From Pilasporangium apinafurcum (Eukaryota > Oomycota > Peronosporomycetes > Pythiales > Pythiaceae): a stretch of 64,000 nt of DNA. The translations under genes and the position numbers were made by a program. The first letter of the stretch is position 1. The number at the start of each line of letters is the position of its first letter. Below are positions 1 through 64,000 of the stretch, piece by piece. The notes under the pieces are model-generated. The model ran no database searches, had not been told where the DNA came from, and was given only the letters and a program-made list of their open reading frames with translations. The stretch spans positions 38,299 to 102,298 of the forward strand of contig BCKE01000004.1 of NCBI GenBank assembly GCA_001600495.1, read 5' to 3'.

Positions 1-2126
1 ACGCCGCCGTCTCGGACGACAATCGACTCAAAGTGTGGGAAGTGGTGCGTTCACTTCAACAACTGCAGCAGTCTCTCTGTGATTGATTGAGCATGAATTG
101 GTTTAACTGGTTGATGTTTGTCATGTTTCGTAGAGTTTGGGATCTTTACAGCATGATCTAAAGGAGCGCGATCATCTCAGCTACAAATACACAGCTCTCG
201 CGTGGACGCAGCGTTCGCCACTGGTTGGTAGTTGCACTGATATTATTACAATTAGAAGTTTTGTTCTTATGCATGGAGGTTTATGGTGCTTAGCTGCTCA
301 AGAATGGCTCGAAACGCACCAAGTCGGCTGGCTTGGGTCTCATTGCATTGGGCACCAGTACAGGTGTGATCTTGCTATGGGATCTTCAAAAGGGAGAAGT
401 GGTGCAGCGGTTGTCGAGTGAGAAGGACAAGGACAGTCACGGTGCCGCTGTGCACGATCTCTGCTTCAACTCCCAAGGCACGCTGCTCTACTCGTGTTCC
501 AGTGAGAAGCACGTGCTTGAATGGAACGTTGCGGATGCATGTGTGGCGCGAAAGTTCCGCTGCGGAAGTGAAGGCGCCTCAAAAGTGGCGGTGTCTACAG
601 ACGACGCAGTTCTGGCGGTTGGCGGCACTGCCATTCGTACATTTGATTTGGCGTCAGGAAAGAAGGCGCGGAAACTCGTGGCGGGTATTTCGTCCACGGT
701 CAGTCAGCTTCTATTCTCCAAGTGCAATCGATTTCTCTTCTCTTCGACCGTGAGCGGACGCTTCATCAACATGTATGACCTCACGATTGACACGAATGAC
801 GAGCCGGCGCTCAATTTCTCCATGCCCAGTAGCGCCAGTGCGCTCTTTGTCCGGGTCACCACGCAGAGAAAGAAGACGGACCTGTTAGTCGGAGCGGTAT
901 CCACTACCGGATCCTTGTTTGTATGGACACAGAAGTACAAACAATCGACAGAGCCCTCGACAAAGCCAGTGGCCCCCAATACCAAGTCAATAGTGGCGGA
1001 TGGTGGCTCTGCTGGTATTTTATTTGCAGAAGAAAATGCAGAACAGGATAATGAACTGCTGATCGTGCGCGGATCAAATGTGAAGCCGATCTTTGAAAAG
1101 GTGTCGCTGTTAGACGACGCAGGCCAGTTGCGGGAAGAGCTGCCGTTCACGCCTGTCAGTGAACATTTGCTACTGGCGGATGGTGAGACATCGAACAAGA
1201 AGAAACAGAAAGTTGCGGAGGCCGCTGCGGAAAAAGAAAAGACCCATGTGCCCACACTGGCGGAGCGCAGTGGCCTGGCCAAGTCAATGGAGGTGATCGA
1301 TGCCTCGGGGTTTGAGGATTTACAGACGGACGATGGTGATAATGAGGATCAAGATGCAGATCTAACACTAGCTGAGCGTGTGGAAGCGCTTCGAGAACGC
1401 GTAGAAAGTGATCTGGCGGCAGAGCTCATGCGCGTGGAAGCAGCTGAACAGAATGCACCGAATGACAAGCCGGACGCGTCGTCGCTCTCGAGTGTCCTGG
1501 AGCAAGCGTTGCAGACGAAGGACAATGCCATGCTTGAATATTGTCTACGCACGCGCGACGCCAAAGTGATTGGTAACACGATTAAGCGTGTGTCGTCGGT
1601 GAAAGTACTGGAGCTATTGGAGATTTTGGTGATTAAGTTTGAGAAGAGTCCTGGACGATGTGGACGGCTGTGTCCGTGGATACGGTCGATCCTTCTTCAC
1701 CACACGGCGTATTTAATGACCCAACCGGACTTGGTGCAGAACCTCTCGGCGCTTTACCAGATCCTGGAAAATCGATTAAAGGTACATGACCAACTGCAGA
1801 AACTGGCGGGTCGACTTAGTTTAGTGATTGGACAAATCCACGAAGCGTCGCAGCATGGCAGTAGCGCCTCTGACGTCGAAGACGCTACCTCGGGAGACGC
1901 TCCTCGAGCTAAAATCGTCTATCGTGAAGGTAAGCAGCACAGCAAAATCTTGCTGTAATATGATAGAAGTAGAGGACACAATTTTGACCACTGTGCTGTG
2001 TTATTTCTCAATATGTTAGGTGAGGAAGAAAATACTACAGAACAAGATGATGCTGAAGAAGATGAAGAAGACGAGGAAGAAGAGGAGGGTGATGATGATG
2101 ATGATGACGATGATGACGAAGAATGA
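1..2126 (+). CDS. UTP5: WD40 / Utp12-domain U3 snoRNP protein (WDR43/UTP5-like), 5' partial
   Basis: The 5' end lies outside the window. Best exons: about 3-44 (WD blade ending RLKVWE), 134-223, 303-1929, 2020-2126. All junctions keep frame with GT/AG ends; the donor after base 223 (GTTGGT) is the least typical. Exon 3 holds further WD40-like blades (for example GVILLWDL near its start) and, from about 1465 to 1830, a helical Utp12/Dip2 domain recognisable by LEYCLRTRDAKVIGNTIKR and HHTAYLMTQPDL. The last exon encodes an almost purely Glu/Asp tail ending at the TGA at 2124. In yeast and animals this protein sits in the t-UTP part of the SSU processome and acts in rDNA transcription and 18S pre-rRNA processing in the nucleolus. 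The acidic tail fits a nucleolar protein. WD40 plus a single Utp12 domain also occurs in other UTPs, so the exact paralogue is less certain than the family. Confidence 0.85.
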
Positions 2127-2259
2127 GGCAACAAAGCGGCTGTATATATTACTTAATAGACAACGATTTGCTGGTGAGTCAGTTTGCACATTTATTTCTG
2201 GCTAGATGTTTTTAGCATTCGCTTTTCCATTTGAGGACATCAGATGAATTGAAAATACT

Positions 2260-3919
2260 ATGATGGACCCACCGTGCGTGTCTCCGACGTTCTGTCGACC
2301 GCAGCATGTGGATCGCGAGCGTCTTCGTTCAGTGTTGACTAACATTCAATACAGCGATGTGCGTTATCATGAGGCCGTGGTGGTCGCCACGAAAGCCACT
2401 CAAAAGAAATACCAGTTACTGGCGCTGGCATCTGAGGCGATTTATCTCTTCCCACTGACGAGTTTCTCTGTGAAACCACCAACACGCATCCCGCTTTCAT
2501 CGCTGAGAGCAGTAGAGCGCGTTTCACCCTCGCAAACAAAACAACAAAGCATGATGCTTCGGAATGAAAGCCAGCTCTTCCGCCTGGTCTCTGTAATGCC
2601 TAAACGTCAGCTAACACAGCCCAAACAAACAGGTGATGCGAGTGGTGGAGCTCTGTCTTCTCCGATTGTAGTTGTGGAGACAGAGTATTTCGTGAGTACG
2701 TTTGAGCCCGAGTCGCAGGCGTTTTTCTATATTTCACGATCGTTCCTCGTACAATTTCAGGTGCTTTTGACATTTATGAAATGGCTAAAATGAAATTAAT
2801 TAATGTGCATGTGTTTGGATTCAACAGAAAGAAGTTCTTTATCCACCGTCGTTGCATGAGGAAGTCCCTCTCCAGAGCGCGTTGGACTTGGAAAACTTGT
2901 TGAACACATTGACCATAGATGTTGTTGCCGAACGAGATGCATATCAACGCAGTCTGCTACTGAACGAGTTGGCCACCGCTGGAGTGCGCAGTCCACCATT
3001 GAAAAAGCTGTTTTTCGAGAATCGAACACCGTTTCCAACGTCAACGACAGTAGAAACTAACGTTACGATCTCCATCGGCTTTCCTGCGTTTCTCATCCAC
3101 GAGCTCCATCGATGTCTTCATGAGCTTCCACTAACAGAAGCGTCCAGCAATGCCATACTGGAGTATGTGTTGAGCATTCTGCTGTTGCTCTTTCACATGT
3201 GCTTCGACACGCATTTGCTCTCCGAGTGCCTCCGCTTTTTCCTCTCCTTGCCACTCGATCATTTGGCGACTCTATGTTTGGCGATTCCAGCAGCAGATAC
3301 TCCAGCAATCACACATCCTTACTCACCCTCGAAGAAAAAGAAGGATCAATCACATCGGGTGCTTCTGGAAGATGTTCTTGAGGCACAGGTCGCGCTGCTA
3401 CTGGAACTGGAGACACTGCAGCAAGAGGCGAATCTACTGGATCCGTCCTATTTCCATCGGCAACTGCCCTTGGCGCAGCTGTTAGTGGCTACACCGGGGT
3501 TCCCACAGTGGCTAAATAAACTCTGCAAGCGTGTGTGCATCTGCGTGTCTCGGGCACCAATGGAGCTTCCAGTTGATGTGCAATCAGCACACAGTGGGCG
3601 GAATAGCTCGATGTGGTCACTGAACTTATGGCGCAGCGTCACAATGTTAGATCTGCTGCTGCATTCCTCTAATGCGCAGAGCCATGTGGTCACATTGCTA
3701 TTGGATACACGAAGGGACTACATCAAGTAAGTACAAAGCAGAACGGTCTTCTCTCGGTGACGCTCTGAATCGATTGTTAACCTTGATCGTTTGGGTGTTT
3801 GTAGTTTGTACCTACGGAATCCTAGATTGATAGAGTTATTGGCTGCCAGCGACATTATGCATGTTGTGGATGCGGCAAAGAAACTTTTGTGGTTACTGGA
3901 GGTTATTCCTACTGATTAG
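2260..3919 (+). CDS. Unrecognised protein, possibly C12orf56-like
   Basis: Three exons: 2260-2760, 2828-3726 and 3805-3919, joined by GT-AG introns of 67 and 78 bases in phases 0 and 2. The product is about 504 residues. The first 160 residues are beta-rich and could be a PH/GRAM-like fold (speculative). The rest is helical and Leu-rich, with KKLFFENRTPF near the middle and a final exon reading LYLRNPRLIELLAASD. There is no signal peptide or membrane segment. The order of hydrophobic blocks, and the pattern of an LxxLL stretch before a final 'R-Y-I..L...P.L..L' block, resemble what I remember of the uncharacterised vertebrate C12orf56 family. That link is from memory and unverified. It ends tail to tail with CCDC40, 146 bases apart. 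Confidence 0.7.
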
Positions 3920-4065
3920 AAAATGGAAGCAGACAAGCCAACAGACGGGTGCGGATCCTACAAATGTGGTATTCAATGCATACAAAGCTAAACTAGCAAT
4001 TTCTAGTCTGCGAAGATATACCAACGAGTTTGTGCAGAAATTTTATTTATTAAATATCAAATCCA

Positions 4066-6825
4066 TCATGTCTGCGGTTCGTCAGCCAGCAACTGCACGC
4101 GCGTCAATACTTCATTCAAGTGCGGATTTTGTGTCTGCAATTGGGTGATGATCTCTTTTATTTTCTCCAGTGCTGTTTGCGCCTTCATCAGCTCTTCCTT
4201 CGCCTTTGTATCATCTAATTGGCTGTTGCTGTTAGCTTTGCACATGGCCTCGAAACGCTTCACAAGCCGTAACTTACGCGCTTCGGCGTCGATGTATCGC
4301 TGTTTCTCGTAAAGCGCATTGTTGATTGCGCGTTGAAGCTCCACACCACGCTCTTCGTCCACTTTCAGCTCCGCCATGGCTTTCTCAAGCTGGAACGACA
4401 CGTCCTCGCAGCTCACGAGCTTGTGTTTGATCTGTTTATCCATCTTGATCCCGTCCTTCTCAGCCTTGCGCAAATTGTTCTGCAAAGTTGACACCTTAGT
4501 GGTTAGCGCCGCATACGTTAGCTCAGCGTCTTTCTTGCTCCGCCCGCGCAGCGCAATGAGATCGCGCTTGTGAATCGCCTGCTCCATGTCCTGCAACATC
4601 TGCTCCTGATGGCGCTGCAGCGCCTCCAACCGCAGGCGCATGCGGTGAATTTCTTTCTCCATGCTGCGTGCCTCTGCCTGCCCAACCTCCGGATCCAATG
4701 CTGCCTGTGTTTCCTTCTCCAATTGGATTTTCTTTTCCCAGAGCATGATCTGTCGCTCGACCTCAACAATTTTGTCCAGAATGTCCTGCTTCTCCGTCTT
4801 AAGCGCCGTGGCCAAGCGCTCCATCTGAATCGATTCTGCCTCCAGCTCCTTCAGTTCCGCCTTGAACTGCAGTTCTAATCCGTGGTTCATATTGACCAGC
4901 TCTTGCTGGCGGCTGCTGTTCTTCGCAATGAGCTCATTTAGCTTGACTGTGTCGTTATGCATAGCGCCAATACCTGTGCGCAGCTCCTTAACATCTTTCT
5001 TCATCGTGACAAGGTCATTTTGTAGCCGCAGTTGCTTCTGCTCCAATACACTCGTTTTACTCTTGAGCTCCTGGTTTTTCTCACCAATTTCCTGCGTCTC
5101 CGCTGACAGATTCACAAGCGCTGTCTGTGTTTGCAGCCACTCCTTCTGCTTGCTCACGTTGTCGCCGCGCACAGTCGCCGTCTCCTTGACGAGATTTTTT
5201 ATCGTTGCCTCGAGTGGCCCTGTATTCTCGTCCTCCATGCGCGACACCAGCTGCTCGTATTTCTTGTTGAGTCGGTCTAGTCGCAGCATCTTCTTCTCAA
5301 TCTCGTCATTCCGCTGTCGAATTTCGAGCTCCAGCTTCTCCACTTGAATGTCTTCGTGTTTGAGTTCGGTTACCAGTTTCTCCTGGGTCTCCTCCAGCTG
5401 TACCGCGTGTGCTTGGACATTGAGGATATCGACACTCACGCGCGCCATTTCGTTATTCAGGTTCGCCAGTGCGATTTCCTTCTCATGAATGGTTGTCTGA
5501 ATCTTCTGGGCTTCCTTGGTGAGGTTGTTGGCAGCTTTGTTGACCGTCGTCTGCGCGTTCTTCTGCGCCGCAATCTGGTCTTCCAGCGCGTGTCGCTCAC
5601 GCTGTGTCGTCTCCAAATGTGTCTGCACTTGCGTCGTCTCTAACTCCAATTTCTTAGCATCAGTTTGCACTTTGGTTGTCTGTGCTTCAGTTTGTCGGAG
5701 TGATTTTGTCAGCATCTCATGTCGCTCGGCCAGCCGATCGTGCTCCTGACGCAAAGATGCAATCTGCTCCTCGACGAAGCGGATTTCGGCATTGAACCGT
5801 TCGATGGTCGCCACGAGCGTCTCATGCTGGGCCTGCGCCTTCTCAATCGAGATCTTGTAACCACGCACTTCGGATGAAAGCGCCAAATCTTCTTCATTAA
5901 CATTAGAAATCGCCGCTTGTGTGGCCTGGAGTGCTTGATCACGCTGTTGCATACCGATAAGCGAGCTCTTCCACTGCTGCAGTAACTGCTTCTTCTCGAA
6001 AGCGATAGCCTCCATCTGACTCGCCGCATCACGCAGCGTTTCCTCTGCTGACGCTGTCTCAAGTTTTTGCGATTTCAATTGCGCAACGTTCACATCGATC
6101 TGCTCACGCAAAGACTTGATCTGCTCGTTCAAGCTGTCAATATAAAGATCCTGCTTGACTTTGTCCTTCTCCATGTTAGTCATAGTTTCCTCAGCTTTTT
6201 GTGCGGCACGTTGTGTTCGCGCAATCTCTTTCTTCATTTCTTCATTGTATTTCTCCACCTGCCGCAGCGTGGCATTGAGTGAATCCAGCTCGCTTTGTGT
6301 CTTGTACAAGTGGCTCTTGTTCTTCTCTAATTGTAGCTTCTTTTGGTTGACAGCCTCCTTCCATTCGTCCAACTGGTCCTCTGACGCAAAGCGCGCCTCG
6401 TGGACGATGTTGAGTTTGCGATGTGACGCCTCGAGTGCCATCTGCAACTGCGCAAGCTGTTGTTGCACGCCATACAGCGATACACCAACATCCTCTCGGG
6501 ACTGCTTGATACGCTTTAGCTCCTCTTCTTTTTCTCGCAACTCGAGAGTGATGCGTGTGTCGTTGCCCACCAACTGATCGTACAAGACCTTTTGGATCCG
6601 CTGCATGCGTGCATGGCGACCCATGTCGACAATTGTCTGTGTGGAATCGCCTTCTTCCTCTTCCGCTTCATCATCGTCATCATCGTCCTCGTCGTCTTCT
6701 TCATCCTCGTGGATATTACTGCCCACTGGCTCAGTTTCTTGTTGCTTCCGTACTGGTTCTCGTCCGTGTCGCTGGGCGGCTGGTACTGGCGGCTGTGCCT
6801 GTTCGGCGACTGCTACCTGTGCCAT
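4066..6825 (-). CDS. CCDC40: Axonemal ruler coiled-coil protein CCDC40 (FAP172)
   Basis: Intronless, 919 residues. The first ATG is at 6825; the frame is open a little further upstream only through a TTG. An acidic, low-complexity N-terminus (about residues 30-60) is followed by nearly continuous heptad-type coiled coil to the C-terminus. Family marks are visible: a DVGVSLYGVQQQLAQLQ block near residue 120, QDLYIDSLNEQ near residue 230 and QQWKSSLIGMQQRDQA near residue 290, which match the conserved head of CCDC40. With CCDC39 this protein forms the 96-nm ruler on doublet microtubules that positions radial spokes, inner dynein arms and the N-DRC, so the organism should build motile flagella (zoospores). 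Another long coiled-coil protein is excluded by these motifs rather than by the coil itself. Confidence 0.9.
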   Translation of the reverse strand: MAQVAVAEQAQPPVPAAQRHGREPVRKQQETEPVGSNIHEDEEDDEDDDDDDEAEEEEGDSTQTIVDMGRHARMQRIQKVLYDQLVGNDTRITLELREKEEELKRIKQSREDVGVSLYGVQQQLAQLQMALEASHRKLNIVHEARFASEDQLDEWKEAVNQKKLQLEKNKSHLYKTQSELDSLNATLRQVEKYNEEMKKEIARTQRAAQKAEETMTNMEKDKVKQDLYIDSLNEQIKSLREQIDVNVAQLKSQKLETASAEETLRDAASQMEAIAFEKKQLLQQWKSSLIGMQQRDQALQATQAAISNVNEEDLALSSEVRGYKISIEKAQAQHETLVATIERFNAEIRFVEEQIASLRQEHDRLAERHEMLTKSLRQTEAQTTKVQTDAKKLELETTQVQTHLETTQRERHALEDQIAAQKNAQTTVNKAANNLTKEAQKIQTTIHEKEIALANLNNEMARVSVDILNVQAHAVQLEETQEKLVTELKHEDIQVEKLELEIRQRNDEIEKKMLRLDRLNKKYEQLVSRMEDENTGPLEATIKNLVKETATVRGDNVSKQKEWLQTQTALVNLSAETQEIGEKNQELKSKTSVLEQKQLRLQNDLVTMKKDVKELRTGIGAMHNDTVKLNELIAKNSSRQQELVNMNHGLELQFKAELKELEAESIQMERLATALKTEKQDILDKIVEVERQIMLWEKKIQLEKETQAALDPEVGQAEARSMEKEIHRMRLRLEALQRHQEQMLQDMEQAIHKRDLIALRGRSKKDAELTYAALTTKVSTLQNNLRKAEKDGIKMDKQIKHKLVSCEDVSFQLEKAMAELKVDEERGVELQRAINNALYEKQRYIDAEARKLRLVKRFEAMCKANSNSQLDDTKAKEELMKAQTALEKIKEIITQLQTQNPHLNEVLTRVQLLADEPQT

Positions 6826-8506
6826 CTTCGTAGTCAAAAGTGATCTAGTTGTCGCTTTTGCTCAGTAAGAGCAGTGCGGCAGAAAGAGATAGATAACTAG
6901 TGTGCCGTTTCAAGTCCTGAAGTTGATGTGCTGTAGCCATTTATAGCGCGTTTCTCACACATCGATCATTCATTAGTCTTGCGATTTGTCAACGGCCTTT
7001 CATTTCGCTAAACTATACGATACAAAGCCCAAGTAATGGCTTAAAAAGAATTCTAGAGCAATACGGTGAGCCTTCGTTGAGCAGGAGCTTGTTCTGCTAG
7101 TCTCCATAGTATCTTGAAACCCGTGACTTGCGATAGCGTTGATGATACTAGCTCGATAGATTCAATTGAAATGTCCAATCCGTCTTCATGGAGAAGTAGA
7201 TACCGTATGTGCGCATCAAAGGTGTGTAGAATACCAAAACCAATCTGAATCACATATTAAAATTGATTCGTGGCATTCAATGTGAAGCGATCATCATGCC
7301 TCAAAAAGTTCTTAAGGTATTAACAGCCATTGCGTTGACGACTTCGCTGAATACGCACTACGAATTCTTGTTGTATTTGTTATTTGACCTGCAATCGACA
7401 GGAGATAAATATAGTGCTGTGAGCTCTTCCATAGTGGACAACATATTCGGAAAATCAATTCGGGTGACACATTGTGATAGGATCAAGATGCATTATAGTC
7501 AACTTGAACCCAGTTGCCAAGAGCATCGCTATCGATGGAGGTCACATTTTCTTAGTGTGGATTTTGAATCAAAAGCGTCCTCATAAAGTAATTCACTCAG
7601 CGGTTTACCATAAGAGGTTGGTTGGTGTTACCATTTAAAATCATGTCGGGATGAGGATCTAAAGAGCAATACTTGACGAATCCTTGCTGTGTATTTGTAG
7701 TGCAAACTAATGAAACAACGCACATATTCACACGCAAAAAAGTTTGAGTGTTTGGTATACAATGACCATCATACTTTTTTAATGTTGTTGCGATATCGGT
7801 GAAAGAGCGCTATTTCCTGCCGAATCTGAGTGGGTTTCTGCTTAATATAAACCCATAAATAAACCCTTACCATCGATTGATGTAGCGGACTGGAATATTG
7901 AGGTGTAGCGTTTTTCACCACAGGATGGAGGAAATCATTGTCAACACAATTATAATACAATCTTGCACAGTCCCTGCTCTGTATTTTCGTTAATACAAAC
8001 GAGTCACCATTATCGCGAATGGATTGTTGACGATCCAAGTGTTTCTCGATGGAAAAGGCAGACACGACCACCAATAGGGCATTTGAAGTCGTATTCGCAT
8101 TCGCAGGTGCTTGACCCGATATTTGCCTTGTTGCTGTTGTTTCTACGATCTTGGGTGGATGGTCTCGAAAATGCAAAATGAAATCGTTTCTCACACGTCG
8201 CAGTTTTGAACCCATCACAAAATGAAGTGAACCACATCATTATATCAGAAATAAAATATCAAAAAAAGGTATAATAAATTTCTTAAAATCATAAAGAGGT
8301 GATTTGCGAAGGAGGTACGTGACGATCACTCGCTTCGAAGTTTATTCCGGACAGACAGACGGACGAAGAAGAAGCAGCAGCAGCGGAAGGCCAAAGAAGA
8401 AGAAGAACAGGACGGTTTGCGACCCACGAGCGCAGGAGCAAACGAGCGACTGGACAACCGAACGAACGATTAAGAGACATATCTTCTCCCTCTTCCCGTT
8501 GACAAG
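6826..8506. other. Long spacer with no resolved gene
   Basis: This 1.7 kb lies between the divergent starts of CCDC40 and the PH/RGS gene and should hold both promoters. Short open stretches exist on both strands: 7053-7253 (-), 7263-7586 (+) and 7769-8218 (-). None resembles a known family, and I could not join them into a phase-consistent gene. On the minus strand a fragment reading ALGNWVQVDYNAS near 7500-7545 looks exon-like but has no supported partners. The last 150 bases contain GACAGACAGACG and GAAGAAG-rich sequence, consistent with the 5' leader of the gene starting at 8507. Confidence 0.4.
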
Positions 8507-10940
8507 ATGGACTTTCACCCCGCGCTTGATTCGCTCGAGGAAGTTCAGGAGGGTGAAGAGGTTCATTCGCTCTACACCCCCACTAATTTGCAAGACCTGA
8601 CAGACGACTACGATCAGCCCCATTATCAGCAACAATCATATAGACTGAAACAACAGCAACCGTACGGTCTTGACGGTCCTATACAGCGTACAGGGACGAC
8701 TGCCAGCTCCAGTGACATCGACGACGACCTCGAGCAGCTCCAACTGGAGACCAAGATGGTCGTTTCCTCCTCCACTCACACGAGCGGCATCCCGCTGTCG
8801 CCACATCTGCAGCCCGCAAATGTTCTGGCTCTGTCATCGCGTATCAATGCGTCTAATTCCCCTGCAACGCTGCGGCGTCCTAACAGCAGCAAGAGTCTTA
8901 CACAAACTGCCGCCTACGAGCGCAAGCGAGGCGTCTTAGGACGCGCTGCTAAAACCTCTGCGGAAGAACGCACGGGGTTCGCACGTATTTATTTTGAAAA
9001 CCAGAGCTTTACATCCTCTACGGTATTTAAGCTCTTCAACAACACAACTGTGTTAGAGGTAAGAGCTGATGGTTCTTAGTCATGCCGTGATAAATGGGTG
9101 CGAACAGTTGAGTCATAGCTAAAACGATGCAGGTTCGCAAGTCGATGGCGAATAAAATTAAGATCCTGCCTGCAGATTTTGCGTATTACGCAATTGTTGT
9201 AGTGTTCCCCAGCGATAATGGTGATGGCCATAATATGGGCTCTATGTTATCACAGGCGTTTACATTTTTAACGTGTTTTTCTTCTCGCTTTTCGTGTTTT
9301 AGCTGGATCATTATCGGCGCGAACGCTGCGTGATGAAGAGTTGATTCTTCCTCTAGTGGAAAAGCTGAATCGAGCGCGTTCGACGACGGCCGAGTCAGAC
9401 GATATGTTGGGGATGGTGCGCGCGAAACCCAAGCACCGATCTCGGCCTCCAGTCAAATTTGTGCTTAAGGTCCATTTCCTCTTTTCCAGACCGACAGTGT
9501 CTTTTCCTATGTCTACATTGCGATCATTTACTCACATGCACATGATGAACATTGTTAATTGGATAGGATGTTCGTGGAGCTCCATTAGATTTGGACGAAG
9601 ATACCGTGAAGAAAGCCACCACAGAGGTCACACAGGCTCTGAATTTTCCTGTTTTATTGGGGAAGGTATGTGGAATTAGTGTTCGCTGAGGAGTGAAGAT
9701 AGACGAGTTGAACGGCTGGTATGTAATTGTGATGGATGGCACATAGGGTGTTCACTCGGGATATCTCCAGAAAGCGAGTGTCAAAGATTCCAATGTGTGG
9801 CGAAAGCGGTGGTTCATCGTCAAGGTGAGACGAACTATTTAAGAAAAGACGAGTTAATGTTTGGTTGCTGAATGCATCATTGGCTGATGTGTGTGGATCA
9901 TATGTTTCTGTCAGGGAGATCAACTGTTATACTGCAAATCGTCATCCAACCAACGCGATGTGACGGGCATTAGTTTGCTTAACGCGTACCTAGCCAAGGC
10001 GCGGCCAGAAGTCGTAAGTAATCTAATTTTGTCATTTATTTTGCTGATGTTCTATCAAGCGTAACACGTAATGCTGATTTTGTCGACAGAGTGTTCCATT
10101 TTCGTTTGAGCTTCGCACACCGCGTCGTATTTATCAGGTAAAATACTTTGTGTTCGTGCCACTGCCACGCGATGATACACCGAATGGTCTCACTTGATAT
10201 TCATTGGGAACAGCTCTGCGCAAACAGCAAAGAAGAAATGGTTGCGTGGATCCACGCGTTACATGTGCAAATTGGTATCTCCAGCGAGAACCACCGGCTT
10301 TACGAGGCAGAAATTATGATCACAGAAGACGTAAGTACTCATTTCAACTACATTTCTGAAAATTTAAATTCTGACAGCTGCATTTTGCGACGTTGTCATT
10401 CAGGCGGTAACTCGAAGTGAAGAGGAATCTTATGTCTCCCCACTGGCCGAGCCGTCGTTGTTGCAACGTGTCCTCTCTCGCGAAGACACGCTTAAGATCT
10501 TCCGCGATTTTGTGAATTCAACCAGCGCGCAGATGCTACTAGACACTTGGATTGAGTGTGAACATTTCCGACGGAGCTGCATCGCCCGAGAGAATGGTCT
10601 GCTTACCAGTTCTAGTAATGGGACGCGTCGAACTGCAAAAGATGAATGGGAGCATCTTCGAGCTATCGTGCGAGGTATCCAATCTCTGTCCATGATACAG
10701 ACCGAGGAAATTATGCAGCTTCGTCAGTCTTTTCAGTCGGAACAACTCAGTCGACGACTCAGTCTTGCCCTGCATTCTGACGTTGGTTCGCAGAGTAATA
10801 CCGAATATCCTCGCGTAGAATTGATTGCACCCATCCACCAGAAGATTTTTGAAGCCATCGAAGCAGGTCCTTTTCAGCAATTTCTCCTTCAGAACGGCTA
10901 TCGTTTACTTTTGGAGCGAATAATCGGTTGTATCGCGTGA
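8507..10940 (+). CDS. RA-like / PH / RGS domain signalling protein
   Basis: Nine exons: 8507-9058, 9133-9220, 9303-9469, 9567-9665, 9747-9824, 9915-10013, 10090-10137, 10214-10330 and 10404-10940. Total 1785 bases, 594 residues, every junction in phase. Residues 1-160 are polar and disordered. About 160-290 resembles a Ras-association/ubiquitin-like fold (VFKLFNNTTVLEVRKSM, then RTLRDEELILPLVEKL), as found before PH domains in Grb/RIAM proteins. Residues about 303-405 are a PH domain (GYLQKASVKDSNVWRKRWFI to MVAWIHALHV). Residues about 430-565 are RGS-like: SREDTLKIFRDFVNSTSA, WIECEHFRR, and an end reading GPFQQFLLQNGY. Expected role: membrane-recruited GTPase-accelerating or scaffolding protein for heterotrimeric G-alpha. 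The RA call is weaker than PH and RGS. Confidence 0.85.
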
Positions 10941-11239
10941 TTTCAGAGTCTGTGTGCATTGGACACGAATGTGGAAGCAAGTGTTAATGCGTGAATCTCA
11001 CTATTTTGTTTCACCTTTGCTGTTCGGTAATTAAAATCAATACAAGGGATGCGTGCCAATCTCAAATCATTCTTGAAGAATGTTCCTATGTTTTCCGTCT
11101 AGTCATGTGATCATAAATGACAACTTGCAAATATTCCTTTGTCTTTATCTCTGTTCGTGTCGAATTATCTCCAGGATTTGCCTGTTAGTACAAAGCATTG
11201 TTTGAGATTCAAGACAGTTAAATTATCAACAAATATCTT

Positions 11240-11939
11240 TCAAAATACTTTTGGATCGACATTGACGACTTTCCGGTCCCGCTTGTTTTTAAACAGCAGT
11301 CCAGCATCACTGTCGGCGATCACTTGAAAATTCGGGGTGGAATTTGACGTTGATGTTTGCGTTTCCCAATTGTAGTAACTCAAATCCGACGACTTTGGGA
11401 GAAGTTTTTTCTTCCGCTCAAAATACGGCTCGAAGGGTTCAGTTTTTAGTCGCAGTGCATAATCGATGTATCCGCTGATTTCCTGCCCTTTGGCATTCTT
11501 ATCGCGAATAAAGATGATACACTTTTCACGGCATATCACCAGCGATTGTTAATATGATAAGCACTCCAATGGACATAAGGATGCTAACCTCACTCACCGT
11601 TAATTTCCCATTACGAACGAGATCTTCTCGACTTGCTAGTGCAGTCAGGAACGGATATTGTGACAAATCTTTGCCTGCACTTGCCAACTGTTTTGGTGCA
11701 TTCGTTTTCTGAGCGTTCCGCTCTCGTTCTGCTCTCTTACGAGCCTCAAAATCATCTCTACGCAACGTTTCACCCGAACCTCGATAACCGAGTTCGACCA
11801 GCTGCCGCGCAAGATCCTCATCTTCAAGGTAAAACAGATCAGTCTCTGTCAGTTGCGAATCCAAATAATCTTCGTATGTAGCAAACTGGTCCAAAGATTC
11901 ATTTGCATATTGGTAATCTTGAGAGTCATGCTCTGCCAT
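11240..11939 (-). CDS. CFAP299: Cilia- and flagella-associated protein 299
   Basis: Two exons, 11598-11939 and 11240-11521, joined in phase 0 across a 76-base GT-AG intron; 207 residues. The fusion across the splice reads [17 protein letters not shown] then [20 protein letters not shown], followed by [20 protein letters not shown] and the conserved end [17 protein letters not shown]. These are diagnostic of the C4orf22/CFAP299 family (DUF4464), whose members are found in flagellated eukaryotes and associated with axonemes and sperm flagella; the molecular role is poorly known. The length is close to that of animal homologues. It lies a few kilobases from CCDC40 in the same orientation. Confidence 0.93.
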
Positions 11940-12054
11940 CTCGTTAGCTCTAAGCTCGTTTTATGCGCACTTCTTCAACGGGGTTATTTATACCTTCGAT
12001 GCATTAGAGGACAAAAACACGAAGATGACCCTTGGACAGCTACAGGCAGGTTTC

Positions 12055-13690
12055 TTACACACTGTCATCAGACAGGCTAAAATCGTCATGTGGGCCGTTG
12101 GATGAAGTGCTGTCGGTAATTTCAACAATTTCGTGTCGCGGCGATTCCAATTTCGGCATTGCTCTTGATGCAGGTCGTGTCACTTTTCTCGGTTTCTTTT
12201 TCGAATTTGGCGAGCCTGTCTTTTGGATACACTTGACGTGGTTGGATGCTTTTACACTCTCTATCTTTCGACGTTTCGTTACAGGTTTTTGCACTGCGAT
12301 AGCATGTATCAATGAGTACAATGGAAACATGGATGTCACGCAATATTGCTTTTTATGAATACCTGTATGGCGCTCAAATATCCGTGCGTATCTCGTCTGT
12401 TCCCTCGAAATTGCAGCTGATTTTCGCTCTTCTGTACGCTTTCTCAATTCCGTGTTCAGTGTTTTTTCAAGTTCTTCATTTTCGAGCGTAATATACTTCA
12501 GTTCGGCTCCTAATTGTGATATGGTGACCTCAAACTCCTTTATCCTCCTTTGGTGATTTGTGCTTAGTTGTTTATTTGCTTGAAGCGTCTTGTCGTGCGA
12601 CTTTATCTGTGTGTGCACATGTCATGCCATATTTAATAAGCGTTGAAGACTGCAACAAGCTATAGTTATTACCTTCGACTGGGTATCTTGCACTGCTGCC
12701 TTCAAGCGCTCCTTTTTCACTGAATTAAAATTACCAGAATATTATTTATTTATTCATTGTAGATTCACCGCGTGTTGAAAAGTACATTGTCAGCGACGCA
12801 CTCTCATATTCATCTCCACATATCGATCTCATTCGCTTCCAACCATCAAAGCCCTAGTTTCATTGTTATGATGTCAGCAAAACAATTTTCACATTAAATA
12901 TCAGTAAATAGCATTGTCGTCCAAAAGCACCAGAAGCAATTTTTGATTCAGTTCTGCAAATCACGATCAGCGATAAGTCAAGTGCTTTTAACTACAGAGC
13001 AGTGGTGCTAATTCGCTTGACAGACGCATTACCGGACCTGGCAGGAGTGAGGCAAATTGGGAACTGCATAAGCGAGATTCATACTAGCGGATTAGTTCAC
13101 TACCATTATTAGCTCAGAAAAAAATCCAAACATTGCACCAATACCTAACAGCAGTCAATGTCTCATGCTTTTCGGACATGGTCTGCTCCAACTAAGACAA
13201 TACATCCATTATTAATAAGTCGCTTCACCAATACTATATGAATCGCCTGTCATAGCGCAAACGAACGAACTTGTTCTGTCCATGCTGTCTGCGTCTGCAG
13301 TTCGGCTTGTAGTAAAATCTTCTGACGTTGTCCGATTCGCACTTGCCCTGTCAAATCCAGCTACAGGCGCGGTTGAATTTGTATCACACAGATAGTCAAG
13401 GTCCAGAGTCACCGCAATAGCCTCACTATCTTTGTTGTGAACCCATCAACAGTCTGCTGCTCCTGTAAAAGCTGTGCACGTAGAAATTCAATTTGTTTCT
13501 GGAGCGGCCGCTCACGCTCCTCTTCATCCGCGCATACACGCGATGCATCCTAGCACAGTAAGCAACTTAGTACGATGTGCATCAGTGCTCTCACCGACCA
13601 CCTTCGATTGGTCTGCTCTCGCATTGGTCTACACACACGCACCTGGAGCTGCCGCTCCAACGCATTCAGCATCTCCATCGCTTCCCGCAT
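12055..13690 (-). CDS. Small coiled-coil protein in ten exons, family not recognised
   Basis: Read on the minus strand the exons are 13643-13690, 13427-13549, 13271-13360, 13145-13191, 13038-13063, 12931-12953, 12769-12853, 12673-12719, 12363-12606 and 12055-12293. They sum to 972 bases (323 residues) with all nine GT-AG junctions in matching phase, which supports the model although single exons are as short as 23 bases. The protein starts MREAMEMLNALERQLQ and continues as coiled coil (RPLQKQIEFLRAQLLQEQQ, LEQTMSEKHETLTAV, KKERLKAAVQDTQSKIKS, ELKYITLENEELEKTLNTEL). The C-terminal 80 residues are basic (KPVTKRRKIE, KKKPRKVTRP) and then acidic. No catalytic motif is seen. A centrosomal, flagellar or spindle structural role is possible but only guessed. 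The weakest parts are the two shortest exons. Confidence 0.65.
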
Positions 13691-13755
13691 TTTCAAAAGC
13701 AAACTTCAACTCAAGTTAAGCGAGAGTGAATGTGGCTTTTGATTTACCTCTAAAA

Positions 13756-14148
13756 ATGGATATATTGGTAAGTATCGTTTTCGAGAGAGAGTATGTCTGA
13801 CTCGCTATGTACATCAACAAGACAGGGAACCTGTAGAGCCAGGAAGAAGACGCGAAGAAAATGAACCTCAACTGTCTGAACGCGCGATCACATGCGCACG
13901 CTGAGTCGGAACTGGAGGCCGCGTCGAAGCTCGTAGAAAATGCATTCAACAAAATTCAGATCAGCGACAAGAAAAAAGAGCAGGTGGAGCAGGCTATCAA
14001 AGACAGTCGCGTCCAGAAGACGAGTGAAATGTCGACGCATCTGGAGTGGCTGCTGCAACAGAAAGCACGACTGGAGAAAGAATTGGGAGTTATCGATGAT
14101 AAACTAGCGGAGAAAAGGCTCCTGTTGAAGGAACGCTCAGCAATCTAG
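13756..14148 (+). CDS. Small helical coiled-coil protein, family not recognised
   Basis: Two exons: 13756-13767 encodes only MDIL, then a GTAAGT...GTAG intron of 69 bases, then 13837-14148. The joined frame gives 107 residues starting MDILSQEEDAKKMNLN. An alternative unspliced start is the Met at 13861 (95 residues). The rest is one long amphipathic helix region (ELEAASKLVENAFNKIQ, HLEWLLQQKARLEKELGVID, KLAEKRLLLKER). It diverges from the ten-exon coiled-coil gene with 65 bases between the two ATGs, so they probably share a promoter. No family is recognised; the size and helicity would suit a subunit of a complex. Confidence 0.65.
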
Positions 14149-14297
14149 AGGATCTAAACAAGTTTTTTTGTTTCTGATGGAATATATTTGTTTTGACGGC
14201 TTCACTAACGAAGATACATGAACGGGTTCTGATCACAACGATATTACAGTAGCAAAACTGGGATGTTTATAATCTAACTACAGCGGTTAGAGTTGGT

Positions 14298-16092
14298 TTA
14301 CAGCATAGCAAAATCCGTCTCTGCCTTTGAGGAAAGCGCCGTATCGGAATCGAACGAGTCTGGCTCGAAGTGCGACTGGCTAAAGTGGATCCTGCTTTCG
14401 TGAATGGATGAATGGTATCTGCTCGATTCACGGTCCATCAAGACCGACGAGTTATATCTACTGGAATCGCGATCCATCATTGCAGGCGACGAAAGGCGGC
14501 TAGACGCACCCGATGTCTTTCGAGGGTATTGGTCCTTTACTGAATCACTTACTGAAACAGAGGATGACCGCGAGTCACGCTCCTTTCTAGCAGAAGCATC
14601 AAGTGTTGGAACTGGAGACTCGGAGACGTCACTCCTAATTGACTGACCAGATATCCGAGGTGACAGTGCTCCCACGTCGACAACATCACTGCCATCTCGA
14701 CTAAAATAACTTGGAGCAAGTCCTCCTGATACTTTGCTATCGGCTGTTTTCGCGTCAAGTTCTCTCTTCTTGCGAATAACCACAAACACCACACCAGCAA
14801 CAGCGCCCATGATACCCAGAACAGCAATGACAGTAGTCCCAGCGCTAGATCCACTGCTTTCCTGTGACGTGGAGACGGACTGAGCTTCTGATGCTGATCC
14901 GCTGGCATCCGTCGCGGTACTGTCATCTCCGTTGCCTTTTGCATCTGCGGCTACTTTATTATCATCATCACCACCAGTTAGACCTTCGCCAGATACGCCA
15001 GCAGCGACACTTCCCGCCGATGAGCTATCGTAATTGCTACCAAAAATACCTGAGCTCGTAGTACTTGTTGTCGATGATCCGTCCGATGACGAAGAGGCAG
15101 AAGAGGAGAGTGAAGCTGTCGATGAACCAGACGAGGAGTTCGACCCACAGCAAGAGCCACCTGTGCAGAATGTCCCCAGGAGAGCGGCGTGGTCGGACGG
15201 ATAGCAGCCATCATAGGATGTTCGTAATACCTGGGAGGAAATGTAGCAAGCATCATCCCTCAGACGATGCAATGTGTAGTCATATTTGACCTGGCACGTC
15301 CCTGATATCATGTCACCACAGAAAGTGGGGTCCGCTGGAGGCTCTGAGAGATCATTTGTGAACAGCGTTTGAACAGCTGTGTATGATGGCTCGGCGTTTA
15401 GATCACCCAGAAGAATGACAAGTTTGTCAGTGCTTTGACAGATAGCGTCTAGTTTAGCAAGAATGATCTTGGAGCCATTTTCTTGAGCCTCGTCGTTACC
15501 AGGGGTTTCGTAGTGCGTGTTGAAGACACAGACGGTATCCCCACTTGTATGATGCTGGAAGCGACCGTGAACGCACGTTCGATAGTAACTCATTCCCCAG
15601 CCTGCCGTCATGGTGTCTGGATCAGTTCCCTGTGTTCATATGCATATGTCAATCAACAAAACAGAGCCACAAGTCTTTTTCAGAAGAATGACGTACCAGC
15701 CAGAACATGCCGTTCTCCAGCATGGTCCAATCCGAAGTTTTATAGTAAAGTGCGTTGATTTCGTCGGCATTGCCATTGAGTGAACCAGACGAGCTGCCGA
15801 TGGAAGCATAGGTACCAGCGAGGGCTGAATCCAAGTACGTGCGTTGCGCGTCAGAGGTTTCCTGTGTACCAACAAAATCAGGAGCAACGCTTGTGATTTG
15901 CGTTACGACGTTGTCTTTGCGGACGCCATCCCAGTTGCTACAGGTGGAGGCAGAATCCGTTGATGCATATGATGTACGAATATTGAAGGACATGGCGTGA
16001 ACGGTTACACCAGTAGCCTCGACGGTAGATGCCGATAGGGCATGTATGGCGGCCACTACCCCGCCCACAAATGCAGGCAGCATCAAGACCAT
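14298..16092 (-). CDS. Membrane-anchored endonuclease/exonuclease/phosphatase-family ectoenzyme
   Basis: Two exons, 15697-16092 and 14298-15629, phase-0 intron of 67 bases, 575 residues. The start at 16092 was chosen because it opens a signal peptide (MVLMLPAFVGG then VVAAIHALSAS). The DNase I-like fold follows with all its metal/catalytic blocks: SFNIRTSYAS (Asn), GTQETSD (Glu), FNTHYETPGNDE (His), LLGDLNAEPS (Asp/Asn) and YPSDHAALLG (Asp-His). After residue about 320 comes a Ser/Gly-rich stalk, a transmembrane helix (TVIAVLGIMGAVAGVVFVVI), an RKKR stop-transfer and a Ser-rich cytoplasmic tail with repeated MDR(D/E)SSRY units. The catalytic domain should face outside. The substrate (nucleic acid, phosphoinositide, sphingomyelin) cannot be told from sequence. 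Confidence 0.88.
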
Positions 16093-17013
16093 TTTCCTTT
16101 CAGTTTCTCTCGATTGGGGAAAACTGCCGAGTGTGTCTCTAGTGTGAGCGGCAGGTTGCAGTCTCGAACGCAATTGACTGATGATCAAGATAGGAACTGA
16201 GCGTCGTTCAGTACTCGAACATCCGGTCCATGGCCACAACCGGACACTCTGTCTAACCCTACCCTCCTATCCACCATACAAAAAAGAAATGTAAAATTGG
16301 GGAGGGAGCTACTTACCTGGTAATGCGGAACGAGGGTATGATAACCCTAATCTTTTTTTAGAATTTTATTTGGTTTTTGTATGGTTGGTATCGTAGCGTT
16401 TGGTTGACCTGAAGACCAGGTGGCTGAAGAAACCAGCGGCGCTTTTGTTATTGAACGTGGGATGCCCACGTCTCTTCCTTGGTCCACTCTTCCAAGATCT
16501 CCGGAAATGTAAGCAAGCGAGAGAGAGTCAGACGGTCGTCCGATGTAAATGCCTTCCATTGGTATGGAGAACGCCATGGGATCTGTGATGGTAGTTTCCA
16601 TTCGTAACAGATAAAAATAGAAACAGAACCAAAAACCAGATTGAGATGGAACCCCAGATAAACATTACTCGACTGCTTTCTTCAAGCAATGCACACACAC
16701 ACACACACCTCTCTACACTCTCCCACACACACTCATTTCAGCCTCTAACCAGTCCCACTCCATCCGTATGGTGCAAACAAAGCCTGCGTAAAAAAAAATA
16801 CAAACGTATCAGATATAGCTGTGCTTCATGTTTGATTACCTCACTGGAGGTATGCTAATCATGTTCAGTAGCGAGTTTTAGTCGAAAGCTGGGGATGACC
16901 CCCCCACCCACCAACCAAGTTAGTAGATCCTCGTAGCGGGCAGTTATTGCACCCACAATGAATGCATCATAGGTACATTAGATCCGAACATGATAACGTG
17001 GCGTAGACTATTG
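16093..17013. other. Intergenic spacer with a CA repeat
   Basis: This stretch separates the start of the ectoenzyme gene from the end of the TMEM131-like gene, both on the minus strand. It contains a (CA)n tract at about 16692-16708 and C-rich sequence near 16900. The open frames are short and carry no family signal. Apart from the presumed promoter of the ectoenzyme near 16100-16300 I see nothing in it. Confidence 0.5.
16692..16708. repeat. (CA)n microsatellite
   Basis: About eight CA units in a row, followed by further CA-rich sequence to about 16735. It lies in intergenic DNA. Confidence 0.9.
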
Positions 17014-20000
17014 CTATTTGGGCGAGGTATCATGATCAGGTAATGCTTTTGGCTCAAGCGTTGTGCGGCCATTAACACGCGAAGCAGCGCTAATGACTGC
17101 ACCCATGCAGTGTTGCTGTTCCTGCATTCGTGGAAAATAGAGGTAGCCTCCGCTTCCTTCTTCTTCTCCAGCCACTGCAGTGGATCGACCACTCCCAATC
17201 CGACCAACAGCAGATGCAGGGTTTATCCTGCTCGTCGTAGGACTAGATAAACTAGGACCAAAGAGCGAGAAGCGACTCTCGAAGGGAGAGCATGTAGAAG
17301 TTAAAAGGCTTGAAAGTGTACTGCTAGTGCCCAGTAGATCAAAAGGCGAGGCAGAACCAATGGAGCGATTTGGAAAGGAAGAAGTCCTCGGGGATGCAAG
17401 GCCTCCTATGTCGCTGGTCACCCCACGAAGGCGATCAAATGCTGCCAGGGACTCTACAGGATTTGCATCCGCTGGTGTAAAACCTGGCGGCGCCTGTTTA
17501 GTTGACATTGTGCTTCGGCTGGTTGTTGGTTCTACTGCAAGCAGCAATCCTGTAGGTGGTGCTAGACTTGCAGCGGAGAAATCAATGCTAGCCGGCTGTT
17601 GATGGAATCCATTGTTCGTGGCTCGACTCGAAATTTCTTCTTTTTCCTCTTCATTACCAACTAATTTGCCGATTTCGAACCGAATTGAGTCAAAGGACAA
17701 TTGCTCCCACTCTTCATCAATCCCATTAACTGTACTGCGCGAAGCCAATGGCAATCTTTCGCCCTTATTCCGTTCCGTCTCTTTGTCCTTGTCATCCCTC
17801 CATCCGGAGGTAATTGCGCCGAATGGCGCAAATAGCCCAAGTGGCTTGTCTTTCGACGACATCAACGATTCAGCCTCATTATCGAACAAGTTCAGAGCAG
17901 GAACGGGGTCCTCCTCAATAAATCCATCATTGGAGCTAGAGCTTGAGGATTTCTTCTTAGACTCCAAAAATTTGATGGATGTGACTGCTAAATTCGAATG
18001 GAGAGAACTACTTCGCATCTTCGAAATGGTAGATGAATCACTCGTGACTATATCCACGGAAGAATTCTTGGTTTTCTTCTTGCTAAGTTTTAACGGCTGA
18101 CTGCTTAGTTGCTTCACGCTGGAGCTTCTTAGTCCATTGCATTTCTCCGACTGAGTCGAGTCATCGCGTTTTCGTTCCTTATCTATATGCTTCGCATTGC
18201 TGGGTTTTGTGTGCAAGCTGTTATTGCTTGTTTTATCAGTCCCACTTGCATGCTTATTCCTTGGTGTAGAAACTTTAGATTCTTGTTGTGCTTGGTCGAC
18301 TGCTAGAGTATCGCTAGCTTTCTTCATGATAGTTTCCTTCGCACGCGCGCTCATTGCTGTTTCTACTTGCCTCTGTCCGCTGACTAGAAGGATATCGTTT
18401 GCTTTATCAGCAACAGACTCATTTGAACGCACAGAGGAACTCTCAAACAATGCGGTCGAAGTACCAATATGCGTTGCTTGGGCTTTCTGACGTTGTTCTA
18501 GCAACTGGGAGACGGCAGGTGTAGTGACTCGTGTATCTGGTGTGAATGATATTGCTTCCATCGTAGCAAGCCGCTTTTGGAGCTCTTTACTGGCTTCGGA
18601 GAGTGCTCCGTCCTCACTACTCACCATTCCCCTCATCATTTCTCCCATAGAGTCCCTGAGAAAGATCGATTGTTCAGCTGCATAAGTCGACATTTCTCGA
18701 GTGCGAATGAAAGCCACGTCGACCACAGCAACATATACAACGTAGATGACAAAGAATATGGCCACTACAGCACTCAACAGCCATACATTGCGGAACAAGT
18801 GCAGCACTCCCAAAGGAATCACCGATCGTACGCATGCAGCACTCACTGATGGCGTTATTGTACCAACTAGCGCCAATCTTTTGCTACCATCGCTAGTCCG
18901 GATGATTAGATCTCTTTCCACTTTAGCCAACGAGCAACGCGCATGAAATGTGACCTGAAGGAATAAACGAGCGACCGGAGCGAGGGTTATTGACGCTTGA
19001 CTTGTACCAGCTTCTGCTCTTTCAGGTTGCCGTTGCAGTTGTAGCGTAAATGGAGAGGCATCCGAGTAGTCTTCGTCTAAGTGAATACTTTCGATTTTCA
19101 TGGGAAATGTACCAACATTGGTTAACACAACATCATTTTGTTGGATGAATGTGGACGAATCGTCTTGATCTAAGGTCAACACAAATGCCAGCACGCCATC
19201 ATAAACTCCCTTTACTCCATATGCAGAGGAGTTTGATGATTGTGGTTCATCATTCGTCGGAATTTGAATGTCCAGTTCACCTTTCCCGCTACGAGCGATG
19301 ATGGTGACAGGTTCGATATGTGTCAGCTCGTTACGCACATATAATGTAGTCGCAATTTCTTGGACAGTCGTGGGAAAAAAGTAAATTGGACCTAGTTCCG
19401 TGCTGTGATCAGGAGGAACTTTGATAGTTTTTGAATACACGAACAAAGGAGGACTCTTGTTCGTATATCCAGTAGAAATACTTGATGCATTTCCATTAGT
19501 TCGAGAATTCAACCGCTTCCACTCACGCACGCACTCTAACTCCGTCTCTCCGCGCTCACAAGAGTAAAACAGTGGCTGGTCCGATTCTGCCACTGCCAGT
19601 TGCATGTTAACGGAGAAATTGCTCGGATTCCGAACTTGCACATACAGCAAATCAATTTGCTGTATCTTTGTGAGAGGAAACTCATATTTTGTACTTGCAG
19701 TAACAATGGGTCGGATTAATGGAGCACTCAGCGTCACTGTATCGACATCCATGATATCAGTCAGCAAACGCACTTCAGCGTGAATCATGAGGCGAGACTC
19801 TTCACTCGCGTTCTCTATCTCTTGCCACAGTGCATTCCGGTGACGAAAAGCCTCAGTATCCTCCACAGTGACGAATTTCCCAAACTGTGACAGATTCACA
19901 GACGACGAAACCGACTGGTTCGTCCAAGAGAGTGGAAGGAAGCAATCCGCGAAGAAGTTCCCAGTGGAGCACGCAGACACATACGCTGGAGAGAAGACGA

Positions 20001-22686
20001 CTGTTAGCCCTCGACTAATGTCGTGGGCAATTAATTCGTGACTCAATTCTACCAGTTGAACGTATGCGCTTGGGAAATGCACACTCACTGGCTTGATTGC
20101 ATGAGGAAAGGAATTTCTGTAATTAATCTCCACAAGCATCGCTCGACCAGGAAACGTTGGTGGGAGCATAATCTGCAGAGATTGAGGTATGACTGTTCCC
20201 TTCACAGTTTCGCATCGCATATGGACATGCAAAATTTCGAATTCTGTTTCTATGGTCATTAAGTAGGACGTTAGATTGCCAACGTGGTTCTTTATCTGCA
20301 AGCCAATCTCGAGGGCAAGACTGTACCCAGGTGGGAGAGAAAAAAACTCTTCAGTCGGTTTGATAGTGCCAAGTCTTGAATCTTGTGTTGTGGGTGCAGA
20401 ATTGCCCGATTGATCGCTTTGATTTGATTGCTCTGATTGCGACAATTTTCGAGCCCATGCAATTCCAAATTCGGCAGTGCTTATCGGCACTTGAGGTGTC
20501 GGAGACATACTGGCATTGATAGAGACGTCGAATTTGTTGCTGTTGATGATTTCATTTGTTCGAATTTTGATTGGGATGGGATTCAGGTTGGTCAGCACTA
20601 ATATTTCAGTTCGTGTTGCACGAAATGCGACTTTTCCCAAATCAAAAACCCAAGACCGACAGATTTTAATGTCCTCTACATTAACATCACCACTGAGCAC
20701 ATCGTCATCAATTGGCAGGGCGGGCCGACATGTGTGGTTGGCTTTCACGTCGTTTTTTTTGTTGGTTGTGGTTGTACGGCCTGCGAATGAATATCCAGAT
20801 GTTTCGTGGTTTTGAAGTCCACTACTGGATTGCAAATGCAGGATTCCATGGTACAAATGGTAGTAAGCACGATGGACCGTAGCGTTAGTTTCAACCACGA
20901 TCTCATAATTCCGTGGCAGTGCGAGGTCATCCAGCCTGTGCAATGCTGGTTTAACACGCAGGATCGGTGCATGCCAGAAATCTCCTGGAGCGACAACGCC
21001 TGGTGTAAACTGGTGCAGCTCGACCTCATCATTTTGGGTCGGGAGCCAGATGCGCTGCAGCTCCACGGGGGTATCAAACATGTTCTGAAGTGAAAACGAC
21101 CGATACACGAAGCTCCCCGCTGCGAGGGTCTCTGCGTAATTGTAAAAGGTCGTAGGCACATAGATGCTGGCCGAGTCAAGCAATTCATAACCAAACTTGT
21201 CTCCGCTTCGGACAATCATCGTGAGCGGTATTGACACACCCATCGACGTTTCATCCTGCTTAATTGCTATGGTGCCATTGATCACTTTTCCGATCAGTTG
21301 CAATGTCCGCTGCTGCTCTCGTTCATCTTTGTTGTTCGAGAAACCCACCGATTCGTTTGTTCTCAATACCAAAGTTGCTTTCCAACCACCTGACACTTTC
21401 CCACAAGCAATGATCTCTAATGCTCGCTGTACACGGGCTCTTGGTGGGATCGTTGCTGGTCCGAGTAGCCTAGCTGATAAATCTACATTCTCAGCTTCGA
21501 GTACATGCAGTTCCGTAATGATGACGGGACTGACGCCTACATTGTAGATCGTAATACTAGCAGTTTGCTCTTCTTGTGAATGCACACTCACCCCCAAATC
21601 CAGTTCCTGCGGTTCCACATGCACACCCTCCGGCAGGATTTGCAGCCGAACAGGTATGAGAAACTGCCGCCAATCGTCCGCGGTCCTCGCGACCACGCGA
21701 ATGTGTGTGAACACATCACCAGGTTCTTCTGCTACCAGACTCACCGTCGCGATTGGTTTTGTAGCACCAGATGGCACGTCCCACACACTCTCACCAGCCT
21801 GCAGCTCCTCTGCGTTTGGTGTTGGCGTAAGTGGCTCGTTGTAGTGGGTATTGTTGATATGTGGGAAAGACATAAGCAGCAACCCATCGATGTAAAAGAC
21901 TTCTGTGACATGGATCAGCTCCGTCGACGGATTGTAAAAGTGCAGCGTTTGTTCAAAGCGAGAGCCGATTGGAATAGATTCACGTAAACCACGCAATTGA
22001 TAGGCATTTTGAAGGAAACGGCCGCGGATCGGCACGAAAGCTGCCAGTCCATTAGCTGTCACGACGCGCAAAGAAGCGTCTATATCGTCCTCTGGTTCGC
22101 TTGCTAGCACCGTAAATTTGATCATCACGCTCTCTCCAGAGCCCAACTGCAGGTTCTGCAAGTCTGTCAGTAGCGAGAAGCTGTCGCGAGAGAAATCAGC
22201 ACTCGCCAGGCGTACCGGCTGCATGCCACGGTTAGTGACGTGTACGCCAGTTATCTCTGGATAACATGTTTCAATGTCGCCCAAGTTTATAATAGTTGGA
22301 TCAAAATGTAATGGTTGTGTTAATGGATCTGCTGAATATTTTGCATCAGAGTCGAAGAACGCGTCCGAAACACCATGAGTGATGGAGATGCCCTTGGAAC
22401 TTCTTCGTCCTCTACCACTCAAGTGGATACGGCTGTCGGTACCAATGGATACATAGCCCTCTACATAATGCGGATATGTCGATGGCACTATGGAGGCGGC
22501 ACTGTTCCTTTCTTCATTGTCACTGTTGCTACTGATGGTTGACGCAAGCGATTGCGGAATTGGAAACTCATGATGGAATCCAATGGCATCCCCATCACCT
22601 GCAGCTTGCCAACCAATGGCTGTCAACGGTAGCAGTAGGAACAGCAGCAGGAACAGCCACAGGCTGTCGCTGTTGCGGCGTCTCAT
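17014..22686 (-). CDS. TMEM131-like large single-pass membrane protein
   Basis: Intronless, 1890 residues; the ATG at 22686 precedes a signal peptide (SLWLFLLLFLLLPLTAIGW). The long lumenal part consists of repeated immunoglobulin-like/MSP-type beta domains. Several follow the pattern 'PxxLDFG...V.N.G..PV.I': for example LHFDPTIINLGDIETCYPEI near residue 125 and EPQELDLGVSVHSQEEQTAS near residue 360. A transmembrane helix lies near residues 1298-1324 (WLLSAVVAIFFVIYVVYVAV). The tail of about 565 residues is Ser/Lys-rich and probably disordered. Animal TMEM131 proteins use PapD-like lumenal domains and a cytoplasmic tail that binds TRAPP to help secretion of collagens and other cargo. A role in secretory-cargo export is the family-based expectation; sequence alone shows only architecture. 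Many N-glycosylation sequons suit a lumenal location. Confidence 0.75.
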   Translation of the reverse strand: MRRRNSDSLWLFLLLFLLLPLTAIGWQAAGDGDAIGFHHEFPIPQSLASTISSNSDNEERNSAASIVPSTYPHYVEGYVSIGTDSRIHLSGRGRRSSKGISITHGVSDAFFDSDAKYSADPLTQPLHFDPTIINLGDIETCYPEITGVHVTNRGMQPVRLASADFSRDSFSLLTDLQNLQLGSGESVMIKFTVLASEPEDDIDASLRVVTANGLAAFVPIRGRFLQNAYQLRGLRESIPIGSRFEQTLHFYNPSTELIHVTEVFYIDGLLLMSFPHINNTHYNEPLTPTPNAEELQAGESVWDVPSGATKPIATVSLVAEEPGDVFTHIRVVARTADDWRQFLIPVRLQILPEGVHVEPQELDLGVSVHSQEEQTASITIYNVGVSPVIITELHVLEAENVDLSARLLGPATIPPRARVQRALEIIACGKVSGGWKATLVLRTNESVGFSNNKDEREQQRTLQLIGKVINGTIAIKQDETSMGVSIPLTMIVRSGDKFGYELLDSASIYVPTTFYNYAETLAAGSFVYRSFSLQNMFDTPVELQRIWLPTQNDEVELHQFTPGVVAPGDFWHAPILRVKPALHRLDDLALPRNYEIVVETNATVHRAYYHLYHGILHLQSSSGLQNHETSGYSFAGRTTTTNKKNDVKANHTCRPALPIDDDVLSGDVNVEDIKICRSWVFDLGKVAFRATRTEILVLTNLNPIPIKIRTNEIINSNKFDVSINASMSPTPQVPISTAEFGIAWARKLSQSEQSNQSDQSGNSAPTTQDSRLGTIKPTEEFFSLPPGYSLALEIGLQIKNHVGNLTSYLMTIETEFEILHVHMRCETVKGTVIPQSLQIMLPPTFPGRAMLVEINYRNSFPHAIKPVSVHFPSAYVQLVELSHELIAHDISRGLTVVFSPAYVSACSTGNFFADCFLPLSWTNQSVSSSVNLSQFGKFVTVEDTEAFRHRNALWQEIENASEESRLMIHAEVRLLTDIMDVDTVTLSAPLIRPIVTASTKYEFPLTKIQQIDLLYVQVRNPSNFSVNMQLAVAESDQPLFYSCERGETELECVREWKRLNSRTNGNASSISTGYTNKSPPLFVYSKTIKVPPDHSTELGPIYFFPTTVQEIATTLYVRNELTHIEPVTIIARSGKGELDIQIPTNDEPQSSNSSAYGVKGVYDGVLAFVLTLDQDDSSTFIQQNDVVLTNVGTFPMKIESIHLDEDYSDASPFTLQLQRQPERAEAGTSQASITLAPVARLFLQVTFHARCSLAKVERDLIIRTSDGSKRLALVGTITPSVSAACVRSVIPLGVLHLFRNVWLLSAVVAIFFVIYVVYVAVVDVAFIRTREMSTYAAEQSIFLRDSMGEMMRGMVSSEDGALSEASKELQKRLATMEAISFTPDTRVTTPAVSQLLEQRQKAQATHIGTSTALFESSSVRSNESVADKANDILLVSGQRQVETAMSARAKETIMKKASDTLAVDQAQQESKVSTPRNKHASGTDKTSNNSLHTKPSNAKHIDKERKRDDSTQSEKCNGLRSSSVKQLSSQPLKLSKKKTKNSSVDIVTSDSSTISKMRSSSLHSNLAVTSIKFLESKKKSSSSSSNDGFIEEDPVPALNLFDNEAESLMSSKDKPLGLFAPFGAITSGWRDDKDKETERNKGERLPLASRSTVNGIDEEWEQLSFDSIRFEIGKLVGNEEEKEEISSRATNNGFHQQPASIDFSAASLAPPTGLLLAVEPTTSRSTMSTKQAPPGFTPADANPVESLAAFDRLRGVTSDIGGLASPRTSSFPNRSIGSASPFDLLGTSSTLSSLLTSTCSPFESRFSLFGPSLSSPTTSRINPASAVGRIGSGRSTAVAGEEEGSGGYLYFPRMQEQQHCMGAVISAASRVNGRTTLEPKALPDHDTSPK

Positions 22687-22784
22687 TGCGCCGCTCAACT
22701 TTTCTTTCGTCTCTTTGCTTTTTCTGGGCTTTTGTACCGCTTCTTTTGGATGCGATTTGATATTAGATCACAGAGGTTCAGAAC

Positions 22785-23228
22785 ATGGCGCCTAAGAATG
22801 CGACTAATGAAGGGTATGCGATTCCGCAATGGAATATGTTAGGCGGATGTATACTACTCAAGCATACATGGAAACATGTGAAAGAAACGTAATTGCAGTT
22901 GGAAACGCTTATGGTCTGAATGCACCATGTCAGAGAAGCAGCAAGAAACACGTCGAGCGAAACGAAGTCTTGTCGTACTCAAACAGTTGAAACAGTCCAT
23001 CAGTCTGACGAGGATGACAGGTATTCTGCATAGTGCGGTTGGTGATGACTGCCCTGGACCACTAGACTGCCATTTTTCTACCTCCAGCCCCTATGAGAAC
23101 GGGTTTGTAATGACTGTTCGGCAGTAAAATGCCTTTTCGCTAATTGTTGGGGTGGCTGTGATTGCTTGCAGAACGCCATAAATTCTCCCTGTCGCCGCCA
23201 ATGTGAAGGAATATCACACACGTCATGA
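22785..23228 (+). CDS. Tentative small four-exon gene
   Basis: A phase-consistent model is 22785-22813, 22934-23020, 23088-23106 and 23172-23228, giving 63 residues: MAPKNATNEGEAARNTSSE at the start, an acidic SDEDD, and an end reading NSPCRRQCEGISHTS. All three introns have GT-AG ends, but exon 3 is only 19 bases and no family is recognised, so the model may be partly wrong. Another frame of exon 2 (reading KQQETRRAKRSLVVLKQLKQ) is also open but does not join the first exon at a GT donor. The start is 98 bases from the divergent TMEM131-like ATG, a spacing seen elsewhere in this window. Confidence 0.33.
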
Positions 23229-23473
23229 TTCTTCATCAATCAACCCTGTATGCGCTTTTTTTCTTTTTGCAAATTAGCTGCATTTGATTAACACGTGGAG
23301 GAAGAATGACCATTTCAATGGCCAAATCTTCTTTATACGCCTCAATCACATGGCACCTAACGCTTGTCCTTTGCAAATCTAAGCCCCCCATTCCTCGTGT
23401 TCACTCGCCGATCTGGTTTGCGCGACGAGCTGGCCATTTCCAGTATCGGAGCATTCATCCCAATAAAAAATAT

Positions 23474-23719
23474 TTACCGGTACTATCATACACGCAAAAA
23501 AGAGTGAGCAGATCAATTCTGATAAGAAATAAATTCCGTGTACAATTACTATAACAAACTCACCTTGACAAAGCCAATTTGGGTGGCGCGTTCACGGAAG
23601 CAACGACGGCACATGTTCAAGTGGTACTTGCGGATCAAGCCACGGGTGGTGTGGCACACACGGCAGTGGCGGGAGTCCTTGCCGTAGTTGCGTGGGTGGG
23701 TGTAGTGAAGGTTGGTCAT
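23474..23719 (-). CDS. RPS29: Small ribosomal subunit protein uS14 (RPS29)
   Basis: Two exons: 23564-23719 and a last exon of only nine bases, 23474-23482 (Tyr-Arg-stop), separated by an 81-base GTGAGT...TAG intron. The 54-residue product starts [20 protein letters not shown] and carries the four zinc-binding cysteines as CRVC and CRRC. It contains [12 protein letters not shown] and ends IGFVKYR, the ending seen in plant S29. It is a zinc protein of the 40S head near the mRNA channel. Its length is normal for the family (54-56). The short final exon is supported because reading on without splicing loses the conserved C-terminus. Confidence 0.95.
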
Positions 23720-24226
23720 CTTGACAGCACTATATCGGGATCATTGAACACCCACATCCTGTCAGTTTTGTATCCTCCTGTTTATTTGGGTACCATCTTC
23801 CCCCTCTTTCTCTCATCCATACACTAGGATCCAATAGAGAAAGAGGGATCCATTCCAACACGGCCTGCTTTTGCTTACCTTTCCTGATTGCTTTGGACAG
23901 AGTAGCAAATGAATGAAGGAAGACGCGCCGCCGCAACTCTGGGAAATTACACAACTAGCCACATCCCTCACCAACCATTGCTTCGCTGTTGATAGGGGAG
24001 CGAGCTGAACCGGTTCATTACGTGACGCAACGGTCCGGACCGTATGAACCGTCAAGTGTTGTAACAAAACGATAAAGGTACACTGTAAAAAGTCCATTCA
24101 ATTAGGATCCGTAAAAAATACCGTAATTACGCACTTCAAGCGGAAGGATACCTTCAGACCAACATGCCACGCGGTTGCATCTCAATAGTGAGGAGCTCGT
24201 AGGAAGAAGGCAGAGCTGTCGTGGAG
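23720..24226. other. Divergent promoter region of RPS29 and STT3
   Basis: About 500 bases between the ATGs of two housekeeping genes transcribed away from each other. Open frames here are short and unconvincing. It should hold both promoters and 5' leaders; no specific element could be assigned. Confidence 0.4.
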
Positions 24227-26985
24227 ATGGCGAAAGGGAAGAAGAAAGACGCCACAGCAGCAGCGACAGGGGAAACGCATGTAGCAGAGAAAACAGTAAC
24301 CCCTGCCGCTTTCTCAAGTAGTAGCAGCGCAGATGTCAACTCGAGCAAGAGTGAAAACCTGGTCTTTGGTGTGAATCTGGACTCTCCTCATGATATTGAG
24401 GATGAGGCAAATGTGCTGGCGCCTATTGCCAAGTTTGCCATTCTTGGCATGATTTGTTTGATGTCATTCGCCATCCGATTATTTGCAGTCGTCCGATACG
24501 AATCGGTAAGCTCATTAACAAATTGCGGGTAATGTATTGAGTGATTTACGTGTGACACAACGACTAATAATTGCTTGTATTGTAGGTGATTCATGAATTT
24601 GACCCATATTTCAACTACCGTACGACGAAATACCTCGCAACCGAGGGTTTTCTGGAGTTTTTGGATTGGTTTGATGACCGGGCGTGGTACCCTCTCGGCC
24701 GTATCATCGGTGGCACCATCTACCCCGGTCTGATGTACACTGCCGCGATGGTTTACTGGGTGCTTAACCTCCTCAACATTTCGATTAATGTCCGCAATAC
24801 TTGTGTATTCTTGGCACCAATCTTTGCTGCTAATACGGCTATTGCCAGTTATCTGCTCACGAAGGAAGTGACGAAGCGCTCCAGTGCGGGACTCATGGCG
24901 GCTGCATTCGCTGGTATTGTGCCATCATATATCTCGCGGTCGGTCGGTGGATCCTACGATAACGAAGGTGTCGCGATCTTTGCGCTCATTTTCACCTTTT
25001 ACCTCTGGATCAAGGCTGTGCACTCGGGATCAATGTTTTGGTCTGCCAGTTGCGCGTTGTCGTATTTCTACATGGTGGCTGCCTGGGGTGGCTACGTGTT
25101 TATTATCAACATGATCCCCATCTACGTATTGGTGATGATCTTTGCTGGACGCTACACACCTCGGTTGTACATCGCCTATTCAACCTTCTATACGCTCGGC
25201 AGTCTCATGGCGATGCAGGTGCCCTTTGTGGGCTTTAACGTCATCAAACAGGCCGAGTGTGCGGGATCGCACGGTGTCTTTGTGCTTTTACAAGTCTACT
25301 GCTTCGTGAACTGGCTGCGCAATTACATCTCGGCTGCCTCTTTCCGTCGTCTCGTTATCTTTGGTGCTAGTTTGATCGTTGCTAGCTGTGCTGGAGGACT
25401 GTTGATCTTGCAGCTCCTGGGCAAAGTGCAGTGGACTGGCCGTAGTCTGACACTGCTGGATCCCACGTACGCTTCCAAGTACATCCCGATTATCGCCTCT
25501 GTGAGTGAGCATCAGCCGACCACGTGGACATCGTACTTCTTCGATTTGCATGTGCTCGTACCGTTCGCTCCTGTAGGTCTTTACTTTTTGTTCACGAATC
25601 TGACCGATGGTGGAATCTTTGTGATTCTCTACGGCACCGTCGCATGGTACTTTGCGGGTGTGATGGTGCGCTTGATGCTCACACTCGCCCCAATTGCGTG
25701 CATCTTGGGGGCCATCGGTATTTCGTCGACACTGCGCAAGTTTATGGGTATCTTGCATCGTCCCTCGACATACATCGTGCAGAAGAACGGCGTCCAGGAT
25801 ATCCCTGTGCCGATCACGTTGTCGGTTATTGGTCTCTTGCTGGTATTACTCTTGAGCTACACGTTCCACGCATCCTACGTGTCATCCATGGCGTACTCGT
25901 CCCCTTCGATTGTGATCGAAGCCGGCCGCACCCACACGGGCGAACGAGTCAACTTTGATGATTACCGTGAAGCCTACTTCTGGTTGCGCCAGAACACCCA
26001 TGCGAACGCCAAGATCCTGTCGTGGTGGGACTACGGCTATCAGATGTCGGCCATGGCCAACCGCACAGTCATTGTCGACAATAACACGTGGAACAACACT
26101 CATATCGCGACAGTGGGCCGTGCACTCGCGTCAACCGAGGAAGACGCATACCCGATCTTCCAGAGTCTGGACGTGGACTACGTGTTAGTGATCTTTGGTG
26201 GCTTAACTGGATACAGTTCAGACGATATCAACAAATTTCTGTGGCCCGTGCGAATCGGTTCGGGCGTGTATCCAAATGACATGCCCAAGGAAAGCGACTT
26301 CTACTCGGCATCGGGCAACTTTGACGTCGGCGTTGGTGGTTCCAAGGTTCTCCACAACTGCGTGGCGTACAAATTGTGCTATTATCGCTTCGGTGAGGTG
26401 CGTACGGATTATCAGCGTCCACCTGGGTTTGACCGCGCACGTAACACAGAAGTGGGTGTGAAGAACATCAAGCTGACGCACTTGGAGGAGGCATTTACAT
26501 CTGAACACTGGATCGTACGGATCTACAAGGTCAAGAAGCAGCCAAACGTGGAACCTACGACAGCCGTCAAGAAGGCAAGGTTGTTGGAGACGGCGGCGCC
26601 TGAGAAGGACATTTCTCAGGAGAAGACGCACTTCTTGGGCTGTGTCACGGGCGAAGACATGATGGGCAACGACCGCATCTACGCCGGAGGCGCAAGTGGG
26701 GCGAACTTCAACCTAGCGTTGCATCACGCGAAGAACAAGGGCAAGCGTTACTTTGCCATCTCCCGCGTGGGTGCCGAAGGACACGCGTTTGCGTTCAACA
26801 AACTACCTGTGAATGCGGCAGATTTCGACGGCAATGATGCTGGTTGCACACGTTCGTGTCTGGATGCACAGGACAAGTTCTGCGGCTGTGCTGACCTTGG
26901 CTGTGAAGACATGAACGTCAGAAAAGGCAAGAACCAGGAGCACAACCGCCGATGGGCTATCTACGAGCGTGACTCTGTCAACTAA
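24227..26985 (+). CDS. STT3: Oligosaccharyltransferase catalytic subunit STT3 with extra C-terminal domain
   Basis: Two exons, 24227-24505 and 24586-26985, phase 0, 892 residues. The ATG at 24227 opens MAKGKKKDA. Polytopic GT-C fold with about 13 membrane segments. Catalytic marks: EFDPYFNYR just after the splice (first acidic motif), GSYDNEGVA, SVSEHQPTTW, and the WWDYGYQ signature (in ILSWWDYGYQMSAMANR), followed by NNTWNNTHIATVG. It transfers the lipid-linked glycan to Asn-X-Ser/Thr in the ER lumen. After the lumenal domain the last 120 residues or so (about 774-892) are not part of ordinary STT3. They begin HFLGCVTGEDMMGNDRIYAG, contain six cysteines (including CTRSCLDAQDKFCGC) and end at residue Asn892. 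This extension should lie in the ER lumen. Confidence 0.95.
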
Positions 26986-27209
26986 GAACGGTCTTCCCTG
27001 ATAAGACCGTTGTGCTTACCTGTCAACAACAGATTCACCGAGTATGGAATTTGCAGTAGAGTGGATGGAATCGTATACATACATGCTGAAAATGTGATTG
27101 AAATGGAACAAGGTGGAATAAAAAAAGACCAGACTGCAGTTTAGCTCTCGTTTGATTAAATCTGTTGCGGAATTAACTCGCAACACCACCTTCATTGTGT
27201 ATCCTTCAC

Positions 27210-28324
<1,115 letters not shown>

Positions 28325-28538
28325 CTAAAGATCGCTTGTCTTATCTCCTCTTGTTCTTCCCCTTCAAACGTAAATGCCTCCCCTTGGATCACGAGTATAC
28401 ACCTTTTATACTCATATCTTTCTTCTTTATCCGTCGAGGCGTATACTATTATTTATGGTAATAAGGCGTTATTTATGGGCTTCAAAGATAGCAAAGTTGC
28501 CGTCTTTTGAACATTTGGCGGGCATTTTGAGAGGAAAG

Positions 28539-31115
28539 ATGCACCACGAGCTCTTTCTGGCGCTACTTGGCCATGCGGGCGACGTGATTGAGGCGAAATC
28601 TGACGGCTTTTTTGTGCGAGAGGATGTGGACTTCCTCTCTCCGCCACAGAAGACCATGATCAACCGCTTGTTGATACTCGGCTACAACTTTGCCAAACTC
28701 GAAACTTTCGTGAAGACGGCACAGCAATTGCCTAGCATTTACGTGCGCGGCCTGGCACAAGGGGTGGAAAAGGTGTTGCAGCAGTATGCCGACGCGATTG
28801 TGCGCTTGGAGTCCAAGATTCTCACAACAAAAATAACCTTTCCCATCCCACAAATGGTCTACGAGATGGAAGAATTCATGGAATTGCTACCGGAACTGAG
28901 CAAGCTGGTGTGCAAGCTGCAGGTGGGTCATAAGGGTACTCTTCAGAAAGATTCCTGTCTCGGTGGTGCGCAATTACTCGAAGTTTTGCATCGAGCGACC
29001 AGCTCAGGATTTCCGCGTATTAGGCGATGTATGCAGGAACTGCAGCACCATTGCCACAAGATTTTGTTCAAGCAGATTCTCGCTTGGATCCTTTACGGTG
29101 ATCTCGTGGATCCGTACTCTGAATTTTTCATTAAGAAGAATCCAGTTGCATCAAAAAAGCAAACCGCAGCAGAAGAAGATACATCAGAATCCGCACTGGT
29201 CTGGCAAACGCAGTTTTCCATCGATTTGGATGCTATTCCATTGTCGTATTTCCCTATCTCTGTCGCTGAAAGCATTTTATTCATTGGAAAATCGTTGCAA
29301 ATCCTTGTCAGAGCCAACGAGTTTTCCGTTGAGGAAGCGCAGGAAGTAGTTGATGTCATTCGAAGCTTGGCAATAAAGCCAGCATTTGACACTGTGGCGG
29401 TAGAACACGCCGTGGAAAAGGTACGGCAGCATGTCGCTAATCGACTGCACAAGGAAGTGGTGATCAAGTCCGATTTTGTTAAATACCTCGCAGTTTTGAA
29501 AGATTTTTTTCTGTTATCACGGGGTGAGCTCTTCCAAGCATTTATCGAGCGCAGCTTTACAATGATGACTATGAAACCCACACATAAGACTGAAGATCTT
29601 AACCATGGGATCTGGTCGCAGACCATCCGTGAATTTCTCACTGACAGCGACTCACCGTGGAATAGCCAGTTTTCCATCCAATTACCGCTCCAATCATTCG
29701 CGTTCAAGGGGTTTTCGACACTTGAAGGGTTAGTCTGTGCTGGGGTGTCGAAGGATTCCACCCGAAAATTACTACAAGTGCAATCCATGACATCAAATGG
29801 TTCGAACACATTTCCAACAGCAACAGCAACGGGAGAATGCGGTGCAGTTTGGTGGCGGCATGCACAGTTTGATGCCACTGCCTTTGCCGCTGATTTTTCT
29901 ATCCAGCTGCTGTCGATGGAGCTTCGCTCATCACTACCTCGTCGGCGTGTCGCTCTGATCTTCTCAAATGATGGATCATTTGATACACCAACGCTTGTGA
30001 ATGGATCGTTTGTGATGGAGAATCTCGATGGATCGTATGTGACGGTAGAGTTCGATCTGGTGGATGTTGACGACGTTGGACATGTTGTAATTGTATCCAA
30101 AATCAAAGCCTCCAAGAATCAACAGGAAGAAGTACGAATGTCATCACCGACGGCTGTTCCACTGGTTGACAGCGGCACGCTTCAATTTCAAATCCAGTAC
30201 GCTCGACAAGAAGTGAAGGGTGCTTCATTAACGCAGGTAATATACAAAAAAGTCATGGCGATCACAGCAAATGGTGTAGTACTTTTGGAAGTGCAGTTCG
30301 ATCTGCAACAAGCGCTTCAGTTGCGCACGATAAGTAGCGAATATTGGCTCGGGATAGCAATCACTCGTGGAATTTGTCTCAGTGAGTGGAACTTGGAGAA
30401 ATACTCCTCAAAGGCAAGATGGAAAGAAGGTGACAACTTAAGAGACGACAACCAGAGCCTCACACCACGGGAATTATGGAACTATCTTAGCCTTCGATGC
30501 GATGTGCATTGGCCGTTGCAGTTATTGGTGACCCCGGATCTACTGGGATCGTATTCCCATCTGTTTCAGTTCTGCTTTCGTCTAAAACGCGTCGCTCACG
30601 CTCTCGAATTAACCTGGAAAAGCGGGGCTTTGCGATCAAAAACCATGACTCACCCTCCATTTGCCGCCTGTGCGCTTCGCAGTCGGATGAGTTTTGTTAT
30701 CCGCAATGTCGAGATGTATTTCCAAGTTTTTATTATCGAAAGTAGCTTTTCCAAGTGTGTTGCAGATATCATCGACGCGTCGGATTTTGATAGAGTCAAG
30801 CGAATTCACGAAGCATTTGTGGCGACATTAATAAAGAAATGCTACGTCCACACCAAGACCGTAATGTCAGCATTAGACGATGTGATCAATTGCTGCTGGA
30901 AGTTTGTGGAGTATGTGATCTATCAAGATGCAACGCAGACCTCGGGGCTATCGGCGGATCGGATTACATTGCTGGAACAAGATTTTCATACGCGATTCGA
31001 GTTTTTCTATGGCGTGTTGCAGCATTCGGATGCACGTGATCTACTCTTTTTGTTGGATTATAATGAGTACTTCTCAACCGAGCGTGAGCGACGGAAGCAA
31101 CAACGACCTATATAG
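28539..31115 (+). CDS. TUBGCP4: Gamma-tubulin complex component 4 (GCP4)
   Basis: Intronless, 858 residues. The frame is open upstream to 28374, but the ATG at 28539 gives MHHELFLALLGHAGDV, which matches the very N-terminal start of GCP4 proteins. GRIP1 domain: FLSPPQKTMINRLLILGYNF, IYVRGLAQGVEKVLQQYADA, FKQILAWILYGDLVDPYSEF and KDFFLLSRGELFQAFIERS. GRIP2 domain at the C-terminus: HWPLQLLVTPDLLGSYSHLF, SRMSFVIRNVEMYFQVFIIE and the end FLLDYNEYFS. Between them (about residues 435-630) lies a long beta-rich insertion absent from animal GCP4 as I know it. It is a structural subunit of the gamma-tubulin ring complex that nucleates microtubules at spindle poles and basal bodies. Confidence 0.93.
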   Translation: MHHELFLALLGHAGDVIEAKSDGFFVREDVDFLSPPQKTMINRLLILGYNFAKLETFVKTAQQLPSIYVRGLAQGVEKVLQQYADAIVRLESKILTTKITFPIPQMVYEMEEFMELLPELSKLVCKLQVGHKGTLQKDSCLGGAQLLEVLHRATSSGFPRIRRCMQELQHHCHKILFKQILAWILYGDLVDPYSEFFIKKNPVASKKQTAAEEDTSESALVWQTQFSIDLDAIPLSYFPISVAESILFIGKSLQILVRANEFSVEEAQEVVDVIRSLAIKPAFDTVAVEHAVEKVRQHVANRLHKEVVIKSDFVKYLAVLKDFFLLSRGELFQAFIERSFTMMTMKPTHKTEDLNHGIWSQTIREFLTDSDSPWNSQFSIQLPLQSFAFKGFSTLEGLVCAGVSKDSTRKLLQVQSMTSNGSNTFPTATATGECGAVWWRHAQFDATAFAADFSIQLLSMELRSSLPRRRVALIFSNDGSFDTPTLVNGSFVMENLDGSYVTVEFDLVDVDDVGHVVIVSKIKASKNQQEEVRMSSPTAVPLVDSGTLQFQIQYARQEVKGASLTQVIYKKVMAITANGVVLLEVQFDLQQALQLRTISSEYWLGIAITRGICLSEWNLEKYSSKARWKEGDNLRDDNQSLTPRELWNYLSLRCDVHWPLQLLVTPDLLGSYSHLFQFCFRLKRVAHALELTWKSGALRSKTMTHPPFAACALRSRMSFVIRNVEMYFQVFIIESSFSKCVADIIDASDFDRVKRIHEAFVATLIKKCYVHTKTVMSALDDVINCCWKFVEYVIYQDATQTSGLSADRITLLEQDFHTRFEFFYGVLQHSDARDLLFLLDYNEYFSTERERRKQQRPI

Positions 31116-32758
31116 CATGGTGTGGCTATTGAGTCCGCGTTGCAGTAGCGGCATTGGGGTTAAACAACAATGTTTGGTATCATAACATCTCAGAAGTTGC
31201 TTTTAGCGTTCGGTGTGCGTGTTACCATTCTACATAGTCCAACACGGGCGAATGGGTCAGCTATGTGAAGTGAACCCTGCTCATTTCCACGTTTTCGAGA
31301 TGACTACTTCATGGCTGGGATGCATTTCGGTCTAAGCTTAAGTTGTATTTGGTTCACCAAGCTGTCCTACCGTCAACGATAGCGAAATACTACCTAACGC
31401 ACTGAGCTGCGAGCGTGTACCCACATCTACTCAGTGTACAGATATGATAGAGACAACGAATCTGACGTATACAATCGGAGACATTATGGCTGCTCGTTAA
31501 CAATTGAACTCAAGCTCGAGAGTATGACGGAGCAGATGGTGTTCAAAGTATAAATGTGGCAAGCACATGCAGCATCAATGTGCATACACACACTATCAAG
31601 GTTTAAGCAAGTGAACCGTGCGAAAATAAAGAAGTTCTTTCACTGCTTTTGCATGTTAATCGTCCACTGAAAGACAACTTGCAATGGCATGACGTTCCCC
31701 ACAACATAATTCCTGGTCTAAGACTGAAGAATGGGATTTCACGATCATACGCACCCCATGGCAATCAAGGCGACACACTTAGACAATGCCATGCAGTTGT
31801 TGATACCAATTCCATCTGCTGAAGAGGTGATTGATCGTGGTGTTGTGCATGAGAGATCCGTGAATGCATGCATTAAGAAGTCGACGTACGAAACTGCCAC
31901 TGGGTATCCAAATCCAACTGAAGATATCAATTCATTTTTGAATAAACGTTCTATCTCCAGCAGCAGCAGAAGGGAAATCACACAATGCGCTGCATCCCAC
32001 ACATACAAGTGGAGCAGTAAAGACGAGGATGAGTATAATTGTGTTTTTGTTAGACATTGGTTGTTTGGATGCATGGACACTGACTACACACATTTGTCTA
32101 TGGGAACTCGGGAGTGTTCCACAATATGTGTATGGATCGGATAAACTCACTTTCGCAGTTGTGGACGTCGCCTATGTGATGGTGAGAATCTGAAAATCCA
32201 TCTGAAACAGCTGCACAAGTACAAAGAACGCAACATTTCTGGCAGCAGCTCATTGCTCAGATATCTTCTGAATATTCGATTACCACTCGCATCGCTATCA
32301 CAGACAGTCAGTGGCAGCAGCTGCAACGACAGTTGCACTTGATTGTATCAACCAAAAGAAGGTGAGATTACTGTATTGATCTTAATGAAAAGAAAGCTTT
32401 TATATCATATTTTGATATTTTTGGTTTTATAGAAAGCGTACATATCACCTTGTTTTGATGTAACAAGCCATGCATTTTCGTATTGTCTGCCTCTTGGATG
32501 CCACCAAAAGGGGGCGAAGACACCTTTATTTTGCAACTTTTATGCTATTTTGTTAATGAAACCACCGTAAAGTTGCTGAAATTAAACTCTTACGGTACTG
32601 TCGATTTTATTTCGGCGGCTCACATGCTATTGATCTCTTCGCGCAACGTCAGTCAAAGAAAGACGCACCTCGAAGAGCTCCAATCGCTCCCGTACTCTCC
32701 AGACAGACAGACGACGGGCAAAACGACGGACGCTGCGCCCACTACCGATTTCCTGCTC
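31116..32758. other. Spacer with an unresolved possible gene
   Basis: No confident gene. An open frame at 31731-32144 (+) starts MGFHDHTHPMAIKATHLDNA. A second open stretch at about 32200-32362 (+) reads FWQQLIAQISSEYSITTRIA and ends TKRR-stop; both look somewhat protein-like. I could not find a phase-consistent junction between them, so a small multi-exon plus-strand gene is possible but unproven. The last 260 bases are open in frame with the channel gene (from an ATG at 32498) but contain GACAGACAGACGACGGGC, like the leader before 8507, and are better read as its 5' leader. Confidence 0.35.
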
Positions 32759-35700
32759 ATGGAGGACACGCGCCCGCCACCGCCGGTGGCATCTATGGCC
32801 GTTTCTGACAAATCGGACGCACTCCGCCGGTCGTCTTTTGCTGTCAATAACCACAATCATCAACTTCACTCTCCGTCGCTCTGGCGCCGCCTTTTCTGCT
32901 GCTGTTGTTCACGCCGGCGACCAACTCATCACCCACCTCACGGCCGATCCACATACGCGAATGGTCGCGCGTCCTTTGTCCCCGACGATATCCGCAGCAG
33001 CCACACGAACCGCCCGAAAACCGAAGCGGAACTGCACGCTGAGAAGGCGATGAAGAAGAAGATCGAGCACTTCTCCACCATGCGCGTGCACATGAAGCGA
33101 GTGCAGCTTTGCCTCGAACAGGAGAAACGCAGCAAGTTCTACAAGGAGCTCTTGGTCTATCTTGTCTTCCTCTCGGTCATCATGATCGCACTACTGTCAC
33201 TGCCAATCCATTTTCCTTACGAGCAGAACGCCGCACTCTCCGATCTTTACTTTGACGAGGAATTTCCCAACGTTACCTTCAAAAAAACCTTCGACGATGT
33301 CGCCACCGAGAGCGAACTGTGGCAGTGGGTGAATGGACCGCTGCTGCAGGGGTATTATGATCCGCCGATCCGCAACAATCGACGCATTGGCAGTATGTTG
33401 CTACGTACGGGGCGGGTTAAGGGCGATCTATGCCGCAACATGGAGAAAAATAACGACTTAGTGCTCTTCGCGGACGAGATCTGCTATCCGGAGTTCACGA
33501 CCCACAACGAAATGAAAGAACCCTACGGGGATAAAAATGGCGTGTTGCAACAGCAGTACCGGTGGGACAATTCGCTCGGTACACTCACACGGTCACAGAC
33601 ATTTACGCCAAGTCTGGTGAACCACGAAATGAACTACGGCAAAGGCGGTTATCCGGTTTATTTGCCTCGAGACAACTACACGGCTGCACAGGAAATCATC
33701 GCGCAGCTAGAAGAAGATTTCTTTACCGATGGATCGAGGTATTTCGCAGTCAATTTTGCGCTCTACAATCCGCGATCCAATCTCTTCACACATATCCAGG
33801 CGCTCTTTGAGATGTCTGACACGGATTATATGGAAATCACTGCGCGTGTCAAGAGTTTTCGCATTCTGGCGAGTTACCGCAACACCGAGGACTTCATTTG
33901 GGATAATTTTCTGATCATTGTGCTCTTTATCGCGACGTTCTGGCTGCTTTTCCGGGAATTAAGTGATTTGCGTGAGCACGGACTGCGCAAGTATGTGCAG
34001 TCGCTCTGGAATCTGCTTGACATGCTGCAGCTTGTTTTGTTGATTGTGTTCTTGGAGCAATGGATTGTATATCTTGTGGATGCTGAAGAAATGCGTAGCA
34101 AACTCTACGATCTAGTCGCCAAGGATTGCGACGGCGCTGCGAGTGACCAGCAAAGCGCAGCAGATTGCTACGTAGAACTGCTGCCATTGGCACAGGACTT
34201 TGCATCAATTAATGATTTCGCCGCGGCACTGGCAATCGTGTCCGTGGCGATCGTGTTCAAGTATTTGCGACTAAACTCACGACTGAATCTTCTTTGGCGC
34301 ACATTGCGCTTCGCCGCAAAAGACCTCTTGGCGTTTGTGGCTATTTTCTTCACAATCTTCTTTGGGTTCAGCGTCATGGGCTTTCTCATTTTTGGCAGTT
34401 CGGTGCGTCAATACCACTCGCTTTCCGTGTCGCTGACGTCGTGTTTCCAGATGTTGCTGGGTGCGTTCGATTACAATCAAATTTATACCGCAAACCCGGC
34501 GATGGCAGGCATATTTTTCTTCAGCTTTATGATCTGCATCTACCTCATCTGCGTCAACATGTTCATTGCGATCATGAGCGAGTACTACTCCCACGCACAG
34601 AACGAGAAGAAAACCCATGAGGAAAACAAGCGCAACCTCATCACTAGCACACAAGACTCATCGGCCATGTCAGCTAATGGCGACTTTGCAGATTCATTGC
34701 AGTTCATGGATGTTGAGTATGATGTCGCGAAGCAGATCAAGAGCTACCTTCAGCGACTGCGCGTGCGTGTCCGTATGCCACCTTCCAAGGGTGAAGTGAC
34801 GGCTTATTCCACACAACAATTGCTATTGTGTGGTTACCAACGCGTGTTGCTAATCGACTATGATTACCTTATGGCCGAGCGGAGGCGTTTGCGGATGAAA
34901 TTTCGCGCTGTCGTGCGTGTGATCATCACTACGTACAACATCATCCGTCTCATTTATCCAGATTACCATATGCACGTTAAGCGTCAGTTACTGGTCGACA
35001 AGCGGCCGCGAGCGTCGTCGACCGACTCGTACGCCGATGTCGTCGATTTTCCCGTGACGTATCTACCCATTTCGTCCACTGGTGCCAACACAGTCGAGAT
35101 TCTCAAGGGACTTAAGCGGGGCATGCACATTGAAATGGACGACGGCTCGCTCACAAAAGACCAGATCACACTCGAAGTCTTGGGCGGACAAAATGAATAT
35201 ATTCCCTCGAATTTCCGTCGACGGACCGAATCACTCGCAACAAATGATGAAATGCAATTGCGCATCAGCGAAGCGACGAACATACAGAATGACGATGATC
35301 CGAGCCAGCGCCAACCATTTGGCTTGCGATTCGACCACGGGGAATTTGGCGCCGCAAGTCATATCCGCTGCTGCCGCGTCATCTACAACGGCGATACGCT
35401 GCTGAATGGTATGGAGACGTGTCTGTTGCCTCGTCGCACATGGGTGCGCTACTTTGTACGCTACATCTTTTGGGGATACGTGCGGGATGTCTTGACCTGC
35501 AAACGACGCAAGAAGAAAGTCAATCGTCTGATCTCAGACATGGAAGTTGACCGTCTCATCACACAGAGCTTTAATGCACCTGGCCGCGGTATCTCGTGCC
35601 GATTCGATGAGCTCGTGCGTAATTTCCGCATGTTCATCGCCAAGAAAGTGCATAAACGTAACCTGAATATCCACAACCTAGAGGAGCGAATCCTGAACGA

Positions 35701-36928
35701 GGTCATCACGTTCCTTGAGCGATTCCCATCGGCGCTCGCACCACTGGACAAGCGTGAACTCGAAGGCTACAAGTACGTACCGCAGCCGATCGACACGAGT
35801 CGCGTGCGGCTGCCTAACTCAATTAACCTCCTGACCGAGTTGCTCTCGCAAAATGCACACGAAGTGTGGGCGGTCGGACGTATCGAACAAGGCTGGCGGT
35901 GGGGACTAACGCGCGACAATGAGGCCAAGTTGCATCCAGACCTCATTCCGTACGAAGATTTGTCGGAGCAGGACAAGCAGTACGACCGCGACACATCCAT
36001 GTCTGCGCTCAAGGTCATCACAGCACTCGGGTACATTCTCGAGCCGCCACCGCACGCTGAGGCGATTGACATTCAGTTCGGCGTGCCTGCCGAGGAAGAA
36101 GGTGGTACATACACACCGCGGCCGATCCCGACCGAGGACGTGAAGGTGCCATATCATCTGCGGTCAGTTATCGAATTGCTTGCGGAGAACACCCACGAAG
36201 TGTGGGCGAAAATGCGGCTGTCGCAGGGCTGGAAGTATGGACCACGGCGGGACGACGCCAAGAAGGAGCACAACGGACTGGTGCCATATATTTACCTCAC
36301 GCAGGAGGAGAAACAGATGGACCGAAACACGGCGATGCAGACCGTCAAACTCATTTTGCGCTGCGGGTTCGCGTTTGTGCACAAGAACAAGATCACGTCG
36401 TCTAGTCGCGCCAAGAAGAAGCCATCGTCCTCAGGCAGCATCAAAGTCTTTGGACGGAACGAAAACCCGGAGCTAAAGCATGTGCCAGACGCCGTGGCAT
36501 TGGCGAGGGGGACAACGCGTGCTAAACGCGCGTTCATGACGCGTGGCCAGCAGGGCGGAGCGACTGGCAGTGGAGGCAGCAGCGGCGGAGCGCAACAGTA
36601 CTACACGAACCGCATGTACTCGGCCGCGGGATCGTCACGATCACTGCGGTCGGCGTCGTCGATGGATTTGCCACCATCTTCGGGACGAACAGTGAACCGC
36701 GCATTGAGTAGTGCAACGTCAACTGCGTCGTCGATCCCGGAGGAGGACGAGTATGTACCGCTGGCGCCCCCAGCAGAGGAGGAAGTGGAGTATTATGATC
36801 TGCGTGAGGCACCAGTGTCAACAGAAGAAACAGCAGCTGCATCGTCCAGTCCCTCGAGTCTACCGCACAACACCAACAGTAATGGTGGCGATGCAGCGGA
36901 AGTGGAAGAGCACAAGAGCATCCAGTAG
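32759..36928 (+). CDS. Polycystin-type cation channel with two C-terminal RyR domains
   Basis: Intronless, 1389 residues from the ATG at 32759 (in-frame ATGs at 32498 and 32625 would lengthen it). Domains: Pro/His-rich N-terminus with a Cys cluster (LFCCCCSRRR); TM1 about 127-150; a long extracellular polycystin (TOP) domain with sequons, about 155-370; S2-S4 at about 383-400, 417-440 and 488-506; S5 about 522-547; pore helix and filter FQMLLGAFDYNQI about 561-573; S6 about 583-610 (ICVNMFIAIMSEYY). A cytoplasmic region follows, then two RyR repeats at about 1005-1095 and 1117-1210, each with HEVWA, a GW(R/K)(W/Y)G motif, a (L/H)-(I/V)-PY block and a Tyr/Met-DR(D/N)T end. The tail is Ser-rich and low-complexity. 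Polycystins are Ca2+-permeable channels, often ciliary. RyR repeats otherwise occur in ryanodine receptors and some prokaryotic and viral proteins. Confidence 0.9.
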   Translation: MEDTRPPPPVASMAVSDKSDALRRSSFAVNNHNHQLHSPSLWRRLFCCCCSRRRPTHHPPHGRSTYANGRASFVPDDIRSSHTNRPKTEAELHAEKAMKKKIEHFSTMRVHMKRVQLCLEQEKRSKFYKELLVYLVFLSVIMIALLSLPIHFPYEQNAALSDLYFDEEFPNVTFKKTFDDVATESELWQWVNGPLLQGYYDPPIRNNRRIGSMLLRTGRVKGDLCRNMEKNNDLVLFADEICYPEFTTHNEMKEPYGDKNGVLQQQYRWDNSLGTLTRSQTFTPSLVNHEMNYGKGGYPVYLPRDNYTAAQEIIAQLEEDFFTDGSRYFAVNFALYNPRSNLFTHIQALFEMSDTDYMEITARVKSFRILASYRNTEDFIWDNFLIIVLFIATFWLLFRELSDLREHGLRKYVQSLWNLLDMLQLVLLIVFLEQWIVYLVDAEEMRSKLYDLVAKDCDGAASDQQSAADCYVELLPLAQDFASINDFAAALAIVSVAIVFKYLRLNSRLNLLWRTLRFAAKDLLAFVAIFFTIFFGFSVMGFLIFGSSVRQYHSLSVSLTSCFQMLLGAFDYNQIYTANPAMAGIFFFSFMICIYLICVNMFIAIMSEYYSHAQNEKKTHEENKRNLITSTQDSSAMSANGDFADSLQFMDVEYDVAKQIKSYLQRLRVRVRMPPSKGEVTAYSTQQLLLCGYQRVLLIDYDYLMAERRRLRMKFRAVVRVIITTYNIIRLIYPDYHMHVKRQLLVDKRPRASSTDSYADVVDFPVTYLPISSTGANTVEILKGLKRGMHIEMDDGSLTKDQITLEVLGGQNEYIPSNFRRRTESLATNDEMQLRISEATNIQNDDDPSQRQPFGLRFDHGEFGAASHIRCCRVIYNGDTLLNGMETCLLPRRTWVRYFVRYIFWGYVRDVLTCKRRKKKVNRLISDMEVDRLITQSFNAPGRGISCRFDELVRNFRMFIAKKVHKRNLNIHNLEERILNEVITFLERFPSALAPLDKRELEGYKYVPQPIDTSRVRLPNSINLLTELLSQNAHEVWAVGRIEQGWRWGLTRDNEAKLHPDLIPYEDLSEQDKQYDRDTSMSALKVITALGYILEPPPHAEAIDIQFGVPAEEEGGTYTPRPIPTEDVKVPYHLRSVIELLAENTHEVWAKMRLSQGWKYGPRRDDAKKEHNGLVPYIYLTQEEKQMDRNTAMQTVKLILRCGFAFVHKNKITSSSRAKKKPSSSGSIKVFGRNENPELKHVPDAVALARGTTRAKRAFMTRGQQGGATGSGGSSGGAQQYYTNRMYSAAGSSRSLRSASSMDLPPSSGRTVNRALSSATSTASSIPEEDEYVPLAPPAEEEVEYYDLREAPVSTEETAAASSSPSSLPHNTNSNGGDAAEVEEHKSIQ

Positions 36929-37034
36929 ATGACAATGGTAGAGAGAGAAGCGTGCAGTCGTCGTAAAGTAGTTTGGTGTTTGTATCATGGTTTTGTGTCG
37001 ACTGCCTCACTAATAGATGAAGATGAACAACACT

Positions 37035-39250
37035 TTAATTCTCTCTCGGGAGACATGTGTAAAGCGACGCAAGGATCAGTGGTGAGCGTTGGGCCGCACG
37101 TAGGTACTCGTCCCTGGTGAGTTGACCGTCGCCGTCACGATCTTCGTCCTCCAGCACACGCACGACCTGCATCACGTTCTGCCCGAAATGTGCAAAGCTA
37201 GCGCATACGGCGGCGCACAGTTCCCCACGCGACAACACGCCATCCCCATCAGCGTCGTAAATTTCGAAGTAATAACGCGCCTTTGCTTCGGGGTCTTGTT
37301 CAGCGGCGAGCATGCTTTGCAGAGTGACGGCGATGTCTTGCGTGAATTCTCCACAAGAAACGTATGCGGCTGCAATACATGAACACACAAAGTCAATCAT
37401 ATGAAGATGAAGACGTAGTCCAACACAGCTTAACGTACTAATGCGGTGCAGCACATCCCGTTGAAGAGAAGCAGAAGACGACAACGAACCAGTCAGCGCG
37501 TCTCCTGTCGATGTTGTTGGACGAGAACTTGTCGGTGTTGCCACTGTCGACGGGCGGGAACTGATTGGAGTCGCAGCAGCGTTGGGCGCAATTACTTCAT
37601 GCGGTGATGCAACGTACGCCAGCAGAATCCGCTGTGTAAGTTCTTCATCTGTTAGCGCCAACGGGCCGAGGCACGCAAGCAGGATCTGGTGGAAGTCTGC
37701 GACAGGGATGGCTGTCCACGTAGGAGATGTCGGCGATGTGCCGCTGGCGGCGGTTGATCGCGTACATTCAGCCATTCGTCGCTGCAGACCGAGCAGTTTC
37801 TGCCATGTGATCTGCTGCTGCTCGATGAACTGACGAATAAGCTCGCGCGCCGTGTGGCCATCTACTGCAACGGTGTACTTACGTGACGGCACGGGGCGAC
37901 TGATCATCGCTAGTAGATGGGGTTCTGCCAGTGATGTTGCCACAAACTCGTCCTCTTTGATCGTACTATCATCACGGAGCTCAACGCGCACGAAATATTC
38001 GTCCACACACCACATGAGCTCGTGATATAACTGTCGATCGCCCTGGAAGAGCCCTAGCAGGTCAGAAATGGCCACTGTCGGCTGCTCATGCGTCTGCGGA
38101 TGGTCATTCTGCGCGTAAACATCGAAAAGCGCGTTTACTTTCTCTTCCGCAGTGCCCGATACAAAACCGTTGAACCCCACGACAAATTCGCGGAAATCAA
38201 TTTTCCCGTCGCCATCGGTGTCAAACGTGAGGAAAAGTCGGCGTAAAAACGTCTCGCTGCCCGAGATGGTTGCGCCAATGGCGCTCATGTCCGCTTGTGG
38301 TGGATAGCCATTGATTTCCCCATCTGGATCGGATGATCTATTCGAGAATGTGATTCCCATGCCTGTCAAGAAATTACCGACGTTTTCGCTCATGATTTGC
38401 CTGAATTCATCGAAGCAGATGACGCTCTTGGTGGCGCCAGCGATGGTTTTAAACTTGCGACTCAACTGGAAAATGTTTTCAGTGGAAAATTTGGTCCGAC
38501 GGATGAGCTCGGCGATTAGTTGTTGCTTCCCTGCGCCATTTGTGGTAGTCGTTTTGTCTTGTGGGATGCTCAACGCCCCTCCGTCGACTTTATTGTGAGC
38601 GCGTAGTACCTTTCCGAGTTCTGTCGTGAGGATGCTGCTGCCAACGTTGCTACTTGACTGCATTGGATAAAAATTGGCCAATGCAGAGCTACGCTTCTTT
38701 AGGGCAGCCTTGATTCTGTGGAGAAGAGCGACAGTGCTGGTAAGGAATGATATAGCGTCCACGCCAACAGTGATTTTTCCACTAACCTTACGAGCTCATG
38801 CGATGGCAGCACACGGGCTTTGCCGCCAACAGGCACGTAGACGGCAGGTGTGGGAGTTGTCGGTAGTGGGCTATGGTGATAGTAATGGTGTTTCAAGGAT
38901 TCGATGGTGATATTATGCGCGTTGTCGGTGCTTGACGAAGAGTTTCTTGGACTCAACGCCGCTTTTGCACTTGGTACCATTGGCTCTCCATGTGGTGAAA
39001 GTGAGTGATGGGAGCGAGCGGCAGCAGTAACCACCCCGTCCGTGGATGGGCGGAAGCATTCATTCCGGAGGAGAATACGGTGGATTCGTTCACGAGGAAG
39101 CAGTTCAAGCTGGGACGCAGGCGAATGAGGAGGAGCATATGCTTGTTGAGTTAGTGGCTGCTGCGGAGTGTGGAGATGCTGAAGCGCATCGAGCTGCTGT
39201 GTCACATTGAGAAAGCTTTGAGCGAAATTCGCTCTGGAAATAGCTTCCAT
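37035..39250 (-). CDS. EF-hand calcium-binding protein
   Basis: Exons 38787-39250, 37439-38736 and 37035-37369 give 698 residues. The second intron (37370-37438) is 69 bases with GTACGT...TTGCAG ends and has no stop, so retention would give 721 residues. Three canonical EF loops are visible: FDTDGDGKIDFREF in the middle, and YDADGDGVLSRGEL and DRDGDGQLTRDEYL near the C-terminus. The N-terminal 150 residues are low-complexity (HHYYHHSPLP) and there is a Ser/Thr/Pro linker before the last pair. The arrangement resembles calcineurin B/NCS-type modules in a larger protein, but no catalytic domain is present. It is convergent with the polycystin-RyR channel, 106 bases apart. A calcium sensor is the safe call. 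Confidence 0.85.
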
Positions 39251-39487
39251 CAAGTCACCTCTTTTGATTGCGATGGTCTAAGGAAAGAATGTGCGTGACC
39301 TTTCGGGCTCCACAAGGACGGCGGTGAAAACTGTAGCTAATTCCCCAAGACAACCATTCATCTAAGGCGACATAGAGCTTACAACCAAACACTTTTCTTC
39401 ATGAGACATAGGGTAATGAATAACAGATAAAACACTTACATGGTGACTGTCGCAGCTACCTCCTACGCTCTAATAGACCTACACATT

Positions 39488-42251
39488 TCAAAAAAGGAAG
39501 AACGTCTGAGCCAGTGGCAACCTATCGGCAGGTGCGCAGGTCAGTAGCTTGTCGTCTGCTGTGACTTTGTACGTCTCCGGGTCGACTTTAATCTTGGGCA
39601 ACGCGTCGTTAAGCTTCATGTGTTTCTTGGTGACACTGCGGCAGTCCTTGACAGCTTCGATACGCTTCTTCAAGCCGTACCCTGCTGCGATTTTCTTCTC
39701 CACGCAGCTTTTGCTGACAAACGCGATGGATGTGTCGCCGATGGCAGCACCAAACGCGCCAAACATTGGACGCATCTTGACAGGCTGCGGTGTAGGGATG
39801 GACGCGTTCGGATCACCCATCTGAGCATACGCAATGACGCCGCCCTTGATCACCATTTCGGGCTTGCTGCCGAAGAAGCTTGGTTCCCAGAGACAAAGGT
39901 CAGCCAATTTGTTTACCTCCACCGACCCGATGATGTGCGACATGCCATGTGCGATCGCTGGGTTGATCGTGTACTTGGCAACATATCGTTTCACACGGAA
40001 GTTGTCGCGCTGATGCACCGATGTTGCATCTTCCGGCAGCAAGCCGCATGTTTTCTTCATCTTGTCAGCCGTCTGCCACGTGCGAGTGATGACCTCGCCA
40101 ATGCGCCCCATGGCCTGTGAGTCGGAGGAGATGATGCTGATGGCACCCATGTCATGCAGCAAGTCCTCGGCAGCGATTGTTTCACCGCGGATACGTGACT
40201 CAGCAAATGCCACGTCTTCGGCGATGTTCTTGTCCAAATGATGGCAGACCATCTATTAAAAGGAATGGAGAAAACATGTAAGTATTCATTGGTGACATAT
40301 TTACTTAATAGAATACAAGTAAGCAAGCTTACCAGCATGTCGACATGTTCATCAATGGTGTTGCGAGTGTATGGACGGGTGGGGTTAGTAGATGATGGCA
40401 GTACATTCAATTCACCGCAGACTGTCACAATATCTGGCGCGTGTCCACCGCCGGCGCCTTCGCTGTGGTATGTATGGATGGTACGTCCTTTAAACGCAGC
40501 AATCGTATGCTCAACACAGCATGACTCATTGAGTGTATCAGTGTGGATGGTCACTTGCACATCATTCTGCTCGGCGATTGTCAAGCAATTGTCGATGGCC
40601 GCAGGTGTTGTGCCCCAGTCTTCGTGCAGCTTCATTCCGACGGCACCGGCATCGATAATGTCCTGCAGTCCCGCAGGCAGTGCGGTGTTACCTTTGCCCG
40701 TGAGCCCAATGTTCATTGGGAATGCGTCCGTCGCCTGCAGCATCATTTTCATATGATTTGGTCCAGGTGTACAGGTCGTGGCATTCGTGCCTGTGGCCGG
40801 ACCAGTGCCACCACCAACCAACGTAGTGAGGCCACTGGCGAGTGCCTCGGTGCACAGCTGTGGACAGATGAAGTGCACATGGGCATCGAATCCACCAGCT
40901 GTAAGGATCAAGCCCTCACCCGCAATAACTTCAGTGTTGACACCGACCACCATGTTGGGCATGACGCCGTCCATCACGTCAGGATTGCCGCCTTTACCGA
41001 TGCCCGCAATCAAACCGTTCTTCAAGCCGACATCAGCCTTGTAGATACCCGTGTAATCCACGATGAGCGCATTCGTGATGATCGTGTCCAGAACCTGCGA
41101 AGCATCAACGCCCGACGCCTGGCCCATACCTTCACGAAGTACCTTGCCCCCTCCAAACTTGCACTCATCACCATAAACCGTCATATCTTTTTCTACCGCC
41201 ACGTACAGTTCCATATTACCGAGGCGCACGACGTCACCTGTGGTTGGACCATATGTCTGCGCGTACACACTGCGCGGTATCTTACAGATTCCAAAGCCTG
41301 GTGGCGTAGTCAAAGTCGCCAGTGGCTTGTGGTGGAAACCTTGCGCAACAGCCTTGGCCACGATCTCATCCACTTTCGAAATGTCCACAGTACCAGTTGC
41401 GAGGTTATTGCCGCCGGTGATGACTTTGTTCCCCCCGATGGGGACGATTGCAACGGTTTTCTGGTCTCCTGGTTCAAAACGCACGGCTGTGCCTGACGCA
41501 ATGTTGAGGCGGTGACCATAGGCGAGTTTTCGATCCATCTCCAGATATGGATTGGCTTCGATCAAATGGTAGTGACTACCTACTTGAATGGGTCGGTCCG
41601 TGAGGTTGGTGATTTGCAGCGCCTGTACCGGTCGGTCAGCATTCAGCACAATATCTTCATCCGCTGTAATGATCTCTCCGGGGGAGTGCACGACCACCGC
41701 AGTGGATGTAGCGGTAGGTGTTGGACCAAACAACTCGAGCGATGGAACTGGCAGGAAAGAGCCATAGAGCGCCAGACTGAGATCACCATCGAGATTGGAT
41801 ATCGGATGGTGGATCGTCACGAGTTTCGTGCCGTCAGGAAATGTGCCTTCCACTTGCACTTCGTCCAGCATCGCCGCTACCCCATCCATAACTTGGCGTC
41901 TACGTAAACACACGCATGCTATGTTAATGATCGCGCTCCCTGTCTCAGTTTCCCAGCTGCGTCAGTATTAGCAAATCGCTACCTGCCGAGTAATTGGGCG
42001 CCGAGTGTCATGAGCTCCGCGACAGTCTTTCCGTCACGAATGAATTCTAGCACCTACCACAGACATACAAGCATTGATATAAACCAAACACGCATGGAGA
42101 TCTAACGTACGAAGGTGAGAGGTACCTGAGTGGCCAGAAGAGCCACACTTTCGGTGTAGTTGAGTTTCAGGCCACGCGCGAGTCGCTTCTGCGCCAAAAC
42201 GCCAGCCGCATGGAGCAGCAAATGGTCTTCTTCCCTCGGACTAAGCCGCAT
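39488..42251 (-). CDS. URE: Urease, single-chain gamma-beta-alpha type
   Basis: Four exons: 42126-42251, 41983-42053, 40333-41899 and 39488-40252; 2529 bases, 842 residues, close to jack bean urease (840). The gamma part begins [20 protein letters not shown]; the beta part includes [20 protein letters not shown]. The alpha part holds the nickel site: HVHFICPQL (two His), GMKLHEDWG (the Lys that is carbamylated), HTDTLNES, and [12 protein letters not shown]. The mobile flap reads [10 protein letters not shown] (Cys-His-His), right at the last exon junction. All catalytic residues I can place are present. It hydrolyses urea to ammonia and carbamate in the cytosol and needs nickel and accessory proteins UreD/F/G, none of which lies in this window. 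Confidence 0.97.
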
Positions 42252-42566
42252 CTTCACGTCCTGCTTTTGCTTGAATTTGTGTGCGTTAATTCACAACTGA
42301 ATACACGCTGCATGTTCATCCATTGGGTAACAAAGATATATGTAACCTCTATAATTTGATGTATCCATTCTATCCATATTCTGTCAGTGGCCTCCACATA
42401 CATTTTTCAAGTCAGATGGGTTGTAAAATAACCTTTTATATTCTATATTTCCAACAAAATCCATACATGATGGACACCAATCTCATTCACCGGATTCCGA
42501 GGGATGAGCTGGGGGCATGCAGTCGATGACGCACGGTCCGTCACACGAATCACGTGGCAGCAACTT
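42252..42566. other. Spacer between the ankyrin channel gene and urease
   Basis: 315 AT-rich bases between the stop of the ankyrin-TRP gene and the ATG of urease, both on the minus strand. It must carry the 3' end of the first and the promoter of the second. No gene and no assigned element. Confidence 0.4.
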
Positions 42567-45500
42567 TTATGTTGCAGGAGCTGGGATACGTTGCAACAAC
42601 AAATCCACTTTCGCAACAATATCGTTGCACGACTGGTGAGATCCAGGCTTTAGACCTTCGAGTTGGTCCTGCAATTGCGTTGTAAGTTGCATCCGTAAAT
42701 TCGTTACTTCTTCATTCACGCGCTTCATAACGTCGCTCGTGATAGCCGCTGCCAGCTGTCTCATTGAATCCTGTTGGTGATGCGTTGCTGGTCCTAGATT
42801 TGTTCCGGTTTCAGTGCCATTGGGTACCATTGTTGCCGTCAGGTATGGCTTAAGATCAGGCAGAGATGGGTACATTCCATCAGTCACACGACCATTGAGA
42901 TGCGTCATGTACTGCTCGTCGTCGTCGGAATCATTGTCGGTATCACGATAGGTAGCGAGTCTGGATTTTGATGAACGTACCAACGGCAAACCTCCGCGTC
43001 TTTTCATCTTTGTCGTTGAGGCCTTGCGAACGCAAGATTGCAGCAGCTCCGTGCCACGAAGACTCGTGTAGAGCGTCTTGACTACATCACGCCCGATCCA
43101 CTTCTCATACCGATGTAACGCATTAGCAAGCTCAGTAAGCGACCGCTCTTCGGCCTGTGCGCGCACTTTTTCGTACTCCGACGTCATGAGTGCGGTGACC
43201 AAGTTGAGTGCCACAACTACCACCATCGCCACATAAAGCACTAACAACGTAAAGCCCAACCAGTTGCGTGCGCGGATATTCTGGTCAATATGGAAGTTAT
43301 CATCGTAGTCAATATCCCCAAATGTCGCGAGGAAGACGATGCGCATTGATGTCAGTATTCCCGTATGGGGCCCCAGACCATGGAAGAGCAGATAGAACGC
43401 CCCGGAGAAGCCCAAGAGCAGCAGTAAATAGTGAAAGAGGAACTGCGCAACGACTCGACACATGCGCACAAACGTGAAGATGAGCACACTGAAGAATGAT
43501 GACACCATAAGCGTTTGCATCAGGTTCACACACAGCAAAATGCTGAGTATACTGAGGAGACACTCACGGATGGTGTCATGACCTTCCATGATTTCAAACG
43601 GAATCGTACTCAGTACGAGTAAATACGTGCCGATATCCAGCAGATTCCAGAGCGATCGCCAGTACTGACTCCGATCAGAGCGCCACTCAAGATAAAATTC
43701 AACGTATACCAAGAGATACAGAGCCATGCCCCATGAAGAGAATTTGGTGGCCCCAACAAAGTAATCCAGCGGCTTCTGGAAGTCAATCCATTTATAGTGT
43801 GAAGTTTGCTCCAGATCTCCATTCGGAAGTGTCTTCACCTTAATATTCGGCAAGAAGAGGTTCGAGAGGAAGAAGAAAGTGAGCATCAACACATATCGGA
43901 TAACTTGTCGCTTGTGTGAATGCGCGCCAAAGAGCTACATACGGCCATTAAAAGGTAATTGAAACAATTGCGAGATCGTCAGAGTGAGAATTCATATCGT
44001 AAAGCATACCTTCCATTTGAGCCGAATTGCGTTCCGAATGACTGGGTGCGTAACTACAGATGGTGGCTGAAATGATCTGAAAGCTGCGAGACGAGATGTA
44101 CGACGAGCTGGAGGACTCACAATTTGCTCCAGATTTTGGCAGACCTCGAAAACCTTAATACACAGTACTATCAGCAACCTGCATGGTTAGACATATGATA
44201 GTTTGTAGTTTACCTCATTGAAACGATACACTTTATCTCCGTTGACATGATTCATCTCGACCGCATAGTGATCCAAAAAGAGTGCGAGAGCTGAGGGGTG
44301 AACATCGAGTAGCCGTTGCAAAACCGCGTCATTCCACTTCATATCCGGCGTTGGCAACGTACTGGGGGAGATGTCAGTCCGACGTAATTTGGGATGTCGA
44401 GGCAGTATAACAGAGTTTGGCGTGCTCAGTAGAATCTCAATGATCCCGTACGGAGTTGGGGAGGTATTCCACAGTGCAGTGTAGAGTGGTGTGAGCCAAG
44501 GTCCCACAGAAGTAGATTTTACATTTTGGCAAGCCATTGTAACATCTGCTCCACGTGCAATTAGGAAAGCGCAAATATCAGGTTGATTCTGTTCGCAGGC
44601 GATATGCAAAGCCGTCTTCAGCTGCTTATTCTGCAAATTACACGAATGTTTGAGTAAACATCATGAATACGGGCCATAGATAAAAAGAAAGGTTTTTGTT
44701 GCGCACCGGCTGATTGATGTCCATCTGGGCCTCTGTCAGCAAATATGATATCAACGCGGCAAAGTTTCGATGACCATGAGCAGCAACAAGATGCAGTAGC
44801 GAGTCTCCAGTGGTTTCTATTGTATATTGCTCCACAGCATAGTTCTTCAGGATACGAACACCATGCTGTCGCGTGTCGAGAAAGATTTTGTGAATCGCAA
44901 CGCCACTTGAGTCGTGCTGATATACTGGGTAAGATCTCCCAAATTGATCATTGTAGCATTGCTCCAAGAACTGCTCGTACAATGCTCTGGCTTTAGCATA
45001 GGCAGTGATGTGCCGTGTACTGTCTTCTATACGTAAGAACCTGGGCAACAGTAATGGAAAGTGACGCTGGATTTTCTCGCGGCAATCGAGAAGCGCCTGC
45101 TCATCCGATGGCAGCGCTTCCGGTTCGCCAAGTAAAAAAACAACTACCGCGTTCCGTTGCTCGAGTCTCGCGGCCGAATCATCTTCAGTAGAGGATGCTG
45201 TTGCGCTTATGGTTGCAGCAAAGTTGATTGGTTTCCAGAACTGAAAATTCTCAGTCGGTTGGTCTATAAGACGTTTATCTGATGCCGAGCATTCTTCGCT
45301 TGCGTCTGCACCTTTCTCAATGAGTGCTTGACAAAATCCAAGTGCGCCAATCTCAGCGGCAACATGCAATGGCGTCTTTCCTTCCCAGTTCTACACGTAG
45401 CGAACGAAAAAAACAACCGACTCAGCGAAACAACACTATGGCTGATATGATAGCGCGCATACGTACACGCTTGGTGACTAACGTCCATAGTAAACGGTTT

Positions 45501-48014
45501 GATGCCGTATTTCCAAGCCACTTGTCAGAATTTAGCATATCTTTCTGCTCCTGGACTGAGGGAAATACGCTGCGCTGAGAACAGTCGTATAGAAAATAGT
45601 GAAGCACCGTATTACCACACTCGCTATCGAGCTGCGACGCAATGTCATCCGTGCAGGAGTAAATTCCATCTTCAATGCCTCTGCAAAGCTGAGCAAGGCG
45701 ATGCCGTGTACACATGGAAAACTCTCCAGACGACGAAGAAGCATGCGGTAAGAAGTACGGCGCTCCTTTGCCAGTAAAGGTGTGCGTCATTCCCGTGTGA
45801 AAGCTTTCCTTCTCTCCTGCGACTTCTTTGGCTCCTAGTGACTGTAATATTATTATTGCGAGCGAGCGATCTTTTGCCATTGCGATATCCAGTGGAGTCT
45901 CGTTGAAGCAGTTCTGGGAGAACAAGCGGTTATTAATGTAGCTAGTGAGATACTATATGTTGTTATACAGGACTTCACCTGAATATTGATGGAGATGTTG
46001 CCGATCAAATGAAAACTTCGAATGAGATAATGAATCTGCATGTCACCCGTTTCAGCAGCGGCAATGTGCAATAATGTGTTCATCGCACAGTCACGGATCA
46101 TCAACGTTCCATACTTGGATAATGTTGCTTTCACACCCACAAGTCTGTCAGACGCAAGCAAAGGTTAAATCCATTCGTCTGGACTCCAGAGCTCAGAGGA
46201 GAAGCAACGTACATTACTTCCGCGTAAATTCGCATCAAACCTGCTCTGGTGACCGAGATCCAGCTCTGTGCGGAAGAATTCGACTTACAAAGAATCATTT
46301 GTGCATCGTCCGTCTCCAGCGGCTCTGTGAAGTGCTCAAGAAGAAGCCTACAGACTTCTTTGTGTCCAAGACTAGCGGCAAAATGAAGTGCTGTACATTT
46401 GGACATATCCTGGTACGATGCGTTGGCAATGGTTAGTTGCTTACCAGGATAAAAAAAGTGGAGAATCGATTATACAGCACCTTATGGTTTATGTCTGCGT
46501 GGTATCGCAAGAGTAGCTCGCAACCCTCAACATTCCCTCGTTCGGCATGATAGAACAGCGCCGTTCGTTGCATATTGCTCTGAAGATAAAAGCAAGGATA
46601 TTTAGAGCTTTAGTATCAAGCAAAAGGTAGGATTACACCACATACCGCTGAGTTAATGTCTGCTCCAAGCTGAAGAAACCGTGAGATAATGTTTTCTTTT
46701 CCACGGCAGCATGCATGATACATGGGCGAGCAGCCACGATTGTCCTGCGTAAAAAATACCAACAGTGAGTCGAAGAAGAGCGAATAAGCACCGTTCGCCA
46801 TCGACTAAGACCCACTTTGGAGTGTATTGATGCTCCTTTGTTCAGAAGAATATCGCAAGCGACAAGATCTCCTGCTGCAGCTGCAATGGATAATGCGGTT
46901 GTGCCAGTTGCATCCTAGAGACAGTAGAAGAATCGAGTCAAAGAGAATCTCACTCATCACCATCTCAATTGCAATTGCAATTGCAATTCTGTAACGACAA
47001 ACCTTCACATTCACTGACGCTCCATATTGAAGTAACGTACGGAGAATGGAAGGATGGAACACTGCAGCATGTAGCGCTATTTTCTCAAGCTTTCCATCGC
47101 GAAGCTACCAAGACAAATAGCAATGTTCATCAGTAGAGCATCTCAAGGAGAATAACAATCGCAAAACACAACTTACCACTGTATCTGGAGATACACCTGC
47201 TTCCAAGAGCAGCGCGACGTCATCACAGACATCTCGTGCGATTGCATAAAAAAGTTTCTAGAAGTGAAGAAACATCTGTGAATACCGTATGACAATCAAC
47301 TCGCAAAACTTGGTCAAATTTTGAGCATTGTATACTTGGGTAGCTTCATTTGGATCTGCCGCGATGAGAAGGCGACAGACACTCACGTGACGGTTCCTTA
47401 TCGCAAGTGTTAACGCTGTGGTACCATCCGATGACTATACCGCAGCCAATTAGAATTTCAAAATCAACACCCTAATGTTGGACAATAATAGCATTATAGA
47501 ACAAATGACCCACTGTACCTTTGCGGATACGGAGGCGCCTTTCGCCAGGAGCTGTTCAATGGCCGAGTCGTATCCCTTCACTGCCGCAATCATAAGTGGT
47601 GTTCTACCATGTGTATCCTAACCAAATGCAAATAACAATTGGATGGTCAATTCGTCCATGCGTCTGTAGTTAAATTCATCCAACTATTCATCCGCCTTAC
47701 GCGTGCATTGATCTTCGCTGTAGATGAGAGTACATCTAAAATACTATCTAGTAGTCCATATTCCAGCACCAGGTGCAACCACGTTTGTCCACGTTCGTTC
47801 TAGAAATGATTCAGAAGAAAAAATGGGTTAAGCTCATGATCAAGAGAAGAAAAAAAAAGAAAAAGCACCGCAAACGTACCACGTAGTCAGAGGCCTGTTG
47901 CTCTCGGTAGAGTCGACGGAAGGCCGTGCCGTCCTGCTCCTCCAGCGCGGTTAGCAATCGTCGCCAATTTTCCTCTCTTCCGCTCCCACTGCTCTTGTCT
48001 TGCTCCTCCACCAT
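42567..48014 (-). CDS. Ankyrin-repeat TRP-like cation channel
   Basis: Eighteen exons in phase, 4209 bases, 1402 residues: 47880-48014, 47701-47799, 47519-47617, 47336-47434, 47177-47257, 47003-47104, 46816-46914, 46646-46744, 46481-46579, 46289-46409, 46213-46240, 45979-46144, 45467-45913, 44707-45390, 44214-44630, 44121-44153, 44010-44066, 42567-43910. About 13 ankyrin repeats fill residues 46-920, for example DTHGRTPLMIAAVKGYDSAI and NWEGKTPLHVAAEIGALGFC. Then comes a six-helix channel domain: FFFLSNLFL, MALYLLVYVEFYLEW, WRSLWNLLDIGTYLLVL, LIFTFVRMCRVV, FLFHYLLLLLGFSGAFYLLF, a pore loop IVFLATFGDIDYDD and a last helix VVVVALNLVTALMTSEYEKV. A C-terminal coiled stretch ends the protein. The order matches TRPA/TRPV-like channels. 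The short exons 46213-46240 and 44121-44153 and the acceptor at 43910 are the least certain. Confidence 0.87.
46967..46988. repeat. AATTGC short tandem repeat
   Basis: Nearly four units of AATTGC inside an intron of the ankyrin channel gene. Probably simple-sequence slippage. Confidence 0.85.
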
Positions 48015-48993
48015 TTTCTGCAACTCTCTTAAACTTTATAATAGTGTTGATGATCAAGTCAAATACGAAATGGTCAGGTGGCTCAAAGTTAACCCTACGT
48101 GGGAGAATTTCCTGGTAGAATGGGTACATAAGATCCAGTGATGCGCTCATCTTAGTGGCTGGACCACAGCGTTGGCGATTCTTTCATGCAAATGTAGCAT
48201 GAAACGTTTGCATATCATCGTGTTGTATTCCGACGAGTCATTGACAAAGAAAACGATGGTACTGAAGAAACCAAGAGACACTTTCATCATGGGCATGATC
48301 ATTTTATTTGTGGGTACATGAATTACTGTTGAGTCCAGTCTTTGTGAGTGAAAAAAGATGCTGATGCATACAATGACAGTGATGTATCAGGTGCGCATCT
48401 GATCTAACTGTTTCTCTCACTGGCCACTTCAAGTCGCATTGCTTTGTCTGGAAGTACAAGATGGATGCGAAGAAGGTGTTGATGATGAGTCATTTATTCG
48501 ATTGTGCTTCTTGGAAGTTTTGCTCACGTTTTTTTTTCATCACCTGGAGCTGGAAGTCATCAGTAGGATATTTCTGGCCACATATATATCGCTGTAATGT
48601 AGAAATTCTCAATAGAAACGTTCAAGTGTGTGTGTGTGTGTGATATTAAAAAAAAATTGTGACTCCTCATTTTTCGCTTTGGGTTGAGGATTCGTGTTGA
48701 TTTGTGGTTCTTCCTCGCTTGGTTTCGGAGAGTAGCTCATTCTCCCCCTCTGATTGGCCCAAACCCAGTGTTTTAACTCTTGTCTTCAATCGTGTGATCC
48801 CTTGTACTGTATAGAGAGCAGCACGTACGAACCTCAGTGGAGTTCTTCGGGATGTCAAAGTTACATCCGTTCGCGCAGTCGAGTGGATGCAAACGCGAAC
48901 GAAAAGCAATCGCTACATTTCTTTAATAAACGTGGCTTTGCTCTGTGATTATCAACTAAACATACGTCCCTCACCATTCGTTCTTTCCAAGCG
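48015..48993. other. Divergent intergenic region with a GT repeat
   Basis: Nearly 1 kb between the divergent starts of the ankyrin channel gene and the first receptor kinase. It holds a (GT)n tract at about 48626-48642. I see no coding sequence, including no upstream exon that would supply a signal peptide to the kinase. Confidence 0.45.
48626..48642. repeat. (GT)n microsatellite
   Basis: About eight GT units in intergenic DNA upstream of the receptor kinase array. Confidence 0.9.
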
Positions 48994-51632
48994 ATGGTGT
49001 CGGAATCATCATCTTCTACTACGGCACCTTCCTCGTCTACCGATGTAAATGCCAACACCATCCAGAAATGGATCACAGCCAACTTCGTGGAGGACGAGAC
49101 CCAGTTAGTCGTAGGTCTTTCTCCTGAAATCATCGACATTCCCGCAGATGACCGCGTCTGTGGCGGCCTGCCATCGCTACAAACACTATCGTCCACTACG
49201 TCACCTAATGGTGCATGTCCAGACGTTTTCACCGCCGGAAATGATTCCTGTACGTGCATTAGCGGATTCGCAGAGACCGACACGTCATGGACATTCTACG
49301 TCCAGTCTAGGACCAACAACACGACGTATCCAGCTACACAGAAATCCACAGAACCCTTGGCGATCGACGCCATCCGTCCCATATACATTTCCAGTACCCT
49401 CCAGACTCTGTATGATTGCTGTTATAAATGCTAGCGTGGCAGATGATATGGAGAGGGAGCTAACGGATGACTATTACGATTGTTTGTAGACACATTGAAG
49501 GTGTAGGTGACTCACCAGTGGAGCTGACATTTCTAGCAGAGAACCGTACCGTGACGATCGATTTACCAATCGCAAAAGCTGCAGATGGAGCTATCCTCAA
49601 CCTGACTACTCTGTGCGTAGTCTATAATTCTATCTCTTGCTTACCAAAGTGTTTTTTAGTCTCACCTTTGGGTGATGTACAGTGAGTTGGTAAATATCGA
49701 TATGTCTAATATCGTCACAACTGTCTCGACGTTTATCCCAGACACCGTCATAAATGTGTAAGTTAGCATTTCGTTGGTACGCATTTCGCGGCGATGACTT
49801 TCTGGAGATTACTAAATAATAATATTGCAATTGTGATCTGCAGAACGATGCGAAATTGCAACATTGACAAATTTGGATTCGAGTTCCTGACTGAACTAAG
49901 TGAAACCATTTCCTACATGTACGTAACGAGGACGAGCTGATGATTTTCTCAGTGTCGACAGGATCTTTAATGTTGTTGGTGATCGTAGGGATTATTCATT
50001 CAATAGCCTAACAGCTCCGTACGCTGGTTCAACCGTCACTACATCCTGTGGTGCGACTTTTTGTGGGCTAGTTGAATAGTAAGTCCACCACCGTTGCCAT
50101 ATTATGTATGTGACGCTAACGTTCTATCTATTATCTTTGTTGGTGCAGCAACATATCGTATAACAAACTCAAGAGTTTTCCAGCGGCTATATTGAATGTG
50201 TCGGGTCTGGAACGATTGTAAGCGATGACTGTGCTGTTTAGAATCTTGCCGATGTCGATTGATCTAATTGATGCCTCATCCTAGGTATATTCAAGGAAAC
50301 GCGATCACAGACTTTAACATCAGTGCAAAAGTGTTTGCAGCCATCGACAACTTGATCGCATTTGAATCGGATCAACCCGATAGCTCAGCAACATGTATCG
50401 ATGGTACATGGAACACTACGCATGGAATTCAATTCTGTGTGCTGAACAATGAGGCAGATACTGATGGTATGAAATGATTAGTTATTCCTGTATACTTTAT
50501 CACTCGAATGTTGCTAATTGCGTACTTTTGCGTCGCAGAAACTTCATCATCAAATCATACCCATTCGGTGCTTATATATGTGGCTATTGCAGGTGGCATC
50601 CTCGTGTTTGTGCTGCTTTTAGTGCTTATCAAGCAAAGATATTTCTCTTCGGCAAACACAAAGAAGGTCGAGTTAAACTCGCCGTTTGATCAGACAAGCG
50701 AGATCGGTGATACGTATCTGACGCTGAATATCAGCATGATGAACGATCCTATCATCGCCACAAATCGCATTGACTACAAAGACGTGAAGTTGGGGAAGTG
50801 TATCAACCGAGGTGGCTTTGGACTCGTTTTTATTGGGGAATACAAAGATCGACAAGTAGCTGTCAAAAAAATCGGAGCAGAATACAATGATGAAGTCGCA
50901 CAGATCCAGCAGTTCATCAGAGAAATCACGTTGATGGCGACGTTAACTCATCCACGCATCGTCGAGTTCATCGGTGTCGCATGGAATTCGCTACGCAATT
51001 TGTGTGCTGTGACCGAGTTCATGGAACGTGGAGACTTGCGAGAGGTTTTGCAGAACTTCAGCAATCGTGAGGGCTACGAACTCACGTGGGAATGTCACAA
51101 AATTAACTTTGCGCTTCACATCGCAGAGGGGCTGATATACTTGCATTCGTTGACGCCAAAAGTGATTCACCGGGATCTGAAATCCAACAATGTGCTACTC
51201 AGTTCTACGTATGAGGCAAAACTGAGCGATTTTGGGATCTCTCGGGAGAGGCGATTTGTCGAATCACACATGACAACTGGTGTAGGTACAGCGTTTTGGA
51301 TCGCACCCGAAGTGCTATTGGGCAGGGATTACGATGAACGCGCCGATATCTATTCATTCGGTGTGGTGCTCTCTGAAATCGACACGAACGATTATCCGTA
51401 TTGGAATGCCAAGAATCCGCCAGAGGGAAAGATTCAAGAGGGTGATATTCTTCGCATGGTGGCAGCCGGAAACTTACGGCCATCGTTTTCGGAGACGTGT
51501 CCAACGGAAATACTGGATTTGGCGGAAAGCTGTTTGTCTGGGAATCCCAGTGCACGCCCCACAGCAACAGAAATCGTATACGAATTGCGCGCATGTATAC
51601 ATTCTCTTCGGTCGTCATTTCACTCATTCTAG
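48994..51632 (+). CDS. LRR transmembrane TKL receptor kinase, copy 1
   Basis: Eight exons in phase: 48994-49409, 49490-49612, 49683-49757, 49844-49918, 49989-50078, 50149-50217, 50285-50466, 50539-51632; 707 residues. Exon 1 encodes a Cys-containing domain (CGGLPSLQTLSS, NGACPDVFTAGNDSCTC). Exons 2-7 encode leucine-rich repeats, e.g. NISYNKLKSFPAAIL and YIQGNAITDF. TM helix about 354-376 (VAIAGGILVFVLLLVLI). The kinase, about 426-690, lies wholly in the last exon: P-loop CINRGGFGLVF, VAVKKI, HRDLKSNNVLL, DFGISRE, FWIAPEVL, DIYSFGVVL. All catalytic residues are present, so it should be active as a TKL-group Ser/Thr kinase. The N-terminal MVSESSSSTTAPSS shows no signal peptide. Ligand unknown; receptor-type signalling at the plasma membrane is expected. 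Confidence 0.92.
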
Positions 51633-53200
51633 AGCGTAGAATCCCACAACATAAGCTCAATTATTTCAATTATTATAGATGAGTAAAGTACACATAAGTG
51701 AGATGTGTGCACTTGTCTTCACACCACTGACAAAGCAGGCAACAGCTCCAAGTGTGTTTGTTCGTGGTGATGACATCCCAATGTGCGCAAAGACTAAATT
51801 TGTAATTGCGAAGATATGTTTGATCGATAATCGACGAGTAATCTACACGGCAATCGCATGACCAAGGTCTACGACGATTGGATGACATATTTGATTTGCT
51901 GTTGAACTAGTGACGTGACGTTCGACTGATTGATGACTGAGCCACCTGGTACATGCCGCTTTCACTCAGGGTCAATGACAAGAAGCGATTTCACAGGTAT
52001 ATTGTGTCCTCCTATTGCTAACGAGGATCCAACTGTAAATTGAGAGACTAACAAAGAAGTTTCCTGTGGACTTACTTTGGTAAATTATTGGATCTTGTAA
52101 TCTTTTCCTGCCTTAATATGTGACAATGTTAGTAGCGTTCCCGCTCATCATGCGTTCAATGGCCACTTTGGCGTTCGTCAGGATGAAGGTGAATGATCAC
52201 TAATGTGTTCTATAAGCTTCGTCGAGCCAATGAAACGATCGATCGCACCCTTTCGATCCAATGGTAAATGATGGAAAAAGTTATCCTTGTCATCCTCCTC
52301 TCCTTCCAGAAAGAGAACTGGATGGATTCAGGCAGATCAAGAATTCTGAACATCGGTACAGTTGGCTACCTGGACCGATTTTTTTCTGCTTTTTTTTTTT
52401 CATTCATGTTGATGAGCACTAAACAACTTCCGACTGTCGGCTGCTCTTCACCATTCATGAGCAAAAGATTTGTTTCATGGAAGAAAAAACAAAAAAAATA
52501 TTTAGACACGCTTTGCCATGTTGCGTACTTACTCGTCGACAATGATCCCTAAGAAATGCACGTTGGTGGGTTTTGTTCCGACCACCAACAACATCCATCA
52601 CTGACTCTTTCAAACTTTACCCATGTAAGAGAGTGGGATTAATGGTCATCCATACTCTCCTAGCGAATGCTCCAAGTCTTGTGGCTCGTTTGCTTTGTGC
52701 TTCCTCCTATTCTTAATACAGCTACTTCCGTCGATTGTGAGAAAAATTTTGCAACCACATGGTGGTTGGTGCACATGGCAGCTCCCCTCGCCCCATACAC
52801 ACAGGAGATTTGTCTCACTTACAGAGGCAGAGCACCCCCCTAGTTTTCGGTTCAGTAGCCCCACGTTGAGTTTCAAGCACTTCTACCCGCCCAGCTGGAC
52901 GAGTCTGGAGTCTATACCGTCGGTTGGTCGCCCATGCTATGCTGCTAGCCGCTGCTTATCATTCCGCTTCCATTCCCCAGCGTATTGCGTTATTAGGATC
53001 AAAAATACGGCAAACAGTGCAGAATAGTGGCTCCGTACAACAAACCGTAACGGAGCGTGGCGTGTGGCTTCATTTTTCAGCAATTTGTGGCTGCCAAAGG
53101 ATCTTTCTGCTTAACAACAGCACTGCTCTATTGATACAGCGCCCAGAAAGCAGATCAGCGAGAGTTGGAAGACCGACCAGTGCATTTAAGATCATACACG
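51633..53200. other. Spacer between receptor kinase copies 1 and 2
   Basis: The largest spacer of the array, 1.6 kb, AT-rich with T runs near 52385 and A runs near 52490. Open frames are short. I find no kinase or LRR relic that would show a lost copy, and nothing else to annotate. Confidence 0.45.
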
Positions 53201-55931
53201 ATGAATGCAACAAATGCGTCTTCTTCATCATCATCATCAGCATCCTCATCGTCTGCAGCGAATGATACAGTGCTGTTGCCGGAGGAAATAGGCATAGGTC
53301 TCACGGACTACCTTCTGCAGAGCTGGTTCACAACCAACTTTGATGAGGGCGAGACGCAGTTGCTAGCAGGATTGAATACGCAGCTAGCAAAATTGGATGC
53401 AGATTCGGTTGTTTGTGATGGCTTACCATCGTTGCAAACGAGATCGTCAGCGGGGACCCCAAATGGATGGTGTCCATCAGTATTCACTGCTGTGAACGAC
53501 TCCTGTACCTGCATCGTTGGGTTTGAACAATCCAACACGTGGGAATTCAATGTCCAACGCAGGAGTTCCAATATCAGTGGGTTCCCATTAATGCTCCCAT
53601 CCTCAGCCGTGCTAGCAATTGATGCCATTCGAACGTTTTGGGTCCCGAGCTCACTCCAGACATTGTAATGCTGGTGTTTAAAAATTCCTCATCTTGGCTA
53701 ACATGGAATGATATGGCTGACTTACGTGCTTCATTGTTTCATTGTAGGCGAATCGTTGGTGCAGAATCTTCTCCAGTTGCGCTTGAGTTTCTTCCAGACG
53801 ATCGCTTGGCAACAACAACGGACCTCATATTGGCTGCCGGGAACACCTCTAACCTCACCAACATGTATGTGGTTTCTGATGAGCAATGCTATATTGATGA
53901 TTCTGATAAACAATCTGTGCTTACCACAGAGAAATCGAGAACATCAACATGTCCAGTGTCGTCACATCAGTATCTTCGTTTATACCGTCAAAGACAACAA
54001 ATTTGTACGTTTCTATGTTGCTCAAATGCAACTTGATCAAACAATTAATTTGAGCTTTTTATTTGGACAGAACTCTGCGCAAGTGCGGTATCACTAGCTT
54101 AAGCTCTGCATTCATGACAAGCTTACCAGCAACTATCCAGTACTTGTACGTAACTCACGAAAAATATGCTTCTGACGGCGTAGAATCTCACACGATTACC
54201 TGTGTGCGATTCGTCTAAAGGGATATATCTGCCAATTCGCTCAACACGCCTTACGTGGGGGCAACTGCTTCTAACGCGTGTACCAACTCACTTTGCAGCG
54301 TAAAAGTACTGTGAGTATTTCTTCGGTGAACTTGTACTGGTATTTTATATATCACACATGTATCTGATGCTTTCTTAATTTATTTCCACAGCAATATATC
54401 GTACAACAACCTCACGAAATTCCCGGAATCCGTTCTCTATGTCGATGATCTGCGAAAACTGTACGTGACTTGCGCGCTTTAAAGAGATCACCAAATGACA
54501 TGTTTGATTCTGATGATAATGATGCGTGTACATTTGTACAGGTACATCCAAGGCAACGCCATCACCGATTTCAACGTGACTACTACACTCTTCCAGCTGA
54601 TCAATGCATTGGAAGATTTCGACTCGGATCTTCCCGACAACGCTGCCGTTTGTGACGATGGAGAGTGGAAAACAAGCCATGGCTCCAACTTTTGCGTACA
54701 AACGGAAGCGACGTCAGCACCTTCAGGTAATGAATTGTTCTTAAGTCGAACTATGACATGTGCTGGTGGATTTGATACTCAAGCAACATATTTTTATGTA
54801 GTGTCATCGTCTTCAGATCTTTATTATGTTCTCTACGCCATTATCGGAGGGATGGTGGTCATCATCTGCATACTCCTGGCATTACTAGTGCGAAAATACT
54901 GCTCATCCGCCAATAAAGATCGACGAACAGCACAAGACGACTATGTTTCGATCTTGGGCAGCAGTTCCCACTCCGAAGACTCGTTCCTGACGATGCTCGC
55001 GTATCTGCTGCAGGACCCGGTCATCATGGCTAACCGTATCCCGTACAAGGAGGTTCGGCTAGGCAAATGCATCAGCAAAGGCGCTGTGGGGCTCGTTTTT
55101 GGTGGAAAGTACAAAGGACGACCGGTAGCGATTAAGAAAATTGCACCTGAGCATACCGAGGACGTCGTGCAGTTGGAGCGATTCATCAACGAAATCACGC
55201 TGATGGCAACGCTTCATCACCCGCGGATCGTGCAGTTTATTGGCGTGGCGTGGAGTTCGCTGCGGAATCTATCGGCAATCACAGAATTCATGGGGCGAGG
55301 GGATCTGCGGGACGTGCTACAGGCATTTAGCCACAGCGATTATCCACTGACGTGGGCGAACCACAAGACAACCATTGCCTTGCACATCGCCGAAGCACTC
55401 ATGTACTTGCATTCACTGAATCCGAAAGTGATTCACCGCGACCTCAAGTCCAAAAATGTGCTGCTGAACAAGGACTTTGACGCCAAGGTGAGTGATTTCG
55501 GTACTGCCAGGGAACGCCCTTTTGCAGAGACGCACATGACGACAGGAGTGGGGACGTCCTTCTGGATCGCGCCGGAGGTGTTGTTGGGGCAAAACTACGA
55601 TGAACGCGCTGACATCTTTTCCTTTGGGGTGGTGCTGGCGGAGATCGACACGGACGACTATCCGTACTGGAATGCTAGGAACCCGCCCGGCGGCAAAATC
55701 CAAGAAGGTGATATCCTTCGCATGGTAGCTTCTGGGATATTGCGACCGACGTTTTCTGAGGAATGCCCAAGGCAGATCCTGACACTGGCCATGCGGTGTC
55801 TCCATGGTGACCCAGCTTATCGACCAGCCGCGGCGGAGATTGTCTATGTGCTGAGACAACTGGTACAGGGGAACAGTTGGTCATCGTCGTCGTCCACATC
55901 GATGAGGATGCAGCAACAATATGATTATTAG
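53201..55931 (+). CDS. LRR transmembrane TKL receptor kinase, copy 2 (divergent P-loop)
   Basis: Exons 53201-53664, 53748-53864, 53930-54004, 54071-54145, 54221-54310, 54392-54460, 54542-54726, 54802-55931; 734 residues, all phases match. The N-terminus has a Ser run (NASSSSSSSASSSS) before the shared domain (CDGLPSLQTRSSAG, WCPSVFTAVNDSCTC). LRR examples: LNISYNNLTKFPESVL, LYIQGNAITDF. TM about 368-388. Kinase about 445-715 with HRDLKSKNVLL, DFGTARE and FWIAPEVL. Its P-loop reads CISKGAVGLVFGG, where the other copies have RGGFGLV: the usual Phe is Val. The last intron (54727-54801) is 75 bases with no stop, so retained transcripts would stay in frame. Like copy 1 it lacks a clear signal peptide. 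Confidence 0.92.
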
Positions 55932-56609
55932 AGATGTACAATATATGTATATAATTTGCAAGAGCAGTAGAATGTAATGTAGGCAGGAGTGTTAGTGTCG
56001 CATAAACTATTCGTAACATATCTGAAAACGCCGAGGGCTCGCTCGTAACTGCCAACATGATAGACAAAGTGTCCAAGCGTTTATCTCCACTCTTTTACTA
56101 TACCAAAACTTTGTCAACTAGTGGGTCGGTGCAGCTTTTATTATCTTTGTTATGGTCACAATACTGTCAAATGTATGCGCTGATGACTAATAGTGATATC
56201 TAAACCACTACTATCCAAGTACTGATGCTAGAACTACCCGCAGCGTCATTGATGATCTTTCCAGCCAACGCATCATGTTGAACCTGATCCATGTCAGCAA
56301 ACCCTACGCTCTCTCCCAACCGTAAAGGAATGGATCCATTTGGGGCTCCATAGAGCAGTGCGGCAGACCGCTCTCACTTCATGCTCTTCTGTCAAGTGCT
56401 GCTGCTACAGGTGGTATTTCCGGCTACTCTTACTCAATGTTGCAATATCGATCATCTGAGCGCAGACAAAAAAGAGTCAAGTGGTTCCTCCCTAAATATA
56501 ATTTCGAAGATTGGCTGAACCAATTCACATGACTCTGATGCTTTTGATCTTATCGCTGTATCTCTCTCGCACTTAAGCTCAGTCGCGGACCATCCAGGTC
56601 GCCAAAGCG
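55932..56609. other. Spacer between receptor kinase copies 2 and 3
   Basis: About 680 bases, with no open frame of interest and no relic of the kinase or LRR exons. It should contain the promoter of copy 3. Confidence 0.45.
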
Positions 56610-59250
56610 ATGGTGTCCGCTTCCACCTCCACTTCCAATTCTCAGGCGCTTGATGATGCGTCAGTGCAGCTCTGGTTTACAGCCAATTTCGACGACGACG
56701 AGACGCAATTGACGGCAGGAGTCAATACCGATCTCTTGGAGATACTCAGTGAGAATGAACGAGTGTGTGGTGGACTGCCATCGCTGCAAACGAAAGCGAC
56801 GACTGGGGCTCCGAATGGCGCGTGTCCAGCAGTCTTTACGGGCGTCAACGACTCCTGTACATGCCTCACGGGGTATTCAGAAACTAACACGACGTGGGAG
56901 TTCCACGTACAGGCGAAGAGCACCAACGACAATTTCACGACATATCCAGTAACACTCTCATCGTCTTCTGTCTTGACCATTGATGCAATTCGAACGCTCT
57001 GGATCCCAAGCGCGCTTGAGAGATTGTAATTTGTGTTCTGAAAGTTTCATGGACGTGGATAGCGTCTTCAAACACAGATCTGTGAAGAGACTGACGGACT
57101 TATGTTCTTGAACAGACGAATCGTTGGTGTCGGAAGCTCGCCAGTGGAGCTTACATTTGTTCCAGAGGATCGAACAGTAACTACGACAGATCTCCCAATC
57201 ACTCAAACTACCTCAGGATCGATCTCCAACCTAGTGGCCATGTGTGTTGCATTGAGCTCTTGTTAAGGTCATTTATCATTCATGCTTCACTCACAAAATG
57301 ACATTTCTGTGAATTTCAGTGAAATTATCAATGTTAATATGGCGAAGATAGCCATTACTGCGTCCGTTTTCCTGCCGTCCACTACCACGAACATGTAAGA
57401 GTACACAGATTCTTCCCATTGAGTTGCGCACGATCCCTTACTCACCCTGTCTTGAGCAGCACTTTACGCAACTGTGCCATTTCCAGCTTCGGCTACGAAT
57501 TCACCAAGAGTTTGAACGGATACATCGAGTACTTGTATGTGCTCCAACTTGGAATATTTATGTGGGAGGAATGAGAGTAAAATCACATATTTGTTTTAAC
57601 TTGGCAGAGACCTGTCGATGAATTCGCTCATGACTGCCTACGCAGGTTCTACAATAGCTCATACTTGTGCCAATTCGCTTTGTGGCTTGAAAGAATTGTA
57701 CGTGGATCGTGTATTATAGTATTTGTGGGTGTTCACTTTGCCTCATTTCGGATTTCTTTGCCGAAGCAGTAATATTTCCTACAACAAACTCTCAACATTT
57801 CCTGAATCCGTCTTCAACGTTGGGAGTCTGCAAAAACTGTAAGAAGCTGTAGCTGTTTGGACATTCACAATCTCTTGACTAATGCATTAGTTACTGTGCA
57901 GATATATCCAAGGAAACAATATCACAGACTTCAATATTAGTGCATCAGTATTTGAATCCATTCAGAATCTGGTCGATTTCAAATCCGACTTGCCCGATGC
58001 CGGAGCGCAGTGCAATAACGGGTCGTGGGAAATAGCTCATGGTTCCAGGTTTTGTGTGTTAAGTGAGGATACAGATGGAACAGCCGCAGGTATGCTACTT
58101 TTTCTTTCTCCACATATTCTGATCTGATTTTATTCTAACGAATGCTGTGCCTTTAGCTTCATCATCAAATCATAGCTATCTCTTGTATATCGCGATAGGA
58201 GGTGGTGTAGTGGTCTTCGTGCTACTGATTATAGTTCTCCGAGAAAAATACTATTCGATGAGATTATCGCTTGGATCATTACAGGATGGGGAAGAATCGA
58301 TATACGACGATGCATTTCACTTGGATGCGTCGTATATAGAGCTTAGCGAGACGCTCAAGAATGACCCAATCATCATCACTAGCCGCATTGACCTCAAGGA
58401 TCTAACTCTGGATAAATGCATCAGTCGCGGTGGCTTTGGTCTGATCTACACTGGAGAATACAAGAATCGGCCCGTGGCGATCAAAAAAATCCGGGTTGAT
58501 CATAGAAGCGATGTAAAGCAGCTGCGGCTTTTCATTCAGGAGATCACACTTATGGCGACACTGCATCATTCTCGAATCGTTGAGTTTATTGGTGCAGCCT
58601 GGAGTTCGCTGCTGAATTTGTGTGCAGTGACCGAGTTAATGGAGGGAGGCGATCTGCGGGATGTACTGCGCGATTACAAGCAACGAGGTTGTCCGTTGCA
58701 GTGGAGGACGCAGAAAATGACCATAGCGCTTCACATCGCCGAGGCGCTGATGTATCTGCACTCGCTGACACCAAAAGTGATTCATCGCGATTTAAAGTCC
58801 AAAAATGTGTTGCTAAACGCCTATTTTGACGCAAAACTGACTGATTTCGGCGTCTCTCGCGAGCATCACTATGAAGAAACACACATGACCGCCGGTGTCG
58901 GTACGACGTTTTGGATCGCACCGGAGGTGTTAGTGGGTAAAAATTACGACGAGCGAGCGGACATCTTTTCCTTTGGTGTGGTGTTGTCCGAACTCGACAC
59001 GGACGACTATCCGTACTGGAACTCTCGGAACCCGCCAGGCGATAAAATCCAAGAGGGAGAGATTCTACGCTTAGTGTCGATAGGAGAACTTCGACCAGAA
59101 TTTTCAGATGAATGTCCACCGGAAATCTTGCAGTTAGCGGGGGATTGTCTGGAAACGGATCCTCGGATTCGCCCTACTGCCGCTGAGATTATAGAGGTCT
59201 TACAGCAGCTCGTACGAACCTCTCATGCATTGACTCAAACGTCGATGTAG
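56610..59250 (+). CDS. LRR transmembrane TKL receptor kinase, copy 3
   Basis: Exons 56610-57025, 57116-57241, 57320-57394, 57460-57534, 57608-57697, 57770-57838, 57902-58089, 58157-59250; 710 residues, all in phase. First domain: CGGLPSLQTKATTG and ACPAVFTGVNDSCTC. LRRs include NISYNKLSTFPESVF and YIQGNNITDF. TM about 354-374 (GGGVVVFVLLIIVL). Kinase about 431-700: CISRGGFGLIY, VAIKKI, HRDLKSKNVLL, DFGVSRE, FWIAPEVL. Catalytic Lys, HRD and DFG are intact. The start MVSASTSTSNS lacks a hydrophobic leader. Exons 3-6 have exactly the same lengths as in copies 1, 2 and 4. Confidence 0.92.
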
Positions 59251-60259
59251 TTAAGTGAAAAGCGCTTCATAGTTGAAACGAAGGAACTATTGCTATTTAT
59301 TGGCGAACGAAGCCGAAGTCTAACATAGAAAGATGTATCCATTTGTGTGCTGTAATGTATCCTATCGAAACGATTTGCCTTCAATATAGAGCTTCATTCC
59401 CCATTCATTTGTAGATTGTTCTTGCCCCTGTCTGACGCCAGCAACATGAAAATTTAGATTTATCGCTTACTCGTCGGCAAACCGAAGGCTATGAATTAAC
59501 CTGCCACATTCGTTGATACAAGACCTTTTAACGTAGACGTTCTCTGTCTGTAAATCCTTGTCCAACGCAGCGCTCACACAAGTATTTTCGTACTAGTGGA
59601 TATGAAAGAGCCAACAGTGACATCCATTTACATCATCCAGATGTCAAAACAAGGATCGAGAGATTCTAGCTGATTGTTTTAAAACAGTGTGTGGAAGCAA
59701 AGGAGCGCACATATCAGCTCCTTGAAATCAGATTAAGCGCAGACTGAAATTGGCTATCTTTGGTGAGGTTAGAACCAGAAAATGCTAGGAATATACTACA
59801 GGTATTGTGTAGTAGCAATATCTACGCAGCAATGGCGATGGGAGCGTAGCAGCGATCTTGAGACGATGCTCAACAGGATCTCCTTGTATTGTGCATTGCG
59901 ATAGTCGTGCGTGGTAATATACCCCTGTTTTGTCAATTGTCTGAACCCATTTCTGAACGCATATTGCGATTGGCTGATCCATGCTGAACTTATTTCTTTA
60001 GTATTCTCCCTAATTGAATCGAATGTAATCCATATATATCAATTTTGACAGCATTTGGCGTCCATCTGTCAAGAAAATGATACACCACCATCTGAATCAT
60101 CTGTCGTGTGCACCTGTTTTATAATTCGTGCCTGTTGCCATCTCAAGAGGTCCATAAACGCAGGAGAAACAGCAAGAGGAGGAATTCAAATCACAGCGTC
60201 AGCACTTAAATTTCCTCGCTGCATTGCGCGGCAGTTCTCGCGTCTATTTCACAGCAAAC
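59251..60259. other. Spacer between receptor kinase copies 3 and 4
   Basis: About 1 kb, AT-rich, with short open frames on both strands that match nothing known to me. No kinase or LRR relic seen. It should hold the promoter of copy 4. Confidence 0.45.
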
Positions 60260-62897
60260 ATGTCAGCTGATTCGACCTCATCAGCACTTGACGCCACTGT
60301 GATCCAATCGTGGTTCACGACAAATTTCAAGGCAGATGAGACTCAACTGGTAGCAGGAATTAGCTCTGAACTAGCCGATATCGCTGAAACAGATCAAGTC
60401 TGTGAGGGACTCCCATCACTACAGACACGTGTGACGACCACGACACCTAATGGCGCCTGTTCAGCAGTGTTCACGGCCCTTAATGATTCTTGCACGTGCC
60501 TCAGTGGCTATGATGGCGCGACGACCTGGGAGTTCCACGTGCAGCCTAAGAGCGCTTCCAATACTACCACGACATATCCAACAGCACAGAAATCCATAGA
60601 TGTGCTGGAGATCGACGGCATTCGAACGATAAATGTTCCAACTACTGTGGACACACTGTGCGTATGCGTCGAGATCTCTATTGATGCTGTCATTCGTTGG
60701 ATGAGTGAGTAACACTGAACGTGTCATGACGATATTTTAGGCGAATTCTAGGCGTGAGTAGTGATAACTACCCCGTGGAGCTCACTATTATACCACAGGA
60801 TCGCTCTGTGACGACGAGTGTCCTTCCACTCGCCGAGGCTGCCGATGGAACCACTTCCCACTTAACCACTGTGTAAGTCATACTAACTATTCGTTGTCTG
60901 CTTCATTTGATTGCGACTTCTGATTATCTTCGTGCTTGTTTCGAAAAGAGAGATTTTCAATGTCAATTTATCGACCATTGCTGTGGCAGCCTCATCTTTC
61001 GTACCAGCAACAACGACAAACCTGTACGTAACAAAGTCGATATCAACTGAGCAAACGTGTGACTGAGGTGTAAAGCTGAGTGGAAATACCTATCTCTTGA
61101 TAGAACAATACGAAACTGCGGCATTTCCAGATTTGGTAGTGGATTTATGGATGGATTGGACTCCGACCTCGTGTTCTTGTAAGTTGTCTTTGTCACCAAA
61201 TCTTTTTGTACAAGCAAGGATTGATTCGGGATGTGTTCCACAGTGATATCTCAGTGAACGCCTTAACCGCACCTTATGCGGGTAATTCGGCTGCAGGGAC
61301 CTGTGCCAATACTCTTTGCGGCCTACAAGAGTTGTAAGTACCGAACGATAGGGCTTTGCCATCAACTATCAGCATTCGTAACAATTTATTTCTTCCCGAC
61401 AGCAACATATCATACAACAAGCTTACAACCTTTCCTGACTCAATTTTTAACCTTGCAAACCTACAAAAGCTGTGAGATTGCGTCTGTACACCATTGCCAT
61501 CTATGTAGCTTCTAATAACATGGAATTTTGTTGGTGATAATGACGTAATGTAGGTACATCCAAGGAAATCTGATCACTGATTTCAACGTCTCTGCTTCTG
61601 TCTTTCAATCGATCCAAAACCTCGTGGATTTCAAGGCAGATCTCCCAGACGAGTCAGCAGTTTGCAATGATGGCGAGTGGCAGACAGCACATGGTTGCAG
61701 ATTTTGTGTTGCGACCGATGGGGTGTCATCAGCTGGTATAGCATTTGCTATTTAGTTGCTGAAATATGTGTAAATGACGAATAACAATACTCTCTCTCAG
61801 GTACCGATGCCGCAACATCAGATAGCAGTAGCCCCAATTATTTATTGTATGGAGTTATTGGTGGTGGTGTGGTGGTCGTAATACTGCTGCTCGTGCTCAT
61901 GCGACAGCGGTGGTATTCCCGTGCATCTGACGAATCGTCGAAAGCCGCTTCCGAATTCGAGAAAACCTCCGACTTTGATGACTCCTACGTAACACTCAAC
62001 GCCGATCTAATCCAGAACCCCATCATTGCCACTCATCGCATAGATTACAAGGACCTCAAACGTGGGAGCTGCATCAGTCGCGGCGGCTTCGGTCTAGTTT
62101 TCCTGGGCGAGTATCACGGCCGGAGGGTTGTGATCAAGAAGATTCGTGCAGAGAACGACGGCGACGTGGCGCAGATCCAGTTTTTCATTAAGGAGATCAC
62201 GCTGATGGCGACGCTCCAGCACCCACGCATCGTTGATTTCATCGGCGTGGCCTGGAACTCATTGCGAAATCTATCGGCTGTCACGGAGTTTATGGAGCGC
62301 GGGGATCTGCGGGACGTACTGCAAACCTTTAAGCTGCGCTCCTGTGAACTCACGTGGGAGAACCACAAGATGACTATTGCGCTGCATATCGCTGAAGGGT
62401 TGACGTACCTGCACTCGCTGAGCCCGAAAGTCATCCACCGCGACTTAAAATCCAAGAATGTGTTGCTGAATAACGATCTGGAAGCGAAACTGAGCGACTT
62501 TGGCGTCTCGCGCGAGCGACATCACGAAGAAACGCACATGACAGCAGGTATCGGTACATCGTTTTGGATCGCGCCGGAGGTGTTGCTGGGCCATGACTAC
62601 GATGAACGTGCAGACATCTTCTCTTTTGGCGTAGTACTTTCGGAAATAGACACAGACGATTATCCATACTGGAACTCACGCAACTCTCCGGGAGGCAAGA
62701 TTCAAGAAGGCGAAATTCTGCAGAAGGTGGCGGCCGGTATATTACGACCAACGTTTTCCGACGTCTGTCCGAAAGGCATTTTGGATTTGGCCGACAACTG
62801 CTTGCAAGCGAACCCTGCAGACCGCCCCACAGCACCTGAGGTGGTGTACGCGTTACAGAAGTTGCTGCGAGACTCCAGCGCGTCCTGGTCATCGTGA
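60260..62897 (+). CDS. LRR transmembrane TKL receptor kinase, copy 4
   Basis: Exons 60260-60657, 60741-60872, 60949-61023, 61104-61178, 61244-61333, 61403-61471, 61554-61735, 61801-62897; 705 residues, all in phase. First domain: CEGLPSLQTRVTTT and ACSAVFTALNDSCTC. LRRs include NISYNKLTTFPDSIF and YIQGNLITDF. TM about 357-377 (GGGVVVVILLLVLM). Kinase about 428-695: CISRGGFGLVF, VVIKKI, HRDLKSKNVLL, DFGVSRE, FWIAPEVL. The frame is open 12 codons upstream of the chosen ATG only through a TTG. No signal peptide is apparent. Kinase sequence is closest in wording to copy 1 (MERGDLR, LSDFG). Confidence 0.92.
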
Positions 62898-63649
62898 CAG
62901 TGGACGCTCTTGGTGGTAAACCAAGTCCTTCCGTTTCACGCCCAGTTAAGAAGAATCTATATGTAAATATGTCACATTATAAGCATCACATGGCAATCAC
63001 TTTAAGCTCTTTTCTTTTTTGAATGGAAGATGCCCGTTTCTATTAGCGCAATCTACATAATTGATGGATCTTGAAGATACCCAATCAATTCCACTTCAAA
63101 AACGGAAGAAAGCTCATCTGTGCACGTAGGTGTCTGCTCAACTGTTTCTAGTCGCCATGACCGGGTTCTTTAGAATTAATAGGATGCGCAAAAATCTTTC
63201 GCGACATCTTTTGTTCACATCAGAAATTAGAAGTGGTCATTCGATCACCTTTTTCCTGTAACATTAGTCTTTGCTTGCGCTTCATTCACGCCGCTGCTCG
63301 TTTGATGCATTGGCAGCCACGTTCCTCACATGCGCCGTGCTTTGTCTTCCATCTAGACGTATTGCTACTGCGAAAGCCACCATTTCACTTCTACTTTTAG
63401 ATTATAACGTCACCCGTGTGTGTTCTCGTATACATGTCATCCCTCCTCTGCCTTGTCCATAACACCAGTGCTCCCGCACAAGGGGAAGGGATCCACAAAA
63501 ACTGAATCCCTGACGTCTCTTTTTCATCAGCTGTTTATCTGCTCGTTGTGGTTTGCCACTGCAAGTGTCACGGACGGAGGCATCTCCTTCCCCCCCTCTC
63601 AATAGAATTCTATACACTTTGACCAATTGAATTCAGTGACCGCGCGGTC
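62898..63649. other. Spacer between receptor kinase copies 4 and 5
   Basis: About 750 bases without a convincing gene. It should contain the 3' end of copy 4 and the promoter of copy 5. Confidence 0.45.
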
Positions 63650-64000
63650 ATGCGGTGGAGCAGTGTGGCCACAAGGGCCGCTTTGCTGTGGCTGTGGACG
63701 ACCCACTCGACACAGGCACAGGATGCGAGTGATAGTAGCACCGACAGTGCATCCGCAACGGTGGATAGTGGTGTGGTAGCGTGGTTAGAGAATTACTTGG
63801 ACGAAGGAGAGTCACGACTTTTCGCAAATGACATCAAGACACTCTGGGGAACAGGAATTGGCAGTAGCCTCACGGCTAACTGGAAGGCGCTGCCAACAGT
63901 ATGCGACGGCATGCCATCTATCCAATATAAATCGTCTGCTATCACACCAAATGGTGCGTGTCCAGACGTATACACGAATGCCAATGTGTCCTGTACATGT
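63650..64000 (+). CDS. LRR receptor kinase, copy 5, N-terminal part only
   Basis: The gene runs off the window, so only the first exon is seen (117 codons, no stop). It begins MRWSSVATRAALLWLWTTHS, a good signal peptide with a likely cleavage after TQAQ. It continues into the same first domain as copies 1-4: AWLENYLDEGESRLFA, CDGMPSIQYKSSAI, NGACPDVYTNANVSCTC. It is the most divergent copy in this domain (M-P-S-I-Q instead of L-P-S-L-Q). A kinase is expected downstream but is not shown by this window. Confidence 0.8.
   Translation, partial: MRWSSVATRAALLWLWTTHSTQAQDASDSSTDSASATVDSGVVAWLENYLDEGESRLFANDIKTLWGTGIGSSLTANWKALPTVCDGMPSIQYKSSAITPNGACPDVYTNANVSCTC

Follow-up and report, generated by a model that had tools for sequence, protein, structure and literature searches.

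Channels in which a polycystin-type pore carries ryanodine receptor (RyR) domains are known from oomycetes as PKDRR proteins. They are described in PMC4820453 (Zheng & Mackrill 2016), which reports them from each of the nine oomycete genomes that it covered, and in PMC7399828 (Zheng et al. 2020), with two subfamilies, Western blots and localisation; both papers also cite Mackrill 2012 for these channels, and PMC9694693 is a further source on the proteins. In subfamily A the selectivity filter is LGA and the second RyR domain is followed by more than 10 residues; in subfamily B the filter is AG(D/E) and fewer than 10 residues follow (PMC7399828). According to the available text of the same paper, PKDRR-B of P. 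infestans is produced, forms multimers and is found at the cell surface, by microscopy on sporangia and hyphae and not on zoospore structures, and Western blots gave a band in zoospore lysates too. A flagellar location, which a first-pass annotation of the present locus had considered, is not supported by this microscopy, despite the lysate band. In HEK cells expressing PKDRR-B, neither triptolide nor cinnamaldehyde evoked a reproducible Ca2+ response, and the GFP control responded to external ATP as these cells did (PMC7399828). The role of the RyR domains was unknown to the 2020 authors (PMC7399828), and protein contacts were thought likely in the 2016 paper (PMC4820453).

The window analysed here is a stretch of 64,000 nucleotides from Pilasporangium apinafurcum. 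It contains a stop-to-stop open frame at 32483-36928 on the forward strand, and the first ATG, at 32759, gives a protein of 1389 residues. The features of the gene are, in window coordinates:

32759..36928, + strand: PKDRR-A gene, a single open frame of 1389 amino acids plus stop, its architecture repeated in the paralogue L007
33152..33208, + strand: TM1, residues 132-150, hydropathy peak 2.68
33296..33865, + strand: polycystin (TOP) domain PF20519, residues 180-369, Polycystin_dom 60.9 bits (Pfam)
33914..34591, + strand: polycystin channel PF08016, residues 386-611, PKD_channel 82.7 bits (Pfam), PKD2L1 143.3 bits in PDB
34457..34465, + strand: predicted selectivity filter LGA, residues 567-569, within MLLGAFDY (565-572), the published PKDRR-A signature (PMC7399828)
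34610..35773, + strand: cytosolic linker, residues 618-1005, common to the PKDRR-B paralogue
35774..36043, + strand: RyR domain 1, residues 1006-1095, 109.2 bits in the genome search (C4:74072-74341)
36110..36376, + strand: RyR domain 2, residues 1118-1206, 108 bits in the genome search (C4:74408-74674)
35858..35986, + strand: putative pocket residues of the first RyR domain from the alignment, H1034, W1037, R1041, R1052, H1059 and D1076
36194..36322, + strand: putative pocket residues of the second RyR domain from the alignment, H1146, W1149, R1153, R1164, H1171 and D1188
36377..36925, + strand: C-terminal tail of 183 residues, Ser- and Gly-rich, its length a feature of subfamily A (PMC7399828)

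The first-pass annotation had read a complete polycystin and two RyR repeats in one frame, and PF02026, PF08016 and PF20519 all match the translation. Over the whole protein PF02026 gave 205.8 bits (E 8.6e-62) in two stretches, the best at 1006-1095, and each repeat was matched in its own right, at the scores listed above. The residue ranges given earlier (about 1005-1095 and 1117-1210, span 35770-36390) were right to within a few residues, and the expected HEVWA, GW-x-(W/Y)-G and PY blocks are present in the repeats, the last two as GWRWG/GWKYG and IPY/VPY. Hydropathy peaks at 132-150, 379-397, 413-440 (two overlapping), 481-499, 526-544 and 585-603 fit TM1 and S2-S6. When the RyR tandem was compared with the PDB (phmmer), RyR3 scored 235.8 bits over the whole chain, with the best stretch, 122.8 bits, at 844-1049 of that chain, which is Repeat12. 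The channel half matched 36 PDB sequences, the top 16 being PKD2L1 or polycystin-2 (best PKD2L1, 143.3 bits), and none of the 36 is named as a RyR or an IP3 receptor. Given these two scores, both sequence matches are beyond chance. No MIR, RIH or RIHA domain was found in the protein by Pfam at E up to 1, and the filter is LGA as against the GGGIGD type, so the protein lies outside the ITPR/RyR superfamily.

Several other genes lie in the same window. A frame for an EF-hand protein of 575 residues (37035-38762, - strand) lies tail to tail with PKDRR-A, with 106 bases between the two, and a second ion channel (42567-43892, - strand; Ion_trans 49 bits, PKD_channel 40.9 bits) is found about 5.6 kb from PKDRR-A. 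A fused gamma-beta-alpha urease is spread over two overlapping frames at 39488-41913 (- strand), the split probably being an intron. Four protein kinase frames with similar scores follow each other at 50508-62897 (+ strand) and are likely a tandem family, and a frame of 1894 codons at 17014-22698 (- strand) has HYDIN/CFA65-like and TMEM131-like Ig domains.

The window gene almost certainly encodes a PKDRR-A protein: it has a TRP-superfamily PKD channel domain, a pair of RyR domains close to the C terminus, the filter LGA and a tail of 183 residues, far more than the 10 that mark subfamily A. The paralogue L007, on contig C22, has the filter AGE and 7 residues after the second RyR domain, which places it in PKDRR-B; both assignments follow the published criteria and not an alignment to published PKDRR sequences. 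The window protein thus shares with the PKDRR-A family the channel, the two C-terminal RyR domains, the LGA filter, the long tail and a B paralogue in the genome, and no feature separating it from that family was found in a comparison with the published descriptions. The first-pass annotation knew of no polycystin carrying RyR repeats. That novelty is lost, since the fusion is the published PKDRR family (PMC4820453, PMC7399828), and an undescribed architecture is ruled out by papers in print since at least 2016. The annotation is a correct reading of an already known family, and what is added here is a ligand hypothesis with named residues.

The genome holds, in addition to the PKDRR-A/B pair, a kinase-RyR-RyR gene and a frame of 661 codons with both TIM and GAPDH domains, a combination that we take to be a stramenopile trait. 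The kinase-linked protein L008 (C3, 2846-5080, - strand) has a PH domain, a protein kinase domain and two RyR domains, both without the pocket Asp, with N and S instead. It matches the oomycete kinase-RyR class of PMC4820453, and the available text of that paper does not mention a PH domain.

Structure prediction, named as a check in the first-pass annotation, gave RyR domain 1 the fold of RyR3 Repeat12. The model of this domain, made with 37 other rows, had a pLDDT of 96.7, and in Foldseek it matched closed human RyR3 Repeat12 with a TM of up to 0.92 and an rmsd of 0.8, the ATP complex 6uhh being among the RyR3 matches. At the top of the Foldseek matches were RyR structures of B. thetaiotaomicron, with a TM of 0.81-0.91 across the first 18 rows. 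The tandem was modelled from a single sequence, without alignment, and reached a pLDDT of 33, too low for a usable model; in the alignment built for the tandem all 36 other rows fell on repeat 1.

In the structures of RyR3 Repeat12 with AMP-PCP or ADP, W880 stacks on the adenine, K884, R895 and R1018 touch the phosphates of AMP-PCP, the contact of R1018 is lost with ADP, and W994 stacks on the drug (PMC12627627). The alignment puts W, R and R in the W880, K884 and R895 columns in both repeats of PKDRR-A and in both of PKDRR-B. Animal repeat 1 reads W,K,R or W,R,R there, repeat 2 reads W,R,Q, repeat 3 has W,K followed by L, V or Y, and repeat 4 has W,K followed by a gap; the two domains of the kinase protein L008 read W,K,R and W,Y,F. 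R1018 has no counterpart in the PKDRR domains, whose residues in that column are D, G, N and C. From the alignment PKDRR is predicted to have two complete W/R/R half-sites as compared to one in animal Repeat12, with one phosphate contact fewer. PKDRR and the Repeat12 of RyR1, RyR2 and RyR3 are alike in the tandem RyR fold and in the repeat-1 W, K/R and R nucleotide-contact residues. They differ in that PKDRR has a TRPP pore, no MIR or RIH by Pfam and no R1018 contact, and in that both of its repeats retain the Asp along with the second Arg and the second His.

The phage enzyme RyDEP acts on 2'/3'cADPR through H75, W78, H100 and D117 (PMC13232231, a 2026 preprint). The corresponding columns, H29, W32, H54 and D71, were set by the equal spacing of 3, 22 and 17 and the shared H, W and H, the RyDEP sequence not itself being in the alignment. 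All four PKDRR RyR domains, both repeats of the window protein included, have the H,W,H,D tetrad. In animals the four columns read H,W,H,N in repeat 1, H,W,N,N in repeat 2, H,W, then H or Q, and Y in repeat 3, and H,W,H,D in repeat 4, which is without the second-Arg loop; each of these holds for 3/3 RyRs. The two domains of the kinase protein have H,W,H followed by N in one and by S in the other. The available text of PMC13232231 states that all four ligand residues of RyDEP are conserved in animal Repeat12, but our alignment has Asn at the Asp position in the first two repeats of RyR1, RyR2 and RyR3. Since animal repeat 4 has the tetrad in all three RyRs, these four residues by themselves do not set PKDRR apart. 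The complete set of six residues (H, W, R/K, R, H, D) is found in 4/4 PKDRR domains, in 0/12 animal repeats and in neither of the two kinase-linked domains. PKDRR shares an RyR domain with H, W, H and D with RyDEP and the bacterial stand-alone RyR proteins (PMC13232231; PDB 3nrt). RyDEP is a small protein that forms homodimers, whereas PKDRR has two domains in tandem on a channel. In the available text of PMC3482391 the ryanodine receptor appears only as a target of cADPR, and neither this text nor that of PMC7159879 adds anything on the RyR domain.

All 45 bacterial loci have the first H and the D, 43 have the W and 31 have the second H; the full tetrad is likewise present in 31, and the R895 column has R in 34, K in 6, T in 3 and L in 2. 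Of the two search patterns of each collection, one contained the first His and the other the Arg of the K884 column, and one viral pattern also contained the Trp, so that the conservation of these three is partly built in; neither the bacterial nor the viral patterns contained the second His, the Asp or the R895 column. All four residues are present in 6/6 viral loci, of which L071 and L072 are identical in domain sequence. The Asp, at a catalytic position, is thus kept in 45/45 bacterial and 6/6 viral loci, in 0/6 animal Repeat12 domains and in 3/3 animal repeat-4 domains. Nineteen columns are at least 95% conserved in bacteria (44 rows, without L068), and among them no column but D71 is present in 4/4 PKDRR domains, 0/6 animal Repeat12 domains and 0/2 domains of the kinase protein. 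In the full set of 12 animal repeats D71 is found in 3. An early view that the Asp was lost altogether in animals rested on repeats 1-3 of RyR1 and RyR3 and is ruled out by the three repeat-4 domains.

Taken together, we consider it probable that PKDRR-A is a cation channel of the polycystin (TRPP) type and that it is tuned by a ligand, which we infer to be an adenine nucleotide or a molecule of the ADP-ribose type. At the cell surface the subunits would come together as a channel, and the two RyR domains would shut against each other, in the manner of the RyR3 Repeat12 clamshell or of the dimer formed by bacterial RyR proteins, with an adenine nucleotide or an ADP-ribose-type ligand held in the cleft. 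The closure could then be passed on through the linker to the pore and alter Ca2+ entry; against this coupling step, the linker is without a known coupling domain, and a degenerate EF-hand considered there by eye is not claimed. The loss of the R1018 phosphate contact and the lack of a reproducible Ca2+ response in HEK cells with PKDRR-B (PMC7399828) also speak against the ligand reading. For the separate claim that the RyR pair may bind an adenine-containing ligand, we judge the case from the residues to be evenly balanced. That the ligand would be a cyclic ADP-ribose isomer or ADP-ribose is rather unlikely, and our confidence in it was lowered slightly because the Asp is also found in animal repeat 4. 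The nucleotide-sensing module of the first-pass annotation is plausible from structural work on RyR domains and from the pocket residues, but no such idea is put forward in the available text of PMC4820453 and PMC7399828.

A comparison can be made with TRPM2, a TRP-family channel with a cytosolic ADP-ribose-type domain, although it belongs to a different TRP subfamily and its ligand domain, NUDT9-H, is unrelated to RyR. If the inferred ligand is right, PKDRR would resemble it in joining a TRP channel to a cytosolic domain of ADP-ribose type.

The rival that survives best is that the RyR pair is a module for protein-protein interaction or assembly with no small ligand, as proposed in 2016 (PMC4820453), which we hold to be possible, though on the unlikely side. 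It was argued from RyR1 structures in that paper, phosphorylation of animal Repeat34 is reported (PMC6784350), and H29 and W32 are kept in every one of the 18 aligned domains from PKDRR, the kinase protein and animals, even in animal repeats 3 and 4. Being so widely kept, these two residues may in part serve the fold. A contact surface would, however, not call for the whole set of six pocket residues, which both repeats of both PKDRR proteins keep and no animal repeat has, and within the top PDB match the highest-scoring part is Repeat12 of an animal receptor, a nucleotide binder (PMC12627627).

Another reading makes the RyR pair an enzyme on the channel, a 'chanzyme' hydrolysing cyclic ADP-ribose isomers as RyDEP does. 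The complete H-W-H-D in 4/4 PKDRR domains, with both members of the catalytic dyad, is in its favour. Of eight further phage RyR homologues six bind cyclic signals, but none cleaves them despite high conservation (PMC13232231), and so the tetrad is no predictor of catalysis; it is also present in animal repeat 4. We regard an enzymatic role as improbable, and prefer the tuned channel.

The paralogue L007 is a single frame of 1201 codons with Polycystin_dom at 166-328, PKD_channel at 374-603 and RyR at 212.8 bits in two stretches. It aligns with the window protein from TM1 through the end of the second RyR domain, linker included, with an identity of 33% over 460 columns for TM1-TOP-channel, 25% over 308 for the linker, 40% for RyR domain 1 and 53% for RyR domain 2. 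That linker and tandem are common to two loci argues against an artefact of assembly or reading, and suggests that the polycystin-RyR fusion predates the A/B split. Third-position GC is 0.58-0.71 across six windows of 300 bases from 34559 to 36358. That a missed intron or boundary has joined a channel gene and a RyR gene is highly improbable, for although the linker (618-1005) has no Pfam domain over the cut-off, the paralogue keeps the domain order in one frame with the linker conserved, the coding composition is continuous across the channel-RyR junction, and antibodies to N- and C-terminal epitopes of P. infestans PKDRR-B gave a major band of the same size, albeit of 101 kDa as against the calculated 159 kDa, a discrepancy that the authors could not settle (PMC7399828).

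A source for such a ligand can be looked for in the genome itself. There are 12 TIR_2 matches, 6 of them with W-C-x-x-E-L, which we take to be the catalytic-Glu motif of TIR NADases; in one of the six, on C40, the frame is broken by a stop within the match. Two TIR proteins with the motif were scanned and have ankyrin repeats and TIR. Among the TIR genes L077 and L078 and the regions L081-L086 there are three frames with two TIR matches each, one of which is without the Glu motif. No match to the CD38-type cyclase PF02267 was found in the genome, in a search without a positive control; in the available text of PMC4820453, CD38 was not found in two oomycetes, and homologues of CD38 and phospholipase C are reported as undetected. 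With TIR proteins carrying W-C-x-x-E-L in the genome and CD38 not found, a route from TIR through cyclic ADP-ribose to PKDRR appears possible. It is conceivable, but unlikely in our judgement, that PKDRR proteins act as TRPP channels whose gating signal, a cyclic ADP-ribose isomer or ADP-ribose, comes from the oomycete's own TIR proteins, the RyR pair being the sensor and slow hydrolysis possibly ending the signal; our confidence in this was also lowered slightly, as the tetrad is present in animal repeat 4.

Every PKDRR domain is nearer to its best bacterial or viral match (51-57% identity) than to any of the 12 animal repeats (best 40-51%). In an RyR tree of 60 rows and 89 columns (L068, L072 and L074 left out of 63 rows), 8 of the 57 inner branches are starred and the four PKDRR domains are scattered, so a bacterial source of the RyR domains is possible at most. 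None of 39 candidate viral contigs has a relative of the whole PKDRR protein. In 35 of the 45 bacterial loci the stop-to-stop frame is 95-183 codons, with little beyond the RyR domain, and in 6 there are about 610-670 residues after it, within the sequence stretch covered. Four loci with long parts after the RyR domain are L033, L043, L050 and L055, three of them running off the sequence stretch. Five longer bacterial proteins were scanned: two have RyR, TPR-S and nucleotide cyclase, one RyR and flavodoxin, one two RyR domains and one RyR alone. The first two (L025, 1746-4100, and L040, 1986-4244) have the RyR domain N-terminal, then the TPR-S sensor, and a C-terminal cyclase domain just over the cut-off; the flavodoxin fusion is L044 (1890-2846). 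The association of RyR with a cyclase fits nucleotide signalling.

If the preferred reading of PKDRR-A as a ligand-tuned channel is true, the RyR domain would have a nucleotide-signal role on a TRP channel, as it has in phages. TIR enzymes would then be linked to Ca2+ entry in oomycetes, and there would be indirect support for cyclic ADP-ribose acting on the RyR domains of animals. The pocket residues retained in PKDRR suggest a testable trigger for the channel.
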